A stretch of 64,000 bases of DNA from Dysgonomonas sp. 520 (GTDB lineage Bacteria; Bacteroidota; Bacteroidia; Bacteroidales; Dysgonomonadaceae): positions 66,557-130,556 of the forward strand of contig NZ_QVMP01000011.1 in the NCBI RefSeq assembly GCF_010501095.1, given 5' to 3'. Below are positions 1 through 64,000 of the stretch, piece by piece; positions within the stretch are counted from its first letter, which is position 1; the number at the start of each line of letters is the position of its first letter. The position numbers and the translations under genes are program-made. The notes under the pieces are model-generated. The model was given only the letters and a program-made list of their open reading frames with translations, was not told the DNA's origin and did no database searches.

Positions 1-478
1 CAATTTTACGCCTTGTTTCGCTTAACGTGTCCCCGCCTGCGAAGCAGATGCCGTTCTGCCTGACGGGTGTAAACGTCACATTTGGCTAATTGACGGGGTA
101 CCCACACAGCGCAAATAAGCGACCAGAACAAAAAGCTGTTTGAGCATAGTCGAACCATTCTGATTTTAACAGGCTTTTGGTGCGAGTTATTTTTTGTTCA
201 GCTTATAAGCTGTTTGTGGGTCGGCAAGAAGCCTTAGTCACAGAAAGCCTTTTTGATTCCTTTTGAGGCTTTGGTCAAAAGGAATGCAAGGAATTTTAAT
301 TCCGCGCAGTGTATTATATAAAATAAAAGAACGTTTTTGTTATAATAAACTCAACTACTGATTGGCATTAATCATTTTAGGGCTTTGTCTTGCTGAGCAA
401 CACGAAGCATCTGTATGCAAGTAAACAAGGAACAAGATACGAGGCACTAGTTTCTTAACTTGTCAACAATTTAAATAA
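1..478. other. intergenic stretch with repeat remnants, no gene seen
   Basis: No convincing coding sequence lies in this stretch. It holds one arm of the 22-bp inverted repeat (16-37) and GC-richer sequence than its surroundings up to about 310. Around 383-420 is a decayed match to the left half of the dispersed palindromic repeat seen better preserved at 39370-39443 (TTTGTC, CTGAG, ACGAAG, ATCTG in order). An AT-rich run follows before the end of the beta-helix gene. No terminator hairpin was found downstream of that leftward gene. Confidence 0.6.
16..37 (+). repeat. left copy of 22-bp inverted repeat bracketing the alginate locus
   Basis: The 22 bases here, beginning TTTCGCTTAACGTG and ending TCCCCGCC, are the exact reverse complement of 23309-23330. 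Allowing one mismatch the match runs four bases further inward (to position 41). The two copies enclose the whole alginate locus and nothing of the next one. Whether they are ends of a mobile segment or two copies of a dispersed repeat cannot be decided from one window. Confidence 0.85.
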
Positions 479-2308
479 CTACCGATTCACACGAATCATC
501 TTTTCCGAATACGTTTCTCCATCAATTTGTATTTTTAGTACGTAAATTCCTGACGAGGTGAAATCCAACAGAAAATCTTGTTTATCCGTTTTATATGTCG
601 CACATGCACGACCGGCTATATCAAAAACATGTATGCTTATCGGATTATTAACATCGCCGAATGATAATTTTACACTCCCGCTGTTTAGAGTATCAACTGT
701 GTATGGTTTTCTTTTCTGTGTTTCAATTGCTATTCCTGACATCTGTTTTTGACGATGTTCTAATTGAGCCTCATACAACGAAGGTATCTTCGAAACAGGC
801 TTATTCTGCAGTTCAACATACCCAACGGGGAAATTGCTATTGTTCACAGGTTTTCCTGTTATGCTTTTTGCAGTACATCCTATGGCATAGTTCTGAGCTG
901 TTGGCGGTTTCTGTAACCCGATAATACCGGCACCGGTCATATCACAGTTCCACAACACAGAATGAACCGCAGCCCATCCGTGACCTGTTCCCATATCAAC
1001 ACGGTTATACAACCCCAACACGAAACTTCGTTTCAGGTTGGTTTCCTTATGCCCATCGTAAAGCATCCCTTGCGTCCAATGCCGATGCCCTTCATTTGTA
1101 GAATTCACAGCATCCGATATACAATTCAGAAAAACAACACCCGATGCGCTTGATGTTCCGTTAGAAACATAATGGTGCCGCCCGTTATTTGCGTAACAAT
1201 CTTTGAAAAGTATGAGTTGCGAGTTTACGTATGTATTAAAGTTATACCGTCTTTCTCCCGTTATTATAGACACAGGATCAACAGCCTGACAATCTTCGAT
1301 AGTTGTACGTGTAGCACAGTCTGTTATAAATCCAGACTGACCAAATCCCGAAGTTATAACATTCTTTGCCCACGCATTTTCTACACTTCTCAATCTGACA
1401 GCCTGCCAAGCATGATTTTCATCTTCACCTCCTGCGCTTTCTATGTCTATGCGCAGATTTTCAATCCCCACCTCTTTTATTATTGTAGTTTTGTTGAACT
1501 TATATACATAAGACTGAGACAACGATTTATTCAGCGTATAAAAAACCGGCGCATCAATCGTAATTTTATTCCCTTCAATTTTTTTTATGTAACGATGATA
1601 AATTATCGGAAACTGATTCTCCGACCACCTTTCATCAGCCTCACCTGTCGACGGGGCAGGAACTCCACCATAATCAATGGCTTTTAACCAAGTTTCGGAA
1701 CATGGATGATAGATAGCGATCAAATCTCCTGCCTGATAAGGGCTTGCACTTGACACGGTGAAAGATGTTGCTCCAACAGGGACAATATCGTCCATTATAT
1801 TTTTTTGGGTTCCGCTAATCTTCGAATTCCACCTATTCTGCATTGTGTTTCCCACCACAACCACATCCCGCTGATGTGGCATATTACCTTTTGCATAAAT
1901 TATGGTAGAGTTTGTCTCCGATTTTCCATTCCCAACACCTCTTACAACAACCCCGTCATATTTTACATACAACGTCCCTGTCATTTCATACTTTCCGGCT
2001 TTCAGCAGCAATGCTCCACGAAATCCATTTGCATCCGGAGTTCTCTTACCCACTTCGTCAATTGCTGCTTGAATATGAGATGTATTATCTCCTGCAATTG
2101 GTGAAATTTCTTTTACAACCGGAATTGTTGGAATTTCAACACCACCACCTCTGTACCCGGCATAACTGAAATCGGGTATAATGAATCCGTCCGGGTCTGA
2201 AGCATAGGTCAAACTCCCCGATTCATCTATCTGAACAAGGCTTGTCTGTGCCGAAAGATTCACTCCCGCAAAAAGGCATATAAATAATAGTATAACTTTT
2301 ATCTTCAT
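479..2308 (-). CDS. secreted T9SS parallel beta-helix protein (pectate-lyase-3-like)
   Basis: A 609-residue protein with a signal peptide (residues 1-20, ending LSAQ). Near residue 45 it carries an IPDFSYAGY motif followed by an ANGFRGALLL segment and a VVVRGVG strand, typical of right-handed beta-helix proteins of the pectate_lyase_3 type. The last 75 residues look like a T9SS type A sorting domain (IHVFDIAGR, then GIYVLKI and a basic end). It is the last gene of the leftward alginate unit, 73 bp after PL6 with a hairpin in between. Residues 40-500 resemble the N-terminal half of the protein at 46550-49681 in the pectin locus. No catalytic residues can be assigned; a lyase or epimerase role on uronate polymers is inference from fold and context. 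Confidence 0.8.
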   Translation of the reverse strand: MKIKVILLFICLFAGVNLSAQTSLVQIDESGSLTYASDPDGFIIPDFSYAGYRGGGVEIPTIPVVKEISPIAGDNTSHIQAAIDEVGKRTPDANGFRGALLLKAGKYEMTGTLYVKYDGVVVRGVGNGKSETNSTIIYAKGNMPHQRDVVVVGNTMQNRWNSKISGTQKNIMDDIVPVGATSFTVSSASPYQAGDLIAIYHPCSETWLKAIDYGGVPAPSTGEADERWSENQFPIIYHRYIKKIEGNKITIDAPVFYTLNKSLSQSYVYKFNKTTIIKEVGIENLRIDIESAGGEDENHAWQAVRLRSVENAWAKNVITSGFGQSGFITDCATRTTIEDCQAVDPVSIITGERRYNFNTYVNSQLILFKDCYANNGRHHYVSNGTSSASGVVFLNCISDAVNSTNEGHRHWTQGMLYDGHKETNLKRSFVLGLYNRVDMGTGHGWAAVHSVLWNCDMTGAGIIGLQKPPTAQNYAIGCTAKSITGKPVNNSNFPVGYVELQNKPVSKIPSLYEAQLEHRQKQMSGIAIETQKRKPYTVDTLNSGSVKLSFGDVNNPISIHVFDIAGRACATYKTDKQDFLLDFTSSGIYVLKIQIDGETYSEKMIRVNR

Positions 2309-2327
2309 GGATTAAGGATGTAACAGT

Positions 2328-2367
2328 GAAAAAGAAAGGGAAATCATAGAAAAAGATTTCCCCTTTC
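2328..2367 (-). terminator. hairpin between PL6 and the beta-helix gene
   Basis: The plus strand reads GAAAGGGAAATC (2334-2345) and GATTTCCCCTTTC (2355-2367), pairing with a single bulged base. In the leftward direction the stem is followed by a run of T residues (A run at 2329-2333 on the plus strand). It would end or attenuate transcription coming from PL6 before the last gene of the unit. Confidence 0.6.
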
Positions 2368-2381
2368 CTCATTAATCAAAT

Positions 2382-4769
2382 TTACTTCAAACCAATATTA
2401 CTGCTATCACTAGCCTTACCTATGAGTGGTGATTTAGAGCTCAACTGATAAAATGTTTTCTTTTCGAATTTAGGATCGGAATAAATCATCCCCTCTCCTA
2501 TCCTGGCACCTCCTGATGCTGAAATTTTCCCGGCATCATATACATTGCTGAAACTTATCTTATTGTATGGGCCTGTCAGTCTTATAGGCGATTTAGCCAT
2601 AGAGTTATAGAAAATAGTATTCTCTATATCTATAGTTACCAAGCCCGACTGACGTATCATCGTTTGATTTTCTTTGCTGTATACATTGTCAAAAACACAA
2701 TGGTTGATATACAGATTGCCTCCTAAAGTAGATTCATCATTGCCCCCTCGCAAGAAATCCAAGGCCCATTGATCTATATTTCGGAATACAGTGTTTTCAA
2801 AGATTATAAATTCGGCACTATAAAGGCCTTTCTCATCTTTCTCGTCATTCAATGCAAAGCCTCTGTAACTATCTCTAAGTATAGAATTGGTCACTTTCAG
2901 GGTTTCGGCAAATGAGTTTTTGTAGGCTTTATAGATACACCCTCCATTTGTTTGCTTGAAATCGTATATTTCACAATTGTTGATGAAGATGTTATATGCA
3001 TCCGAACTTTCTTTCGATGTTGCAAAAGCATACTTTGCCGGTACTTTTTGTTTCAATCCGGCATCTATTGCAATGCCATCTACGGTGAACGTGAGCGCGC
3101 TACCTATCTCAAATACGATTACAGTAGACCCTTCCGACTCGACCCTTACTACCGGTCTTTTTTTCGCTCCCTCCGCAGCACGGATTGTCAATGTATGAGG
3201 GATGAGCATCTTTCTCGAATTAACATATTCTCCTTCTTCCAATTCTATAATATCCCCGGCCTTCGATTTACGTATAGCTTTTAACAATGCGTCCGATTCG
3301 GGTGATATTTTCACTATTTTACCTGCCAATTCGGTTGGAGCAGGAACATACCAACCGGGTCCACAGTTGGTTTTAACAGCCTGTGTTTTCGTTGCTTGAG
3401 CTCCGTTCATCTCGATAGCTCCCAGCCATTTCTGAGTGCCACGTATGCGTCCGTCAATATCTGCTGTCACATAGGGTATATCAGATTTTGTAGTCAGCTT
3501 TGAGAATACCAGAGGCATTCCGGCTACACCTCTGCCAAGTCGGGCTTCTCCCTGCGCAAAGCCATCTCCAACTTCGTTTCCTTTCTCGCTATAAAGAAGG
3601 TTGTCGAAAAATTGTATTCCGTCAATCTTATCAAATGCTTTTATCAGAAGTGGCTCCGTCGGACAATAAACAATATTATTTGAGATTTTGACATCTTGCG
3701 GTGGCAATGTTCGTTCCTCATCACTACCTACACACAATTGCCAAGGCAGTTCACAGTCGATCCATGTATTGAAAGATATCTCTACATTTTTCACTTGAAG
3801 ATAACGATTTGCCGGTGAGTTTGGCACTCCGTTCATAATCACCAAAGGTCCACGAAAATCTTTGCCTCTTAACCCATAGAAATAGTTGTTGAAAATCTTA
3901 TGTCCTTCGTTTATGACACGGACTCCACCTGTGCTAGGTTTCATATTTCCGATGAAATAATTGCCCGAAACCTCGTTCCTGTTGCCATGTCGTAGCACAA
4001 CGCTACCTTCGCACTCATAGAAGGTATTATCTATGATTCTGTTTTCACAAGACTTTATAGATACGATCTCCGTTTCGCCATTGCAATGTTCGAAATAATT
4101 TCCTTCAACTATCGTATTCGAGTTCTGTTCACAAACATGGCTTGTTCCGATGCGGATAGTTTCTCCGCCATTAGCTCCTAAACGAGGACGAGCGGCAAAA
4201 TAGTTCCGGTATACTCTATGATAATTCTGATTATGCCCTTCTCCGTTTGGCCAGACAATAAGTGTTACTCCCTGATTCGTCTTCCCTCCAAAATAGCAAT
4301 ATTCTACGGTGTTATGACGCCCCCAGAGGTTTACCCACGCATCTTGTTCCGAACGGTCGGCTTTATTATATCTATCAATCACGCAGTTACGCAACACGGA
4401 ATGGTTGGCAGTTTTTGAAGTACCTCTTCTAAAATCTATGACCTCCTTTGTTGGTGTATTGCCATTGATAAAGACCAAACCGTCTACAACCAGATAGTTT
4501 CCATACATCTGAAGGTTGGACAAGCCCTCCATAGTTGTCTTTCCATACTCTTCCACTGTCAGTGTTATAGGCTGAGACTCTGTCCCTTCGCCGAAGAAAA
4601 CCAACTGAGCGTCTTTCCATACACCTTTCGACAAGACAAGAGAATCACCGGGCTGAAGAATCTTCACTTTTTCATTATATTCTACCATAGTAGCCACCTT
4701 GTATGTAGTAGCATTTAGTAAAAAAAACTGTAAGCAAAGAAATATACTTGTAAAAATTATTTTTTTCAT
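2382..4769 (-). CDS. PL6 family alginate lyase (chondroitinase-B-like), two beta-helix domains
   Basis: A 795-residue secreted polysaccharide lyase. The frame stays open to 4865, but the ATG at 4769 gives a normal signal peptide (MKKIIFTSIFLCLQ) and is preferred. Residues about 25-400 form the PL6 beta-helix: NGGETIRIGTS, then EIVSIKSCENR with the expected catalytic Lys239, then VVLRHGNRNEVSGNYF with the catalytic Arg260. From about residue 490 a second beta-helix segment (PGDIIELEEGEY, later repeated IxNxxF turns) resembles the DUF4957/DUF5123 region found behind some PL6 and pectin enzymes. No T9SS domain is seen, so it may be periplasmic or surface-attached by another route. It should depolymerise alginate; the preference for M, G or MG blocks cannot be told from sequence. 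Confidence 0.9.
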   Translation of the reverse strand: MKKIIFTSIFLCLQFFLLNATTYKVATMVEYNEKVKILQPGDSLVLSKGVWKDAQLVFFGEGTESQPITLTVEEYGKTTMEGLSNLQMYGNYLVVDGLVFINGNTPTKEVIDFRRGTSKTANHSVLRNCVIDRYNKADRSEQDAWVNLWGRHNTVEYCYFGGKTNQGVTLIVWPNGEGHNQNYHRVYRNYFAARPRLGANGGETIRIGTSHVCEQNSNTIVEGNYFEHCNGETEIVSIKSCENRIIDNTFYECEGSVVLRHGNRNEVSGNYFIGNMKPSTGGVRVINEGHKIFNNYFYGLRGKDFRGPLVIMNGVPNSPANRYLQVKNVEISFNTWIDCELPWQLCVGSDEERTLPPQDVKISNNIVYCPTEPLLIKAFDKIDGIQFFDNLLYSEKGNEVGDGFAQGEARLGRGVAGMPLVFSKLTTKSDIPYVTADIDGRIRGTQKWLGAIEMNGAQATKTQAVKTNCGPGWYVPAPTELAGKIVKISPESDALLKAIRKSKAGDIIELEEGEYVNSRKMLIPHTLTIRAAEGAKKRPVVRVESEGSTVIVFEIGSALTFTVDGIAIDAGLKQKVPAKYAFATSKESSDAYNIFINNCEIYDFKQTNGGCIYKAYKNSFAETLKVTNSILRDSYRGFALNDEKDEKGLYSAEFIIFENTVFRNIDQWALDFLRGGNDESTLGGNLYINHCVFDNVYSKENQTMIRQSGLVTIDIENTIFYNSMAKSPIRLTGPYNKISFSNVYDAGKISASGGARIGEGMIYSDPKFEKKTFYQLSSKSPLIGKASDSSNIGLK

Positions 4770-4843
4770 GGTTTTTCTTAATTGAAAGAGATGTTTGCCC
4801 CAAAAGAAATTCCTTTTTACTTTTGGGACAAACCTGCTCTGTT

Positions 4844-6343
4844 TTAATCTTTTTGGAACCAGCAATTGAACGTCATTGTAGTCTGTCTCTTAATATCGTC
4901 CGGAACATCCACCTTAACAATCTCTATGAATCCAACTTTCTGCACAGTTGCTCCTGATGAATCGAATTTTTGGAACATCAACACATCACCTTCCGAGAAT
5001 GGATTGGATGGATTTATATTGTTATAGTTGAATCGAGGAGTATTGAGTGTTGCATTCTGTATCTTCGCCTCACTTATTATTTCCGGACTTATCTTACCCA
5101 ATGTTCTGTTCTTGACCTGAGTATAGAACGGGCCTTCGTTCTTGTTGGTCGGCCTCATCAACCTGAATTTCAAAACTGTCGGCAATTTTTCGCCCGGCAA
5201 TAACGTTTCGCCACACATGAACATAGATGTTTGGTTTGCGCTATTGCTTGGGTTGTTTATTTGGAACGTGCCATTAGAGTCGCTCCAGGTTATAAAGAAG
5301 CTTATATTATTTTTGTTTGCTGCATATTCACAAGCCGAATAGAAAATACCTTTCTCAACGTTAAAGAACTGGTTGGTCATAGCCGGATCTTGTGCATGTA
5401 TCTCCAATCCGGGATAGAAAGTTACTTCGTTGGAAATAGAAGGGACATTGATTACGAAGTTAGACACAACTGTCATTTGCTCTGTCTCGTTGTATACCAA
5501 TATCATATCCACTTTTGTCTCTGCATAATATGATGTAGGGATAGTAAACGTTACTTCGGTTGGTGTTTGAGACTCGAAGTTGATAGCCTCATCGCCCAAC
5601 AGTATACGTGTTCCTGAATCCATATTAGTACCTGTAATAGTTATAGTTTCACCTATTGTTGCCGAAGTGGGGAATTCCGAAACAACCGGAACAGCGGTAG
5701 GTTTAGCGATAACGAAATTTTCCGTATCTGAGACAACAACCTCCGACGCGCCGTCCAAATACCCGATAGCGACTTTAACCGAAGCCCCAACTGTGAGTTG
5801 AGGAACAATGAAGCCTAAACTATCATTAGTCACATACGATATCTTGGCTGCAACGTCACCTACATACACATTCATCACTGATTTTAGATCTGTACCTTTC
5901 ATTATCACAGTTTCTCCGATAGTCATCTTTCCTTCGACCGATGGCCTGACTCCTGCCAATGTAGGGACAACAACCTCAACAGTGAAATCGCTACTACTTT
6001 CTGCAATGCCCTTAGGATTCTTCACCTGTATTTTTCCACTTCGAGCTTCCGGGCTGACTTCGATCAGAATTTTTGTGTTCGATATACGGTTCTTTATAGT
6101 AGCCAATTCGCCACCGATGTATACGGTATCTACCGTTGCAAAGTTTACTCCTGCAATCATTATTTCTGTTCCGGGCGCTCCGGAAAGAGGCTCGAATGAT
6201 GTTATTGCAGGTTCAACAACACTTCCTCTTATGTCTGATGTATCGATTTGCCCGTCTTCGTCACAAGCAACCAACGTGAACGAAAGTATAACCGACAAAA
6301 ATATCGCCAATTTATATGATATATTTTTCATCTTATTTCTCAT
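4844..6343 (-). CDS. IPT/TIG-domain surface glycan-binding lipoprotein (SusE/F position)
   Basis: A 499-residue lipoprotein. The signal sequence ends in TLVAC (lipobox) and the mature protein starts CDEDG, an acidic run of the kind that directs Bacteroidetes lipoproteins to the cell surface. Three IPT/TIG immunoglobulin-like repeats follow, each with a GxxGTEI/GETV-type turn: about residues 45-125 (FEPLSGAPGTEIMIAG), 130-215 (PSVEGKMTIGETVIMKG) and 220-300 (FPTSATIGETITITG). The C-terminal 200 residues are unrecognised and would carry glycan binding. It lies 8 bp after SusD in the same unit, the usual place for the accessory binding protein. ATG at 6343 and ATG at 6331 are both possible starts. 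Confidence 0.85.
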   Translation of the reverse strand: MRNKMKNISYKLAIFLSVILSFTLVACDEDGQIDTSDIRGSVVEPAITSFEPLSGAPGTEIMIAGVNFATVDTVYIGGELATIKNRISNTKILIEVSPEARSGKIQVKNPKGIAESSSDFTVEVVVPTLAGVRPSVEGKMTIGETVIMKGTDLKSVMNVYVGDVAAKISYVTNDSLGFIVPQLTVGASVKVAIGYLDGASEVVVSDTENFVIAKPTAVPVVSEFPTSATIGETITITGTNMDSGTRILLGDEAINFESQTPTEVTFTIPTSYYAETKVDMILVYNETEQMTVVSNFVINVPSISNEVTFYPGLEIHAQDPAMTNQFFNVEKGIFYSACEYAANKNNISFFITWSDSNGTFQINNPSNSANQTSMFMCGETLLPGEKLPTVLKFRLMRPTNKNEGPFYTQVKNRTLGKISPEIISEAKIQNATLNTPRFNYNNINPSNPFSEGDVLMFQKFDSSGATVQKVGFIEIVKVDVPDDIKRQTTMTFNCWFQKD

Positions 6344-6351
6344 TTAAAAAA

Positions 6352-7827
6352 TTAGTAACCATAATTTTGTGTTATCACAATCTTGTTGTTCGAATCGATT
6401 TCACGTTGTGGAATCGGAAGTAACAATTGCCATTCCTTTACTATTTCTGTCGGTTTTGGTGCAATATCCTTATATCTTGCATAGAAGTTTTTATCCGAAT
6501 CGAAGATCTGATAGTTCAGCACCTCTAATGCTCTGCCCGTACGCACCAAGTCGAAGAAACGATGATTTTCGAAAGCAAACTCAACACGTCTTTCCTTTTC
6601 AATAGCCAAACGGCATTCGGCCTGACTTGTAACCATGGTTAACGCAGGTAAATTTCCATGAACATTTCTCACATCATTAATCAGCGGCAATGCATTTACA
6701 TGCCCCTCTTGTTCGTTGATGATCTCGGCAAGCATCAATAACACATCAGAATAGCGTAGAATGGGCCAATCGTTTTCGGCATCATACGTCACAGATACCG
6801 GAGAAAGATATTTCTTCACATAGTTTTTCACCCAAGTAGCATTTCCGAATGTGCTCACAGTCACGTCTTTTCTGGCATCATTTGCCTCATACGCTTTTTC
6901 CATAAAGTCATAAGAGGGGAAGTTCCATCCACTACCATCGCCATTAACCACAGCATTTCCGCTCGATGTTGGAGCAAACCTGTTTGCAAAAGGTGAACCC
7001 AGTCCATTTGCATTTGCCTTGTAACGAACGGCAAAGATAATTTCGTCGTTCATTTCTCTATTTATTGCAAATACTTCATTGTATGGCAACAGTCTGTGTT
7101 TACCACTGCCTTTTACGTCCAACAATAGGGTTTTCGCTTCCGATAGTTGCCCCAATGTTAAATATACCTTAGCCAATAATGTTTTGGCTGCAAGTTGACT
7201 TACCCGTCCAAGATTTTCGTCGTCCCATTTTTCAGGTAAAGCATCCGAAGCAGCAAAAGTCAAATCTTCTATTATTTGTTTGTAAACATCCTCAACCGGC
7301 GAACGGTCTTTCAATTTAGCTTCGTCCGGAGAAATATCTTCTGTTATTATAAACAACGGACCATACAATCTGACCAAATTGAAATAGTGATGAGCACGGA
7401 TGAAACGCGCCTGAGCTTCCAGATTCTTTCTTTCCGACTCGTTTGTGGCAAGACTGATAGATTTCAATACCGTATTGGTTCTTCCTATGTTTGCATAAGA
7501 ATCCATCCAATAGTCATAAACCTTAGCGTGAGTTGGCAATAGGGAAAACATGTCCAACTGATTGAACTCTATGTTCTGAGCATTTGTACTTGTGGGCGTT
7601 CCCTGAACCGCATTGTCACTGCGCAGTTCGGTCAGCATCCACTCTGTTTCCATCGGTTTTTGCAATCCGTTGTAACATCCTATAACAGCCGCACGCAGTT
7701 GTTGTATCGTCTCCAGTTTCTTATCAGGAGAAAGGATTTCAGAATCTGCATCTATATCAAGGGTTTCATCGCAAGCGTAAAAAGATATAAACGCTATCAG
7801 ACTGATATAATATATTATTTTTTTCAT
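6352..7827 (-). CDS. susD: SusD/RagB family outer-membrane lipoprotein (alginate locus)
   Basis: A 491-residue starch-utilisation-SusD-like protein that caps the SusC channel and binds oligosaccharides at the cell surface. It has a lipobox ending SFYAC, the SusD N-terminal TPR segment (ARFIRAHHYFNLVRLYG near residue 140), the LLAKVYLTLGQ helix near 215, and the C-terminal RYSDVLLMLAEI and ERRVEFAFENHRFFDLVR motifs that mark the RagB/SusD fold. It is 22 bp downstream of its SusC partner. Alginate oligomers are the likely ligand, inferred from the neighbouring PL6 and PL17 lyases. Confidence 0.95.
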   Translation of the reverse strand: MKKIIYYISLIAFISFYACDETLDIDADSEILSPDKKLETIQQLRAAVIGCYNGLQKPMETEWMLTELRSDNAVQGTPTSTNAQNIEFNQLDMFSLLPTHAKVYDYWMDSYANIGRTNTVLKSISLATNESERKNLEAQARFIRAHHYFNLVRLYGPLFIITEDISPDEAKLKDRSPVEDVYKQIIEDLTFAASDALPEKWDDENLGRVSQLAAKTLLAKVYLTLGQLSEAKTLLLDVKGSGKHRLLPYNEVFAINREMNDEIIFAVRYKANANGLGSPFANRFAPTSSGNAVVNGDGSGWNFPSYDFMEKAYEANDARKDVTVSTFGNATWVKNYVKKYLSPVSVTYDAENDWPILRYSDVLLMLAEIINEQEGHVNALPLINDVRNVHGNLPALTMVTSQAECRLAIEKERRVEFAFENHRFFDLVRTGRALEVLNYQIFDSDKNFYARYKDIAPKPTEIVKEWQLLLPIPQREIDSNNKIVITQNYGY

Positions 7828-7849
7828 GATAAATTGCTATTTATTTTTT

Positions 7850-10800
7850 TTAGAATGTAATGTCAATACCTACTGTGAATGTACGCTGCAATGGATAACC
7901 TCCACGTTGATATCCGCTAACCATAGGAGAATTGTAAGGGTTTGATGTTATCCTCGATTCGGGATTGATTCCTTTATAATCGCCCATCATGATATAAAGT
8001 AAGTTTTGCATAGCCGAATAGAAACGGATACCTCTCAAACCAAGCTTCTTAGCTTCTTTTGCCGGCAATCTGTAGCCTATCTGAACATCCCGAAGTGCTA
8101 TATAAGAAGCATCTTCAACAACATAATCTGTCAACATTCTTTCTATACCGTTTGTGTAGTAAGGAGTCTTTCCATTACCCGGAAACATAGCAGATACCCA
8201 ACGATTCTTCACATAATCTTTATTCAACTTAACAACTTCCGAGTAGTAGTGGTCACCATTTATTACATCTATGCCCTGAACACCTTGAAGCATGAAAGAA
8301 AAGTCTATATTCCGATATCTGAAAGTATTTGTCATACCCCATGTAAAGTCGGGGAAGGGATTACCAGTCACAACACGGTCGTCTGCATTAACAACTCCAT
8401 CGCCATTTGTATCAACAACCTTCAAGCCTCCTGCAACTGTTGACACATTATAGGTTGTATGTTCTTTAGCAGCCGCAATTTCCTCGTCAGAAAGCCATAC
8501 GCCATCAGTTTTGTATCCGAAGAATTGAATTGCCGGTTGACCAACAATTGCCGCATAAACCTCGTTACGCTCGCCATAACGATACTCGTATGGAGCACCT
8601 CCGATAGAAATAAGTTTGTTGCTGTTGGTAGAGAAGTTGAGTGATGTTGACCATTCAAAATCTTTATTCGTAATATTTACTGTTGTCAATTCTATATCCA
8701 ACCCTCTGTTGCGAACCTTTCCTCCATTATTCCAATATTGGTTATAGCCGGGGAAAGACATAGTATTTTGCAGGAACAATAGCTTGTCGGTAATTGAATA
8801 ATAATATTCGAGATTCAACATAATGCGGTTTTTCAATATACCGAAGTCGATACCCGTATTGTATTCCTTGGTACGTTCCCAACCTAAATTGTCATTTCCT
8901 AAAACATAACTTGTGGCTGCAATACCCGGAGTCACCATATTATTGGTTCCTAATGGATAGTGCGCACCCAAAAACGAATTGGAATAAGCATAGCTGGATC
9001 CTGATGCAATAGCCGATTTATTCATCGGTAAATTATCATTACCCGTTAGCCCGTAAGAAGCTCTCAGTTTTAAAGAACTGATTGTAGGAACGGCTTTCAT
9101 AAAACCTTCTTCTTCAACACGCCATCCTGCCGAAACCGATGGGAACCACGTCCAACGATTTCCTTTTGCCAGACGAGAGCTACCATCGGTACGCAAACTT
9201 GCCGACAACAAGTACTTATCTTTATATGCATAATTCACACGTCCCAAATAAGAAACTAATGCTTTTCCATATTTGTACGTAGAGCCATTAGATAAAGCTG
9301 CATAATTTATAGTCTGAATTTCGTCTGTCGGGAAATTAGAACCACTGATGTAAGTATATTCATAGTTATCTTTCTGGTAAGTGAATCCCAATAAACCTTG
9401 AATAGAATGATCGCGAGCAATTGTAGTATTATAATTCAGTGTGTTTTCCGTAAGGAAACTTGTCGACATGCTCGAATTGAATGTAGCCTGATTTGGTTCG
9501 CCCTCTTTCTTTGCACCCGCCGACAGATAAGTATTGTCTTTTGTATAATTCAAGTAGATACTGTTGGAAGATTTAAACTCCAGGCCTTTCATTATTTCAT
9601 AAGTCAAATAGCCACTAGTCATCAAACGATATTGGTAATTCTTGCGCGTGTCGCCTTCCATTATCGATTTCGGGTTATTGTTTTGTGACGACCACGGATC
9701 AAGAGGCCCATTAGATATCCATTCTTCCCCATCGGGCATTACCCCTCTATACGTCAGGTTGCTAAAGTGTCGTGGATGTGCCCACGAGCCGATAGCCTGA
9801 CCTGTATAAGCTGCTGTTTCGGCAGTGTGTTTTACCGGCAGCCACGAACGGAAACGATAGAAGTCCGTATAGTTGTTAGATGGTCTTTCTCTTTTACTGT
9901 AAGTAGGGTTAAGGTTTACTCCAACCTTCAATTTTTTACTCAGTTGAGCATCAATTTTTGCACGTACACTAAACTTATCGTATACGTTATGCTCCATCAT
10001 ACCTTGGTCTGTATTATAGTTTCCTGATATATAATATTTTATTTCCTTTACACCACCCGAAACGCTTAACTGATAATTTCCCATATAGGCAGCATCGCGC
10101 AAAGCCTCGTCTTGCCAATCCGTATTGTTACCATAAATTTGAGTGTTTATAACATACTCTGCACGTTCTTGCTCCGTTATTTTATTCCAGTTGGCTTCTG
10201 CCACACTAGGGTCTTCCTGACGAAGTCCGGCCTCGTTATATAACAATCTCACATAATCGGAATAATTCATATTATCGTGCTTCTTATAAGCTTGCTTTAT
10301 TCCATGATACATATTGAACGTATACTTTGGTTTCGCTATCGTTCCATTTTTTGTTGTTATGATGATAACCCCGTTAGATCCGCGTGAACCATAAATAGCT
10401 GCCGATGCAGCATCCTTCAACACCTCTATCGATTCGATATCTGCAGCCTCTACGAAAGCTAATCCATCTGCCACCGGCATACCATCAACAACTACAAGAG
10501 GTTCGCTATCTGTGCTCAACGATCCCATACCACGCACACGTATCTGAGGGGCAACCCCTGCTTCACTTGTCGTATTCTGAATCGTAACACCGGCTATTTT
10601 CCCCTGCAATGCTTGGTCAACTCGCGTTACGGGCAAGTCTGAAAGACCTTCACCCTTAAGTTTGGATACAGAACCCGTCAGATGCGATTTCTTTTGCACA
10701 CCATATCCGATAACGACCAGTTCCTCCAGATTTTGCAAATCTTCACTCATCGTTACGTTAATAACAGAGTTGTTGCCCACAGGTATATTTTGTTGTACAA

Positions 10801-11083
10801 ACCCAATAAAAGAAAACTGAAGTACAGTTTTTGAGCCTTCTACCTGAATGGAGTAATTTCCATCTATATCTGTTATGGTACCGATAGTTGCTCCTTGAAT
10901 TTTGACCGTAACACCAATTAAAGGTATTCCTTCGTTATCAACAACAGTACCACTTACAGTCTTAGCCTGCTGTGCTTCGGCAGGAGATGCCAGGGCTTGA
11001 ATATTCCCCCCGGACAATGCCAGAATCAAAAAGATGAGCCCAGCCCTAAAAAATAAATTCTTCATAATAAGAATGTTTTTCAT
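7850..11083 (-). CDS. susC: SusC/RagA family TonB-dependent outer-membrane transporter (alginate locus)
   Basis: A 1077-residue TonB-dependent importer. After the signal peptide (about residues 1-36) comes a carboxypeptidase-regulatory-like domain ([18 protein letters not shown] to about 115). The SusC-type TonB box and plug start follows ([22 protein letters not shown]), then the plug with [31 protein letters not shown], and the 22-strand barrel ending in the aromatic sequence [9 protein letters not shown]. A second in-frame ATG at 11065 gives an equally good signal peptide. It is the first gene of the leftward alginate unit and has a leader of nearly 300 nt if the promoter at 11378-11385 is used. 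Confidence 0.95.
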   Translation of the reverse strand: [1077 protein letters not shown]

Positions 11084-11353
11084 TTGGTTGTTCTTTGTTA
11101 TTTAAGTTTATCAATTTTATATTTCTTATACATGGTATATTTTCAGAAAGTATTGATATATGTGTTTTATGTACGTTTCAAAGATATATACAGATAAATA
11201 GCCTTACTTGTAAAATTCAATCAAACTTTTGCAAGAATAGTTCAAAACCGGGAGTAGAACCGGCTTTGCTCTTTTATACTTCTAGCAACTCCTGATTCTT
11301 TCGCTACAACAAAGACCCTATGGCACACCTCAAATTTTCAAAATCACCGAATC

Positions 11354-11369
11354 AATTGGTATACCAATT
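11354..11369. promoter_or_regulatory. UxuR/ExuR-like operator, susC side
   Basis: AATTGGTATACCAATT is a perfect 16-bp palindrome. It matches the TNGT..ACNA pattern of FadR-type GntR regulators and the ATTGGTATACCAAT form known for the hexuronate regulators ExuR/UxuR. It falls just downstream of the leftward box CAAATATA (11378-11385), so a bound repressor would cover the predicted start of transcription. Confidence 0.8.
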
Positions 11370-11377
11370 TGGTTTGA

Positions 11378-11385
11378 CAAATATA
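11378..11385 (-). promoter_or_regulatory. predicted -7 promoter box for the susC unit
   Basis: On the minus strand this reads TATATTTG, a full match to the Bacteroidetes TAnnTTTG box. It is 8 bp upstream of the palindromic operator. No clear TTTG at -33 was found, and an alternative box (TATCTTTG) lies at 11179-11186. Confidence 0.45.
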
Positions 11386-11546
11386 AAATAAATAATTACA
11401 CATCAATACTGCATTAACATTCGAAAAACCATCAACAAAGACAAATAAGCACATAATTAACTGAAATACAAATCATTAAATATATAAATGTTTTATAACA
11501 TAGAAAGATTACCCCTACATATATTTTTTTATATGAAAACATCTTG

Positions 11547-11554
11547 TACTTTTG
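11547..11554 (+). promoter_or_regulatory. predicted -7 promoter box for the gntR unit
   Basis: TACTTTTG matches TAnnTTTG exactly and is followed 6-10 bp later by the second operator palindrome. The same order and spacing occur on the susC side. Confidence 0.55.
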
Positions 11555-11560
11555 GAAAAC

Positions 11561-11580
11561 CAAACTGGTATACCAGATTG
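11561..11580. promoter_or_regulatory. UxuR/ExuR-like operator, gntR side
   Basis: CAAACTGGTATACCAGATTG pairs at nine of ten symmetric positions around a perfect 12-bp core CTGGTATACCAG (11565-11576). The core TGGTATACCA is shared with the site at 11354-11369. Its place right after the gntR -7 box suggests autorepression. Confidence 0.75.
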
Positions 11581-11624
11581 TTAAATTCACATATTATTTT
11601 TAATTTTATCTCATTTAAGGATAT

Positions 11625-11640
11625 AAATGGTCAACCAATT
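11625..11640. promoter_or_regulatory. degenerate third operator-like site
   Basis: AAATGGTCAACCAATT keeps the TGGT..ACCA half-sites with the same two-base centre spacing as the two better palindromes, but the centre and one flanking pair are asymmetric. It lies 33 bp before the gntR start codon. It could be an auxiliary weak site or chance. Confidence 0.35.
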
Positions 11641-11673
11641 CAGGATTTAATTAAAAATAACTAAACATAAAAG

Positions 11674-12426
11674 ATGGACACATTAGACAATAACAAACAA
11701 ATAAAGTCGGAAAGCACAGAGAAACCCGTTGACTCAATAATAAGTCAACTTAAATACCTGATTAGTTCGGGGCAACTGAAACCCGGAGACAAACTATTGT
11801 CGGAAAGAAAACTTGCCGAAAAATTCGGAGTAGGAAGAGCTCCTGTAAGGGAAGCTATAAAAAAACTGGAATTTTATGGAATTCTAAAAACACAGCCTCA
11901 ATCGGGCACTTTTGTTGCTGCGCTAGAAACTTCTGCTTTAGAAGACCTGATTTCGGATGCGATGCAAATTGAGACTTACGATTTTTTCTCTTTGGTTGAA
12001 ACAAGGCAAATACTAGAAGTGAACGCGATCAGGCTATGTTGCGAAAGAAGAACAGAGGCCGATTTGCGAATTTTGGAAAAAAGCATGCTCATTTGCGAAA
12101 AGAAGATAAAAGAAGGAAATGCAGCAGTGGAAGAAGACTTGAACTTTCATAGACAAATAGCTCAGGCTTCTAAAAATCAAGTATTGAAATCGATGATGCT
12201 GATCATCACCCCTGATATCATGACAAATTACAGAAAATACTGGATTTGTGACAAGAACAAGAATATAGCAGGCATGGAGCATAATCTTTTGTTCGAGTAT
12301 ATCCGCAGTCAGGATGCAGATGGGGCAGAAATGATGATGATACAGCATTTGAAAGGCGTTATGAATTTTGCAAAGGCTGAAATTCATCCCGAAAATTTTA
12401 AAGAAAACAATCAAATCAAATATTGA
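11674..12426 (+). CDS. FadR-type GntR transcriptional regulator
   Basis: A 250-residue regulator. Residues about 20-88 form the winged helix (LKPGDKLLSERKLAEKFGVGRAPVREAIKKLE, then the wing QPQSGTFV). Residues about 100-235 form an all-helical FCD effector domain with the metal-site pattern DLNFH, EHN and MMMIQHL. FCD regulators commonly sense small acids and hexuronate breakdown products such as KDG or DEH. It heads the rightward alginate unit and overlaps or nearly abuts the PL17 gene. The UxuR-like palindromes at both divergent promoters are its likely binding sites, making it the alginate-locus repressor. The ligand is inferred. Confidence 0.9.
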   Translation: MDTLDNNKQIKSESTEKPVDSIISQLKYLISSGQLKPGDKLLSERKLAEKFGVGRAPVREAIKKLEFYGILKTQPQSGTFVAALETSALEDLISDAMQIETYDFFSLVETRQILEVNAIRLCCERRTEADLRILEKSMLICEKKIKEGNAAVEEDLNFHRQIAQASKNQVLKSMMLIITPDIMTNYRKYWICDKNKNIAGMEHNLLFEYIRSQDADGAEMMMIQHLKGVMNFAKAEIHPENFKENNQIKY

Positions 12427-12431
12427 GTATA

Positions 12432-14561
12432 GTGAAAAAAACATTTACATACTTCATTCTAACTGTTATTGCGGCATTCTTTTCCGCATCGCTGTTTGCT
12501 GCAAACGAGCATCCCTGCCTGATTCTCAGCAAGGATGGTGTGGCAAAAATAAAGAGAGAAACAGGAAAGGTTCCATTGTTCGACAAAACTCTAAGTGCAG
12601 CAAAGTCGGAAATAGATTTAATCGTAAACTCGCCAATCGACGTTCCTGCACCTAAAGACGCAGGAGGTGGATATACACACGAACGCCACAAGAAAAATTA
12701 CAATGAAATGTATAAGGCAGGAGTACTTTATCAATTGTATGGCGACCAAAAATATGCACTTTTCATAAAAAACATGTTGAATGAATATGCTAAAATGTAT
12801 CCTACATTGCCATTGCACCCTGTTCAAAAATCGAAATACAGAGGCAAACTGTTCTGGCAAGGATTGAACGAGTGTGTTTGGCTGGTTCATACGGCACAGG
12901 CATACGATTGTGTATATGATTACCTGACAGCAAAGGAACGGGAAAATATCGAGAAAAATCTTTTTGTTCCAATGGTTAAGTTCATTGCAGAAGACAATTA
13001 CGAAACATTCAACAAGATACACAATCACGGAACTTGGGCTGTTGCCGGAGTGGGTATGATAGGCTATGTAACAGGAAACAAAGATTGGGTGGAAAAATCT
13101 CTCTATGGCTCCGAAAAAGACAAGAAAACAGGCTTTTTGATGCAGATAAACAAACTTTTCTCTCCTGACGGATATTTCACAGAAGGACCTTATTATCAAC
13201 GATATTCGTTGCAGCCATTTATCGTCTTTGCTCAGGCAATAGAGAAAAATCAGCCGGAACTGAAAATATTTGAATATCGCAACCAGATTCTATCGAAAGC
13301 CGTTCATACATCTTTGCAACTGGCATACACAGACGGGCAATTCTTCCACCTAAATGATGCCTTAGACAAAACATGGCATAGTATAGAAATCGTTTACGGG
13401 GTAGATATTATCTATAATAAAACAAAAGACAACAGCTTGCTTGCCATCGCAAAAGAACAAGGTCAAGTAATACTTGGCGATGCCGGAATAGAAGTGGCAA
13501 AAGCAATAGCCGAAAACAGATCAGAACCATTCGGACAAAAAACAATCCTCATTCGCGACGGAGCCAATGGCGACGAAGGTGGCATAGGAATCCTCCGTAT
13601 GGGAGACTCTTCCGATCAAACGGCACTTGTATTTAAGGCGACGGCACAAGGTATGGGACACGGGCACTTTGACAAGTTGTCAATCTCTTACTATGACAAT
13701 GGCAAAGAAATATTGCAAGACTATGGTGCGGCTCGTTTCTTAAATATTGAACCTAAAAACGGCGGTCATTATCTTCCTGAAAATGATGATTGGGCAAAAC
13801 AAACCATCGCTCATAACACACTTGTGGTGGACGAAACATCCAATTATGGAGGCAAACTGAATATTGCAGAAAAACATTCGCCCACTATCACGGGTTTTTA
13901 CGACGGAAAAGATATAAAAGCTGTTTCAGCCATAGAAACCAATGCATATTCGGGAGTTGAAATGAACAGAACTTTATTGATGATTCAACCCGAAGGTTTT
14001 TCAAAACCGCTGGTATTAGATGTATATGATGTTGATTCTGAAAGCGATCATCAATACGACCTGTCATTTTACTACATGGGGCAACTCATGTCAACAGATA
14101 TTAAGTATACAGCACATACAACGCAACGCACCCAATTGGGCACGAAGAATGGTTACCAATATCTTTGGAAAGAAGCCGAATCTGCGGAAAATATGGAGGG
14201 AAATAATGTATACATGACATTCCTGAATGGAAATAGGTTCTATTCCATTACAACAGTAAACAACAATAACAACAGATATTTCTTTAACAGGATTGGAGCA
14301 AATGACCCAAATTTCAATTTGAGAAACGAGCCTTCGTTTATGATAAGAAATAATGGGAGCAAGGCAACTTTCGTTTCTGTGATAGAGGCTCATGGCGAAT
14401 TTAATCCGAGAGAAGAATATACCATCCAGCCCTATTCTAACATAAAATCCGTTAGCTATGCCAACCACAACGCAGACAAACAGATAAACATAGAAACAAA
14501 AGATAATAAAACAGTTACGGTTTCCATCAAAGATGGAGCATATTCCGTAAAAGTAAAGTAA
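12432..14561 (+). CDS. PL17 oligoalginate lyase (exo-type)
   Basis: A lyase of about 709 residues with signal peptide MKKTFTYFILTVIAAFFSASLFA. I chose GTG at 12432, 5 bp after the gntR stop; a TTG at 12423 overlapping that stop is the alternative. The N-terminal alpha/alpha toroid (PF05426-like) has NKIHNHGTW and YFTEGPYYQRYS. Counted from the TTG start, Asn201, His202 and Tyr258 fall at the residues known as catalytic in PL17 Alg17c. The C-terminal half is a heparinase II/III beta-sandwich (GHGHFDKLSISYY, AHNTLVVDETSNYGG). It should release unsaturated monouronates from oligoalginate in the periplasm. No lipobox or T9SS signal is present. Confidence 0.93.
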   Translation: MKKTFTYFILTVIAAFFSASLFAANEHPCLILSKDGVAKIKRETGKVPLFDKTLSAAKSEIDLIVNSPIDVPAPKDAGGGYTHERHKKNYNEMYKAGVLYQLYGDQKYALFIKNMLNEYAKMYPTLPLHPVQKSKYRGKLFWQGLNECVWLVHTAQAYDCVYDYLTAKERENIEKNLFVPMVKFIAEDNYETFNKIHNHGTWAVAGVGMIGYVTGNKDWVEKSLYGSEKDKKTGFLMQINKLFSPDGYFTEGPYYQRYSLQPFIVFAQAIEKNQPELKIFEYRNQILSKAVHTSLQLAYTDGQFFHLNDALDKTWHSIEIVYGVDIIYNKTKDNSLLAIAKEQGQVILGDAGIEVAKAIAENRSEPFGQKTILIRDGANGDEGGIGILRMGDSSDQTALVFKATAQGMGHGHFDKLSISYYDNGKEILQDYGAARFLNIEPKNGGHYLPENDDWAKQTIAHNTLVVDETSNYGGKLNIAEKHSPTITGFYDGKDIKAVSAIETNAYSGVEMNRTLLMIQPEGFSKPLVLDVYDVDSESDHQYDLSFYYMGQLMSTDIKYTAHTTQRTQLGTKNGYQYLWKEAESAENMEGNNVYMTFLNGNRFYSITTVNNNNNRYFFNRIGANDPNFNLRNEPSFMIRNNGSKATFVSVIEAHGEFNPREEYTIQPYSNIKSVSYANHNADKQINIETKDNKTVTVSIKDGAYSVKVK

Positions 14562-14578
14562 CATAAAAAGAAACAATT

Positions 14579-14932
14579 ATGATGGAAGAAGTTAAAAGCA
14601 ATCCGTTTTTTATTGCAGCAGACGAAAAAATATATGACGCAGATAAAGGGATTACACGCCAGTTTGTAGGATATGACAACAGTATAATGATGGTTAAGGT
14701 AATGTTCGAGAAAGGCGCAATCGGTCAACAACATGCTCATATCCACGCTCAAACAACCTACGTTGTATCGGGAAAATTTGAAATGACAATCGGAGACGAA
14801 ACAAAAATATTGCAGGCTGGTGATGGTTTTTATACAGAGCCTAACATCATGCACGGATGTGTTTGTCTTGAAGCCGGGATACTGATTGACGTTTTTAGTC
14901 CTATAAGAGAAGATTTCTACGCAACCATTTAA
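14579..14932 (+). CDS. kdgF: KdgF-like cupin, unsaturated uronate lineariser
   Basis: A 117-residue single-domain cupin. The first cupin motif HAHIHAQTTYVVSGKFEM and second motif DGFYTEPNIMHG supply the metal ligands His52, His54, Gln58 and His92, as in KdgF proteins that speed opening of 4,5-unsaturated monouronates to the linear keto form (DEH or DKI). It has no signal peptide, so it acts in the cytoplasm. It starts 17 bp after the PL17 gene; ATG at 14582 is an equally possible start. Its position between the exo-lyase and the transporter and reductase fits this step. Confidence 0.88.
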   Translation: MMEEVKSNPFFIAADEKIYDADKGITRQFVGYDNSIMMVKVMFEKGAIGQQHAHIHAQTTYVVSGKFEMTIGDETKILQAGDGFYTEPNIMHGCVCLEAGILIDVFSPIREDFYATI

Positions 14933-15060
14933 AATCTAACCCCTCTCTATCTTTTTTTTAATAAAAATCTGAACAGGCCTTGTAAGGCTTGTATAGGACA
15001 ACTTTATCTCTAAATTTCACCTAAAGAATACGATAAACAACTTAATATCAAAAAGTTATT

Positions 15061-16536
15061 ATGAAAATCAAAGGTTTACGTTGGTGGGTAATCGGTCTGA
15101 TAATGTTGATTACAATTATCAACTATCTGGACAGAGGAACACTCAATTATATGTGGGTTGCCAACATCGAATATGAGTTGGTAGACCAAATAACAAACAC
15201 TGAAAACCGGGAAAATCAGGCTCAGTATATAGCGGCTGACAAAACATACAGACTGGTAGCTAAAAACGGAAAAGAAATAATTCGGGATGCTGCTCATATA
15301 TCTTTCAAAAACGAAGGGAAAACGGTTGTAAATAAAGAAGGTATTGCATACGACCTTGGAATAGTAGACAAGCATGCATCACCCGAAGAAACAGAAAAGC
15401 AAGCTAAAGACATACTTGGCACAATTACCATTTTTTTCATGATTGCCTACGGAATCAGCCAGCTTTTTTCAGGAAAACTGTATGACAAGATTGGAACACG
15501 AAAAGGATTTGTTGTTTCCGTATTGCTTTGGGGAACTGCCGACGCTCTAACGTCTTTGGCAAGAGGAAAAATCTCGCTCACGGCATTCCGTATGATGCTC
15601 GGACTGGGTGAAGCCGGACCTTGGCCCGGAACAACTAAGAGCAATGCAGAATGGTTCCCTCAAAAAGAACGTGCCTTTGCACAAGGTCTTTTCGGGGCAG
15701 CAGCTTCCATCGGATCAATCCTTGCCCCTATCATCATACTGATGCTTTATATGTCTTTAGGCTGGAAGGTAACGTTTGTTGTTGTCGGCGGATTAGGCTT
15801 ATTGTGGTTGATACCTTGGCTTATCATCAATAAGAAAGGGCCGAAAGAGCATCCTTGGATTACGGAAGAAGAAAAACACTATATACTTAGCGGTCAACCC
15901 GAAGCAAAAATCACAAACGATAAAGGTAAATCGTGGGGAGAATTGTTGTCAAATAAGAAAAACTATTCGGTAATACTTGGCCGCTTCTTCCTTGACCCGA
16001 TCTGGTGGATGTTTGTGACCTATCTGCCAATGTATTTGATAGCACAATTTGATTTGAACATTAAAGAATTAGCATTTTCGGCATGGATACCTTACGTGGG
16101 AGCCATGGTAGGAAGTATTGCCGGCGGATGGTTCTCCGGATATCTTATCCGTAAAGGAAAGAGTGTCAATTATGCAAGAAAAGCAGCCATGCTATTAGGT
16201 GGTATTATAATCATTCCGTCGATCATAGCTTCCGTAATGGCACAAAGCGCAGTAATGGCTGTTGTGTTGATGGCATTCGTACTTGCAGGATTCCAATTCA
16301 CAATGACTAATATTCAGACATTGGCTAGCGACTTGCACACAGGAAAATCGGTAGGATCATTAGCCGGTATTGGTGGCGCAGCAGCCGTATTGGGTACCAT
16401 TCTGGCAATGGTATTTGCAAAATACATAACCAGCTGGCCTTTATTATTTGGTCTTTTGGGTGCATTGGTTCCACTGTCATTAATATCTATCTTCTTGACT
16501 ATCGGGAAGATTGAACAAATAGAAAACAAAAAATAA
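15061..16536 (+). CDS. MFS transporter (hexuronate/ACS-like) with large loop after TM1
   Basis: A 491-residue major facilitator. TM1 (residues 7-25) ends in NYLDRGTLNY, the signature of the anion:cation symporter (ExuT/GudP-like) group. TM2 does not start until about 118 (ILGTITIFFMIAYG), followed by the motif-A loop GKLYDKIGTRKG and GLGEAGPWPG in the TM4 region. About 85 residues between TM1 and TM2 form a soluble, strand-rich insert that would face the periplasm; ordinary members have a short loop there. Likely substrate is unsaturated monouronate or DEH released by PL17. It is separated from kdgF by a 128-bp gap with no clear promoter. Confidence 0.88.
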   Translation: MKIKGLRWWVIGLIMLITIINYLDRGTLNYMWVANIEYELVDQITNTENRENQAQYIAADKTYRLVAKNGKEIIRDAAHISFKNEGKTVVNKEGIAYDLGIVDKHASPEETEKQAKDILGTITIFFMIAYGISQLFSGKLYDKIGTRKGFVVSVLLWGTADALTSLARGKISLTAFRMMLGLGEAGPWPGTTKSNAEWFPQKERAFAQGLFGAAASIGSILAPIIILMLYMSLGWKVTFVVVGGLGLLWLIPWLIINKKGPKEHPWITEEEKHYILSGQPEAKITNDKGKSWGELLSNKKNYSVILGRFFLDPIWWMFVTYLPMYLIAQFDLNIKELAFSAWIPYVGAMVGSIAGGWFSGYLIRKGKSVNYARKAAMLLGGIIIIPSIIASVMAQSAVMAVVLMAFVLAGFQFTMTNIQTLASDLHTGKSVGSLAGIGGAAAVLGTILAMVFAKYITSWPLLFGLLGALVPLSLISIFLTIGKIEQIENKK

Positions 16537-16548
16537 TAGTTCAGTTAC

Positions 16549-16610
16549 AAGTTACAAGTAGACGAGTTATAAGTTTTAAGTTATACAACTTACAGCCAAC
16601 TCGTTTACTG
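16549..16610. repeat. inverted-repeat element between the MFS and SDR genes
   Basis: AGTAGACGAGTT (16557-16568) pairs with AACTCGTTTACT (16598-16609) with one mismatch, and an inner TAAGTT/AACTTA pair lies between. Words such as ACAAGTTAC, GAGTTA and CAAGTAAAC recur at 42147-42180, so this looks like a dispersed intergenic repeat; it may also act as an mRNA hairpin. Confidence 0.5.
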
Positions 16611-16678
16611 TGCAACTATCCGAAGGGTGATGTAACTCATAACACAGATTAAATAGAACATTTAAGATTAAAAAAATT

Positions 16679-17431
16679 ATGAAACTGAAAGGAAAAGTTG
16701 CCATCGTTACGGGTGGCGCAAGAGACTTAGGAAGAGCTATCTCCGTAAAATTGGCTTCGGAAGGTGCTAAAGTTGTTATCAACTATTTTGACAAAATAGA
16801 AGAAGCGGAAGATACTCAGAAAATGGTAAAAGAAATCGGCGGCGAGTCAATCATTGTACAAGGAGATATGACAAAAGCTGCTGATGTGAAAAGACTTTTT
16901 GACGAAGGCATGAAGGCTTTTGGCGGAAAACTTGACATCTTGGTAAATGTAGTTGGCGGACTTGTTGGACGTAAAACAATTACGGAACAAGACGAAGACT
17001 GGTACAACTTCTTGATGGACGTAAACATGAAAAGCTGCTGGTTGTGTACACGCGAGGCTGTTCCTTACATGACGGACGGTGGTTCTATCATCAATTTCTC
17101 CTCGCTTGCCGCAAGAGACGGTGGTGGTGCAGGCGCTTCATTGTATGCAACATCGAAAGGGGCGGTTATGACATTTACACGCTCTATGGCTAAAGAATTA
17201 GGTCCGAAAGGAATCCGCGTGAATGCTCTTGCTCCGGGCACTATTGCAACATCGTTCCACGACAGATTCAACACACCCGAAAACAGAGAAAAGATGAAAG
17301 CAGTCTATCCTCTTCGCAGGGAAGGTGACGCCGACGACGTTGCCGACTTGGTTGCATTCTTTGCTGCTGACGATTCCGACTATATCACAGGTACAAACGT
17401 TGATATTAACGGAGGGATCTTCTTCTCGTAA
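16679..17431 (+). CDS. SDR family oxidoreductase, probable DEH reductase
   Basis: A 250-residue classical short-chain dehydrogenase. It has the TGGARDLG cofactor motif (residues 11-18), NVVGG replacing NNAG near 89, the catalytic Ser in INFSSL, YATSK with the catalytic Tyr and Lys, and the C-terminal TGTNVDINGG. In alginate loci such enzymes reduce 4-deoxy-L-erythro-5-hexoseulose uronate (DEH) to 2-keto-3-deoxy-gluconate with NAD(P)H. Family membership is certain; the substrate is inferred from kdgF, MFS and PL17 beside it. The acidic or basic residue that decides NADH or NADPH use was not assigned. Confidence 0.88.
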   Translation: MKLKGKVAIVTGGARDLGRAISVKLASEGAKVVINYFDKIEEAEDTQKMVKEIGGESIIVQGDMTKAADVKRLFDEGMKAFGGKLDILVNVVGGLVGRKTITEQDEDWYNFLMDVNMKSCWLCTREAVPYMTDGGSIINFSSLAARDGGGAGASLYATSKGAVMTFTRSMAKELGPKGIRVNALAPGTIATSFHDRFNTPENREKMKAVYPLRREGDADDVADLVAFFAADDSDYITGTNVDINGGIFFS

Positions 17432-17447
17432 AGGTTTACCTATCAAA

Positions 17448-17485
17448 CAATATAAGAAACAGGGGCCTGCCTGTTTCTTATATTG
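17448..17485 (+). terminator. perfect 16-bp stem-loop after the SDR gene
   Basis: CAATATAAGAAACAGG (17448-17463) pairs base for base with 17470-17485 around a six-base loop. The following sequence is only moderately T-rich, so it may be a terminator, an attenuator or an mRNA-stabilising hairpin ahead of the second PL6 gene. Confidence 0.65.
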
Positions 17486-17654
17486 ATTCTTCAATTGCAC
17501 AGGCTCCTTCCTATTTGAATGGAATTTACAATATTCTGATTGATTTCTACAAAGAAATTTTAGCTTAAATCGTTTGCTTTGTAAAACAATGATTAGCAGC
17601 AGATAAACACAATACAATTTTGATTTATTACACCCTAATCAGACAATTGTGCCA

Positions 17655-20354
17655 ATGAAAAACATTTTTACCATATTAACAATCATACTCTTACCTTGCC
17701 TATTTTGCAATGCGCAAGATATACTGCTTAATACCTCATTTGAAGACTATTCAACCGGCAATATAGACAAACAAAACAAATGGAGTGTGACCAAAGGATC
17801 CGCAACAATTGTTCAGGATCAATCTTATAGCCATACAGAAACTAACGGAATAAAATACACATCGGCTTCGGGCGCTCAAATGGATCATATTGCTTATACA
17901 AAAGCAGAAACAGGATTAACCGGAGAAGTATATGTAGACTTTTGGATAAAAATAAATTCTATTTCCACCGGTGCTTTAAGCATCACGGGTTACGACCTTG
18001 GCTCGAAAGACAGTAGAAGCTTTATGATAGAATTCTCTGCCGATGGTAAAATAAAAGTCTACAGCGGAAGCAGCGGATCATCAACAATAAAACCAACCTA
18101 CACCTTAGGACAATGGAATCGGATATCTTTCAAACAAAATAACACTACCAAAACATACCAGTTTGCGCTGAACGGAAATGCATACACCGACGCATTACCC
18201 TTTAGGGAAGTAAGGCAAGAACCGATTGATTACCACTCGATCCGTTTTCTTCAATCGAGCGGAACCTTTGATGTAGCAATTGATGATATATACATCGGTT
18301 CTAACCCAATATCCGACATCGATTTTCAAGGAGGAGATCCGGGAGACACAAAGCAATATACACTGTCAATCAATCAACCTCAGAATGCAACGATCAGCAT
18401 TTCGCCCGAACCTGTTGACGGAAAATATACAGAAGGAACTAAAGTTACAGCTAGTGTAACCATCAGCGATCTATGTAAGTATCGGTTCAACAAATGGACC
18501 GGCGACCTGTCTGCGACTTCATATCCCACCACTTTTACGATGACAAAGAATATGACAATCGGCGCAGATGTATCGGAAATTCCGGCAGAAGGAACTGTTC
18601 GCAATGTGAAAACTTATGCAGAACTAAAAAATGCTCTTTCTGCAATGAATCCTGGCGATATTATAGAGTTGGAAGACGGAACATACTCCGGCAATGGGCT
18701 CACTGTTACCCAAACAGGATGTGAAACACGACCTATTATTATAAGGGCAAAAAATATAGGACAAGCAAGACTAACGGGTAAACTCAATTTTACACTTCGC
18801 AACATCAGCCATGTAACTTTCGAAGGACTAATCTTCGATCTGGATGCTCTGTCAACCATTTTTAAGATGGAAGGGTGTAGCTATGTCCGCATCACCAAAA
18901 ATGAATTCAGGATGAAGAAAGAGTCTGACGGACAAACCTCAAAGTGGATAACGATAGGCGATGTCTGGGACAATGCGGTTTGCAGGAGTCATCACAACAG
19001 AATAGATCATAATCTATTCGACGGAAAATACGACGGAGGAGCATGGGTTGTAATAGATGGAGCTCACGGAACAAGCCCCGGTGATATTTCTAAATATGAC
19101 GTAATAGATCATAACCATTTCAGAAACAATACTCCGAGGGTTGCAAATGAAAAAGAAACAATACGCGTTGGGGTAACAGACCTAACGCCTACCAGTGCAT
19201 ATTGCACAATAGAATATAATCTGTTCGAAAATTGTGACGGCGACCCGGAAGTGGTTTCTATAAAATCGTGCGACAATCTGGTAAGGGGCAATACATTCAG
19301 GGGTTGTTTGGGTACTGTTTGTCTACGTCAAGGCTCTCGCAATACGGTAGACGGAAACTATTTCTTTGGAGATGCGAAAGAGGTTGACGGAAACGGTTGT
19401 GGCGGAGTTCGTGTATACGGGATCGATCATAAAATTATCAACAACTATTTTGAAGGATTGACAGGCGAAAAATGGGATGCAGCCTGCACCATAACAAATG
19501 GAGATGTATCAAATCCGTCTTCCAGTTGGAGCTCTCACAATATTCCCGAGAATGTGGTTTTTGCATTCAATACGTACATCAACAACAAATCGGATATTGA
19601 AATCGGCTTCAACAATGAAGGAAAATACGGAAAAGTACCAAAAAATTGCCTGATAACCAACAATATATACATCAACAATGAGAACCCGATAGTTAAAGTC
19701 CACAATGCTTCGTCTTTGGCAGGTGTTTCATTCTCCAATAATATAATGTATGCAACCGAAAACGGCAGCATTGGCACGAGTTTAAATGACGCTCAGGCAA
19801 AACAGATAGACCCCGGGCTTATAAAAACGAACTGCAAAAATCCGGGAGAAGACTGCAACAATTTATTACCTTACAACACCTATAAATTAGACCGTTACAG
19901 CCCGGCCATCGATGCTGCAACATTAAATTCGGATTATTCAACACTCGATTTTGAAGGACAACCCAGAAAAGGGAACAAGGATATAGGTGCAGATGAACGT
20001 AGCGACGAGGCTATTTCTAACGGCATATTAGGTATTGAGCACGTAGGTCCGCATGCAATTGATTTTGAACTAACATTTACCTCCGGTATCGATACTAACA
20101 AATCTTCGTCTCAAGTCATCGACTGTCAAGTTATAAATAAAACACTAAGTATCAATTTCTTCAATAAAAACAACGCCAATACAACTATAAAAATATCTAA
20201 TCTGAACGGAACAATCATAAAATCTTTTTCGGCTTATTCTTATTCGGGATTGAATAATATAACAATTCCTCTACAAGAACAACCGGCAGGAGTTTATTTA
20301 CTAATTATCAACAACAAAGAATACGAAGCCAGCCGTAAATTCATTTTAAAATAA
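17655..20354 (+). CDS. modular PL6 alginate lyase with N-terminal jelly-roll domain and T9SS signal
   Basis: An 899-residue secreted lyase; ATG at 17655 is preferred over the GTG at 17649. After the signal peptide (to CNAQ) residues about 25-215 form a LamG-like beta-sandwich that starts NTSFEDY and ends FDVAIDDIYIG, probably carbohydrate-binding. Residues about 232-305 are an InlB-B-like/bacterial repeat (YTLSINQPQNATISISP ... NKWTGDL). Residues 315-790 are the PL6 beta-helix with NEKETIRVG, VVSIKSCDN (Lys537) and VCLRQGSRN (Arg558). The last 75 residues are a T9SS sorting domain (IKISNLNG, GVYLLII). This should be an extracellular alginate depolymerase, complementary to the first PL6. Confidence 0.9.
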   Translation: MKNIFTILTIILLPCLFCNAQDILLNTSFEDYSTGNIDKQNKWSVTKGSATIVQDQSYSHTETNGIKYTSASGAQMDHIAYTKAETGLTGEVYVDFWIKINSISTGALSITGYDLGSKDSRSFMIEFSADGKIKVYSGSSGSSTIKPTYTLGQWNRISFKQNNTTKTYQFALNGNAYTDALPFREVRQEPIDYHSIRFLQSSGTFDVAIDDIYIGSNPISDIDFQGGDPGDTKQYTLSINQPQNATISISPEPVDGKYTEGTKVTASVTISDLCKYRFNKWTGDLSATSYPTTFTMTKNMTIGADVSEIPAEGTVRNVKTYAELKNALSAMNPGDIIELEDGTYSGNGLTVTQTGCETRPIIIRAKNIGQARLTGKLNFTLRNISHVTFEGLIFDLDALSTIFKMEGCSYVRITKNEFRMKKESDGQTSKWITIGDVWDNAVCRSHHNRIDHNLFDGKYDGGAWVVIDGAHGTSPGDISKYDVIDHNHFRNNTPRVANEKETIRVGVTDLTPTSAYCTIEYNLFENCDGDPEVVSIKSCDNLVRGNTFRGCLGTVCLRQGSRNTVDGNYFFGDAKEVDGNGCGGVRVYGIDHKIINNYFEGLTGEKWDAACTITNGDVSNPSSSWSSHNIPENVVFAFNTYINNKSDIEIGFNNEGKYGKVPKNCLITNNIYINNENPIVKVHNASSLAGVSFSNNIMYATENGSIGTSLNDAQAKQIDPGLIKTNCKNPGEDCNNLLPYNTYKLDRYSPAIDAATLNSDYSTLDFEGQPRKGNKDIGADERSDEAISNGILGIEHVGPHAIDFELTFTSGIDTNKSSSQVIDCQVINKTLSINFFNKNNANTTIKISNLNGTIIKSFSAYSYSGLNNITIPLQEQPAGVYLLIINNKEYEASRKFILK

Positions 20355-20366
20355 TATCATAAAACC

Positions 20367-20852
20367 ATGAAAAAGTTATTATTCGTCATCAGTGCACTAT
20401 TTATTTTCGGCCTATCCGGGTATGCACAAAAAACAGTATACAACTTCAACGATAAAAGCTGGGGAGAACCTGTAACCGAGCGTCCCGAAGCCGGATCATT
20501 TACAAGCACGATAGTGAAAGACGTAAAATTCAATCATGCACAACTTTTCCAAAAAGAAGGAAAAGGTACAATTCGCGTGATTCTGGATAAGAAATCTACA
20601 AAGTCAAATATCGAGTTCCCCGAATTTGAAAATGCAAAAGAGGTAATCATAGAAGCATCAACAGGGTCGGAAGGAAAGACTATGTCTGTGGAGCAAAAGG
20701 TTTTGAACAAATGGGTTGAAGTTGGGGAGCCTACCATACTGACTAAACAAAAAGCATTCTATTCTTTTTCTTTAGACGAAGACGCCACTCAGATAAGGAT
20801 ATCGAACCCAACCACAAGTGCTCTGTACATCTATAAAGTGACAATAAAATAA
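20367..20852 (+). CDS. small secreted protein of unknown function
   Basis: A 161-residue protein starting 12 bp after the PL6 gene. It has a clear signal peptide (MKKLLFVISALFIFGLSGYAQ) and a mature part predicted to be all beta strand (YNFNDKSWGEP ... IEFPEFENAKEVIIEAST ... ALYIYKVTIK), suggesting a small beta-sandwich that could bind sugar. No cysteine lipobox and no clear T9SS domain. I do not recognise the family. Its operon position behind a T9SS alginate lyase suggests a part in alginate capture, but that is context only. Confidence 0.7.
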   Translation: MKKLLFVISALFIFGLSGYAQKTVYNFNDKSWGEPVTERPEAGSFTSTIVKDVKFNHAQLFQKEGKGTIRVILDKKSTKSNIEFPEFENAKEVIIEASTGSEGKTMSVEQKVLNKWVEVGEPTILTKQKAFYSFSLDEDATQIRISNPTTSALYIYKVTIK

Positions 20853-20900
20853 AAAGCAATCACCTTTGATATAATTATTAACAATTTAAGAATTACGATT

Positions 20901-21902
20901 ATGAAAAAAATTTTACTTTCAACATTCGTCCTTTGTGCATCTATCTTTAGCATTAATGCACAAGTTATAAAAAATGATTTTACAACAGGACTTAATATCG
21001 GGGCAAAACTTGAAAAAGGAGAATATACATCAACAACACAAGGAGAAGAAAATCCGATAAAAGCAAATCAATGGAACAGAACCGGAAAAACAGGCGATGG
21101 CAATCAGGGAGGTACTTCCCCTCTGGTAATAGCCCCTATGACGTATGCGGGATATGTGGAATCGGGTGTAAGCAATGCTATACAACTAGCCAGATTTGAA
21201 AAAGTTGAAAGTGTTTCACCTTCACGCTTCTCTATATATTCATTAACTAACAGCAGTGAATACACAGAAGGTACTTACTATGTGGCTATGATGGTGAATG
21301 TTGAAGAAGTTGCTTCTTCTGCAGGTGCCGACTTCTTCATGCTCGACGGCAACTATACTGCTAATAATCAAAGAGCTAAAATTTTTGTAAAGAATGCAGC
21401 AGAAGACGCCACTAAGTTCGTTTTTGGTCTTGCTGACGATAGCAGCTCACCAGCAGTGACTACATCAGCAGAATATAACAAAGGAGAAACATATCTTCTT
21501 GTATTGGCATACAATTTCGACGCAAAAGGTGTTGTCGGATCTAACGGTATACAACTATTTATAAATCCCGACATTACAGCAACATCTGCCCCCGCAACTC
21601 CTACAATTGCTACTGATGTGAAAGCAACGTCATTAGCAGTGCTAAGAGGTTTAACGGTAAGACAACGCACAACAACTAAAATACAAATCGGAGGTATCCG
21701 TTTTGCCGATTCTTGGGGAGGTGCAGTAAAAGGTACACAGTCATCAATCAACGAAGGCAATATGGATAAAGGCAACATCATCTCAACAAAATATTTTGAC
21801 ATGAAAGGGATTGAGGTTTTAGAACCTGCTACATCTAATATATATATCCAAAAAGATGTATATGAAAACGGTTCTGTCGAAACATCCAAGATTGTTAAAT
21901 AA
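20901..21902 (+). CDS. secreted T9SS protein, tandem paralogue A, function unknown
   Basis: A 333-residue protein with signal peptide ending SINAQ and a C-terminal segment ISTKYFDMKGIEV ... NIYIQKDVYENGSVETSKIVK that resembles a T9SS sorting tail. The body (VIKNDFTTGLNIG, LEKGEYTSTT, YYVAMMVNVEE, FFMLDGNYTANNQRAKI, LRGLTVRQRTTTKIQIGGIRFADSW) has the rhythm of a LamG/concanavalin-like jelly roll. The next gene has the same body and tail, so the two arose by duplication. No catalytic motif is visible. Extracellular alginate binding is a guess from location. Confidence 0.75.
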   Translation: MKKILLSTFVLCASIFSINAQVIKNDFTTGLNIGAKLEKGEYTSTTQGEENPIKANQWNRTGKTGDGNQGGTSPLVIAPMTYAGYVESGVSNAIQLARFEKVESVSPSRFSIYSLTNSSEYTEGTYYVAMMVNVEEVASSAGADFFMLDGNYTANNQRAKIFVKNAAEDATKFVFGLADDSSSPAVTTSAEYNKGETYLLVLAYNFDAKGVVGSNGIQLFINPDITATSAPATPTIATDVKATSLAVLRGLTVRQRTTTKIQIGGIRFADSWGGAVKGTQSSINEGNMDKGNIISTKYFDMKGIEVLEPATSNIYIQKDVYENGSVETSKIVK

Positions 21903-21936
21903 AACACAAATCAATACAAATAAAAAAAATATTACA

Positions 21937-23178
21937 ATGAAAAAGATTTTACTAACAGGTCTTACTTTATTTTTAGGTATGACGGCAGTTAATGCCCAAT
22001 TAATAAAGAATGATTTTCTGGATGGTTATTCTATTGGAGATAATTTAGAAAAAGGAGAATATACATCTACAACAAATGATCAGGAAACTAATCCGGTCAT
22101 GATTCAATGGAATCTTACAGGGAAAAGTAACTCATCCGGAAAAAATGACAACAGAGCAGGGAATAGTCCCTTAATTACAGATATCCTTAGCTATCCTGGA
22201 TATATTGAAACAGATCAATTGAGTTTTGAATTATTGAAGCTCAACAGTGGAGAAGGTCGTACCACAGGGTACTCTTTAACTAGTGATAATACCTATAAAG
22301 ATGCGACTTATTATGTTTCATTCTTAGTTAATTTTTCAAACGCAGGAGCATCCACTCCCACAGACTTTCTTGCACTAGAGGGTAATTATTATTTAAACAC
22401 TCAAAGAGCAAAAATTTGTATTATAAAATCAGGTGGAGGCTTTAAGTTTGCATTGCTTGAAAGCAATGGTACTGCCGCAGAATCGACAGATGTATATCAA
22501 TTAAACACAACATATTTATTAGTGTTGAAATATGAGTTTAACGGTAAAGTACAATTATTTGTAGAACCAGCAATAAATACAACAGAACCAACTTCAACAC
22601 CTTTAGAGTATACAATTTCATCTGGCGTTAACAGTATTAGAGGCATTACAGTACGTCAAAGATCAAATTTCGCAGCCAAAATAGGCGGACTTCGTTTTGC
22701 TCAAACATGGAATGATGTTCTTGGATTAGTAGAAACTCCTGCTATATCTGAAGCTACAGCTATTACAACCGATGGTTTCACAGCAAACTGGACTCCTGTT
22801 GTAAATGCAACAAACTATAAAGTAACAGTATACCAAGGCTCTACACCAGTTGGCACACACGAAACTACGGAAGGTCAAGATGCAAGTAGTTTAACTATTA
22901 CCGGATTAGAAGAGCTAACACAGTATACTTATACAGTGACAGCGTTGAACGAAACCAATAATTACTTCAATTCGGACGAATCTGTAGAATCAGATCCATT
23001 TACAACAAATGCAACCAACTCTATTGATTCAAGCGCTGCTGATAAAGGTATAATTATTTCAACCAGATATTATAATTTAAATGGAATAGAAGTAAACGAA
23101 CCATCTGTTTCAAATGTATATATCAAACAAGATATTTACGAAGACGGTTCCATTACAACTTCCAAAACGTTCAAATAA
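21937..23178 (+). CDS. secreted T9SS protein, tandem paralogue B with added FN3 domain
   Basis: A 413-residue protein. ATG at 21937 starts a signal peptide (MKKILLTGLTLFLGMTAVNAQ); the open frame further upstream overlaps the end of paralogue A and is not used. Residues 20-270 match paralogue A closely (LIKNDFLDGYSIG, LEKGEYTSTT, FLALEGNYYLNTQRAKI, IRGITVRQRSNFAAKIGGLRFAQTW). Residues about 273-365 are a fibronectin type III-like domain (ATAITTDGFTANWTPV ... YTYTVTALN) that paralogue A lacks. The tail ISTRYYNLNGIEV ... SITTSKTFK matches the sorting tail of A. It is the last gene of the rightward alginate unit. Confidence 0.75.
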   Translation: MKKILLTGLTLFLGMTAVNAQLIKNDFLDGYSIGDNLEKGEYTSTTNDQETNPVMIQWNLTGKSNSSGKNDNRAGNSPLITDILSYPGYIETDQLSFELLKLNSGEGRTTGYSLTSDNTYKDATYYVSFLVNFSNAGASTPTDFLALEGNYYLNTQRAKICIIKSGGGFKFALLESNGTAAESTDVYQLNTTYLLVLKYEFNGKVQLFVEPAINTTEPTSTPLEYTISSGVNSIRGITVRQRSNFAAKIGGLRFAQTWNDVLGLVETPAISEATAITTDGFTANWTPVVNATNYKVTVYQGSTPVGTHETTEGQDASSLTITGLEELTQYTYTVTALNETNNYFNSDESVESDPFTTNATNSIDSSAADKGIIISTRYYNLNGIEVNEPSVSNVYIKQDIYEDGSITTSKTFK

Positions 23179-23223
23179 CATATAATATCATTTAAATAGG
23201 TATTGGGTATTATTTATTTTCGC

Positions 23224-23259
23224 AAAAAGCTGGCATTTCTTTCAGATGTCAGCTTTTTT
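23224..23259 (+). terminator. rho-independent-like terminator of the alginate unit
   Basis: AAAAAGCTGGCAT (23224-23236) pairs with ATGTCAGCTTTTT (23246-23258) with one G-T pair, and the stem ends in a T run. It closes the rightward alginate unit 45 bp after the last stop codon. Confidence 0.8.
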
Positions 23260-23308
23260 ATAATATTATCTCTTGCTTTGTTGTGCGTGTGAGTATATGG
23301 GGGGCGTA

Positions 23309-23330
23309 GGCGGGGACACGTTAAGCGAAA
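23309..23330 (-). repeat. right copy of 22-bp inverted repeat bracketing the alginate locus
   Basis: Exact reverse complement of 16-37. It lies 50 bp beyond the terminator of the alginate unit and before the tetR control region. Confidence 0.85.
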
Positions 23331-23468
23331 AACCTTAGCTTTTTTAATTTCAGACAGAAGCCAAAGCCTCTCCCATCCTATCTCCGATTTGTCTGCACCA
23401 CCTTATCGGCACGCTTCGAAGCCATAGCTTCCGGGTGATGTCCTGTCCTTAATAGTATAAAACACCAA

Positions 23469-23486
23469 TTTAAACAGATGTTTAAA
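23469..23486. promoter_or_regulatory. TetR operator-like inverted repeat 1
   Basis: TTTAAACAGATGTTTAAA has perfect 8-bp arms around a two-base centre. It is one of two similar sites 26 bp apart (centre to centre) upstream of tetR, a layout common for TetR autoregulation. Confidence 0.65.
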
Positions 23487-23495
23487 AATTAACAA

Positions 23496-23511
23496 TTAAA
23501 CACTTGTTTAA
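23496..23511. promoter_or_regulatory. TetR operator-like inverted repeat 2
   Basis: TTAAACACTTGTTTAA has perfect 7-bp arms around CT and shares the TTAAACA..TGTTTAA form with the site at 23469-23486. It ends 15 bp before the -7 like box, so it overlaps the expected -33 region. Confidence 0.65.
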
Positions 23512-23526
23512 ATCAAATATTCAAAT

Positions 23527-23534
23527 TACTTTTA
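23527..23534 (+). promoter_or_regulatory. probable tetR promoter box
   Basis: TACTTTTA matches TAnnTTTG at all but the last base. It sits downstream of the two operator-like repeats and about 175 bp before the chosen tetR start. Confidence 0.35.
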
Positions 23535-23583
23535 TCGAAAATAAATAACTATCAAACCGTCTAGACTTTTTCGTTTTATTCAA

Positions 23584-23650
23584 TTTTGTCATCCTGAGAG
23601 TATCGAAGGATCTGTTTTTTAGATGTTTCACTACGTTCAACATGACAAAA
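23584..23650. repeat. dispersed palindromic repeat, copy 1
   Basis: Begins TTTTGTCATCCTGAG and ends TTCAACATGACAAAA, with GAAGGATCTG and a TTTCACTACGTTC segment between. The outer arms are inverted. Related copies lie at 39370-39443 and 50441-50516, with decayed ones near 383-420 and 24447-24545. Translating this element produces the false N-terminal extension of the tetR frame. Confidence 0.75.
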
Positions 23651-23709
23651 ACTCAAAAATTAAGTATAATTTAAAAAGTCTAGATGACTTCTATCAAAAA
23701 AAAGACATC

Positions 23710-24330
23710 ATGGAAAAAGATTCATCAACAGAAGAAAAAATAAAGGAAGCCGCCAGAAAACTATTTCAGAAAAAAGGTTATGAAGGAACAAAATCGAGAG
23801 AAATAGCGGAAGAAGCAGGTATTAACTTAGCCTTACTCAATTATTATTATCGCAGTAAAGAAAAACTTTTCGATATAATCATGGCAGAAAGCGTGAATGA
23901 AATGTTCGCCTTTATGATGGAAATCGCTGATGATCTTAATACAAGTATAGAAGAAAAAATATACTTAATAACTAATAACTATGTAGACTTAATTAAAGGG
24001 AACCCTCATCTCCCGCTATTTGTTCTACGGGAGATTCAATCAAATCCGGATAAATTCATTGAAAAGAGCAACATTAACAGAAATTTCATCCGCAACAGCA
24101 CATTATATAAACAATTGGACGAAAGAAGTAAAATTAAAAATCCAGATCCATATTTTCCTCTTCAGGTTTTTATAAACATTATATCAATGGCCGTTTTTCC
24201 TGTTATTGCGAAACCTCTTTTGACAAAAATAAACGAAATGACAGAAGACGATTACCAAACATTCTTAGAAAAAAGACGCACACTCATTCCGCAATGGATA
24301 GAAATGATGTTGGATCTGAAAGATGAATAA
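23710..24330 (+). CDS. TetR/AcrR family transcriptional regulator
   Basis: A 206-residue regulator. The frame is open from 23623, but its first 29 codons read through a dispersed repeat, so ATG at 23710 (MEKDSSTEEKIKEAARKLF) is the start. Residues 8-55 are the TetR helix-turn-helix (GYEGTKSREIAEEAGINLALLNYYYRSKEKLFDIIM). The C-terminal 140 residues are the all-helical ligand domain; YPDF-like aromatic residues are scattered and no ligand can be named. Two inverted repeats upstream probably mediate autoregulation. A near-copy of the operator occurs in the leader of the following protease-SusCD operon, which suggests this is its local regulator. Confidence 0.88.
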   Translation: MEKDSSTEEKIKEAARKLFQKKGYEGTKSREIAEEAGINLALLNYYYRSKEKLFDIIMAESVNEMFAFMMEIADDLNTSIEEKIYLITNNYVDLIKGNPHLPLFVLREIQSNPDKFIEKSNINRNFIRNSTLYKQLDERSKIKNPDPYFPLQVFINIISMAVFPVIAKPLLTKINEMTEDDYQTFLEKRRTLIPQWIEMMLDLKDE

Positions 24331-24446
24331 AGTCATGAAAATAAAGTATTTCATATTACTGGGAATATTGCTCTACGCCGCTTCTAGTCTGCCCAAAGAC
24401 TAGCCATTGCCTCATCTACACCTCGGCGAACGCTATTTCTCAACAA

Positions 24447-24545
24447 AGAGAAGGATCTGTTTTTAGAATACGAGATTGTCAACTAATTACTGATAACTGT
24501 CATGTGTTCTTCAGATACTTCCTATCATCAGCAAGACAAAACAAC
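24447..24545. repeat. decayed copy of the dispersed palindromic repeat
   Basis: AGAGAAGGATCTGTTTTTAG at the left and TTCAGATACTTC ... TCAGCAAGACAAAAC at the right match the halves of the copies at 50441-50516 and 39370-39443. The middle is expanded and diverged. Confidence 0.45.
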
Positions 24546-24763
24546 CACTGACTCAAATTAACAATTTTTATTTATTTTCTCTAAATAAAAAAAGAACAAA
24601 TACATAAAGACCAGAACCATAACAGGAAACAGGAAGTAATATTTTAACATTTGTCATAAAACTAATACTTTTTTTTATGTTTCAAATGTTTTTTTATTGC
24701 TATATTTAAGATTTTAACAATGTTAACGACAATATTGAAAGAAAAACATAAAATAAAATAGCT

Positions 24764-24771
24764 TACTTTTG
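24764..24771 (+). promoter_or_regulatory. predicted promoter box of the protease-SusCD operon
   Basis: TACTTTTG is a full match to TAnnTTTG and lies 78 bp before the chosen start codon of the metalloprotease. No exact TTTG is present at -33. Confidence 0.55.
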
Positions 24772-24792
24772 TATTAAAAGCTAACTATTTAT

Positions 24793-24810
24793 CTTAAATA
24801 GAAGTTTAAA
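24793..24810. promoter_or_regulatory. putative TetR operator in the operon leader
   Basis: CTTAAATAGAAGTTTAAA matches the tetR operator TTTAAACAGATGTTTAAA at 15 of 18 positions in the same register. It would lie about 15-30 bases after the start of transcription. The AT-rich context makes chance matches likely, so this is only suggestive. Confidence 0.4.
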
Positions 24811-24849
24811 AGCAGGTGATCTGTCTCAAAAACTAAACGAAATTTGTGT

Positions 24850-27441
24850 ATGAAAAAAGTTTCTCTATGTATTGTGTTATTACTATCATTTTCATTCAAC
24901 TCCTATGCCTCAAATCCATTTAAAAAATTAGTTGAAGAAGCTGTTGAAAAAGCAAAAAATGATAGTACATCAACTCCTAAAAAGAAATATGAGGATATAA
25001 TAAAAGACTCTAAAACAAAGAAGGGTCTATTTACCACTCATTTTTCGAAAGAAAATAAGCTATATCTCGAATTCAACGATTCGGCTCTAGAACATACATA
25101 TCTACTTTCGAACCGAATTGCATCAACCAGCAATACACACGATTTTGTGGCAGGTCAAATGGCTACCCGGCCTATGGTAATACGTTTTTCGAAAGACCAG
25201 AAAAATGTATACCTGCATAAAGTGCAAACAGACAGCGAAGTAGAAAAAGGGTCTTCAATAGAATCTTCTTTCGAAAAGAACTTTTTCGATCCGGTTATCA
25301 AAGGTTTTCCTATTGTTTCCGAAAACGGAGAAAACATTGTTATTGATGTCACATCATTTTTTGGTGACAATGAGAAGTGTATCAGTCCCATAAAGCCGGA
25401 CAGCCCTCTTGCCAAACTACTTGGAGGCTCTTCAAACCTGAAAGGGACATTTGTTTCGGATGCCTCAAGCGTGCAGGAAGTAAAAACATTTGTAAAAAAC
25501 ATTGAGATACGCAGTATGCTGACATTCACCACTACTCCACTCAATGAGCCTTATACTGTGGTTATGAACCGCTCGATTATTCTTCTACCCGATACGTTGA
25601 TGAACAAACGCTTACAAGACAATCGGGTTGGATTTTTCAGCTCCGACAGAAGTTTATATACAACCAAACAAGATAAAGTTGTGCCATACACCTTTATTCA
25701 TAAGTGGAATTTGCAACCCAAACCCGAAGATAAAGACGCATATTTCAGAGGTGAACTGGTTGAACCTGTAAAACCAATTGTTTTCTATGTAGACAGCGCA
25801 TTCCCCGAAAAATGGAGAGTGGCAGTAAAACAAGGAATTGAAGACTGGAACATGGCTTTCGAAGTTGCCGGATTCAAGAACGCCATAAAGGCAGTCGATT
25901 ATCCGAAGAATGACCCTGATTTCGATCCTGACGACATGCGGTACAGTTGTGTAAAATATGCAACCACGCGCACAGCTAATGCAATGGGTCCAAGCCACAT
26001 AGACCCCAGATCGGGAGAAATACTTACAGCAGACGTCATCTGGTATCACAACATCTTATCGCTGCTACACAACTGGCGATTTGTTCAAACAGCTTCTGTC
26101 GATCCTCGTGTTCGCAAAAGTGTGTTTGACGATGATGTAATGCAAGAATCGATGCGCTATGTATCATCTCACGAGATAGGGCATACAATCGGGCTAATGC
26201 ACAATATGGGAGCAAGTTACTCTTATCCGGTCGATTCACTGCGCAGTCCGTCTTTTACTCAACAATATGGCACAACGCCAAGTATAATGGACTATGCACG
26301 TAACAACTTCATAGCTCAACCCGGAGATATGGAAAAAGGAGTAAAACTAACACCGCCAATATTAGGTGTTTACGATATTTTTGCTATCAATTGGGGATAC
26401 AGGCTAATCCCGAATGCAGAAACTCCCGAAGATGAAAAACCAATCCTTACATCGTGGATTGAAGAAAAGAAAAATGACCCGATGTATGAATTTGGTGCAC
26501 AACAATTTTTCGGAACCATCGACCCTACCGACCAAACAGAAGACTTAGGTAATGATCACATCAAAGCAGGCGATTTGGCTATCAGCAACCTGAAAATCGT
26601 GATGCAAAATCTGGAAGACTGGACGATGGAAAGAGGTGAACGTTTCGACAATGTAGAAAGCACATACCAGCAGGTTGTCCGTCAATACGGACGACATCTC
26701 CGCCACGTACTTCCATACATAGGAGGTGTGAACTTCAAAGAAATCAGACAAGGTGATTCCGACGCCGATGCTGCGAAAAAATATTTTGACAAGAAGGAAC
26801 AAAAAAGAGCTATAATCTGGCTTGTTGATCAGGCAAGAACCTACAACGACTGGCTGACTCCACCTAACCTGGCAATGAAAATCGGTATAGACCTGAATGC
26901 CAACGATAAGTTACAAAACGCAGTAGTTGGCGGATTGTTCAACACCGGAGTTCTCTATCGCATCACCGAAAGTGAAAAAATTGATCCTGAAAACAACTAT
27001 TCTCTCAATGAATATGTGAACGATGTTGTTGCCGAAATATTTAAGCCGACACATAACAATAAAGCATTAAGTTCGGCAGATATCAATCTTCAAACTTCTG
27101 CCATAACTTATATGATAAACGGAAGCGGATTAAAACAACCGGAAAAGAAAGCATCTTCTATTTTAGGAGCTTACGAAGAATTCGTCTTAGCGATGGACGA
27201 ACCAACACTTCCTTGCAATCATTCGGCATTGGAGCACAGTGATCATGACGGACATTCTTTTCTGAGAATCAACTTCGGACTGTCTACATTGCCCGCAATG
27301 TCATTAAATCCATTAATGACCAGTCAATTGAAGAATGTATTGAACCTATATAAGAAAAAAAGGTCGTCAGTTTCTGATGCAACAACAAAGAACTACTATG
27401 AGTATCAGATTCTTAAACTCGAAAAACTGTTTAAAGATTAA
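24850..27441 (+). CDS. secreted zinc-dependent metalloprotease (DUF4953/DUF5117-type)
   Basis: An 863-residue protein; ATG at 24850 gives signal peptide MKKVSLCIVLLLSFSFNSYA (a TTG at 24844 is less likely). The N-terminal 300 residues match the DUF5118/DUF5117 type region (LYLEFNDSALEHTYLLSNRI, NRSIILLPDT). The metzincin site HEIGHTIGLMHN supplies zinc ligands His441, His445 and His451 with catalytic Glu442, and SIMDYARNN is the Met-turn. The rest fits DUF4953. Bacteroidetes members are large periplasmic or surface peptidases, often next to SusCD genes. It is the first gene of a six-gene operon. Substrate unknown. Confidence 0.9.
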   Translation: MKKVSLCIVLLLSFSFNSYASNPFKKLVEEAVEKAKNDSTSTPKKKYEDIIKDSKTKKGLFTTHFSKENKLYLEFNDSALEHTYLLSNRIASTSNTHDFVAGQMATRPMVIRFSKDQKNVYLHKVQTDSEVEKGSSIESSFEKNFFDPVIKGFPIVSENGENIVIDVTSFFGDNEKCISPIKPDSPLAKLLGGSSNLKGTFVSDASSVQEVKTFVKNIEIRSMLTFTTTPLNEPYTVVMNRSIILLPDTLMNKRLQDNRVGFFSSDRSLYTTKQDKVVPYTFIHKWNLQPKPEDKDAYFRGELVEPVKPIVFYVDSAFPEKWRVAVKQGIEDWNMAFEVAGFKNAIKAVDYPKNDPDFDPDDMRYSCVKYATTRTANAMGPSHIDPRSGEILTADVIWYHNILSLLHNWRFVQTASVDPRVRKSVFDDDVMQESMRYVSSHEIGHTIGLMHNMGASYSYPVDSLRSPSFTQQYGTTPSIMDYARNNFIAQPGDMEKGVKLTPPILGVYDIFAINWGYRLIPNAETPEDEKPILTSWIEEKKNDPMYEFGAQQFFGTIDPTDQTEDLGNDHIKAGDLAISNLKIVMQNLEDWTMERGERFDNVESTYQQVVRQYGRHLRHVLPYIGGVNFKEIRQGDSDADAAKKYFDKKEQKRAIIWLVDQARTYNDWLTPPNLAMKIGIDLNANDKLQNAVVGGLFNTGVLYRITESEKIDPENNYSLNEYVNDVVAEIFKPTHNNKALSSADINLQTSAITYMINGSGLKQPEKKASSILGAYEEFVLAMDEPTLPCNHSALEHSDHDGHSFLRINFGLSTLPAMSLNPLMTSQLKNVLNLYKKKRSSVSDATTKNYYEYQILKLEKLFKD

Positions 27442-27503
27442 GAGAAAGTTATAATCTTTAAATTATAACATATAAATTACATCAATTACAAAATATATTG
27501 CTA

Positions 27504-30500
27504 ATGAAAAAATTGATATACACTTTCATACTATTCCTCTTTTCGGTGGGTTTAGTAGCACAGAATGTTTCAATAAAAGGGAAGATTTCTGATACACGAG
27601 GCGAACCCATCATCGGAGCAAGTATAAAGCTACTGGACGGCAAGATGATAGCTGTTACCGATATTGACGGACTTTTTAAAGCTGACGTTCCTAGCAAACC
27701 CGATCTTATATTAACGGTTTCATACATGGGATATCAATCTCAGAATGTGAAAGTAGCAGGAAAAACGGAGCTCAATATCGTACTGAAAGAAGACGCTCAG
27801 AAACTGGATGAGATAGTGGTTATCGGTTACGGAACACAAAAGCGTTCATCCCTTACCAGTTCTATCGAAACTATAAATAGTGACGACCTTCTGAAAGTTC
27901 CTATCACAAATATTGATCAGGCTCTTGCCGGACAAGTTGCAGGAATGAATGCCATGTCAATGAGTGGCGATCCAAGTTCGGGACGCGAGGCAAATATAAG
28001 CATCCGGGGAATATCAAAAGATCCTTTACTCGTGATTGATGGTGTACCTCGTTTCGGAACAGATACTTCCAACAGCGAAACCCGATTATCGGACTTGAAT
28101 CCGGACGACATAGAAAGTATCTCCATCCTTAAAGATGCCGCTGCCTCCGCCGTATATGGAGCCAGAGCTGCCAATGGAGTTGTACTTGTAACAACTAAAC
28201 GAGGGAAAGGCAACAAAAAAGTAAAATTAAACTACAGGGGTCAGTTCAACCTGCAAAAAGCGACTAAACTCCCTGAATTTCTGAATGCTTACGAATTTGC
28301 CAAGCTTTTTAACAGAGCAGTTGAAAATTCGCCTGATGCAACTTATACACCTTATACAGATGAACAATTGGAAATGATCCAAACTCATTCCAATCCGAAC
28401 GTGTATGGAGACAATAATTTGATGGATTATCTGAAAGATTATGGTTATTCAACCACCCACACCCTTTCGGCAACAGGAGGTGGAGAAGATATTACATACT
28501 ATATTTCGGGAGGTTACGTAAACACTCGGGGTTTATATAGCGGGATAGGACGAGACAGGTACAATTATTCAATGAAGTTGGATGCCAAATTGATGAAAGG
28601 GTTGACATTGTCGGTAGACATGATGGGTACACGATCTGAATATAAGTATACAACTTCCGGAGCCTTAGATGCTGCATATAATTTCAGGCCAACACAGACA
28701 TTACAGTTCACCGACGGGCATCTGGCCAGTATCAACAGTTCCAATCCTCTTATAGGAATAAAAGGGTTGGGAGGATACACAAAAAACAAAGGAAACCTTA
28801 ACACCTTATCAGCTAATCTTAAATATGATTTCTCGGGCATAAAAGGGCTTTCCACATATCTAAGAGCAACTTTTGACACCAATAACAGCATAATCAAAAC
28901 GCAAAAGAATCCGGTTGCCCTCTACACATACGATGAGAAAACAGGAGAAATAAGTGTGGATGAAAAAACGATATACCCCGACGCAACCGGTACACTGACT
29001 GAAAGAGATCAGAATCTTGACAACAGGTTGCTGGAAGCCGGTATCAATTACAATAACACATTTGCAGCCAAACACAATGTATCGGGCATGTTGGTTGCAA
29101 ACTATCAGGAAACTAAGTCCAGATATTTCAGTGGAATAAATGAAAACATGACCAGTTCATATCCTGAAATTATCGGAACCAATATTTCCGGAAAACTGAA
29201 CGGAGATGAATTTTACACTGAAAGAGCTTCGTTAATAGGCCGTTTTACTTATGGATATGATTACCGATATTTTTTCGAAGCTAATTTCAGGGTGGATGGA
29301 TCTACTAAATTTCACCCTGACAATAGGTGGGGATTCTTCCCTTCGGCCTCGGCTTCTTGGATATTATCGAATGAGAAATTCTTTAAAGATTGGAAACAAG
29401 ACGCTATTTCAAACATCAAATTCAGAGGATCAGCAGGGCTTCTCGGCGATGATGGGTTAGTAAATGAGTATTCATATCTAATGGGGTATATAGCTACTTC
29501 CAACGATGGTTATAATATAGGGGGCAAGTATAATCAGGGAATTATCATGGCCGTGCAAGAACTTCCCAACATAGAAACTCAATGGGCAAAAAGAGAAGAT
29601 TATAACATAGCTGCCGATCTTGGTTTTTGGGATAATAGATTTGGATTAACGTATGAGTACTATTGGAGGTATGAAACTAATATGTTACAGCCGGTTTCAT
29701 CCTACAATTACCCGCCATCGTCAGGTATTGGAGGCAGGCTTCCATATCAGAACTTTGGAAAAATGAAAGTCTGGGGGTGGGACTTGACATTTAGCCACAA
29801 GAATGCCATAGATAAAGTGAAATATAATATTGATCTGACTTTATCCAAATTTACGGATAAATGGCTGGATTACGGGAACGAATCTAACCAACTCGAAAAT
29901 CTCAGAAGAAAAGGCAAAGGCCGTTTTATGACTTGGGTATATGAAGCCGAAGGGCTGTTCCAATCGTGGGAAGAAATAGAAAATCTGGATTATGACCAAG
30001 ACGGAAAAGGGAATACAACCCTGGCTCCGGGCGATATCAGATACAAAAACCAGAATCCGGACGAAGACAAGGTTATAGATGAGAAAGATCAGATAGCCGT
30101 GAAAAGCTCTAATTATCCCGACTTATCAATTGGGTTGAAATTGGGTGTTAATTACAAAGGATTCTTTATGAATGCACTGTTTCATGGTGTTACGGGATAT
30201 AAAAAATATATCAATGATATCTATACTCTCGAAAGCAACAGCTTGCAACGTTTCCAAAAATATCATCTGGAGGAAACATGGACAGAAGATAACCCAAATG
30301 CAAAATATCCCAGGATAAAATTTGCGCCCACAACCGATAACAATCGGAAAGCATCGACTCTGTGGATAAGAGAATGTGACTTCTTGCGCCTCAAATCTCT
30401 ATCTATCGGTTATGCAATGCCCACTCATATAGTAAAAAAACTGCGTCTCAGTTCCCTGAGTATATCCTTGCAAGGAAGCAATTTATTTACCATATCGTCA

Positions 30501-30581
30501 CTAAAAGATATGGACCCCGAATCGCAACGAGGATATCCCATTCAACGGAGCTATGGAGCTAGTCTAAGTATCGGTTTTTAA
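27504..30581 (+). CDS. susC: SusC/RagA family TonB-dependent transporter (protease operon)
   Basis: A 1025-residue SusC/RagA protein; ATG at 27504 is preferred to the TTG at 27498. It shows signal peptide (to GLVAQ), the carboxypeptidase-regulatory-like domain (SIKGKISDTRGEPIIGASI), TonB-box region LDEIVVIGYGTQKRSSLTSS, plug motif DIESISILKDAAASAVYGARAANGVVLVTTKRG and a C-terminal barrel strand ending SYGASLSIGF. It is 62 bp after the metalloprotease gene. With two metalloproteases and no glycosidase in the operon, the imported substrate is more likely peptide than sugar, as for RagAB; that is inference. Confidence 0.95.
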   Translation: MKKLIYTFILFLFSVGLVAQNVSIKGKISDTRGEPIIGASIKLLDGKMIAVTDIDGLFKADVPSKPDLILTVSYMGYQSQNVKVAGKTELNIVLKEDAQKLDEIVVIGYGTQKRSSLTSSIETINSDDLLKVPITNIDQALAGQVAGMNAMSMSGDPSSGREANISIRGISKDPLLVIDGVPRFGTDTSNSETRLSDLNPDDIESISILKDAAASAVYGARAANGVVLVTTKRGKGNKKVKLNYRGQFNLQKATKLPEFLNAYEFAKLFNRAVENSPDATYTPYTDEQLEMIQTHSNPNVYGDNNLMDYLKDYGYSTTHTLSATGGGEDITYYISGGYVNTRGLYSGIGRDRYNYSMKLDAKLMKGLTLSVDMMGTRSEYKYTTSGALDAAYNFRPTQTLQFTDGHLASINSSNPLIGIKGLGGYTKNKGNLNTLSANLKYDFSGIKGLSTYLRATFDTNNSIIKTQKNPVALYTYDEKTGEISVDEKTIYPDATGTLTERDQNLDNRLLEAGINYNNTFAAKHNVSGMLVANYQETKSRYFSGINENMTSSYPEIIGTNISGKLNGDEFYTERASLIGRFTYGYDYRYFFEANFRVDGSTKFHPDNRWGFFPSASASWILSNEKFFKDWKQDAISNIKFRGSAGLLGDDGLVNEYSYLMGYIATSNDGYNIGGKYNQGIIMAVQELPNIETQWAKREDYNIAADLGFWDNRFGLTYEYYWRYETNMLQPVSSYNYPPSSGIGGRLPYQNFGKMKVWGWDLTFSHKNAIDKVKYNIDLTLSKFTDKWLDYGNESNQLENLRRKGKGRFMTWVYEAEGLFQSWEEIENLDYDQDGKGNTTLAPGDIRYKNQNPDEDKVIDEKDQIAVKSSNYPDLSIGLKLGVNYKGFFMNALFHGVTGYKKYINDIYTLESNSLQRFQKYHLEETWTEDNPNAKYPRIKFAPTTDNNRKASTLWIRECDFLRLKSLSIGYAMPTHIVKKLRLSSLSISLQGSNLFTISSLKDMDPESQRGYPIQRSYGASLSIGF

Positions 30582-30606
30582 GGTATAACAGAAAAGAAAT
30601 TTCATT

Positions 30607-32364
30607 ATGAAAATAAAAAAATATATCGCAACATTCGTCCTGTTTGCAGGCTTATTGACAACTACATCGTGTGATGATCTTTTTCGGGATAGTCCCATTA
30701 ATAAACTACCCGAAAACATGATCTGGGAAGATCCAAAACTGTTGGACGGATATGTCTTGCCTTGGTATAGGAAAATGAATAACGGTTTTAGCGTATACAT
30801 GCCAACCAATACTTTACTACATGGTATCAGCAGGGAGTTTTTGCCTTGGTTTGGCGACCAGATAACTGTGAGTAAGAGCGATTGGTATAATACTTCCTAT
30901 GGAGGTATATTGCAGTGCGACCCCAAAAACATAAGGATAAAAGGGCTTTCTCTTTGGACCACTTATTACGAGCAGATCAGATCTATAAATCTTCTTTTCG
31001 AGAATCAGGGAAAAATTCCTGAAGGGACTCATAAAGATCGAATTCTGGGAGAAGCTCACTTTTTCAGAGCATATTATTACTATATGCTATTGCGTCAATT
31101 CGGAGGGCCTATCTTATTGAAAGAAGTGTATGACCCACTAAAAAACCCACAGAAATACCCAAGAGCTTCTTACGAAGAAATGGTGGAATTTATAACACAA
31201 GAGGCAATTCTGGCTGAATCTTATCTTCCCGATACGTATGGTTCGGAAGATATAGGACGGGCAACCAAAGGCGCAGCAATTATGCTGAGAGCCAAAACGT
31301 ACTTTTGGGTGGCAGGCGACCACTTCCAAAATCAGGAAAAAGACTATTTAGGTTTTCCTGATAATAGATCAGAAGCTATGCTTATTAGTGCAAAAGAGGC
31401 TTATGACGAATTGATGAAACTTCCGTATGATTTAGTGCAAATAGATGGTGATTCACAAGAACAGATTAAGGAAGGATACAGGCAGATTTTTCTTACAAAA
31501 AATTCTATCGAATCTATCTGGGAAGTTCAACATTCCGATAATGGCGATTATTCATCAGGATTCGGACATAAACTGGACAGGGAAGCCTCTTCTTCTTATT
31601 ATGGAGGAACAACCGCTGCATACACTCCCACACAAAACCATGTGGATGAATATGGAATGCAGGAAGGCAAAACTTACGATCCCAGCAATCCGTATGAAAA
31701 CAGAGACTATCGTTTCTATGCCAATATTCTGTACGATGGCTGTGTTTATAATAATCACACAATGGAAATCCATTATACAAAGGTAGATGGCAAAGAAGTA
31801 GCCGGTGCAGACCTAACTCCGTATGGTGCGTCTGAAAGTGCTGCTGTTACAAAAACAGGATATTATATGGGGAAATTTGTCAAAGAAGGAGAAAAAATAA
31901 ATTCCGACCCAACCTATGCCAGTAGCCAGAATTACATAATCTGGCGATTTGCAGAAGTATTGCTCGACTATGCCGAAATAGACTTTAAACAAGGACGAAC
32001 AGGCGATGCACTGGAGAAAGTTAACCGGATACGCCGACGGGCACATATGCACGAGTTAACGAGCATCACATGGGAAGCTATTATGAACGAACGTCGGGTA
32101 GAAATGGCTTTCGAAGAAACTACTTATTGGGACTTCTATCGTTACAATATTGCTTTTGATAAGATGAACGGTAAAACTAATCCTCTGAAAGCAATGAAGA
32201 TTGTGAAAGAAGAAGGAAAACCAACCACCTATACCATATCTAATATAAACAGATTCCCATCAAGAGTCAGATATTTTGAAGATAGGCAATATTATTACCC
32301 AATAGCATGGGATGATAAGAAATATCATGGTGTAGAACAAAATCCGGACTGGACAGAAGGTTAA
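30607..32364 (+). CDS. susD: SusD/RagB family lipoprotein (protease operon)
   Basis: A 585-residue SusD/RagB partner of the preceding SusC, 25 bp apart. Lipobox LTTTSC at residues 17-22, mature N-terminus CDDLFRD. Motifs include ILGEAHFFRAYYYYMLLRQFGGPIL, the TKGAAIMLRAKTYFWVAGDH helix, IIWRFAEVLLDYAEIDFKQG and MNERRVEMAFEETTYWDFYRYN, all diagnostic of the fold. It should be the surface lid and binding protein of the transporter. It is longer than the alginate-locus SusD, with insertions around residues 300-380. Confidence 0.95.
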   Translation: MKIKKYIATFVLFAGLLTTTSCDDLFRDSPINKLPENMIWEDPKLLDGYVLPWYRKMNNGFSVYMPTNTLLHGISREFLPWFGDQITVSKSDWYNTSYGGILQCDPKNIRIKGLSLWTTYYEQIRSINLLFENQGKIPEGTHKDRILGEAHFFRAYYYYMLLRQFGGPILLKEVYDPLKNPQKYPRASYEEMVEFITQEAILAESYLPDTYGSEDIGRATKGAAIMLRAKTYFWVAGDHFQNQEKDYLGFPDNRSEAMLISAKEAYDELMKLPYDLVQIDGDSQEQIKEGYRQIFLTKNSIESIWEVQHSDNGDYSSGFGHKLDREASSSYYGGTTAAYTPTQNHVDEYGMQEGKTYDPSNPYENRDYRFYANILYDGCVYNNHTMEIHYTKVDGKEVAGADLTPYGASESAAVTKTGYYMGKFVKEGEKINSDPTYASSQNYIIWRFAEVLLDYAEIDFKQGRTGDALEKVNRIRRRAHMHELTSITWEAIMNERRVEMAFEETTYWDFYRYNIAFDKMNGKTNPLKAMKIVKEEGKPTTYTISNINRFPSRVRYFEDRQYYYPIAWDDKKYHGVEQNPDWTEG

Positions 32365-32411
32365 AAAAAGATATAAGTAAATTTATTAACAACATTAAAA
32401 AAAGATTGAAT

Positions 32412-33311
32412 ATGAAAAAAAAGATTTTTACCATTGCAATGATGTGTTTTGGATTTGTAAGTTACTCCAATGCACAAGAATATAATTTATTCGATCCTGC
32501 CGATGTGGATGCTGATGGCTGGATATGGTTCGATACTCAAGCCAAAATTGACAAATATATTGGTCTGGCTGATAATGAGAATATGCAATATGACGAATCG
32601 GGAAAACTTATCCAGTTAGTTTGTGCCGATTTTGATCCTTATGCCGATTCTGAAGCCTCTCCTACAGTTATTGGTGCAGGAACAGAGGGCGACCTTGGTG
32701 GTACTGATGCTAAAACAGGAGCAATAAAAGTAGCACCCGCTTCGGCTTCAATGACTGCTAACGGCGGTGGTTTCGCTATAAAAATGCCTTCATGTACATC
32801 GTTTAACATTATGCTTTCTGCCGATAGTAAAGTATATGCACGTTTGTTAGGAGCTGAAGCTGCAAATAAAAGATTTACCGACTACACAGTAGTTTCGGCA
32901 AAATACTCTACTGTATTTGCACCACTAATGTCAGCTGGTCAAAAAACTTGGACCGATATGCATAAATTAAACAGTGGAAACGAACCTTACTTTGATTATG
33001 AATCTGCCACCACGATGTATGCTTATTATCAAAATCTTACAAAGAATGATATTTTCATCCACGGAATGAAGATAATGACTTCAACTCCAAATTCAGGCAT
33101 CGGAAATGTTGAAAATGGTTCATTCAAGTTCGACGGAAAAACTATTTCTTTAGACGGAATGGCAAACATATCTGTTTACAATCTGCAAGGTGCTACTGAA
33201 AAATCTGTTTATGCAAACAGTTTGGATGTAAGCAACTTGGCAAAAGGAGTTTATGTAGTTAAAGCTGCAAACGGCGAAAAAGCATATACTCAAAAAATAA
33301 TAATTAAATAA
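32412..33311 (+). CDS. secreted T9SS protein of unknown function
   Basis: A 299-residue protein; ATG at 32412 follows a TTG at 32406 that I reject. Signal peptide to SNAQ, a body with no recognised domain (YNLFDPADVDADGWIWFDTQAKIDKYIG, CADFDPYADSEASPTVIG, FNIMLSADSKVYARLLG), and a clear T9SS type A sorting domain at the end (ISVYNLQGATEK, DVSNLAKGVYVVKA). It sits in the SusE/F position but is not a lipoprotein, so it would be T9SS-exported and surface-attached or released. A ligand-binding role for the SusCD pair is inferred from position. Confidence 0.75.
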   Translation: MKKKIFTIAMMCFGFVSYSNAQEYNLFDPADVDADGWIWFDTQAKIDKYIGLADNENMQYDESGKLIQLVCADFDPYADSEASPTVIGAGTEGDLGGTDAKTGAIKVAPASASMTANGGGFAIKMPSCTSFNIMLSADSKVYARLLGAEAANKRFTDYTVVSAKYSTVFAPLMSAGQKTWTDMHKLNSGNEPYFDYESATTMYAYYQNLTKNDIFIHGMKIMTSTPNSGIGNVENGSFKFDGKTISLDGMANISVYNLQGATEKSVYANSLDVSNLAKGVYVVKAANGEKAYTQKIIIK

Positions 33312-33323
33312 AAATATAATTGC

Positions 33324-35855
33324 ATGAGATACATTACACTATTTGTCATTTTAACATCGTTCGTCTTCTCATCGCAGGCTCAGCAAAATAAAGGAGAACT
33401 GGCAAACCTTGTATGCTTTGTCCGTTTTGCAGATGAAGATGAATCTATTTTTGATCAGACAATAACTCATTACGAGCAATTGTTTAATAACGAGGAGACC
33501 ACTTCTGCATCGGTGTACAATTATTTCTGGCAAGCGTCGTACGGACAATTGAAATGGAAAAGTGTAATGTATCCCCTTGCAAATAATACGACGATAGTTT
33601 CGTATAAAGCTCAAAAGTCCAGAAATTATTACTTGCATAAAACCAGTATCAACCCGGAAGGTTATGACGAAAATAATGCTACCGATGCTTTATCGAGAGA
33701 ACAGAATCTGGTGAAAGAAATCACAGATTACATGGAAACTATAATTCCATCCACCGAAAACCTTGACAAAAATAACGATGGGGTGATTGACAACATCACA
33801 CTCATCATCAGCGGGAACTCAGAAATCAGCAACAGATATATGATGTGGCCTCACAGGTCTACATTGTATATAATACAAGGTAGTATTCATGAGAAAAGAG
33901 TGAATGAATATATCCTCTTATTTGCCGACGGAAATGGTTGGAGCAACCTCTCTCCCACTCCCCTCAATGCAGGAGTTTTGTGTCACGAGATGTCGCATAC
34001 TTTGGGTACGCGAGACTTATATCATAATCAGAAAGGCCTGAGCCCGATAGGAACATGGGACTTGATGTCTGACAATTTGCAGACACCACAGGGAATGAGT
34101 GCCTATACCAAGTATAAATACTGCAAATGGATAGACGAAATTCCCGAAATATCCACTCCCGGTACATACACATTAAATCCTGTTGGAGGGAACTCAAAAG
34201 AAAACATAGCATACAAAATAAAACCCACAGGATCAAGCGAGTATTTTGTTTTGGAATACCGCAAAAAAGATGGCCCTTTCGAGAGTGGCATTCCATCTTC
34301 CGGACTATTAGTATATCGAATCAACCCCAATTTCACAGGCAATGAGAATTACGATGGAATAAGCAAATTTGACGAACAATATCTTTTCCGTAAAAATGGT
34401 ACAACAACCTCCGACGGAAACATTTCACAAGCAGCTTTTAGCCAGGAAAGTGGACGTGTCGCATTCGGAGGATCGGCCAGCGAGAAACCATTTTATACAG
34501 ATGGGCGCGAGGCTCAGTTTGCAATCAGCAATGTTTCATCTTGCGGAGAAACAATATCTTTCGACTTGTTGCCGTTTTCCACTCAGATACACCCGTCATT
34601 AACCACTATTTCATTGAATGGAAACCAAGGTAGCAGCACATCTTTCCAAATAGAAGCAGTGAATACAGACTGGCAAGTAAAATCGAAACCAGATTGGCTG
34701 GAAGTTTCTCCACTCAGCGGAAATGCAGGTAGCTCCACATTAACCGTTACCACAAATAGCCGGAACAACCAAGCTGCTATTCGAGATGGTAAACTGATAA
34801 TCGAAAGCACATCAAACAATGCTATATTTGCAACAATTGACATATTCCAAAAGTCTGACATCATTCAACCACCTCACGGACTGACTGCTGAAGAAACGGA
34901 CAACAAAATAGCCCTGACTTGGAAAAAGCCGTTAGAGGGAACTCCGACTTTAACTGAAGACTTCGAAAACATTGCGAATAAAGGCTTATGGACATTCAAA
35001 ACTGAAAACAACGTTGGTTGGGTATGGCAAGAGAGTGAGAAATACAAACTGCCTTACGAAGGAAAATTCTCGGCACGACTCAACTCCGAAATGCAAGACC
35101 GTCATCAAGATGAATGGCTGATATCTCCTGCCTTTGCCAATGGATCTACATTGATATTCTATTCAAACTCTATCGCTCCCGGAAAAACGAACGCTCATAA
35201 TTTTTATTATGTAAAAGTTAGTAAAGACGGTGGTAATAGTTGGGAGAATGTATATGATTTGAAAACTCAAAGTTCAACAACAAATAAATATGAACGCATT
35301 GTTGTTGACCTATCTGCACATCAATCGGATAATATGAAAATAGCGTTCCATGCTTATGACGACAACAACGAAGGACTTTCGTATTGGTGGCATGTCGATA
35401 ATATTGCCATCTATCCTACCCCTAGTTCATCAATAGTCAAAGGATATCACATATATAGAAATGGTGAGAAGATAGGTTCTTCGCAAGAACTATTGTTCAC
35501 GGACGAAAGTCCATTAAACGGTGAAAATATTTATGCAGTGAAAGCAGTTGGAGATTTTGGAGAAACTCCTCTCTCCGATAGCGTAACTATAGAATATGAC
35601 CTATCTGGAATTGGACAAACAGATGCTGACGAAATAAAGATATCCATATCTGACTCTCATATAAATATCTTAAGTAGTGAAGGTGATATTCAAAACATCT
35701 CATTGTATAATCTCAACGGAAATATGCTGTATGAGAATAAAAACGCAAGTACATCTTACGACATATCAACCAGTATTCTCTCGAAAGGTGTTTACATTAT
35801 AAGATTGTTTAGAGAAAGCAAATCGCCACAATCATATAAAATATTGATAAAATAA
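33324..35855 (+). CDS. T9SS-exported M6-type metalloprotease with BACON, FN3 and adhesin-like domains
   Basis: An 843-residue multi-domain protease. The M6 (immune inhibitor A-like) catalytic domain spans about 20-415, with the zinc site HEMSHTLGTRDLYH (His221, Glu222, His225, Asp231) and a GTWDLM Met-turn near 248. A BACON-like domain (about 420-515, TDWQVKSKPDWLEVSPLSG) follows, then a FN3 segment (HGLTAEETDNKIALTWKKP), a cleaved-adhesin/choice-of-anchor-J domain (about 545-700, DEWLISPAF, WWHVDNIAIYP), a second FN3 end and a T9SS sorting domain (ISLYNLNG, KGVYIIRLF). It is secreted and probably acts on proteins or glycoproteins outside the cell, feeding the SusCD pair of the same operon. 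Confidence 0.88.
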   Translation: MRYITLFVILTSFVFSSQAQQNKGELANLVCFVRFADEDESIFDQTITHYEQLFNNEETTSASVYNYFWQASYGQLKWKSVMYPLANNTTIVSYKAQKSRNYYLHKTSINPEGYDENNATDALSREQNLVKEITDYMETIIPSTENLDKNNDGVIDNITLIISGNSEISNRYMMWPHRSTLYIIQGSIHEKRVNEYILLFADGNGWSNLSPTPLNAGVLCHEMSHTLGTRDLYHNQKGLSPIGTWDLMSDNLQTPQGMSAYTKYKYCKWIDEIPEISTPGTYTLNPVGGNSKENIAYKIKPTGSSEYFVLEYRKKDGPFESGIPSSGLLVYRINPNFTGNENYDGISKFDEQYLFRKNGTTTSDGNISQAAFSQESGRVAFGGSASEKPFYTDGREAQFAISNVSSCGETISFDLLPFSTQIHPSLTTISLNGNQGSSTSFQIEAVNTDWQVKSKPDWLEVSPLSGNAGSSTLTVTTNSRNNQAAIRDGKLIIESTSNNAIFATIDIFQKSDIIQPPHGLTAEETDNKIALTWKKPLEGTPTLTEDFENIANKGLWTFKTENNVGWVWQESEKYKLPYEGKFSARLNSEMQDRHQDEWLISPAFANGSTLIFYSNSIAPGKTNAHNFYYVKVSKDGGNSWENVYDLKTQSSTTNKYERIVVDLSAHQSDNMKIAFHAYDDNNEGLSYWWHVDNIAIYPTPSSSIVKGYHIYRNGEKIGSSQELLFTDESPLNGENIYAVKAVGDFGETPLSDSVTIEYDLSGIGQTDADEIKISISDSHINILSSEGDIQNISLYNLNGNMLYENKNASTSYDISTSILSKGVYIIRLFRESKSPQSYKILIK

Positions 35856-35886
35856 TACTCTATATACTCATTAAAAATTTCAAATT

Positions 35887-37254
35887 ATGAAAAAACGATT
35901 ACTTACATTCTTATTGTGTCTGGGCTTTATCAGTCTGACGACAATAACTAAGGCACAAGATGTGATTAAACTCACCTCCACCGCAACAAGTGAGATGACA
36001 TTTGGTCTTGGAGTTTCAACCATACCTACAGTCGTGTCAATTGATTGGGGAAATGGTACATTCGTCGACTACACCGTAGATAAAGACGGTTCTTCCGCAT
36101 CTGAAACTTTCGAAGCCACTGGCACACCATCCGGAACAGGAGAAATTACGATTAAAGGAGTAGGAATCACAGCTTTTGATTGCGATTTCAACCTTGAAAC
36201 TCCGGAAGTTGTAACAGCGCTTGACGTAACAGGTGCTGTAAACCTGACCAGATTGACATGTGTTAGCCAATCTATTTCTACACTCGACTTAAGCTATAAC
36301 ACTGCTTTAACCAGATTAGTGATCAATAACACAAAAAATAAAAACTTAACAACGCTTAAGTTGAAAGACAATGCTGCTTTAACTTATTTGAATTGTTCTG
36401 GCAACAATCTGACAGCAATAAATGTAGAAGATAGTCCTTTATTAGATTATCTGAATGTTTCGGATAATAATATCTCGTCAATCGATTATAGCAAAAATAC
36501 TGTTGTAAGGGATTTGTATCTACAGAATAATAAGATAGCAACACTTGATGATTCTGTATGGCCTTCGTTGACAAAATTGAGAACATTGAATGTTAGTGGC
36601 AACCTGCTAACCTCGTTAGTTGGAACAGATGCTTTTGCGGCAAAAACATCTTTTACCTTTAACTGCTCAAAAAACTATCTGAATATTGCAACTCTTCCTC
36701 AACCCGGATCGTTAAGTGCCCGATTCAATTATGCTCCTCAGGCAGCTTATGAAATTCCTGAAAGTATTCAGGAAAATGCCGAGCTTGACCTTTCTTCTCA
36801 GAATAACGTAAAAGGTGTTTTAGCTACTCCTGTTGCTACAACATATACTTGGACAACGGAGTCTGGTACTGCATTGGTGGTAAACGACGATTATACCGAA
36901 GCTGATGGTAAATTCACCTTCCTGAAACCTCAGACTGAGAAAGTAGTGTGTTCGATGACCACAACAGCTTTCCCTAAATTTACAGGTGATAATGTATTCA
37001 AAACAACCCCTATGGCAGTTCTTGCTTCTACTGGAATTGGTGAGGGTGTGAAAGATGCCATCAACATCTATGCAAGAGAAAACATACTATACATCAATGG
37101 CTTAAATGGCTATGAAAGAATAAATGTAATTAACCTGCAAGGTGTATCCGTATATTCAACAATTGCGGCAGGCGCAGAAATATCAACTGAACTTCCTTCC
37201 GGAATCTACATTGTTTCTGTGGATGGAAATGCAAGTAAAGTAATTATAAAATAA
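35887..37254 (+). CDS. secreted leucine-rich-repeat T9SS protein
   Basis: A 455-residue protein with signal peptide (to TKAQ), an N-terminal beta domain (residues 25-105), and about seven leucine-rich repeats between 110 and 275 (LTRLTCVSQSISTLDLSYN, LTYLNCSGNNLTAINVEDS, LDYLNVSDNNISSIDYSKN, LRTLNVSGNLLTSL). An Ig-like segment and a T9SS sorting domain follow (INVINLQGVSVY, LPSGIYIVSVDGN). LRR proteins of this type bind proteins or host surfaces. Being last in an operon with two proteases and SusCD, it may present protein substrates; no activity is evident. Confidence 0.85.
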   Translation: MKKRLLTFLLCLGFISLTTITKAQDVIKLTSTATSEMTFGLGVSTIPTVVSIDWGNGTFVDYTVDKDGSSASETFEATGTPSGTGEITIKGVGITAFDCDFNLETPEVVTALDVTGAVNLTRLTCVSQSISTLDLSYNTALTRLVINNTKNKNLTTLKLKDNAALTYLNCSGNNLTAINVEDSPLLDYLNVSDNNISSIDYSKNTVVRDLYLQNNKIATLDDSVWPSLTKLRTLNVSGNLLTSLVGTDAFAAKTSFTFNCSKNYLNIATLPQPGSLSARFNYAPQAAYEIPESIQENAELDLSSQNNVKGVLATPVATTYTWTTESGTALVVNDDYTEADGKFTFLKPQTEKVVCSMTTTAFPKFTGDNVFKTTPMAVLASTGIGEGVKDAINIYARENILYINGLNGYERINVINLQGVSVYSTIAAGAEISTELPSGIYIVSVDGNASKVIIK

Positions 37255-37275
37255 TTATTCTAAACTCACAAAAAA

Positions 37276-37306
37276 GGGGTTACTTTTTGAGTAACCCCAT
37301 TTTTTT
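37276..37306. terminator. bidirectional terminator between protease operon and pectin locus
   Basis: GGGGTTACT (37276-37284) and AGTAACCCC (37290-37298) form a perfect 9-bp stem with a five-base loop, flanked by an A run on the left and a T run on the right. It can end transcription from both sides and sits between two convergent operons. Confidence 0.9.
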
Positions 37307-37324
37307 CTTATAGTCACGTCAATT

Positions 37325-39343
37325 TCAATTTCCCAATCTCAACCAAACCGACATATCATAGTTTCCTCTATTGCCCCAGGCATAGTAAGGAACAAGAGAT
37401 ACATTTACGTCTTTTGCCGGAGTTTTAATCTCCCTGTAAAGCTTACCATCCCACTCATTCTTATCTACAACCTTTGCCGTTCCATCCAACAGAACAACTT
37501 TGCTGCCATCTATTGTTGTTGCTCTGGGTTTCAGGTTTATTGACGAAGGAATCAGCACATCATATACAGAGGTTTCTTTTGGCAAATCTACCGATTCCAT
37601 ACAATAAACCATTGGTCCGTACATCACAGCAACCTGATTACGAGATTCTTCAACCAACGGATTAGACTCTATCAGACGAGGACGAAGCGGCAGATTCAAT
37701 ACTATTTCGTCTCCTTTTTTCCACTTGTTCTTCACCTCGGCATAAGTTCCTGCCGTTGCTTTAAATTCCTTTCCACCAAAAGTATAAGTCGCATTATCTG
37801 CCCATTCGGGAATACGCATAAATACGGAATATTCTTTCTTCGGAGCTTTTTCTATCTTCAGCTTGATTGTTCCATCCCAAGGATAATCTGTATCTTGAGT
37901 AATGCTGATTTCAGAACCGTCTGCCAGTTTAGTGTTCAGCGTATTACCTCCATAAAGATTGCAATAAACGCCTTTTTCGGATGTTGCATAAGCATAACTG
38001 TTAGCTTCCGCTATCGTGCGAACAGTGTTGGGAGGACAGCAGAAACATGTGATATACTCCTGACGGAAATCACCCCAACGAAGCGAATAAGGAAAATCCG
38101 CCGTTTGGCTTAACGGATTAGTATACAGGAATTTCTTTCCATCGAGACTGATGCCCGAAAGAATACTGTTGTAATATGTCAACTCCATAATATCGGCATA
38201 TTTTGGGTCACCCGAAAGTTGAAGCATACGGAAATTCCAAAGCATATTACCAATATTTGCGCAAGTCTCATTGTGAGCCGTTTCTTGTGGCAATTGGTAA
38301 GCACGACCGTAAGACTGATGCACTTTCTGAATACTATCGGGAGTATAGAACGTTCCATCGGGCGATGTTCCGTCATACAAAGCACCGCAACCTCCTGTTA
38401 CATACATCTTTCTGTGAGTCACGTCATGCCAGATCGGATTTAAGCACTCTAACAGAGATTGATCTCCTGTTTCCAAATAAACATCTGCAACACCTGCATA
38501 AAGGTAATTTGCACGTACGGCATGCCCCATAGCTACTCTTTGATCACGGAAAGGTATGCGGTCTTGATTATCATCGGTTCCGTTTTCCATCATACCACGA
38601 ATATCAATCAAACTTTTAGAAAGGTCCAGGTATTTGGGATCGCGGGTTGTACGATACATTTCCACAACTCCCATATAATGAGACGGGCAAATGGCACTGC
38701 GAGCCAATTCTACGGTTGCTGTTTTATAGAAATTGTATAAGAAATCGGTTGTTTTTATGGCAATATCCAATAAATTTCGCTTTCCCGTAGCACGATAATG
38801 AACACAACCGGCAGTCATCAGGTGACCCATGTTGTACGTTTCGAAATGAAGACGCTCCTCAAAACCTTTTTTTGCACCCGGATTATTTTTATCTGCCACA
38901 ATTGTAGCTGTATGGATATACCCGTCTTCACGTTGCGCCAAACGGATTGTTTCTATAAACTTATCCATCAATTTATCCAACTCAGGATTTTTAGTTATGG
39001 CATAAACAGCAGCAACCCCTTCGAGCCATTTATACATATCACCGTCAAAAAATGGAGGGTCTTTATGTTCTCCTTCTTTCAAGCCTGCTGCAATTTCGAA
39101 GTTACGATAGGCATGGCTCAACTCAGGATCGTCGAATATCCGCCACATATTGAGCAACATAGTATCTTTACAGACATCAAACCGTTCTGCCCAGAAACCT
39201 TTTGTCCATTGCACACTACTTAAATCTACGCTATGCATCTTTGCATAAGGACTTTGCGTTGTATTGGTCAATCCTTTCTGCGCCGAGGCAGGAACGACAG
39301 TTCCTAAAACTAACAAACCCGCAATAAAACCTTTAATCTTCAT
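37325..39343 (-). CDS. GH127 family glycoside hydrolase (beta-L-arabinofuranosidase-like)
   Basis: A 672-residue GH127 (former DUF1680) enzyme with signal peptide to ASAQ and no lipobox or T9SS tail, so periplasmic. The (alpha/alpha)6 barrel carries the zinc-cysteine site: Glu359 and Cys361 in HNETCANIGN, and Cys435-Cys436 in CFCCPPN, where a zinc-bound Cys is the nucleophile in characterised members. The C-terminal third is a beta-sandwich. GH127 enzymes release beta-L-arabinofuranose; one in the Bacteroides RG-II pathway releases aceric acid. With GH78 and GH143-GH142 next to it, an RG-II side-chain role is plausible. Last gene of the leftward unit. Confidence 0.92.
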   Translation of the reverse strand: MKIKGFIAGLLVLGTVVPASAQKGLTNTTQSPYAKMHSVDLSSVQWTKGFWAERFDVCKDTMLLNMWRIFDDPELSHAYRNFEIAAGLKEGEHKDPPFFDGDMYKWLEGVAAVYAITKNPELDKLMDKFIETIRLAQREDGYIHTATIVADKNNPGAKKGFEERLHFETYNMGHLMTAGCVHYRATGKRNLLDIAIKTTDFLYNFYKTATVELARSAICPSHYMGVVEMYRTTRDPKYLDLSKSLIDIRGMMENGTDDNQDRIPFRDQRVAMGHAVRANYLYAGVADVYLETGDQSLLECLNPIWHDVTHRKMYVTGGCGALYDGTSPDGTFYTPDSIQKVHQSYGRAYQLPQETAHNETCANIGNMLWNFRMLQLSGDPKYADIMELTYYNSILSGISLDGKKFLYTNPLSQTADFPYSLRWGDFRQEYITCFCCPPNTVRTIAEANSYAYATSEKGVYCNLYGGNTLNTKLADGSEISITQDTDYPWDGTIKLKIEKAPKKEYSVFMRIPEWADNATYTFGGKEFKATAGTYAEVKNKWKKGDEIVLNLPLRPRLIESNPLVEESRNQVAVMYGPMVYCMESVDLPKETSVYDVLIPSSINLKPRATTIDGSKVVLLDGTAKVVDKNEWDGKLYREIKTPAKDVNVSLVPYYAWGNRGNYDMSVWLRLGN

Positions 39344-39369
39344 TCTTATGTATATTAGATTATATTCGA

Positions 39370-39443
39370 TTTGTCATTCTGAGTAAAACGAAGAATCTCA
39401 ATATTCGAAATCCAGATCCTTCACTTCGTTCAGGATGACAAAA
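39370..39443. repeat. dispersed palindromic repeat, copy 2 (best preserved)
   Basis: TTTGTCATTCTGAG at the left and TTCAGGATGACAAAA at the right are inverted arms. The inner words ACGAAGAATCT and CAGATCCTTCACTTCGTTC are also inverted relatives of each other. It lies between the GH78 stop and the GH127 start and could fold into a long hairpin in the mRNA. Confidence 0.8.
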
Positions 39444-39458
39444 CAGTATTTTAATGAA

Positions 39459-42161
39459 TTACATTTTACACTCAAAATTGTATTTACCCGAACCCACAAC
39501 CTGCTTTTTGCCATCGGGCAACACAACAGTTGCTCTCGTATTTGCAGGAACATCAACAGACAGATTGAAAAAACCGTCTTTCTTTTTCCAATCCACTGTT
39601 ATTTTTCCATACAGGGTTTCATGGTCTGCCTTCACCCATTCCAAATCGCCTACGGGTTTTGGCTCGATCTTGAATTCTTTAAAACCTGATGCCATCGGCT
39701 CGATTCCTGCCAATGTGCGGAAAAACCATTCGTCGATCTGTCCCATCATAAAATGATTCCACGAAGCACCTTTCCTCGGGTCCCATTGCTCGGAAAGAGT
39801 GGTCACACCGAAATTAATCTGGAAACCATACCCCGGAGCATCTGTATGATTGTGCATCAAATACATCAACTCATTTTCGCCATTCAGAGCCAACGCCTGA
39901 AAAAGATAACGGTTGCCCACATCGCCTGTTGTAAGCCTGTCGCCATGCTTATGGATATCCGCTTTCAGGTTTTCCATCACAGCCTGTTTATCTTTCGGGT
40001 CAACCAACCCCATAAATATGGCAACTGCGTTACAAAACTGGCTTCCGTTACCATATTGCATTGTATTCTTATCAAAGAATTTATCATTAAAAGCCTTCTT
40101 CGTATTATCGGCTATTTCCCTGTATTTTTTTTCGAAATCCTTTCTGCTCAGCATTTTAGCTGCTTCTGCAACAAGGTGCGCACCATAGTAAAGATGAGCC
40201 GTTGCAGACACTTCAACAGGACTGTTTTTTGAGAAACCTGCACGATGCTCGCCATAATCATACCAGTCGCCCAATCCGTGAGAAGCGATGTAATTATCCG
40301 ACCTCGAAAGCATGTGATCTACATATCCGGTCATCACATCAAAGTAGTCCCTCAATAAAGAGTCATCGCCATAAAATTTGTAATACAACCAAGGGTCTAT
40401 AATAGAAGCTATCCCCCACTCCGGCGAATCGCGAAATACATCCAGGCTTGCATCAAAAACCACATATTCGGGAACTATGGTCGGAACCAATCCACCCGGT
40501 TTTTGAGCGTCTTTCATATCCTGCATTATCTTCGGATAGAACTGCGTCAAATCCCAATTGTATAATAATCCGGGACCATTCAGATGTGTTTCTTCCAGCC
40601 AACCCAATTTTTCACGATGCGGACAATCGGTAAACACCGATTGCATATTACTTTTCACAGCATTTTTAATCAGAATATGCGCTTTGTTAAATATCTCGTT
40701 CGACGACTCGAAATGACCTCTTTCGGGTGTTGAATTATGAATAAAATGCGATTTAACATCCACTACCAACGGCTTATCAGCATCTTGCATAGAAAGAACA
40801 TTTGCTCCGTCAATCTGGATATATTGAAACCCGTAGTAAGTAAATTCGGGATGCCATGTTTCCACGCCGTCACCTTTCAGCGTATATGAGTAAGTATGAG
40901 GACTTCCCGACTGTTTTTGTGAAACTTTTCCTGTTTCTTCATTCAAAATTTCGCCGACCGTAAGTTTCACCGTCTGCCCTTTTTTACCCATTACCTTAAT
41001 TTCCGGATATCCGGCAAGATTCTGCCCCATGTCCAATACATAGCTGGAATCAATCTTCGACATGGATGTTGCACCGTATTCTTTCATCCTGCGAACACTT
41101 GTCACAACTTGCGAACGCAGTGTACCTTCGGGCGCACCTTGTTCAACCACTGGTTTCCATGCCGAATCGTCAAATCCTGATTTATCCCAACCCGATTGCT
41201 CCAAACGGGCATCATAGTCTTCCCCACCGTATATATCGTTAAACGTGATAGGGCTTAAATCATATTTCCATGAAGTATCGGAAACGATAACTTCTTCTGT
41301 TCCATCCTTATAATACACATACATTTCAAGAAATAATGTCGGTGGTCCGAAAGTCACCCACAATTTACGGTAACGATTGCCAACAGCATTGTAAAAACCA
41401 TTTCCGAGAGTAACACCAAGTATATTTTCACCTTTATTCAAAAGAGTATCAACCTGATATGTATTATAATAAACGGTCTTGTCATAATCGCTCCAAACAG
41501 GAGTAAAAATATCTTTGCTTACTTTCTCTCCATTGACCGATAAATTGTAATGACCCAATCCCGAAACATAAATAATAGCTCTTACAACCTCTTTGTTTGT
41601 ATTGAAAGACTTACGTAGCATAATGCTACGCAATGCCAGTTGATCTACTTTTTCATAAACATCTTTATTCGCCTGTTTCTTGAACGATGGACCGTGAAAA
41701 TCGCGTCTACCGATAGGCAGATTAGATGCTTCTCTGGTTATTGCTCCAACCCATTTGGCTTTCGATTTTGTTAAATCAGGTTCTGTTTGAAAATAAGTAG
41801 AGTTGCTTTCGGTCGTTTTTCCTTTAGCATCCCACACTTTTACAGACCAAACGTATCTCTGTCCTTTTTGTAAAGATTTACCTTTATAATTTACAAGTTG
41901 GCTCTGGTCTGATTTCACTTTTCCCGAATCCCAGATTTTCACGCCATTATGGTTAACCGTAATCTGATAAGCTGTTTGTTTATCTCCATTCGCTTCAGAT
42001 GCCAACTGCCAGCCAAATCGTGGATTCAGAGTGTTTATTGCCAATGGTGCCTCCTGAAATTCACAGGTAAGTTTTTTTACATCAAGGGCAAATGTTGATA
42101 TTGTAAATAATAGAAGGCAGATACTTGCTATTGCTTTTTTTAGTAGTAGACAAGTAAACAA
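39459..42161 (-). CDS. GH78 alpha-L-rhamnosidase
   Basis: About 900 residues with the GH78 order: N-terminal FN3-like domain (FGWQLASEANGDKQTAYQITV), two beta-sandwich domains (YNLSVNGEKVSKDIFTPVW; GHYN, GYPEIKVMGKKGQTVKL), the (alpha/alpha)6 catalytic barrel with FTDCPHREKLGWLEETH holding catalytic acidic residues, then EWGIASIIDPW, and a C-terminal sandwich. It should remove alpha-L-rhamnose from pectic side chains. The start is unclear: the frame is open to a GTG at 42260, but that part reads through repeats; I chose TTG at 42161, which gives a usable signal peptide ending STFA. CTA occurs where an ATG before KKAIAS would be expected. No export tail, so periplasmic. Confidence 0.88.
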   Translation of the reverse strand: MFTCLLLKKAIASICLLLFTISTFALDVKKLTCEFQEAPLAINTLNPRFGWQLASEANGDKQTAYQITVNHNGVKIWDSGKVKSDQSQLVNYKGKSLQKGQRYVWSVKVWDAKGKTTESNSTYFQTEPDLTKSKAKWVGAITREASNLPIGRRDFHGPSFKKQANKDVYEKVDQLALRSIMLRKSFNTNKEVVRAIIYVSGLGHYNLSVNGEKVSKDIFTPVWSDYDKTVYYNTYQVDTLLNKGENILGVTLGNGFYNAVGNRYRKLWVTFGPPTLFLEMYVYYKDGTEEVIVSDTSWKYDLSPITFNDIYGGEDYDARLEQSGWDKSGFDDSAWKPVVEQGAPEGTLRSQVVTSVRRMKEYGATSMSKIDSSYVLDMGQNLAGYPEIKVMGKKGQTVKLTVGEILNEETGKVSQKQSGSPHTYSYTLKGDGVETWHPEFTYYGFQYIQIDGANVLSMQDADKPLVVDVKSHFIHNSTPERGHFESSNEIFNKAHILIKNAVKSNMQSVFTDCPHREKLGWLEETHLNGPGLLYNWDLTQFYPKIMQDMKDAQKPGGLVPTIVPEYVVFDASLDVFRDSPEWGIASIIDPWLYYKFYGDDSLLRDYFDVMTGYVDHMLSRSDNYIASHGLGDWYDYGEHRAGFSKNSPVEVSATAHLYYGAHLVAEAAKMLSRKDFEKKYREIADNTKKAFNDKFFDKNTMQYGNGSQFCNAVAIFMGLVDPKDKQAVMENLKADIHKHGDRLTTGDVGNRYLFQALALNGENELMYLMHNHTDAPGYGFQINFGVTTLSEQWDPRKGASWNHFMMGQIDEWFFRTLAGIEPMASGFKEFKIEPKPVGDLEWVKADHETLYGKITVDWKKKDGFFNLSVDVPANTRATVVLPDGKKQVVGSGKYNFECKM

Positions 42162-42262
42162 GTTACGAGTTACAAGTAAACGCCCCCTCCTAACCTCCCC
42201 CAAAAGGAGGAGGAATTTTGAGAATGTAATATTCTTAACTTTTAATTTTTCACTTTTCACTT
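42147..42262. repeat. composite repeat block between GH143-GH142 and GH78
   Basis: Three repeat types adjoin here: ACAAGTAAAC/GTTACGAGTTAC words (42150-42180) like those at 16546-16572; a hairpin-prone CCCCCTCC ... AAAAGGAGGAGG segment (about 42183-42213); and an AAGTTAAAAATT/AAAAGTGAAAAG-type AT-rich repeat (42236-42262). The block replaces the normal ribosome-binding and start region of the GH78 gene. Confidence 0.6.
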
Positions 42263-45200
42263 TTAATTCTTCATTTCGTAAGTCAATCTTTCCAATTTGT
42301 CGGATTTGGCTACCGTCTTTCCATCCAACATAATATAAAAGCCTTTCCCTCTCTTATATTTCTCGCCTGTTTTGTCCCAAACTATTGTCACGTTTTTTCC
42401 GTGATACGGCACATTATCCAAACAGAACCAATCCCATTTACCTTGCGGAACAAGCGGACTCACTTCCAACACATTATCAGGTCGAGGTTTCAGACCGATA
42501 AGACCTGAAATAATCAAATCGCCAAAAGTTGAATGATTGTAATAACGGCTACGTTCCTGATCACCTTTCAGCCAATAGCCTGTCACTTCATCTTGATATT
42601 CACCTATATATGGTCTTCCTCTGTGGTATTGGCTTTCGACGTATAACTCCATGTGACGGAAATAAACACTGTCGTTCACCACATCTTGCTTGTAGTTGTT
42701 TATCAGGTTGGACATAGCTGTCAATGTTTGCGAAGAAGCAAAAGGCCAGATAGCACCATCCCACTCACATTTACAACAACCATGACTACGAAATTCAGGG
42801 TGGCGGCGTTCGGCAGTTGTCATTCCATAAGGAGCAAGGAAACCACCTTCGTCCATCACCTGCGCCCATGCTTTTGCATAATCTGCCTTATCGTCAGGCA
42901 AATTAAAATACCAGGGGATGTAACCGATAGCCTCACGAACAAGGGCAAACTCGCCCGGTTTTCTCAGTGTTTCGAAGAATACGCTATCAGGATTCCAAAG
43001 TTGAGATTGTACAAGATTCTTTATTTCGGAGGCTTTCTCCTCATACTTTTGTGCAGTTGCATTATCGCCTTTCAATCGGGCAATACTCGCTAAAGCTTTA
43101 GCATTCCCAAACATATACGAATTGATAGTCGGGCGGGCATATTGTTTGCGACGACCACCGCTTATGGTTTCTTCCATTCCGTCCTGAACATCTCCTTGCC
43201 AATACAAACCACTAGGTAAGCGGTGATCTCCCTCCCAAAGGGCATACTCTTTTTCAAGATCGGGGAACATATCCAACAGATAGTTTTTGTCTCCATCCAC
43301 CAGATATTTATTGTAAAGTGCATTAGCCGTCCAGCTGCTAAAATTGCGAAGTTTCTTCATCGGCTGACCTTCGTTCCCTCTAAACCAGACATGTACATAC
43401 TGATTCAAGTATTTCGGATCGCGCAACCAGCGACTTTCATAGGTATGATGACCCAATGCACAGGCAATCAGATTGTACTGATCTGCATAAGAACGGTTTA
43501 CGAGAAACTCAGTCATTATATAACCAACCGGGGTTTCTTTAATATGCTTACGCAACGACCACCATCTGTAATAATACATTTCTTCGAAATTTGCCTGAGG
43601 ACATTCAAACAAAGGAATATTCGTTTTCATCCATTCCCACGACTGCGAGTTTGGAATTGCCTGAACAATATTCTCATCCTCCATTGTGTTGAAATAATCG
43701 ACATAATGTTTATAGTCATTTACATCCAGCACAGCCGATTGAACAGACGGATTAGAGGTCTTTAGATGAGAGATATAATATTCTGTCCTAGGCTCATCTT
43801 TACCCGTATTTTCCATATCCGTGAATCTGTCGGCAGGAGTATTCGGAGTTGGTTCGATAGGCAAATCGCCTGTGCGGAACACAACCCTCGATATTGATTC
43901 AACAGGATTGAAGAATAAGCGTGTCGGGATTTCCTTATCATTTATTTTCATTGTCAGGCTACGTGTTTCGGTAGCTAAGGACACCGAAATGTTATATTCC
44001 TTGTTTGCCTCGTATGGCATTAAAGTATTATATCTTGCCCCCGTTTTCAATTTCAATATGCCATCTTTATCAAAGATGATGCGTGTGCAGGCTTCCCCTT
44101 TTACATTCTGAAATTCGATTTGAAGATTACCCCTATCATTCTGCGCCGAGATTACAGAAAAAGAAGATTCCAATGTCTTGGATTCAGGCACAACCCTTTC
44201 TGCCTTAGCATAATCGAACAAATCCCAATCTTTCAGCGAAAGCCAACGTTTTCCATCCGCTCTTTTCTCAATCTTCACAGGAGCCCACAACGGACTATAA
44301 ATGTTCCACATATCCAGCTCCTTACCTTCGGGCATAGAGTTGAATGTTTCATCGGCATGGCTCATTGCCTTATCCGTAACAGGCACAGGAATGCGAGCAA
44401 CCCACATATCTTCCTTGTTCATGCTGTAAGTCACCCACATATTACCATCGGGAGGAGTTCCGTTATTATCCAGAATTCCTCTCACATACTGAGGCCCTCT
44501 CGATTTATAATTGCCCCCGTAACGCATCGGCGTGATATCGCCATGAACCAGATAGAGTGTGTTATAATTCAGACCGTCTACGCTGGTCGATACTGCCAAA
44601 GGCCAACGGAATTCGGACGGATTGTAAACCGTAGCATATTTTCCGTCAGAAGTTCTTTGCCCCCATATTTTAGCATTACTGTTAACGAAACCGGGCGCAC
44701 GATATGCGTTTTCAGGCCATGTTTTGCCACCATCTTCACTGATTGCGGTCAAGGCATGTTTCCAAAGAGCAGCAATGCGCCCATCAGGTAAGCGGTAGTA
44801 ACTGAATGCTTTGTAAGGCTTTTTCAAAGGGATAATGGGGTCATTCCTGTCCGCTTCTTCAACCCACTGCATCATATAGAGCGGGTTTGCCAGCAACTCT
44901 TCGCAAGCCTCGACAAATCCTTTATCTTTATTCTTCTTATAAAATTTGAAATCGGTATTTTTTTCGTTGAAAGCATGGCTGTATCGTATAAAATACACAT
45001 CTCCGAACGAACCGTCTTTCTTTATTTCACGTACCACACGACCAATGCCGTTGCCATCATTCGGATCGTCTTTCATATCAAGGGCAACACAATAATATGT
45101 CATTGCCAACAACCGTCCTTTCGATGATGTGAAGAAACCTACCCGATGATGCGTGATTGCATACAAATCTTTTGCAACGCCATCTCTGTTCGGTTTTGTA

Positions 45201-45583
45201 TATCCGTCAGGCACCTTGTATTCAGGGAAAATTGTTACCGGCATCGACCAATTGTAACCATCTTTAGATGTCTGCAACATGGTGCGTCCGGGAGGCATAT
45301 GCTCTCCAACAGGTGCATTCAGGTATTCGAGATAAAATGTTCCGTTCCAATACGCCAACATCGGGGCATGATTGTAAGTCCAACCCAAGCCATCACTTTT
45401 TTCGGGATGCTCACGGCTTGCCCGCAATGTTTGTATGTTATGTGTTCCTACGGCAGGACTTAATTGCCCGTGATGATAATCAACATTCGACAATGTTTTT
45501 CCTGTGTAGTGTATCCCACTTTGAGCTTGAATAATCAACACGCTTAATAGTGATACGAATGATAATATTATCGTTTTTTTCAT
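42263..45583 (-). CDS. GH143-GH142 bifunctional enzyme (DHA hydrolase / beta-L-arabinofuranosidase)
   Basis: A 1106-residue periplasmic enzyme (signal peptide to IIQAQ). Its size and layout match the RG-II enzyme BT1020 of Bacteroides thetaiotaomicron. An N-terminal beta-propeller (about 20-420, SDGLGWTYNHAPMLAYWNGTFYLEYL, LQTSKDGYNW, ISEDGGKTW) corresponds to GH143, which releases 2-keto-3-deoxy-D-lyxo-heptulosaric acid. A middle sandwich follows (about 430-600), then a C-terminal (alpha/alpha)6 barrel (about 640-1106, LPSGLYWQGDVQDGMEE, HGCCKCEWDGAIWPFASSQTL) corresponding to GH142, which releases beta-L-arabinofuranose. Recognition is by memory of the family, not by a search. It is the strongest sign that the locus handles rhamnogalacturonan-II. 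Confidence 0.82.
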   Translation of the reverse strand: MKKTIILSFVSLLSVLIIQAQSGIHYTGKTLSNVDYHHGQLSPAVGTHNIQTLRASREHPEKSDGLGWTYNHAPMLAYWNGTFYLEYLNAPVGEHMPPGRTMLQTSKDGYNWSMPVTIFPEYKVPDGYTKPNRDGVAKDLYAITHHRVGFFTSSKGRLLAMTYYCVALDMKDDPNDGNGIGRVVREIKKDGSFGDVYFIRYSHAFNEKNTDFKFYKKNKDKGFVEACEELLANPLYMMQWVEEADRNDPIIPLKKPYKAFSYYRLPDGRIAALWKHALTAISEDGGKTWPENAYRAPGFVNSNAKIWGQRTSDGKYATVYNPSEFRWPLAVSTSVDGLNYNTLYLVHGDITPMRYGGNYKSRGPQYVRGILDNNGTPPDGNMWVTYSMNKEDMWVARIPVPVTDKAMSHADETFNSMPEGKELDMWNIYSPLWAPVKIEKRADGKRWLSLKDWDLFDYAKAERVVPESKTLESSFSVISAQNDRGNLQIEFQNVKGEACTRIIFDKDGILKLKTGARYNTLMPYEANKEYNISVSLATETRSLTMKINDKEIPTRLFFNPVESISRVVFRTGDLPIEPTPNTPADRFTDMENTGKDEPRTEYYISHLKTSNPSVQSAVLDVNDYKHYVDYFNTMEDENIVQAIPNSQSWEWMKTNIPLFECPQANFEEMYYYRWWSLRKHIKETPVGYIMTEFLVNRSYADQYNLIACALGHHTYESRWLRDPKYLNQYVHVWFRGNEGQPMKKLRNFSSWTANALYNKYLVDGDKNYLLDMFPDLEKEYALWEGDHRLPSGLYWQGDVQDGMEETISGGRRKQYARPTINSYMFGNAKALASIARLKGDNATAQKYEEKASEIKNLVQSQLWNPDSVFFETLRKPGEFALVREAIGYIPWYFNLPDDKADYAKAWAQVMDEGGFLAPYGMTTAERRHPEFRSHGCCKCEWDGAIWPFASSQTLTAMSNLINNYKQDVVNDSVYFRHMELYVESQYHRGRPYIGEYQDEVTGYWLKGDQERSRYYNHSTFGDLIISGLIGLKPRPDNVLEVSPLVPQGKWDWFCLDNVPYHGKNVTIVWDKTGEKYKRGKGFYIMLDGKTVAKSDKLERLTYEMKN

Positions 45584-45585
45584 AA

Positions 45586-46536
45586 TTATTTCTTAGCTGA
45601 TAATAAACCTTTCAGCACGCTTTCCGATGCTTTAAATATGGTTCCGTGTTTATGACCTTCGGGTATAGATATTTTATCATTCACATCCGTAAATGTTTTG
45701 AAATCTTTAGTGGAAACGGCATCATACGATTTTTTTTCGTAAGCATCGAAATAGATCAGCCATTCATCACCGACTTTCACAACAGAAGGGCCTTCCGTAA
45801 AATTAGCCGTAAACTTTTCAGTCGGATTTTCGTACGGACCTGTTGCCGATTTACCGAATGCAGCATGCATATTCCGTTCGGGGCGAGTATTATCCTTAAA
45901 CACCAAAACGTAATCGGAAAGGGCACGCTTCACAATCACAGCATCAATGGAACTGTAACCCGGATCGTACAACAATTCAGCTTTCGTAAAATCCTTGAAA
46001 TCTTTTGTTTTTGTGTAATATAGACGGTGATTGTTATACTCATCTTCTATCCCTTTTTCAAATTTGAACGGAATAGTAGACGCCCAAACTATAATAAAAT
46101 CTTTTGTCTCATCTTCATAGAAAAGCTCAGGAGCCCAAACATTTACAGTTGTAGTATCAAAAGCCATTATCGGTACATATTGCTGCTCCGACCAATTAAC
46201 CAAATCTTTAGATGAAGCATGACCAAATGCCGGATCGCCTTTCCAACTGCATGTCCACACCAGATGAAATGTACTGTCCGCTCCTTTCACAATACTAGGA
46301 TCACGCATCAGTTTATCCCGTCCGACATCAGGCTTCAGAAATATTCCCGGAATACTATCCCATTTATAGCCATCGTAACTGTACAGCAAACGCAGTCCGT
46401 CAGTTGCAGGCTCGTGAAAAGAAGTAAACATGTACACTTCTTTTTCGGCAGGAGCATCCTCTCCATTATCTTTTTTATTCGAATTGCAGGAAAACAAAAA
46501 TGTTCCTGTAACCAATAGCAATAATATCTTTTTCAT
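45586..46536 (-). CDS. GH43-like five-bladed beta-propeller lipoprotein
   Basis: A 316-residue lipoprotein. ATG at 46536 gives MKKILLLLVTGTFLFSC with a lipobox; the longer frame from 46575 overlaps the upstream stop and is rejected. The propeller carries the three GH43-type acidic positions: LMRDPSIV (general base Asp), VNVWAPELFYEDETKDF (Glu where Asp or Glu orients the water) and FTEGPSVVKVGDEWLIYFD (acid Glu). GH43 members are arabinosidases, xylosidases or galactosidases. It lies 2 bp before the GH143-GH142 gene, so an arabinose-releasing role in pectin side chains is likely, but the substrate is not fixed. Confidence 0.82.
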   Translation of the reverse strand: MKKILLLLVTGTFLFSCNSNKKDNGEDAPAEKEVYMFTSFHEPATDGLRLLYSYDGYKWDSIPGIFLKPDVGRDKLMRDPSIVKGADSTFHLVWTCSWKGDPAFGHASSKDLVNWSEQQYVPIMAFDTTTVNVWAPELFYEDETKDFIIVWASTIPFKFEKGIEDEYNNHRLYYTKTKDFKDFTKAELLYDPGYSSIDAVIVKRALSDYVLVFKDNTRPERNMHAAFGKSATGPYENPTEKFTANFTEGPSVVKVGDEWLIYFDAYEKKSYDAVSTKDFKTFTDVNDKISIPEGHKHGTIFKASESVLKGLLSAKK

Positions 46537-46549
46537 TGTCTCTTTATAT

Positions 46550-49500
46550 TTAATATTTACGTACCAACCAAGCAACGTTTACCTGATCGGAAGGTCTTTG
46601 CAGTTCTATCTTTCCTCCGCCTTTCACTTGTTTCGCTTTTGTTGTTTTTCCTGTTTTGGAATTTATCCACAACACATCGTATTTATATTTACTTTCGATA
46701 TCCAGTGAAACCGAACCATTCATCGTATAAATTATATATCCCTTTTCAACATTCCCCAACACATATTGATTATCTGTATTTTGACTTTCAATTGGTTTCA
46801 TGGAAGATGCAGCACTCAAAAAATTACGATCACTTATCTCAGGCAGGCAAGCCATAGAGCCACCAGCCATAAATGACGCCCATGCAAACTGAGGATAAAG
46901 ATTGGAAAAATAAGCGACCGCCTTTTCGGGGTACTTTGTTCTGTATTCACTTACAGCTCTGTAAATTGAAGCAAATGACACTTTACCGGGTTTGGTTAAA
47001 CGGGCATGCTGACGAGGAGCAAGATTTTGCCCTCCTTTTGGTTCGTATGTTGTACCATCTTCCCTGTGAAACCAATATTTAATATCAATCACATCAACAA
47101 TTTCTGACCTGACAGGATCATTCAGAATGGCATCTTGCACATCCTTTGTTGCACTCAGGGCAATCATAGGCTTTTCGCCTGTTTCCATTTTCCATTCGGC
47201 AATCACATCGAGCCAAAACTCCACAAAGTGAAGAGGCCCTGTATATTCCTCGCTAAGAAACTGAATTACACTATTGTTTCCTTTGAAATTGTCTAAGCAC
47301 TGACGGATATATTTACGGTGTAATTCCCTTCTTACAGGATGATTTATATCGTAAAACTGTTCTGCCAAAAAGATACGTTTGTCTCCTGCATAAGGCGCAG
47401 GCTCAGGAAATCCCGTATTGTTGATATTATTTGCCGGACGCCAAGGACTATCAGTCCAGTGCGCTCCCGCCTCGATAATATTATGTTGAAAATAATTTTG
47501 GTGCATCAACACCAAATCGTTTTGATCTGCCAAATCGGCAAATTGACGAAGGCGCATCCAATACCAATCGTTGTATTTAGTCAAGTCATACTTGCTCAAT
47601 CCATCATAAGCCGTGCCCTCCCCGCTTCGGGCAAAAGGCTGTTCGTAGAACGGAGGCCAAACCTCGCCGTTAATACGTCGGATACGTTCGTGATCGTCGC
47701 GACGACGGTCGTACCACAATCCGTAATTATGGTCAATTGCAAGAAAATTATTCCGCTTCATTATCTGCACAACGGAGTCTACATCATCCGTTAAACCCAT
47801 TCCCGTCCGACCGGGAACAAAACGTGTTAAATGAGGTGTTGCATTCTTTTTCAGATAAGCCGGTTGAACAGAGCCGCTCCACCATCGGATATCTTGTTTG
47901 AAGCCTGTCTGCACCTCAGTCCCTCTCACAATCCAGCCGTTTTCTATTGACAAAGGAGCTGTTTTTGCTGTCGGTTTATATATCTGTTTCAGAAAACCTT
48001 GCTTCTTCTCGTTATATATCTGTGACTGATCGAATATTATTGGAATATTAGTTTCATCGCACAGTTTATCAATCCATTCCGTAAGCGTTAAAGCAGGGAC
48101 ATAGGCTTTCTTCGTCAATTCCATCGCAACCGATACGGGAGGAGAACTTGAAGCCTCTGTTTCGGTAGGCATCAAATTTGAATGATCTATGTATTTTTCG
48201 CCTAAACGTTCTTTCAATTGCTGATAATACAGGCTTCGAGGTTTAATGTGGTTATTACTTTCGTTCCAATAATCATCGCCCGAAAATTCAGACCAAGAAC
48301 CAAACGCCCAATTTTGAGCTGTTGGTGGCGAGAAATTCTCAATCAGTGATGCCGAACATTGCCAAAAAACACTGTTTGCGGCTGTCCATCCCGCACCTTG
48401 AGCCTCTTGCATCCTGTTCTTGTAGCTCAACGCATTGCCATTAACATTTACAATATCAAATAAAACACCGGAAGCCCAACTGTCAATAGCTCCACTAAAA
48501 CTATATGGTAGTTCGGAATGACATTGCAGAAAAACATTGGGTCCGGGCGCACAAAATCCTGTCCCGAAATCATGATAACCACTTTCTGCATATAATCTTT
48601 GAAAAAGGCATTGTTGCCCCATCGTGAAGAAAGTATATCTTCGTTGCCCGCCAATTTCAGATACAGGTTGCAACGATTTACAATTCTCGACTGTTACACA
48701 TTTGGCTGTTTCCAAAACCATGACTGCCGAACCTGCGAAATGCTTGAATGTAATATTACGTACCCAAGCATCAGACACATTTTCTAACGTAACACCCATC
48801 CACGAATGTGCTTCATCTTTCAGATTTTTTTCGTCATATTCCGAAAGAAGTGTCATATTCTCCACACCAACATTCGAGATACGACCTTGCCACGAGTAAG
48901 GAACGAGATAGCCACCACCATATTCCTTGTCTAAAGCCGTAGTTAAAGGAGCATCAAAAGAAACACTGCCTGCATTTGCAGAAACAACAGTTCTGTCCCA
49001 AACTATATTTTGACCTCCGACCTTCCACCCTAACGAGGTGATGCCTCCACCAAAGTGTTCTGTACCAACTTTATCAATCCACTCTTTTGTTGATGGACGA
49101 ACAACCAGAACTTTATCGCCAATTTTTAAGCTATGATTTGACAGAGTAACCGAGAAAGAATTTACAGGAACATAAGAGTCGGATATGTGCAGTGTATCAC
49201 CTGTTTGTCTATCATCTTCACCCAAAACACGAATCAATGTACGTCTGTCTTTTCCTGTGGCTATGAGCTGAGTACCATTCTCTCCTACTCCACTACCCCG
49301 CAAAACAACTCCCGAATTACGGATAAGCAAACTACCCGAAACCTTATACATTCCTTTTTGAAGAAGAACAGTTCCCCTAAAACCATTTGCATCAGGTTTT
49401 AATGAACCAACATAGTCTAATGCCGCTTGTATCAACGTTGTAGCATCTCCATTTACCAGAGGCACAACAGTTTTTGTTTCGATATTGGGGATAGGTTTTT

Positions 49501-49681
49501 CTCCCGCCATATATCCCGCATACGAAAAATCGGGAATCCTATTACCTAAACTATCAGGCAGATAAACCAATTTTCCATCTTTATTAAAGCTAAGTGGCGG
49601 CTGTGGTTTTACTTTTTTCTGCGAAAAAATATTTCCACAGAAAAAAAAGCTGAACAATAGCAGAAAAATTAATCTATTCAT
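46550..49681 (-). CDS. beta-helix / DUF6298-like two-domain secreted protein
   Basis: A 1043-residue protein; ATG at 49681 (MNRLIFLLLFSFFFCGNIFSQ) is preferred to the one at 49699. Residues about 50-510 form a beta-helix with IPDFSYAGYMAGE, ANGFRGTVLLQKGMY and VVLRGSGVGENG, clearly related to the protein at 479-2308. Residues about 590-1043 form a second domain resembling DUF6298, with a TIM-barrel-like order of motifs (FVPGRTGMGLTDDVDSVVQIMKRNNFLAIDHNYG, VLMHQNYFQHN, SVIQFLSEEYTGPLHF, VDVIDIKYWFHRED). SEEYTG and DIKYW would be near a catalytic centre if it is a hydrolase. No export tail. A side-chain glycosidase or lyase acting on pectin is plausible, but no activity is known to me. Confidence 0.75.
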   Translation of the reverse strand: MNRLIFLLLFSFFFCGNIFSQKKVKPQPPLSFNKDGKLVYLPDSLGNRIPDFSYAGYMAGEKPIPNIETKTVVPLVNGDATTLIQAALDYVGSLKPDANGFRGTVLLQKGMYKVSGSLLIRNSGVVLRGSGVGENGTQLIATGKDRRTLIRVLGEDDRQTGDTLHISDSYVPVNSFSVTLSNHSLKIGDKVLVVRPSTKEWIDKVGTEHFGGGITSLGWKVGGQNIVWDRTVVSANAGSVSFDAPLTTALDKEYGGGYLVPYSWQGRISNVGVENMTLLSEYDEKNLKDEAHSWMGVTLENVSDAWVRNITFKHFAGSAVMVLETAKCVTVENCKSLQPVSEIGGQRRYTFFTMGQQCLFQRLYAESGYHDFGTGFCAPGPNVFLQCHSELPYSFSGAIDSWASGVLFDIVNVNGNALSYKNRMQEAQGAGWTAANSVFWQCSASLIENFSPPTAQNWAFGSWSEFSGDDYWNESNNHIKPRSLYYQQLKERLGEKYIDHSNLMPTETEASSSPPVSVAMELTKKAYVPALTLTEWIDKLCDETNIPIIFDQSQIYNEKKQGFLKQIYKPTAKTAPLSIENGWIVRGTEVQTGFKQDIRWWSGSVQPAYLKKNATPHLTRFVPGRTGMGLTDDVDSVVQIMKRNNFLAIDHNYGLWYDRRRDDHERIRRINGEVWPPFYEQPFARSGEGTAYDGLSKYDLTKYNDWYWMRLRQFADLADQNDLVLMHQNYFQHNIIEAGAHWTDSPWRPANNINNTGFPEPAPYAGDKRIFLAEQFYDINHPVRRELHRKYIRQCLDNFKGNNSVIQFLSEEYTGPLHFVEFWLDVIAEWKMETGEKPMIALSATKDVQDAILNDPVRSEIVDVIDIKYWFHREDGTTYEPKGGQNLAPRQHARLTKPGKVSFASIYRAVSEYRTKYPEKAVAYFSNLYPQFAWASFMAGGSMACLPEISDRNFLSAASSMKPIESQNTDNQYVLGNVEKGYIIYTMNGSVSLDIESKYKYDVLWINSKTGKTTKAKQVKGGGKIELQRPSDQVNVAWLVRKY

Positions 49682-49720
49682 AGTTGTAGTGGCTCTCATT
49701 ATATTTTTAAACAGACTCTC

Positions 49721-50371
49721 TTATAACGTTCCTCCTCTTGCTTTTACACGTTCGCCCCAGGCTTCACGCTCTTTCTGGAGATTATATCCTTGCTTGGATA
49801 AATAGTTGTTGATACGTCCTTTATATTTTCCAAACCATCCGTGTTTATCTTTCGACGACGACGCAGACATTGCATGCTCACGGGCTTCGACCAGCCATGC
49901 GTATATTTGTCTTTTTTCGTCTTCTTTCAAAGTCGGGATCATATCTTGATACGATTCATAAGTTACTTTCAGCACACCGTAAGTCATACCATCTTTTACC
50001 ATGTCAATCTGCTCATTTGTTAAATCAGCAGAAAGGCTTCCAATAAATATACATTGCAAATTGTAAAGCTCTGCATCTCTTTTATTTTCTAAAGCTTTTA
50101 TAGCATTTTCTAACTCTGCTTTATCTTTAATCGACTCTTTAGTTACTTTCTTTTCAGATTCTAAAGCATCATTTGCTTCACCTAAACCTTTATATTGATT
50201 AACCAAAGCTGTTGTAACTCTTTTATATTTTTCCGAATCTTCGATTCCTAATGTCTTAACAATCTTGTCTGCTCTTCCTGTCAGCACCTTTATATAATCC
50301 GCATCATCTTGTGCAAATAGAGATGACAGAAAAAGAAAATTGATTGCAAGAAAAGAAAAAATGACTTTCAT
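49721..50371 (-). CDS. DUF3826 secreted protein
   Basis: A 216-residue protein with signal peptide (to SLFAQ) and a mature, mostly helical, charged body (DADYIKVLTGRADKIVKTLG, VTTALVNQYKGLGEAND, NLQCIFIGSLSADLTNEQIDMVKDGMTYGVLKVTY, GWFGKYKGRINNYLSKQGYNL). The pattern fits the DUF3826 family, often placed beside pectin enzymes in Bacteroidetes. No catalytic residues are assigned. It is the first gene after the terminator at 50591-50631 and may start the second half of the pectin unit. Confidence 0.8.
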   Translation of the reverse strand: MKVIFSFLAINFLFLSSLFAQDDADYIKVLTGRADKIVKTLGIEDSEKYKRVTTALVNQYKGLGEANDALESEKKVTKESIKDKAELENAIKALENKRDAELYNLQCIFIGSLSADLTNEQIDMVKDGMTYGVLKVTYESYQDMIPTLKEDEKRQIYAWLVEAREHAMSASSSKDKHGWFGKYKGRINNYLSKQGYNLQKEREAWGERVKARGGTL

Positions 50372-50440
50372 AACCTTAAAAATTAAAATATATGTTTCTT
50401 TTTTACCTTAGAAGGTGTCCAAAAAGCAAACACCTATGTC

Positions 50441-50516
50441 TTTTTGACATCCTGAACAGAGAGAAGGATCTGTTTTTTGAGAATCCAGATTCTTCGTCAC
50501 ACTCAAAATAACAAAG
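50441..50516. repeat. dispersed palindromic repeat, copy 3
   Basis: TTTTTGACATCCTGAACAGA, GAAGGATCTG, CCAGATTCTTC and CACTCAAAATAACAAAG follow the order of the copy at 39370-39443. It is nested in a larger inverted pair, AAGGTGTCCAAAAAG (50412-50426) and CTTTTCGGACGCCTCCTT, on either side. Confidence 0.7.
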
Positions 50517-50519
50517 ATA
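50512..50519 (-). promoter_or_regulatory. possible promoter for the DUF3826-to-GH127 unit
   Basis: On the minus strand this reads TATCTTTG, a full TAnnTTTG match, in the gap after the PL1 terminator. A short inverted repeat (ACACT ... AGTGT, 50524-50538) lies just upstream. A second promoter here would explain how genes past the terminator are expressed. Confidence 0.35.
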
Positions 50520-50590
50520 AGTAACACTTTGATAGTGTAATCTTACTTTTCGGACGCCTCCTTAAAATTCTGTTTTATCTGATTTATTTC

Positions 50591-50631
50591 AAAAAAAAGA
50601 ATTGACGGCAAGAATAAAAAAAGCCGTCAAT
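50591..50631 (-). terminator. terminator after the 564-residue PL1 gene
   Basis: ATTGACGGC (50601-50609) and GCCGTCAAT (50623-50631) form a perfect 9-bp stem. On the minus strand it is followed by a T run (A run at 50591-50598 on the plus strand). It splits the pectin operon into a promoter-proximal half and a distal half. Confidence 0.8.
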
Positions 50632-50644
50632 CCTATATAAAAGA

Positions 50645-52339
50645 TTATTTCAATAAACTAGTTCTTTTTGCCAAAGTGTCATAATTGTTCTCCGGTTTTG
50701 TCCAGTCTACTTTCTTTGTCGGATCTATACCGTTAATATATTTCTCTATATTGGTATATCCGTCTCCGTTCATATCCTTCACTGCATCCGACGGATCGTT
50801 AGGATTCAAGCCGTATTTCTTTTCCCATTCGTCCGGTATGCCATCACCATCACTGTCTTTGTATGGATTACCTTTATATTCAGGATATCCACCTACCTGA
50901 GCAATATCTGTAATGATTCCATATTTATAAGAATCTTTCGGCAGGCGACGATGTTCGAATTGATAAAAATCTGTCTTGTCGGCTTTTTTATCATAATATA
51001 CCTTGCCAGTCTTCACCTGCTCAATAACACGTTGGTCTACAATGTCTCGTTTAGGGAAAGTTGCTCCAACATTATCCATTACAAAATCGTAAGCCTCTTG
51101 AGCTTGCATAATAGGGAAAGGATTTTGTATAGGGAATGGCTTGTTCCACTTCATGTTTTCGGTATATCCGTCAGTATTTGGTTGTTCCTGAACCTGTATA
51201 CCTCCGGCCCAGTTGTCCTTTGTTATTTCGGGATATCCTTCCATTATGTTTCCGTTGGCATATACACGCCCAAACACATAATAACCCAACTTACTGCGTC
51301 CCGACTCCGGCTTCAATATTCTATGTCCGACAGGAGTGTTTTTTGGGGTAAGCGGACCCGGCTTATAATAATTATTAATAATGTTATAAAGAGCCGTATA
51401 GTCTCCACCATCCACAGAGCGATGTACCCAGTTGTAAATAACATTGTTTACAAAATTGAACACGCCATTCCATCCGATAGATGGATTGCGTCCTGCATTA
51501 TTAGCCCAAAGGTTACGCATAAACGTGCAATTCTCACCACCAAGGGTACTGCCAAAAGCATGATTGTATGTGTCTAATGCTTGCGAAGATATCGTATTCT
51601 GAATTGTCACGTTCACTGTACCCAGTTTCAGTTCTTTAGAGCCATCGCCCGGATTGAACATGTGGCGATAGAATGAGATATTTTCATCCAATCCCCAACT
51701 GGTTGAACAGTGGTCTATCATAATATTCCCGACAGGATTTCCCCCGAAAGAATCGTCACGACGACCTACCCAAGTTTCTCCACGACGAAAACGCATGTGA
51801 CGCACAACCACATCGTGAGTATTCACCCACAAAGTTTCTCCGGCAACACATATTCCGTCTCCGGGAGCAGTTTGTCCGGCAATTGTAATATACGGAGCAC
51901 GAATAATTAGCGGTGATTTTAGCTTTATAATACCGGCTACGTTAAATACTACGATACGTGCACCTCCTTGTTCACAGGCTTCGCGTAAAGTACCCGGCCC
52001 ACTATCTTCGAGGCTTGTCACAACAATAACTTTACCTCCTCGTCCGCCAAACGAATAGGCTCCACCACCTTGCGCACCCGGAAATGCGGGAATCTCTGCT
52101 TGTGGAAGATCGGTAGGACGAGCTGCCCAAGGAATATACGGTTTTCCTTCTTTAGCTTCTTTTTCTATAATAGGCAAAGCCTTCTGAAAAGCTGCTTCTG
52201 AGTCTGCCTTTGCTTTAGCTACCAATTCTTTTTCTTTCTCCTGATCTTCTTTCGATACTTTTGGATACTGTGCAAACACAGATACTGAAAGCGAACAAGC
52301 TATCGCAACTGCACATACACTAAAAAATCTTTTTTTCAT
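50645..52339 (-). CDS. PL1 family pectate lyase-like protein with calcium-binding repeats
   Basis: A 564-residue secreted protein (signal peptide to SVFAQ). A helical, charged segment (residues 25-75, KEDQEKEKELVAKAKADSEA) precedes the PL1 beta-helix: PAFPGAQGGGAYSFGGRGGKVIVVTSL, IMIDHCSTSWGLDENISFY and NNAGRNPSIGWNG. The second Arg of the RxPxxR pattern is missing, so activity may differ. The C-terminal region has DSDGDGIPDEWEKKYGLNPNDP and DMNGDGYTNIEKYINGIDP, thrombospondin-type-3/calcium-binding repeats. There is no T9SS tail. It acts on homogalacturonan or a similar backbone and is followed by a strong terminator. Confidence 0.87.
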   Translation of the reverse strand: MKKRFFSVCAVAIACSLSVSVFAQYPKVSKEDQEKEKELVAKAKADSEAAFQKALPIIEKEAKEGKPYIPWAARPTDLPQAEIPAFPGAQGGGAYSFGGRGGKVIVVTSLEDSGPGTLREACEQGGARIVVFNVAGIIKLKSPLIIRAPYITIAGQTAPGDGICVAGETLWVNTHDVVVRHMRFRRGETWVGRRDDSFGGNPVGNIMIDHCSTSWGLDENISFYRHMFNPGDGSKELKLGTVNVTIQNTISSQALDTYNHAFGSTLGGENCTFMRNLWANNAGRNPSIGWNGVFNFVNNVIYNWVHRSVDGGDYTALYNIINNYYKPGPLTPKNTPVGHRILKPESGRSKLGYYVFGRVYANGNIMEGYPEITKDNWAGGIQVQEQPNTDGYTENMKWNKPFPIQNPFPIMQAQEAYDFVMDNVGATFPKRDIVDQRVIEQVKTGKVYYDKKADKTDFYQFEHRRLPKDSYKYGIITDIAQVGGYPEYKGNPYKDSDGDGIPDEWEKKYGLNPNDPSDAVKDMNGDGYTNIEKYINGIDPTKKVDWTKPENNYDTLAKRTSLLK

Positions 52340-52365
52340 CTACTCAATATTTTGATTAACGTTCC

Positions 52366-53823
52366 TTAGAGAACTACTTTTACAGTTATTATATTTCCAT
52401 TCTCTATTTCAACTCTAACGATACAAACACCTGTTTTTGTTTCTGACAAATTAATCCCTGTTTCGCCATAAGTTCTACTTATCAATGCTCCTGTTAAAGT
52501 ATAGAGATCTGTTTTTTTATTTTCGGGTACGAATAATGTTCCGTTTCTGAAATATATTGCTCTTTCAGATGTGTTTTTATTTGCGATTGAAGAATACTCT
52601 CCTTCTGCTATTTTATTACTTAAATTACCGTGTGCGCCAACAATTTTGATGGTGAAAACATCTTTGTCGTTCGAATCAACAACAAACGATGTAGCTTCTG
52701 TCAAGCCTATTATTTGATCATTCTTATAAACAATATATCCTTTAGCTCCGGCAACTTCTGTCCAGGATAGAGTTCCCGACGAAAGAGTTACGCTAGTTGG
52801 ATTCTTTGGCGATTTGACCAGCGAGAACGGATCATAATCTCCGGTAGTAAATGAATATATTTTTTCGTTAGTGTAATATGTATCTACCTCTTGCTTTGTT
52901 AGTTGATGGCTCCACTCTACACGATTTGCAACATCTATCGGATTTCCATCACGATCCGTACTATTATATTCTGCAAAGAACGACGTTAAATGATTGTTTC
53001 CATCCCATGTAGACCAACCTGCGCTTTTCACACCGTCCATTTTGCAAGAAAGAAAAACAGAAGACGATTTTCCTTGCCAAGGTCTTCCCAGAAACACTTC
53101 ATATCCGGCCTCCGTTGTTAATAAACAATTTCTGAATATAAATCCATAGAAATATACTTTATCATCACCAAAAGCCATAGCCGAAATATCTTCAGGGGCA
53201 GTTATATAAGATCCATTTCTCACGCTATGCAACTGACAATTATCAAAGATGGCAGTACCTCCGGCACAGATATAATCTGTACCACCCTCGATGTAGCAGT
53301 CGTAGAAATAAGACCTCTTGGTCTTCTTCAAATAATGCGTATCCTGATATCCTATCAACCTACAATTTTTGAAAGTTTGCCTGTCTCCAACATTATATAG
53401 AGCCACAGCCTGCGCTTTTGAGTACGAATTTTCTATGGTTAGGTTTTCAGCATAAAAATCAACTGCATTTACAGTGAATGTTGCGGATTGAGGAGTTCCC
53501 GAAGTAACTTGCTTTCCATCGTAAATTATAGTCTTTTTGTTATAATCGTCCCAAGTTATAATTACTTTTTCAGGATCTTCACCAATTATAGACAACAACT
53601 TATTTGATGCTTTTGAGTGGGAACCAATCATCACTTTCTCCTCATATTTGCCTGCTTTAACAAAAATCACTTTTCGCTCATTATCAGGACATGCGTTTAT
53701 GGCTTCTTGCACAGTCTGAAAATCGCCCGAATTGTCTTTTGCTACCACGTAGTCAAACACCTGAGCCGACAAATTTGCCAGCCCAAGCATTTGTACTGAT
53801 ATTATGAATAATAAACGTTTCAT
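52366..53823 (-). CDS. CE8 pectin methylesterase with T9SS signal
   Basis: A 485-residue secreted esterase (signal peptide to LSAQ). The beta-helix carries the family residues: Gln138 (AQAVALYN), Gln160 and Asp161 (GYQDTHY), Asp183 (IEGGTDYICAGG) and Arg247 with Trp249 (LGRPWQG). An FN3-like piece (LSWTEVAGAKGYIVYKN, about 355-410) and a T9SS tail (DLYTLTGALISRTYG) follow. It removes methyl esters from homogalacturonan so that pectate lyases can cut. Its start codon directly abuts the stop of the preceding PL1 gene, indicating translational coupling. Confidence 0.93.
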   Translation of the reverse strand: MKRLLFIISVQMLGLANLSAQVFDYVVAKDNSGDFQTVQEAINACPDNERKVIFVKAGKYEEKVMIGSHSKASNKLLSIIGEDPEKVIITWDDYNKKTIIYDGKQVTSGTPQSATFTVNAVDFYAENLTIENSYSKAQAVALYNVGDRQTFKNCRLIGYQDTHYLKKTKRSYFYDCYIEGGTDYICAGGTAIFDNCQLHSVRNGSYITAPEDISAMAFGDDKVYFYGFIFRNCLLTTEAGYEVFLGRPWQGKSSSVFLSCKMDGVKSAGWSTWDGNNHLTSFFAEYNSTDRDGNPIDVANRVEWSHQLTKQEVDTYYTNEKIYSFTTGDYDPFSLVKSPKNPTSVTLSSGTLSWTEVAGAKGYIVYKNDQIIGLTEATSFVVDSNDKDVFTIKIVGAHGNLSNKIAEGEYSSIANKNTSERAIYFRNGTLFVPENKKTDLYTLTGALISRTYGETGINLSETKTGVCIVRVEIENGNIITVKVVL

Positions 53824-55626
53824 TTAGTATTTGTTGAATTTTAATATCTGTTTTTGATTGTTTGCCACTATCGCCTCCACAATGTATATTCCATTTGTAA
53901 GATTCGATATATCCACAGAATCAGTATTCATCGCATTTACAACTTGTTGACCTACGGTGTCGAATATTTTAATATTTTTTACAGACGAGTCTGACAAAAC
54001 AGATAGTTTATCTTTATTGACTGAAATTTTAATCTCCACGTTATTTTTAATATCTTCTATCGATGATTTAAAAATCGGGTCGATTTTTTCGTCAACCAAC
54101 GAACACAAATAAACTTCCAGTGCAGTATATCCTTCCTCTGTCACCAAATTACGATCTTCCGGGTCATTCGGGTCAAGACCGTTAGCCTGTTCCCATTCGT
54201 CCGGCATACCATCATGGTCTGAATCTTGAGGAGCTTGAGAATAATCAACTGTTGTATAATAACTATACCAAGGATCCCAATCATCTCCGGCATTAGCCGG
54301 TTTTAAATTCCATGGAGTATCAATAATGCCTGAGTTTACACCTCTTGCCGGACTTGTAAAGTCTTCCTTGTTATAAACTGAACGCAAAATAGGTATTTCG
54401 CCTTTCATCTCTCGAATAAGCCGTTCATCATGACCATCACGTTTTGGGTATATTGCTCCTGCTTTGTCTAAAATAGATTCATAAGCATTTATTGCAGTCT
54501 CTGTATAAGAGCTATGATCTTCCAATATACCATCTGATTGAACAAATTCTATTGCAGAATATATGTTGTCTTTTCCTCCTACAGTTCCTGTATTAACACC
54601 TTTCCAGTTATCAGCTGTTTTTTCTGAATCACCTTCCATTACATTTCCGTCAAAATACCATTTTCCGTATCCGGCAGGAGTAACATTTTGCCGATGGTAG
54701 GATGGAGAGGCAAAATACAAAGAGCTTGCTGTTCCTGGTCCTTTTTGATAGTAATTATTAACAAAATTAGTATGAGCAAAACCTTTACCTCCAGGAACTT
54801 CCCACTCTCCTCCATAACAAGCGCCGGAAGATCCCCAGTTGAAATTAACATTATTTCTAAAGTCAACTAAAGACTCAATATCATCCTTATTTGCTCCGTT
54901 TATTCTTGGACTACGTGATTGATGATGAGCTAACAAGTTATGATGATATGTTGAATATTGTCCTCCCCATTGTGTTCCATAACCACGAGGACCTTTCTTA
55001 TGAATCGAGTTATACAATCCTTCGCTTACAATACACCACTGTACGGTAAAATTATCAGCACTAGAAAAATGTGTTGTTTCTTCAATAGCCCAACTTAACG
55101 AACAGTGATCAATAATAAAATTACCTCCATTTTCCCAACGCATGCCAGATGTTTCTTCTCCTGTAACATCGCCTGGCCTAGACCTAAGATAACGAATAAT
55201 ACCATTTCTATTTCCGCCCAATTTTATTGTATAGTTTTTAAAACAAATACCATCACCTAAGGCTGTTTGTCCTGCAATAGTAACATTACTACGATTTAAA
55301 GAAAAATCTGCTTTAAGATCAATTACACCACCTACTTTAAAAACAACAGTAAGAGGTTTCCATGAATAAACCCATGTGCCCCATTTGTTTTTTGTTGAAT
55401 CTTTTCCTTGAGTAAATGCCCACCGGAAACTTCCTTCTATAGGATCTTCTACACCGGGAATATAATCCTTCAAATTTGTTACAGCAACAACTACACCTCC
55501 ACGACCACCTGTCGCATATTTACCATATCCTTTTGCCGAAGGAAATGCCAAAGTTTGTGCATTCATAATACTAGTAAACAGTAAAAAAGAAAACACAAAA
55601 CACAATAAAGAATATAACTTTTTCAT
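53824..55626 (-). CDS. PL1 family pectate lyase with T9SS signal
   Basis: A 600-residue secreted lyase. ATG at 55626 (MKKLYSLLCFVFSFLLFTS) is chosen over the frame opening at 55674. The mature protein starts LAFPSAKGYGKYATGGRGG, followed by the PL1 helix with FIIDHCSLSWAIEETTHF and HHQSRSPRINGA, the latter fitting the RxPxxR-type catalytic Arg region. C-terminal DSDHDGMPDEWEQANGLDPNDPEDR is a calcium-binding repeat, and the end (IKIFDTVGQQVVN, LTNGIYIVEA) is a T9SS sorting domain. It should cleave de-esterified homogalacturonan outside the cell, together with the CE8 esterase directly behind it. Confidence 0.9.
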   Translation of the reverse strand: MKKLYSLLCFVFSFLLFTSIMNAQTLAFPSAKGYGKYATGGRGGVVVAVTNLKDYIPGVEDPIEGSFRWAFTQGKDSTKNKWGTWVYSWKPLTVVFKVGGVIDLKADFSLNRSNVTIAGQTALGDGICFKNYTIKLGGNRNGIIRYLRSRPGDVTGEETSGMRWENGGNFIIDHCSLSWAIEETTHFSSADNFTVQWCIVSEGLYNSIHKKGPRGYGTQWGGQYSTYHHNLLAHHQSRSPRINGANKDDIESLVDFRNNVNFNWGSSGACYGGEWEVPGGKGFAHTNFVNNYYQKGPGTASSLYFASPSYHRQNVTPAGYGKWYFDGNVMEGDSEKTADNWKGVNTGTVGGKDNIYSAIEFVQSDGILEDHSSYTETAINAYESILDKAGAIYPKRDGHDERLIREMKGEIPILRSVYNKEDFTSPARGVNSGIIDTPWNLKPANAGDDWDPWYSYYTTVDYSQAPQDSDHDGMPDEWEQANGLDPNDPEDRNLVTEEGYTALEVYLCSLVDEKIDPIFKSSIEDIKNNVEIKISVNKDKLSVLSDSSVKNIKIFDTVGQQVVNAMNTDSVDISNLTNGIYIVEAIVANNQKQILKFNKY

Positions 55627-55648
55627 ACTTTTCTGTTTATTTAAAGTT

Positions 55649-55695
55649 AGAAGATATCCATTAAATGCACTCAATCATTTAATGGATAATCTTCT
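55649..55695 (-). terminator. intercistronic stem-loop between SusD and PL1
   Basis: AGAAGATATCCATTAAATG (55649-55667) and CATTTAATGGATAATCTTCT (55676-55695) pair along their full length except for one bulged base. It may lower or stabilise expression of the enzymes behind susCD; the T run needed for a classical terminator is weak. Confidence 0.6.
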
Positions 55696-55723
55696 AAAAG
55701 CTATTTTAATTATCTATATGATA

Positions 55724-57550
55724 TTATTCATAAGGATCAAACACATCCGCATCAGCCGTCCAGCCTTTTGTTTGCTTTATATTTGCAGAGCGCTCAATTA
55801 TCTGTTTAGGTATGGCAATGAAGTCATATTTTTCAGGTACATCTATTGGATATAACCTATCATTAGTGTAGTCCGATATATCGAAAAAGAACCAACTATC
55901 CGATTGAGATGGATTTTTTGTAATATCCAGAGTTCCTCTTATAGCTATTAGTTTCTCAATATTTGAATTGCGATCATCAAGCATCATTGTATCAATTCTT
56001 TTTCTTTTTGAACCATTCAATTTCGGAGTATTTCCTAAATCATTACGATACATCAACCAACGTCTCATATCCCAAAATCTCTTATTTTCGAAAGCAAACT
56101 CAATAAGGCGTTCATTCAAAATAAGCTCTCTCAGATTTAATGTTGAATAAGAATCCTTCAACCCGTAACCATAACTTCCACTACCTTTAACAATACCCGC
56201 GCGATCTCTTACCTGAGCTAACAAATCCAATGCTTCATCTTGTTTTCCGAATTCATTTGCTGCCTCCGCTAAGTTCATTATCACTTCAGTATATCTTATT
56301 TCCATCCAATCGGTACCACACATCTTTGAGTCTGTTGCAGCAATATTATCATCGGTCATCTTTCGACAGTAAAAGCCTGTTCTTGTATAGTTAACTTCCT
56401 CAGTATCACTCTCTACATAAGTCCATATTTTTGTCAAAGACTGTCCACCTGCAGACATTCCCGGTATAGGCCAATCACAGCCATTGTAACCAATTGTTGC
56501 ATAAAACCGAGGATCTCTGTTTACCCAATAATGATCTTGACTGTACCCCGATCCTGATTCGTTTATGGCAAGACCGTTGCTCATTGGAAATGCACTAACT
56601 AAATTCCATGTTGGATTCGCTGTTGTTCCTCCACCATCAGCACCTCCAATACCTCCAACAAATGGTCTCACAGAATTACACCAACTGTGATAATAGGTAC
56701 TACTTAATGAAGAATTATAAGCTTTTACAAATATTGCCTCCGGATTACTTTTTCCTTCTGCTAAAAACATGCCCTTTAATTCACCTTTATAGAATCCATA
56801 ACCATCAGCATCACATATTTCTTTTGCTTTTTTATTAGCTTCATACGCATCATTCCATCTCGAAACATCGTTGCTTGGATTAAACATTGGACTTGCATAA
56901 TGTAAAAGGATACGCCCTTTCAAAGCAGCAGCTGCTGCTCGTGTTATTCTGGCATAATCTTCTGTGTCCCATTTTGCAGGAAGTCTATTTATAGCTTCAT
57001 CCAAATCTTCACAAAGATATTTTATACAATCTGAAGTTTTGTCGCGAGGAGGATCTATCTTCTCACCTCCATCTACGTATGGATTTATAGTTCTCTTAAC
57101 ATAAGGTACACCACCGTGAACCTGAATTATAGTCCAATGTGTCCAAGCTCTAAAAAAATATGCCTGCCCTAATATCTTGTTCTGATTATCTTCAGACATT
57201 GCACTTCCATTCATATTCTCTATCACCATATTTATCCTACGGATTTTTCCGTATGCTTCAGGAGTAAATGTTCCCATGTTATCTCCAACTTCATATTCTC
57301 CGTTCAGATATTTATTAGATCCAACAGTTTCTTCTGTATAACCAGCATGCAAGCCAAAAGGAGTAGAACCTCCGGCAAAATTCTGAGTTATGACCATCTC
57401 TCCATACAAGGTATTCACAAAATATGTTGCAGAAGCATAATCATCCCATATTTCAGGGTTTATTGTAGACGAGTCTTTTACATCGAAGAAATCATCACAC
57501 GATGAAAAAGAAAACAAAACTACTGTTAACAATAAAATATATTTTTTCAT
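55724..57550 (-). CDS. susD: SusD/RagB family lipoprotein (pectin locus)
   Basis: A 608-residue SusD-like lipoprotein (lipobox FSFSSC, mature CDDFFDVKD). Fold motifs: KILGQAYFFRAWTHWTIIQVHGGVPYVKR near 125, ITRAAAAALKGRILLHYASPMFNP near 205, MEIRYTEVIMNLAEAANEFG near 430 and LNERLIEFAFENKRFWDMRRW near 490. It partners the SusC gene 13 bp upstream and is expected to bind pectic oligosaccharides at the cell surface. Confidence 0.95.
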   Translation of the reverse strand: MKKYILLLTVVLFSFSSCDDFFDVKDSSTINPEIWDDYASATYFVNTLYGEMVITQNFAGGSTPFGLHAGYTEETVGSNKYLNGEYEVGDNMGTFTPEAYGKIRRINMVIENMNGSAMSEDNQNKILGQAYFFRAWTHWTIIQVHGGVPYVKRTINPYVDGGEKIDPPRDKTSDCIKYLCEDLDEAINRLPAKWDTEDYARITRAAAAALKGRILLHYASPMFNPSNDVSRWNDAYEANKKAKEICDADGYGFYKGELKGMFLAEGKSNPEAIFVKAYNSSLSSTYYHSWCNSVRPFVGGIGGADGGGTTANPTWNLVSAFPMSNGLAINESGSGYSQDHYWVNRDPRFYATIGYNGCDWPIPGMSAGGQSLTKIWTYVESDTEEVNYTRTGFYCRKMTDDNIAATDSKMCGTDWMEIRYTEVIMNLAEAANEFGKQDEALDLLAQVRDRAGIVKGSGSYGYGLKDSYSTLNLRELILNERLIEFAFENKRFWDMRRWLMYRNDLGNTPKLNGSKRKRIDTMMLDDRNSNIEKLIAIRGTLDITKNPSQSDSWFFFDISDYTNDRLYPIDVPEKYDFIAIPKQIIERSANIKQTKGWTADADVFDPYE

Positions 57551-57563
57551 TTTCTACTCTGTA

Positions 57564-60500
57564 TTAAAGGGTTAGATTAACACCAAAATTAAATGTACGC
57601 ATCATCGGATAGTCCATCCAGCTTGATAAATTTGGTTCCATATATTCGTATGGGTTAATGATAGTCCATAAGTTGGTTCCTGAAAAATATACACGTAATG
57701 CAGGCACACCTATTTTAGCACAAAGACTAGCCGGCATATTATATGTGATATTCAAAGCTGTCATTCTCAACGTATGACCGTCTTTCATCCAGAATGTCGA
57801 CCTCTTATCCATATGACCATTATAAAGTCTGGCATATTTTGCATTCGTATTTTCAGGAGTCCAATAGTTTTTCCACATTGCTAATTGACTGGTTTTCTCG
57901 TCAATCCACTTAAATCCTGAACGACTACCCGAACCTTCTGCATAAACAGCTTTATCATAGAATACATCATTTCCGAATGAACCGCTAAATGTACCATCAA
58001 CACTTAGATCTTTCCATTTAAAGCCTAATGAAAATCCATAATGGAACGGAGGTGTATCATATTTAGATATAATACGCTCATCATCTGTTGAAATTTTTCC
58101 ATCCGGTGTATTAGAATAATTTTCACCTCCTACATCTTTAAAATTTAACATACCAGCTTCAGGAACCTTTTCAAAAATCGTATAATTAGGATTTTCGGCA
58201 AGAATACGATCTACATCTTCTTGGGTCAAAATGCCTGTACAAACATACCCCGATTCTCCTCCTCCAATTCGTCCTTCATCATCTTTCCAAGTTCCTTTAA
58301 GTTCGGGATTCTGATATTTACGGATTACTTTAGATGTAGCCCATCCAAAATTTCCTTTTACAGAATATCCCATATCTTTATTTATATCACCACTATATCC
58401 AACCTCTATTTCACCACCCCATGAGTTTTGAATACCATAATTTTCTTTAGGCATACTAGTTGAAGCTCCTGATGTTTTGTTAACTCCGGTTACATAAGAT
58501 AATGAATTTCCTCTTACTTGAAGGATATCTGTTGTGTGTCTATAGAAACCATCTATAGAAACTGTCAGTTTTTTCAGAAAACGCATATCAAATCCTCCGT
58601 TGTAAGCCGATGTCGTTTCCCAAGTAATACCCGCATAGGGTAAACCCTGATTATTAGGAACCACTGTCCCAAGAATATTAGACCCTCCTAAATACGGACT
58701 ACTGGTACCAGAAGCTGCATAGGTTGTTACCCATGATAGAGGTGATCCATAATCATTACCTAGCGTTGCCCAATTGAATCTCATCTTCAGATTATCAAAT
58801 ACATCCGGGTTTACATTCTTCGCAAAGAACGGCTCTTCCGAAATACGCCATCCCACCCCAATGGATGGGAAGAAACCCCATCTGTCTTTTTTTGCAAATT
58901 TTGTAGAAGCCTCATAACGAAAAGTAGCTTCTAGCAAATATTTATCCATAAATCCATAATTCAGACGACCAATATAAGACATACGACGTCCGGGTGTTGA
59001 AGGCTTAGATGAATAAGTTGGATGAGAACTTCCATCCATATTAAAACCGTCTGTACTTTCTATTGCTAAAGAATACCCGTCTATATTTCCAGATATATTC
59101 AGACCTGTGTTTCCTGCTATTTCATACACAAGCATAGCTTTCAAATCATGCTCTCCAAATTTTCTTGCATAATTAGCACTGGCATTTACCTGCCATGATT
59201 CACTCCATGACGAATTGCTGGAATAACTGCCCTTTGTCACTTCTGCAGTCTTGTCTGGGTCTACAACCGGATTATCACCAATTATAGATGAAGAACCTGA
59301 ATCTGATTTAAATGTATACAATTCATATTTTCTATCATAAGTGACACCATATCCATTAGATCTATTATAGTTTGCATTGGCATTCAACGACAAACCTTTT
59401 ACCCAAGGTACATCCCATGTTGTACCAACTGTAGCCGAAATATTTCCAGACTTGCCTTTTTTATAAGATCCGGCTTCATTAAACAAATATATAGGATTGA
59501 CGGCTACCGTATTTTGTCCAACAGGAAGACCATTTATAGACCAGGGCATCCATCTGGGAGTACGCAATAATGTTGCAAATGTTTGAGACATCTTTTCAGG
59601 CTCTTTATCTCCCCTATTATATGGTATACTCGTCGATTTTCCATTTGCAGAAAGTCCCATATTCAACTTCCAATTTTTCTTTATATCTATTTCAACATTC
59701 GAACGTATTGAATACTGGTTTACACTTAAATTTTTAAAGTTACCATCTTGCCAGGTATAAGATCCACCAACAAAGTATCTTGCCCTGTCCGAACCTCCAC
59801 TCAAATTCAAAGAGTGACGAGTTTGCATTGATGTCTTCCATGCTTCGTCCAACCAATTGTAATCTCGACTTTTGATAAGTTCCAGTTCACTGTCAGAATA
59901 TATTCTATCATCTTTTTGTGTTAAATATGCCTCCTTATTATATTTGTATTTCGACAAAATATAATCATTATATGTAGTAGCATGTTGATAACCACTCATC
60001 ATCTTAGGCATAGATTTAGCCGAAGATACACCAAACGAACCAGCATAGTTTACTTTTAATTTACCCTTTTCTCCTCGTTTTGTTTTTACAACAAAAACAC
60101 CACCGGCCGAACGCACTCCATAAACAGCCGCCTGTCCGTCTTTCAGCACCGAAATACTTTCTATTTCAGAAGGATCCAATAAATCAAACTGGCTTTGATC
60201 TTCATATATAACTCCATCAATTACAAAGAGAGGAAATTCTGTTCCATTAAATGTTCCCGGTATACGTATCCGTACAGATGTAGAAGCCAATGGCGAACCT
60301 GAAGCCTGTCCAATTGTTACCCCGGCAAGTTTACCCTCAAGAGCTGTGGATAAATTTACTGTCGGAATATCTTCAATTTCTTGAGCTTTTATATTACTTA
60401 CAGCACCTAAAAGATTTTCTCTTTTTACGGCACCATAACCAATAACTACTTCATCTAACAATTGAGAATTTTCTTTCAATCTAATATCGAAATTGGTTTT

Positions 60501-60851
60501 ACCGTTTACATTTATTTCTTGAGTGTTGAAACCAATATATGAAACAACGATAACAGCATTTGATGGCACATTACCCAACGAAAAGTTTCCATCAAAGTCT
60601 GTTATAGTACCAATCTTTGCATTTCCTTTCACAACAATTGTTGCACCAATTATAGCTTCTCCTTTATTGTCTACAACACTTCCCGATATATCTACTGTTG
60701 CTTGTTGCTGAGTCATTATATCAGTAGTTGCCATTTCAGTTGTTTCTGCAACCAACGAGCTCACAGAAAAAACAGAAAAAGTACAAACCAGAAACATTTT
60801 TTTATATCCGTTCATACTTTCTGATAAAAACTTAAGAATTTTTTTATTCAT
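57564..60851 (-). CDS. susC: SusC/RagA family TonB-dependent transporter (pectin locus)
   Basis: A 1095-residue transporter; ATG at 60851 (MNKKILKFLSESMNGYKKMF) is preferred to 60878, although MNGYKKMF at residue 13 would also serve. Signal peptide ends near SSLVAE. Carboxypeptidase-regulatory-like domain (DISGSVVDNKGEAIIGATI), plug start LLDEVVIGYGAVKRENLLGAVS and plug motif EIESISVLKDGQAAVYGVRSAGGVFVVKTKRG precede the barrel, which ends MRTFNFGVNLTL. Probable importer of pectin fragments, including RG-II oligosaccharides if the downstream GH set is the guide. Confidence 0.95.
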   Translation of the reverse strand: MNKKILKFLSESMNGYKKMFLVCTFSVFSVSSLVAETTEMATTDIMTQQQATVDISGSVVDNKGEAIIGATIVVKGNAKIGTITDFDGNFSLGNVPSNAVIVVSYIGFNTQEINVNGKTNFDIRLKENSQLLDEVVIGYGAVKRENLLGAVSNIKAQEIEDIPTVNLSTALEGKLAGVTIGQASGSPLASTSVRIRIPGTFNGTEFPLFVIDGVIYEDQSQFDLLDPSEIESISVLKDGQAAVYGVRSAGGVFVVKTKRGEKGKLKVNYAGSFGVSSAKSMPKMMSGYQHATTYNDYILSKYKYNKEAYLTQKDDRIYSDSELELIKSRDYNWLDEAWKTSMQTRHSLNLSGGSDRARYFVGGSYTWQDGNFKNLSVNQYSIRSNVEIDIKKNWKLNMGLSANGKSTSIPYNRGDKEPEKMSQTFATLLRTPRWMPWSINGLPVGQNTVAVNPIYLFNEAGSYKKGKSGNISATVGTTWDVPWVKGLSLNANANYNRSNGYGVTYDRKYELYTFKSDSGSSSIIGDNPVVDPDKTAEVTKGSYSSNSSWSESWQVNASANYARKFGEHDLKAMLVYEIAGNTGLNISGNIDGYSLAIESTDGFNMDGSSHPTYSSKPSTPGRRMSYIGRLNYGFMDKYLLEATFRYEASTKFAKKDRWGFFPSIGVGWRISEEPFFAKNVNPDVFDNLKMRFNWATLGNDYGSPLSWVTTYAASGTSSPYLGGSNILGTVVPNNQGLPYAGITWETTSAYNGGFDMRFLKKLTVSIDGFYRHTTDILQVRGNSLSYVTGVNKTSGASTSMPKENYGIQNSWGGEIEVGYSGDINKDMGYSVKGNFGWATSKVIRKYQNPELKGTWKDDEGRIGGGESGYVCTGILTQEDVDRILAENPNYTIFEKVPEAGMLNFKDVGGENYSNTPDGKISTDDERIISKYDTPPFHYGFSLGFKWKDLSVDGTFSGSFGNDVFYDKAVYAEGSGSRSGFKWIDEKTSQLAMWKNYWTPENTNAKYARLYNGHMDKRSTFWMKDGHTLRMTALNITYNMPASLCAKIGVPALRVYFSGTNLWTIINPYEYMEPNLSSWMDYPMMRTFNFGVNLTL

Positions 60852-60870
60852 AGTATTCTTTGGTTTGTAA

Positions 60871-60914
60871 AACAACAAATCCTCTCACCAGACTGTGTAA
60901 GAGGATTTATTGTT
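60871..60914 (-). terminator. intercistronic stem-loop before the pectin susC
   Basis: AACAACAAATCCTCT (60871-60885) pairs with AGAGGATTTATTGTT (60900-60914) with one G-T pair, around a 14-base loop. It lies between the 528-residue protein gene and susC. The following sequence (minus strand TTTTACAAACC) has a short T run, so it could attenuate read-through. Confidence 0.6.
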
Positions 60915-60923
60915 CATTTTAAA

Positions 60924-62510
60924 TTATTTCACAATCACTTTCTCGGTCATTTTGCCCGTTGATACAATATATGCTCCAGATTCAACAGAGATTCCTTTTG
61001 CAGCCGCTGCTTTAGATACCGATCTCACAGCTTTTCCGTCTGTAGAATACACAGTAACATTGTTAGCAGCATTTTTTACAAAAATTTTACTTTCAGCCGA
61101 ATATATTGATATATTTTCTACCGATTCGCTCACTAAAGAAGAACTGGCCAAATTTAGTTTAGCATTCACATCATAGTAGAAGCGCACTCCATTATTCAAT
61201 TCAAACCTGTTTTCGAATGTTGCTCCATTGATATCCGCAGCTTTTACTTCATGGTTCAATACCAATCTGATCTTCTCTTGTACATTAGTAGATGCTGGAA
61301 TAGTAAGTCTTTCTTTACTCCATGTTCCATCTGTAGCCGACTGAGTGGCCGGTGTAACATTAACACCTGCAATATCTACCCATGCATTATCTACCCATGC
61401 TTGAGCTCCTACAGCTCTAAGCATAGCTGTTTCAGGACTAGCACCTTCTAATTTATCCAAATCAACAGTTAAATCTACAACACGATTTTTCATTTCCAAC
61501 TCTACATAGAATACAGCTTTTTCACCAGCACTTACAGCTACATTTTCTATTGGATCTGTATTTCTGTATTCACTTCTTTCATTCCAAAGTGTAGAAGCCG
61601 GATTTAGCCAAGTTGGAGCAGAATAAGTAACTTTAAAATTATCAAAAGCAATTATAGGATCGTATTTCATTGGATTCATAGCTTCTCCTGTTCCACTAGT
61701 AGTTATTGCAAAATATACTTTGTTCTTTGAAAGTTCAGATATATTTTTGCCAAAAGCCTCTGCTAGTTTTACCGTTTTCATAGCTTCTCCTGATGTATAT
61801 ACATTCCGCACCACTGTCATCTTTGTTGTATCAATATTGTTGCTCGTAATACCGGCATTATTTCCAATACCAATCCACAAATCGTATGTTGCCGTTTTTC
61901 CAGTATTGCCATCATCGTATGTATACATTTCAAACTCAATATCTGAAGTTGGGCTCAATCCACTAAGATCAAAAGCAAACATTGCTCCATATTTCTTATA
62001 CATACCCGGATATATTGCAAATACCCTGTCTGCCTCAGCTAAAGTAGTCCGATCGGTTACTCCTGCAGCTAAAGTCTTATCTTTTAAGAAGTAAACATTT
62101 GCCGGATACCAAAATCCATGGTCAGCAGACATTGCCGGCTTATCTACAGCTGTATAATAATCAAGAAAACAGCCTAAGCTATCTGCCATTATCACATTGT
62201 TGTTCTGATTGATATTGTTCAATCTTGATTCATTTCCTTTTGGCCATGTAACAGCACTATTTTCATTATAAACATTAATCAACTGACCTCTGGTACCATT
62301 TATAGTCTGCTTACTTGAGCCAGATGCAACTGTTGATGTTTTATTTGTATTAAAATGAACAAGAGCTGTTACATCTCCTGTAACCGGGTCTGTTGTCAAT
62401 GATACTCCTCTTTCTAATTTTGTGGCATCGCCATCTGAAAACCTGAACTGAGCATTAGCAAGAACTGCGATACCAAATAATGCGGTAAACGCTAATAAAG
62501 TTTTTTTCAT
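60924..62510 (-). CDS. secreted T9SS protein of unknown function (pectin locus)
   Basis: A 528-residue protein with signal peptide (to VLANAQ), a beta-rich body of at least two sandwich-like parts (FRFSDGDATKLERGVSLTTDP; MFAFDLSGLSPTSDIEFEMYTYDDGN; PIIAFDNFKVTYSAPTW; GEKAVFYVELEMKNRVVDLTVDLDKLEG) and a T9SS type A tail (ISIYSAESKIFVKNAANNVTVYSTDG, GAYIVSTG). No catalytic motif is visible. Placed upstream of susC in the unit, it could be an extracellular glycan-binding protein. I do not recognise the family. Confidence 0.75.
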   Translation of the reverse strand: MKKTLLAFTALFGIAVLANAQFRFSDGDATKLERGVSLTTDPVTGDVTALVHFNTNKTSTVASGSSKQTINGTRGQLINVYNENSAVTWPKGNESRLNNINQNNNVIMADSLGCFLDYYTAVDKPAMSADHGFWYPANVYFLKDKTLAAGVTDRTTLAEADRVFAIYPGMYKKYGAMFAFDLSGLSPTSDIEFEMYTYDDGNTGKTATYDLWIGIGNNAGITSNNIDTTKMTVVRNVYTSGEAMKTVKLAEAFGKNISELSKNKVYFAITTSGTGEAMNPMKYDPIIAFDNFKVTYSAPTWLNPASTLWNERSEYRNTDPIENVAVSAGEKAVFYVELEMKNRVVDLTVDLDKLEGASPETAMLRAVGAQAWVDNAWVDIAGVNVTPATQSATDGTWSKERLTIPASTNVQEKIRLVLNHEVKAADINGATFENRFELNNGVRFYYDVNAKLNLASSSLVSESVENISIYSAESKIFVKNAANNVTVYSTDGKAVRSVSKAAAAKGISVESGAYIVSTGKMTEKVIVK

Positions 62511-62556
62511 AATAGTTGTGTTTTTGTATTTAGATGTTTAGTTTTCTTTAAAATAT

Positions 62557-63651
62557 TTATTTGATTACTTGTTTTGTCACAACACCACTTTTTGTAATCG
62601 CTTTTATAATATAAGCGCCGTTCGCCAAATCTGAAAGATCTATATCTGTTGTAGCTGTAATTGTTTTCACTGAGTTTCCTGACATATTATATACATTCAC
62701 ATCTGCTTCTTCTGTAATTGTAAAAAAGCCATTTCCTCCTATAATTTTCACACCTTCTGCTAAAGAATTTCCAATACCACTACCTTCATTATAAACAGGC
62801 AACGTATTAGGATTCACAGCATCTGAGCCATCTGAATTTTCTGCCTCACCATAAATTTTCAAATCATGCAATCTCACAATTTGTCTTTCGTGTGTTACTG
62901 GTCTGATGCGGATAAAAACATTTTTTGTTCTAGCTGGAGTGAAATTCTCTTGCCAAACCATACCTCTACCCGACTCGTTCATATTTTCAGTTTGCATATC
63001 TTCCGGATATCTTAAAGCAGCTCCTTTAGGCGTGTATCTTATAGTATCCCATCTAACACTATTGTCTTCTTGCAAATAACCTATCTCTAAATGAAAACCT
63101 CTAGACTTTCCATAAGAAGATGTTGTATACTGGATAGCTCCCAGTTTTGCTATTTTTGATGTAACAAAACTACCTGCTCCATTTCCAGAAACGCCAGCCT
63201 CATTAGGACGGTCTCCATCATAATTATCATAAATTGCCATACAACCCACAGAAACATTATTCCAAGAGGCACCCAAGTTATCGCCTGAACCTACACCTCC
63301 AGGATTAGAAGTATAAAGCTGACCACTTTGAGTATCACATGTTGGCTGAATTTGACAATAATCTGCAAAAAATGTAATTTTAGCATTAGGCATGTTTTGC
63401 TGAGCATCAACATTTCCTTTCATTTCAAAAGTATCGTAATTGTCTCTGTCTATTCTACCAGAGCCACAATCCGCAGATGCCGATCTGGTTGCTCCTTCAT
63501 AATACCAATCTTGAAAATTTGTGCTATAAATCAACGCATGATCAGGCTTTTCAGACCAATCACTGTTACCATGATACTGTGCATTTACGCTAGTTGAAAC
63601 AGCAAGCAGAAAAACAACAAAGGAAGAAATTTGAGTAAATTTTCTTTTCAT
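62557..63651 (-). CDS. secreted T9SS protein of unknown function, first gene of the pectin unit
   Basis: A 364-residue protein with signal peptide (to SVNAQ), a body containing several cysteines (SADCGSGRID, FADYCQIQPTCDTQSGQ, VSVGCMAIYDNY) and paired aromatic motifs (LIYSTNFQDWYYEG, GFHLEIGYLQEDNSVRWDTIRYTP), and a T9SS tail (VNVYNMSGNSVKTI, LANGAYIIKA). The KNVFIRIRP ... LHDLKIYG segment resembles the end of carbohydrate-binding sandwiches. Binding of pectin is a guess. Its promoter region carries the 19-bp operator-like element. Confidence 0.75.
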   Translation of the reverse strand: MKRKFTQISSFVVFLLAVSTSVNAQYHGNSDWSEKPDHALIYSTNFQDWYYEGATRSASADCGSGRIDRDNYDTFEMKGNVDAQQNMPNAKITFFADYCQIQPTCDTQSGQLYTSNPGGVGSGDNLGASWNNVSVGCMAIYDNYDGDRPNEAGVSGNGAGSFVTSKIAKLGAIQYTTSSYGKSRGFHLEIGYLQEDNSVRWDTIRYTPKGAALRYPEDMQTENMNESGRGMVWQENFTPARTKNVFIRIRPVTHERQIVRLHDLKIYGEAENSDGSDAVNPNTLPVYNEGSGIGNSLAEGVKIIGGNGFFTITEEADVNVYNMSGNSVKTITATTDIDLSDLANGAYIIKAITKSGVVTKQVIK

Positions 63652-63721
63652 AATTTATGTTTTTATGGTTAAACTTTTAGTGTCTACAAGCAAGGACGAA
63701 AGATTTACAATTGAATCTACA

Positions 63722-63740
63722 CTATCCTGTGCTGTCCTGA
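63722..63740 (+). promoter_or_regulatory. 19-bp operator-like element A
   Basis: CTATCCTGTGCTGTCCTGA contains CTRTCCTG twice with a 10-bp period. It starts directly after the leftward -7 box, so it would cover the start of transcription of the pectin unit. It is 16/19 identical to element B on the other strand. Confidence 0.7.
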
Positions 63741-63745
63741 CAAAA

Positions 63746-63753
63746 CAAAAGTA
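63746..63753 (-). promoter_or_regulatory. predicted -7 promoter box of the pectin unit
   Basis: On the minus strand this reads TACTTTTG, a full TAnnTTTG match, 95 bp upstream of the first start codon. A TTTG on the minus strand at 63771-63774 is 17 bp upstream and could be the -33 element. Confidence 0.6.
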
Positions 63754-63849
63754 TCAAAAAAACACTTAATCAAAAAAACTTTATCAAATGTTTAAGAACA
63801 TGTTTTAAAAAAAACCATTTTTAGAAAAAAAATAACTTCCTTTGTACTT

Positions 63850-63868
63850 TCAGGATAGAACAGGACAG
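63850..63868 (-). promoter_or_regulatory. 19-bp operator-like element B
   Basis: The minus strand reads CTGTCCTGTTCTATCCTGA, again two CTRTCCTG words 10 bp apart. It lies 51 bp before the GntR start codon and right after a TACTTT sequence, mirroring element A. Confidence 0.7.
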
Positions 63869-63919
63869 TACAACAAAAGTAATATCTTGAAACATAAAAT
63901 AACTATTATTAAGAATACT

Positions 63920-64000
63920 ATGGTATTAGAATTCGACCCCAATAAAAGCAAAGTTCGACAATTGGCCGATGCTATTCGCACAGCAATTTCGAGTGGAGAA
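63920..64000 (+). CDS. GntR-type regulator, partial at window end
   Basis: Only the first 27 codons are present. MVLEFDPNKSKVRQLADAIR followed by TAISSGE is the first helix of a GntR winged-helix domain. In Bacteroidetes such starts often belong to GntR regulators with a LacI-like sugar-binding C-terminal domain, but that part lies outside the window. It is divergent from the pectin unit and shares its control region, so it is the likely local regulator. Confidence 0.75.
   Translation, partial: MVLEFDPNKSKVRQLADAIRTAISSGE

Follow-up and report, generated by a model that had tools for sequence, protein, structure and literature searches.

A conserved SusCD operon with two metalloproteases in Dysgonomonas sp. 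520, probably for the use of protein

A six-gene operon in the 64,000-nucleotide stretch of DNA analysed here (the window) combines a SusCD pair, an outer-membrane importer of the pedal-bin type, with two metalloproteases, and its genes have been inherited together in many gut and oral Bacteroidales. The operon probably serves to cut up and import proteins rather than sugars, because it has two different proteases, has no sugar-cutting enzyme, and is passed on as a unit. We consider it likely that the operon is a self-contained protein-utilisation locus built on the SusCD pair, in which protein would be cut at the surface, peptides imported, and the peptides trimmed in the periplasm.

The six ORFs, all on the + strand, span 24850-37254 with intergenic gaps of 56, 25, 41, 12, and 31 bp. 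In order, they encode a metzincin (M), a SusC (C), a SusD (D), a protein named here U, an M6 protease, and a leucine-rich-repeat protein (L). All were confirmed where the original prediction had placed them, with the content it described and on the same strand. For M, the ATG at 24850 is the preferred start codon, and the ORF list gives a TTG at 24844. Upstream of the operon, a TAnnTTTG box (24764..24771, + strand; tacttttg, read directly) is a candidate promoter. TAnnTTTG is the Bacteroidetes -7 type promoter motif. The predicted terminator at the end of the operon is also present, as a 10-pair stem followed by a T-run (37276..37298, + strand); it can be read as the terminator of the convergent GH127 gene as well and is common to both. 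Profile searches found no carbohydrate-enzyme domain in any of the six proteins, in line with the prediction of an operon lacking a glycan enzyme.

The operon lies between two uronan loci, as had been proposed. To the left, an alginate locus is suggested by two lyases of the PL6 type, an alginate lyase resembling PL17, MFS and SDR genes, and a GntR regulator. To the right, a pectinesterase, GH127, GH78, and a protein similar to BT_1020 fit a pectin locus. Both neighbours appear to be incidental to the operon, since the locus recurs elsewhere beside unrelated genes. The sole regulator seen upstream of the operon, a TetR gene at 23623-24330, was rejected as its regulator because it is not conserved among the loci. 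No linked HTCS or ECF-sigma/anti-sigma regulator was found at the operon, and no regulator family recurs near the 41 loci in which SusC directly follows M (M-C loci). Base composition gives no sign of recent transfer (39.1% GC in the locus and 38.9% in the 64-kb window). An older transfer is possible because, in the sample of relatives, this genome alone within its own family has a close M.

The first gene, M (24850..27441, +), encodes an 865 aa protein with the domains DUF5118 (E 6.6e-16), DUF5117 (E 5e-52), and DUF4953 (E 2.6e-111). Its HExGHxxGxxH zinc site and S[IV]MDY Met-turn are intact in 74/74 relatives. In the structure model (pLDDT 88), the best fold matches of the catalytic part are karilysin, MMPs, and serralysins, with Z up to 9.1 (karilysin/MMPs: Z 9.1, rmsd 3.0, 147 residues aligned). 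M is thus a metzincin by its zinc site, its Met-turn, and, from the model, its fold. It shares the catalytic fold and HExxHxxGxxH with the karilysin/MMP-type metzincins. What sets it apart from them is its length of 865 aa, the preceding DUF5118/5117 region, a C-terminal half that is helical, and the lack of a T9SS tail. At its N terminus M has a Sec signal sequence, and it lacks a lipobox as well as a T9SS tail. With a signal sequence only and no surface-sorting signal, M is more likely to be periplasmic. The original prediction of two metalloproteases therefore holds for a metzincin and an M6 zinc protease, but only the latter has a surface signal. Our literature search found no paper on the DUF4953/DUF5117 protease family. 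A lipoprotein of ~290 aa that precedes M in L078-L088 has a weak Peptidase_Mx1 score and no HExxH, and was not counted as a protease.

The SusC (27498..30581, +) matches TIGR04056 (E 4.6e-259, 862.7 bits). The adjoining SusD/RagB lipoprotein lid (30607..32364, +) matches PF07980 (E 1.2e-41) and PF14322 and has the lipobox TTSC. A TIGR04056 SusC next to a SusD lipoprotein identifies the pair as a SusCD system for TonB-dependent uptake. The adjacency of C and D is kept among relatives, the median gap over 44 pairs being 15.5 bp. Among solved structures, the SusC is nearest to 8aa4 (titled 'SusC homolog'; E 7.3e-103), then 5t3r, then RagA; the nearest to the SusD is 3qnk (E 2.6e-34). We take 8aa4 to be a dextran transporter, and this weakens the case for peptide import, which we infer for the pair in this operon. 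The substrate was also sought through the nearest solved SusC and SusD, and neither was decisive.

The remaining three genes encode putative surface proteins. U (32406..33311, +) has a Por_Secre_tail (E 1.7e-8; TIGR04183 36.4 bits, cut-off 23) and no other Pfam family above cut-off; the score to CBM77 (E 0.072) is below it. Profile searches could not name the protein, as they returned the T9SS tail and one spurious ribosomal match only. The model of U (pLDDT 85) consists of one beta-sandwich domain, at about residues 24-228, plus the T9SS tail. It matches an adhesin domain of the Lys-gingipain Kgp (4itc, Z 10.2) and, equally well, CBMs and MAM/reelin domains, so that fold does not name U either. 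The binding role of U is ambiguous because CBMs are as good a match to the beta-sandwich as gingipain adhesins are. A structure search of the model found no clear match to enzyme catalytic domains. From its alignment and model, U is a candidate for a new T9SS-exported family with an adhesin-type fold.

The M6 protease (33324..35855, +) scores 122.7 bits to TIGR03296 (cut-off 110.8), and its HExxHxxGxxD zinc site is present as HEMSHTLGTRD. The two together make it an M6 (immune inhibitor A type) protease. It also has an adhesin-like choice_anch_J domain (53.7, cut-off 30), a BACON domain (E 3.2e-7), and a T9SS tail (TIGR04183 31.1 bits, cut-off 23). L (35887..37254, +) has leucine-rich repeats (LRR_4, E 3.8e-11) and a DUF6383 tail (25.6 bits, cut-off 23.7). 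BACON and LRR modules occur in glycan and adhesion contexts too. U and the M6 protease carry a sorting domain above cut-off in a genome that encodes PorU, the T9SS sortase, twice, and so qualify as T9SS cargo. L had also been predicted to be exported by this route, but it falls under the TIGR04183 cut-off (21.7 vs. 23 bits), which makes a T9SS tail likely for it but not certain. PorU was present in 25/25 U-bearing genomes tested. It was missing only from two Bacteroides pyogenes genomes, which keep M-C-D alone. The Dysgonomonas genome also encodes an S46 dipeptidyl peptidase and a PTR2 peptide transporter.

We surveyed 393 genomes of the order for the locus. The genomes with a full-length U are exactly those with a full-length M6, 10 genomes from five families. 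All 10 genomes also carry an M of >=60% identity, located on the contig that holds these genes. Counted by genome and ignoring shared ancestry, identical sets would arise by chance with a probability of ~5e-20; counted by family, the probability is ~5e-9. M is immediately followed by SusC in this locus and 40 others. Downstream sequence of >=9 kb was available for 54 loci, and M-C is present in 28 of these and U in 21. In 16/21 U loci, an M6 or C10 gene is nearby, and in about a quarter of them a second protease is not nearby. In four loci (L021, L028, L037, L089), M6 and M are arranged divergently, and the link between M and M6 therefore survives rearrangement. The evolutionary distance matrices of all six proteins are correlated (r 0.74-0.91, Mantel p 0.0005), which in part reflects species relatedness. 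One finding that would have refuted the original prediction, a failure of the genes to co-occur in other genomes, was looked for here, and the prediction withstood this test. Carbohydrate enzymes do not recur as partners among the neighbours of the 41 M-C loci. GH28-like genes ~5-11 kb away in three Prevotella-type loci differ in distance and orientation and were taken to be chance neighbours. Culturable hosts of the locus include Bacteroides salyersiae, B. nordii, and Coprobacter secundus.

The constant part of the locus is M-C-D, and the surface protease varies between M6, C10, or both. In three Prevotella-type loci (L046, L051, L075), the slot is filled by C10 cysteine peptidases (E 2e-62 to 3e-65), whose Cys/His motifs are intact and whose tails are T9SS-like. 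A C10 peptidase in the place of M6, genes that travel together, and the lack of a recurrent carbohydrate enzyme favour a protein target. The system of capture, cutting, and import of proteins or glycoproteins that was originally proposed is in this way partly supported; joint action of the two metalloproteases outside the cell needs revision, as one is predicted at the surface and the other in the periplasm.

In the protein-utilisation reading, U, L, and the M6 protease would reach the cell surface through the T9SS. There U, L, and the BACON and anchor-J parts of the protease may keep a protein substrate in place for cleavage by the M6 protease. SusD would then capture the peptides and SusC import them with TonB energy, and M, exported by Sec, would trim them further in what is predicted to be the periplasm. 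M-C-D would be the core, and the layer of U, protease, and L would be an addition confined to cells with a T9SS.

Known systems offer partial parallels. RagAB of Porphyromonas gingivalis imports gingipain-cleaved peptides (PMC11817032). Both systems place a SusCD-type pair in a proteolytic setting with T9SS surface proteases, and U matches the Lys-gingipain adhesin fold. The gingipain genes lie outside the rag operon, whereas here the proteases and importer form one conserved operon; nor is RagA the closest SusC by sequence (8aa4 and 5t3r are ahead). The BT_2263/BT_2264 pair of Bacteroides thetaiotaomicron is likewise a SusCD pair, and its cavity fits deca-glycine or several peptides in the passage of PMC11817032 that cites Glenwright et al., but its SusC is more distant (E 1.8e-35 to BT_2264). 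As in polysaccharide utilisation loci (PULs), there are a SusCD pair, a surface enzyme, a periplasmic enzyme, and surface binding proteins. Unlike in PULs, all recognised enzymes are proteases, and there is no CAZyme and no conserved adjacent regulator. Since P. xylaniphila carries the locus (L037), we considered the trypsin-degrading locus 00502-00509 of Paraprevotella clara as a match; the key proteins named for it in PMC9477747 (Omp28-related, WD40 + Ig-like) are unlike M6, U, and L, and it was set aside.

The same genes could belong to a glycoprotein system, in which the proteases would open heavily glycosylated host or plant proteins (e.g., mucins), SusCD would import glycopeptides, and glycosidases would come from elsewhere in the genome. 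BACON domains are linked to glycoprotein binding and one is present in the M6 protease, and the fold of U would suit a CBM. Mucin loci normally carry several glycosidases or sulfatases, but neither recurs beside this locus, and we consider such a system unlikely. That peptidases occur in some true glycan loci (PMC6298971) fits it. CAZyme-free SusCD loci have been suggested to conceal unknown CAZymes (PMC6499787), and a polysaccharide locus with an unrecognised glycan enzyme, e.g., U as an enzyme or binding module and the proteases as accessories, would agree with the sub-threshold CBM77 score and with 8aa4 as nearest SusC. It is improbable given that the smallest form of the locus, M-C-D, has a protease as its sole enzyme and that U is a single beta-sandwich of binding type.

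Two further explanations were considered. Surface proteolysis could release haem, iron, or a vitamin for import by SusCD, as TonB systems with surface proteins do in Bacteroides (PMC13142918). Genes of the haemophore type, Fur-linked genes, and cofactor genes do not recur in the loci, and such piracy would not need a periplasmic protease beside SusCD, which leaves it quite improbable. The proteases might also serve host interaction or defence, with SusCD incidental. Some members of the C10 and M6 families are virulence proteases, but it is M-C-D that is constant and the surface protease that varies, and this explanation is very improbable.

The protein-utilisation reading may extend to a widespread dedicated Bacteroidales protein locus, with a core of SusCD peptide importer and periplasmic metzincin and an exchangeable T9SS layer (M6 and/or C10, LRR, and U, full-length only here); we regard the chances of this wider claim as evenly balanced. 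Such a locus would do for protein what the polysaccharide utilisation locus does for glycans. Our literature search, which covered DUF4953, DUF5117, and M6 together with SusD, turned up no account of the six-gene locus. A survey of Bacteroidetes counted 28,250 susC/D loci, 52% of them without CAZymes, and 11% of those had predicted sulfatases and peptidases (PMC6499787). That is a bulk count, in contrast to the defined set here. About half of Bacteroidetes SusCD loci thus have no carbohydrate enzyme, and substrates are known for few of them. The operon provides a defined, conserved CAZyme-free case for which the prediction is sharp: protein is taken as food, its peptides pass through SusCD, and trimming follows in the periplasm. 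If this is true, the DUF4953/DUF5117 protease family would be given a function, and gut and oral Bacteroidales would eat protein via the same machine as glycans.

Six genes on one strand, separated by gaps of 12-56 bp, form a single operon at 24850-37254 of the window, with a TAnnTTTG box 79 bp upstream of the first ATG and a strong terminator at 37276-37298. In gene order they encode a metzincin with DUF5118, DUF5117 and DUF4953 domains (M), SusC (C), SusD (D), a protein with a T9SS tail and no further Pfam family above the cut-off (U), an M6 protease that also carries BACON, choice-of-anchor-J and T9SS domains, and an LRR protein whose tail is DUF6383/T9SS-like (L). Domain searches gave no carbohydrate-enzyme match among the six proteins. 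The gaps, domain matches and terminator confirm the original prediction of a six-gene SusCD operon with two proteases, and its placement between two uronan loci also holds. An alginate locus (PL6, PL17-like) lies to the left and a pectin-type locus (GH127, GH78, BT_1020-like, pectinesterase) to the right. Of two Chondroitinase-B (PL6-type) lyases, encoded at 2382-4865 and 17649-20354 in adjoining transcription units, only one carries a T9SS tail. The interval between a TetR gene and the operon (24325-24487) contains a stunted ORF (MNKVMKIKYFILLGILLYAASSLPKD) as well as a segment that resembles an orphan C-terminus (RTLFLNKEKDLFLEYEIVN); they may be the scar of a deleted gene.

The genes travel together in other genomes, the point on which the original prediction was open to refutation. 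An M-profile scan over species-representative genomes yielded 80 loci; SusC lies immediately 3' of M in 40 of these besides the window (median gaps 11 bp for M-C and 15.5 bp for C-D). Gene content was counted in the 54 loci whose downstream sequence reaches 9 kb or more: M-C is present in 28, M-C-D in 27, U in 21, the M6 gene in 14 of these 21, and L in 12. On the divergent strand, the M6 gene still adjoins M in L021, L028, L037 and L089; thus, their association outlasts rearrangement. Carriers include Bacteroides salyersiae, B. nordii, Coprobacter secundus, Paraprevotella, several Prevotella-type genera and Muribaculaceae.

A second sample, 393 genomes of the order taken as unbiased, gave full-length U matches in 10 genomes and M6 protease matches at E<1e-100 in the same 10 (G000, G095, G103, G176, G200, G207, G346, G352, G365, G409). 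These span five families, and all carry M at ≥60% identity on the same contig. The remaining U matches are restricted to the generic T9SS tail, and nearly all remaining M6 matches to the protease domain. The chance of identical sets is ~5e-20 when genomes are counted and ~5e-9 when families are, both generous figures given shared ancestry. For the six proteins, the matrices of pairwise distances correlate in 15/15 comparisons (r 0.74-0.91, Mantel p 0.0005 in each). Mean identity is 56-60% for M, C and D, ~50% for the M6 protease and 34-38% for the surface proteins U and L; the outer layer therefore evolves faster.

In its smallest form the locus consists of M-C-D alone, with unrelated genes after it (L024, L025, L030, L068, L015). 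The T9SS sortase PorU was found in 25/25 U-bearing genomes tested, twice in the window's own genome, and in 8/10 M-C-D genomes. Both PorU-less genomes are from Bacteroides pyogenes; they keep M-C-D and lack the T9SS cargo genes (one contig, L014, stops <9 kb downstream). Since they represent one lineage, this joint absence of PorU and cargo is only suggestive.

Other arrangements were also seen. L078-L088 (e.g., L080:4052-12484, L087:1-7274, L088:4221-12559) hold a second, divergent SusCD arrangement with M's protease family, in the order SusC, SusD, a ~290-aa lipoprotein and M; an ECF sigma and FecR pair lies upstream in L078. A stand-alone M gene in Porphyromonas gulae (L052:1-9431) adjoins tandem repeats that resemble CRISPR arrays; in translation they read FNCTIQELK and LHHTGIKT. 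Dysgonomonas sp. 520 alone has a close M gene among the genomes sampled from its family, which hints at an old horizontal spread although the GC content of the locus matches that of the window. Two U homologs (L042:7726-8604, L047:17684-18571) end in dockerin-like repeats, replacing the usual T9SS tail.

The likely target of the locus is protein, and the strongest sign is the second protease, present at 16/21 U loci and drawn from two unrelated families. In three Prevotella-type loci the slot is occupied by a cysteine protease of family C10 (PF01640, E 2e-62 to 3e-65) that adjoins U and L; its GCVA and GGHxWVxDGY motifs are intact and it ends in a T9SS-like tail. It replaces M6 at L046:18787-19767 and accompanies it at L051:18113-19132; at L075:9139-10095 no M6 is visible, the upstream side lying outside the sequence examined. 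The U model (pLDDT 85) is a beta-sandwich that best matches 4itc, the adhesin domain of Lys-gingipain (Z 10.2, rmsd 3.0, 137 aligned). A pectate-lyase binding domain (Z 10.0) and reelin and meprin MAM domains tie with it, so the predicted fold points to binding and leaves the ligand class undecided. Homology does not decide the substrate either, since the closest solved relative of SusC is 8aa4 (entry name "SusC homolog"), which we take to be a dextran transporter, with RagA and BT_2264 ranking later, and that of SusD is 3qnk, a structure without known ligand.

M retains HExGHxxGxxH and S[IV]MDY in 74/74 relatives. Residues 260-519 of its model (pLDDT 88) form a metzincin fold nearest to karilysin and MMPs (Z 9.1, rmsd 3.0, 147 aligned). 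Nearly all relatives begin with a Sec-type signal and then a Lys-rich stretch, and have no sorting tail (L074 is the single clear lipoprotein-like exception); these signals would place M in the periplasm. The capture-cut-import system originally proposed for proteins or glycoproteins is partly supported: the linkage results strengthen it, and the location of M is corrected.

RagAB imports peptides cleaved by gingipains (PMC11817032). In a survey, 52% of susC/D loci had no CAZymes, and 11% of the CAZyme-free ones held predicted sulfatases and peptidases (PMC6499787); lone SusC genes adjoining peptidases have been interpreted as protein-directed (PMC7029141). We found no mention of DUF4953 or DUF5117 in the literature searched. 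Thus, the locus is a SusCD system of a known kind in a new form, its recognised enzymes all proteases. It works like a PUL, but proteases are its sole recognised enzymes, and both a CAZyme and a PUL-type regulator are absent. Most likely, the T9SS-exported U, M6 protease and L grip protein at the surface and cut it there, SusCD would take in the resulting peptides, and M would cleave these once they reach the periplasm. An S46 dipeptidyl peptidase and a PTR2 peptide transporter, also encoded in the genome, could complete peptide use.
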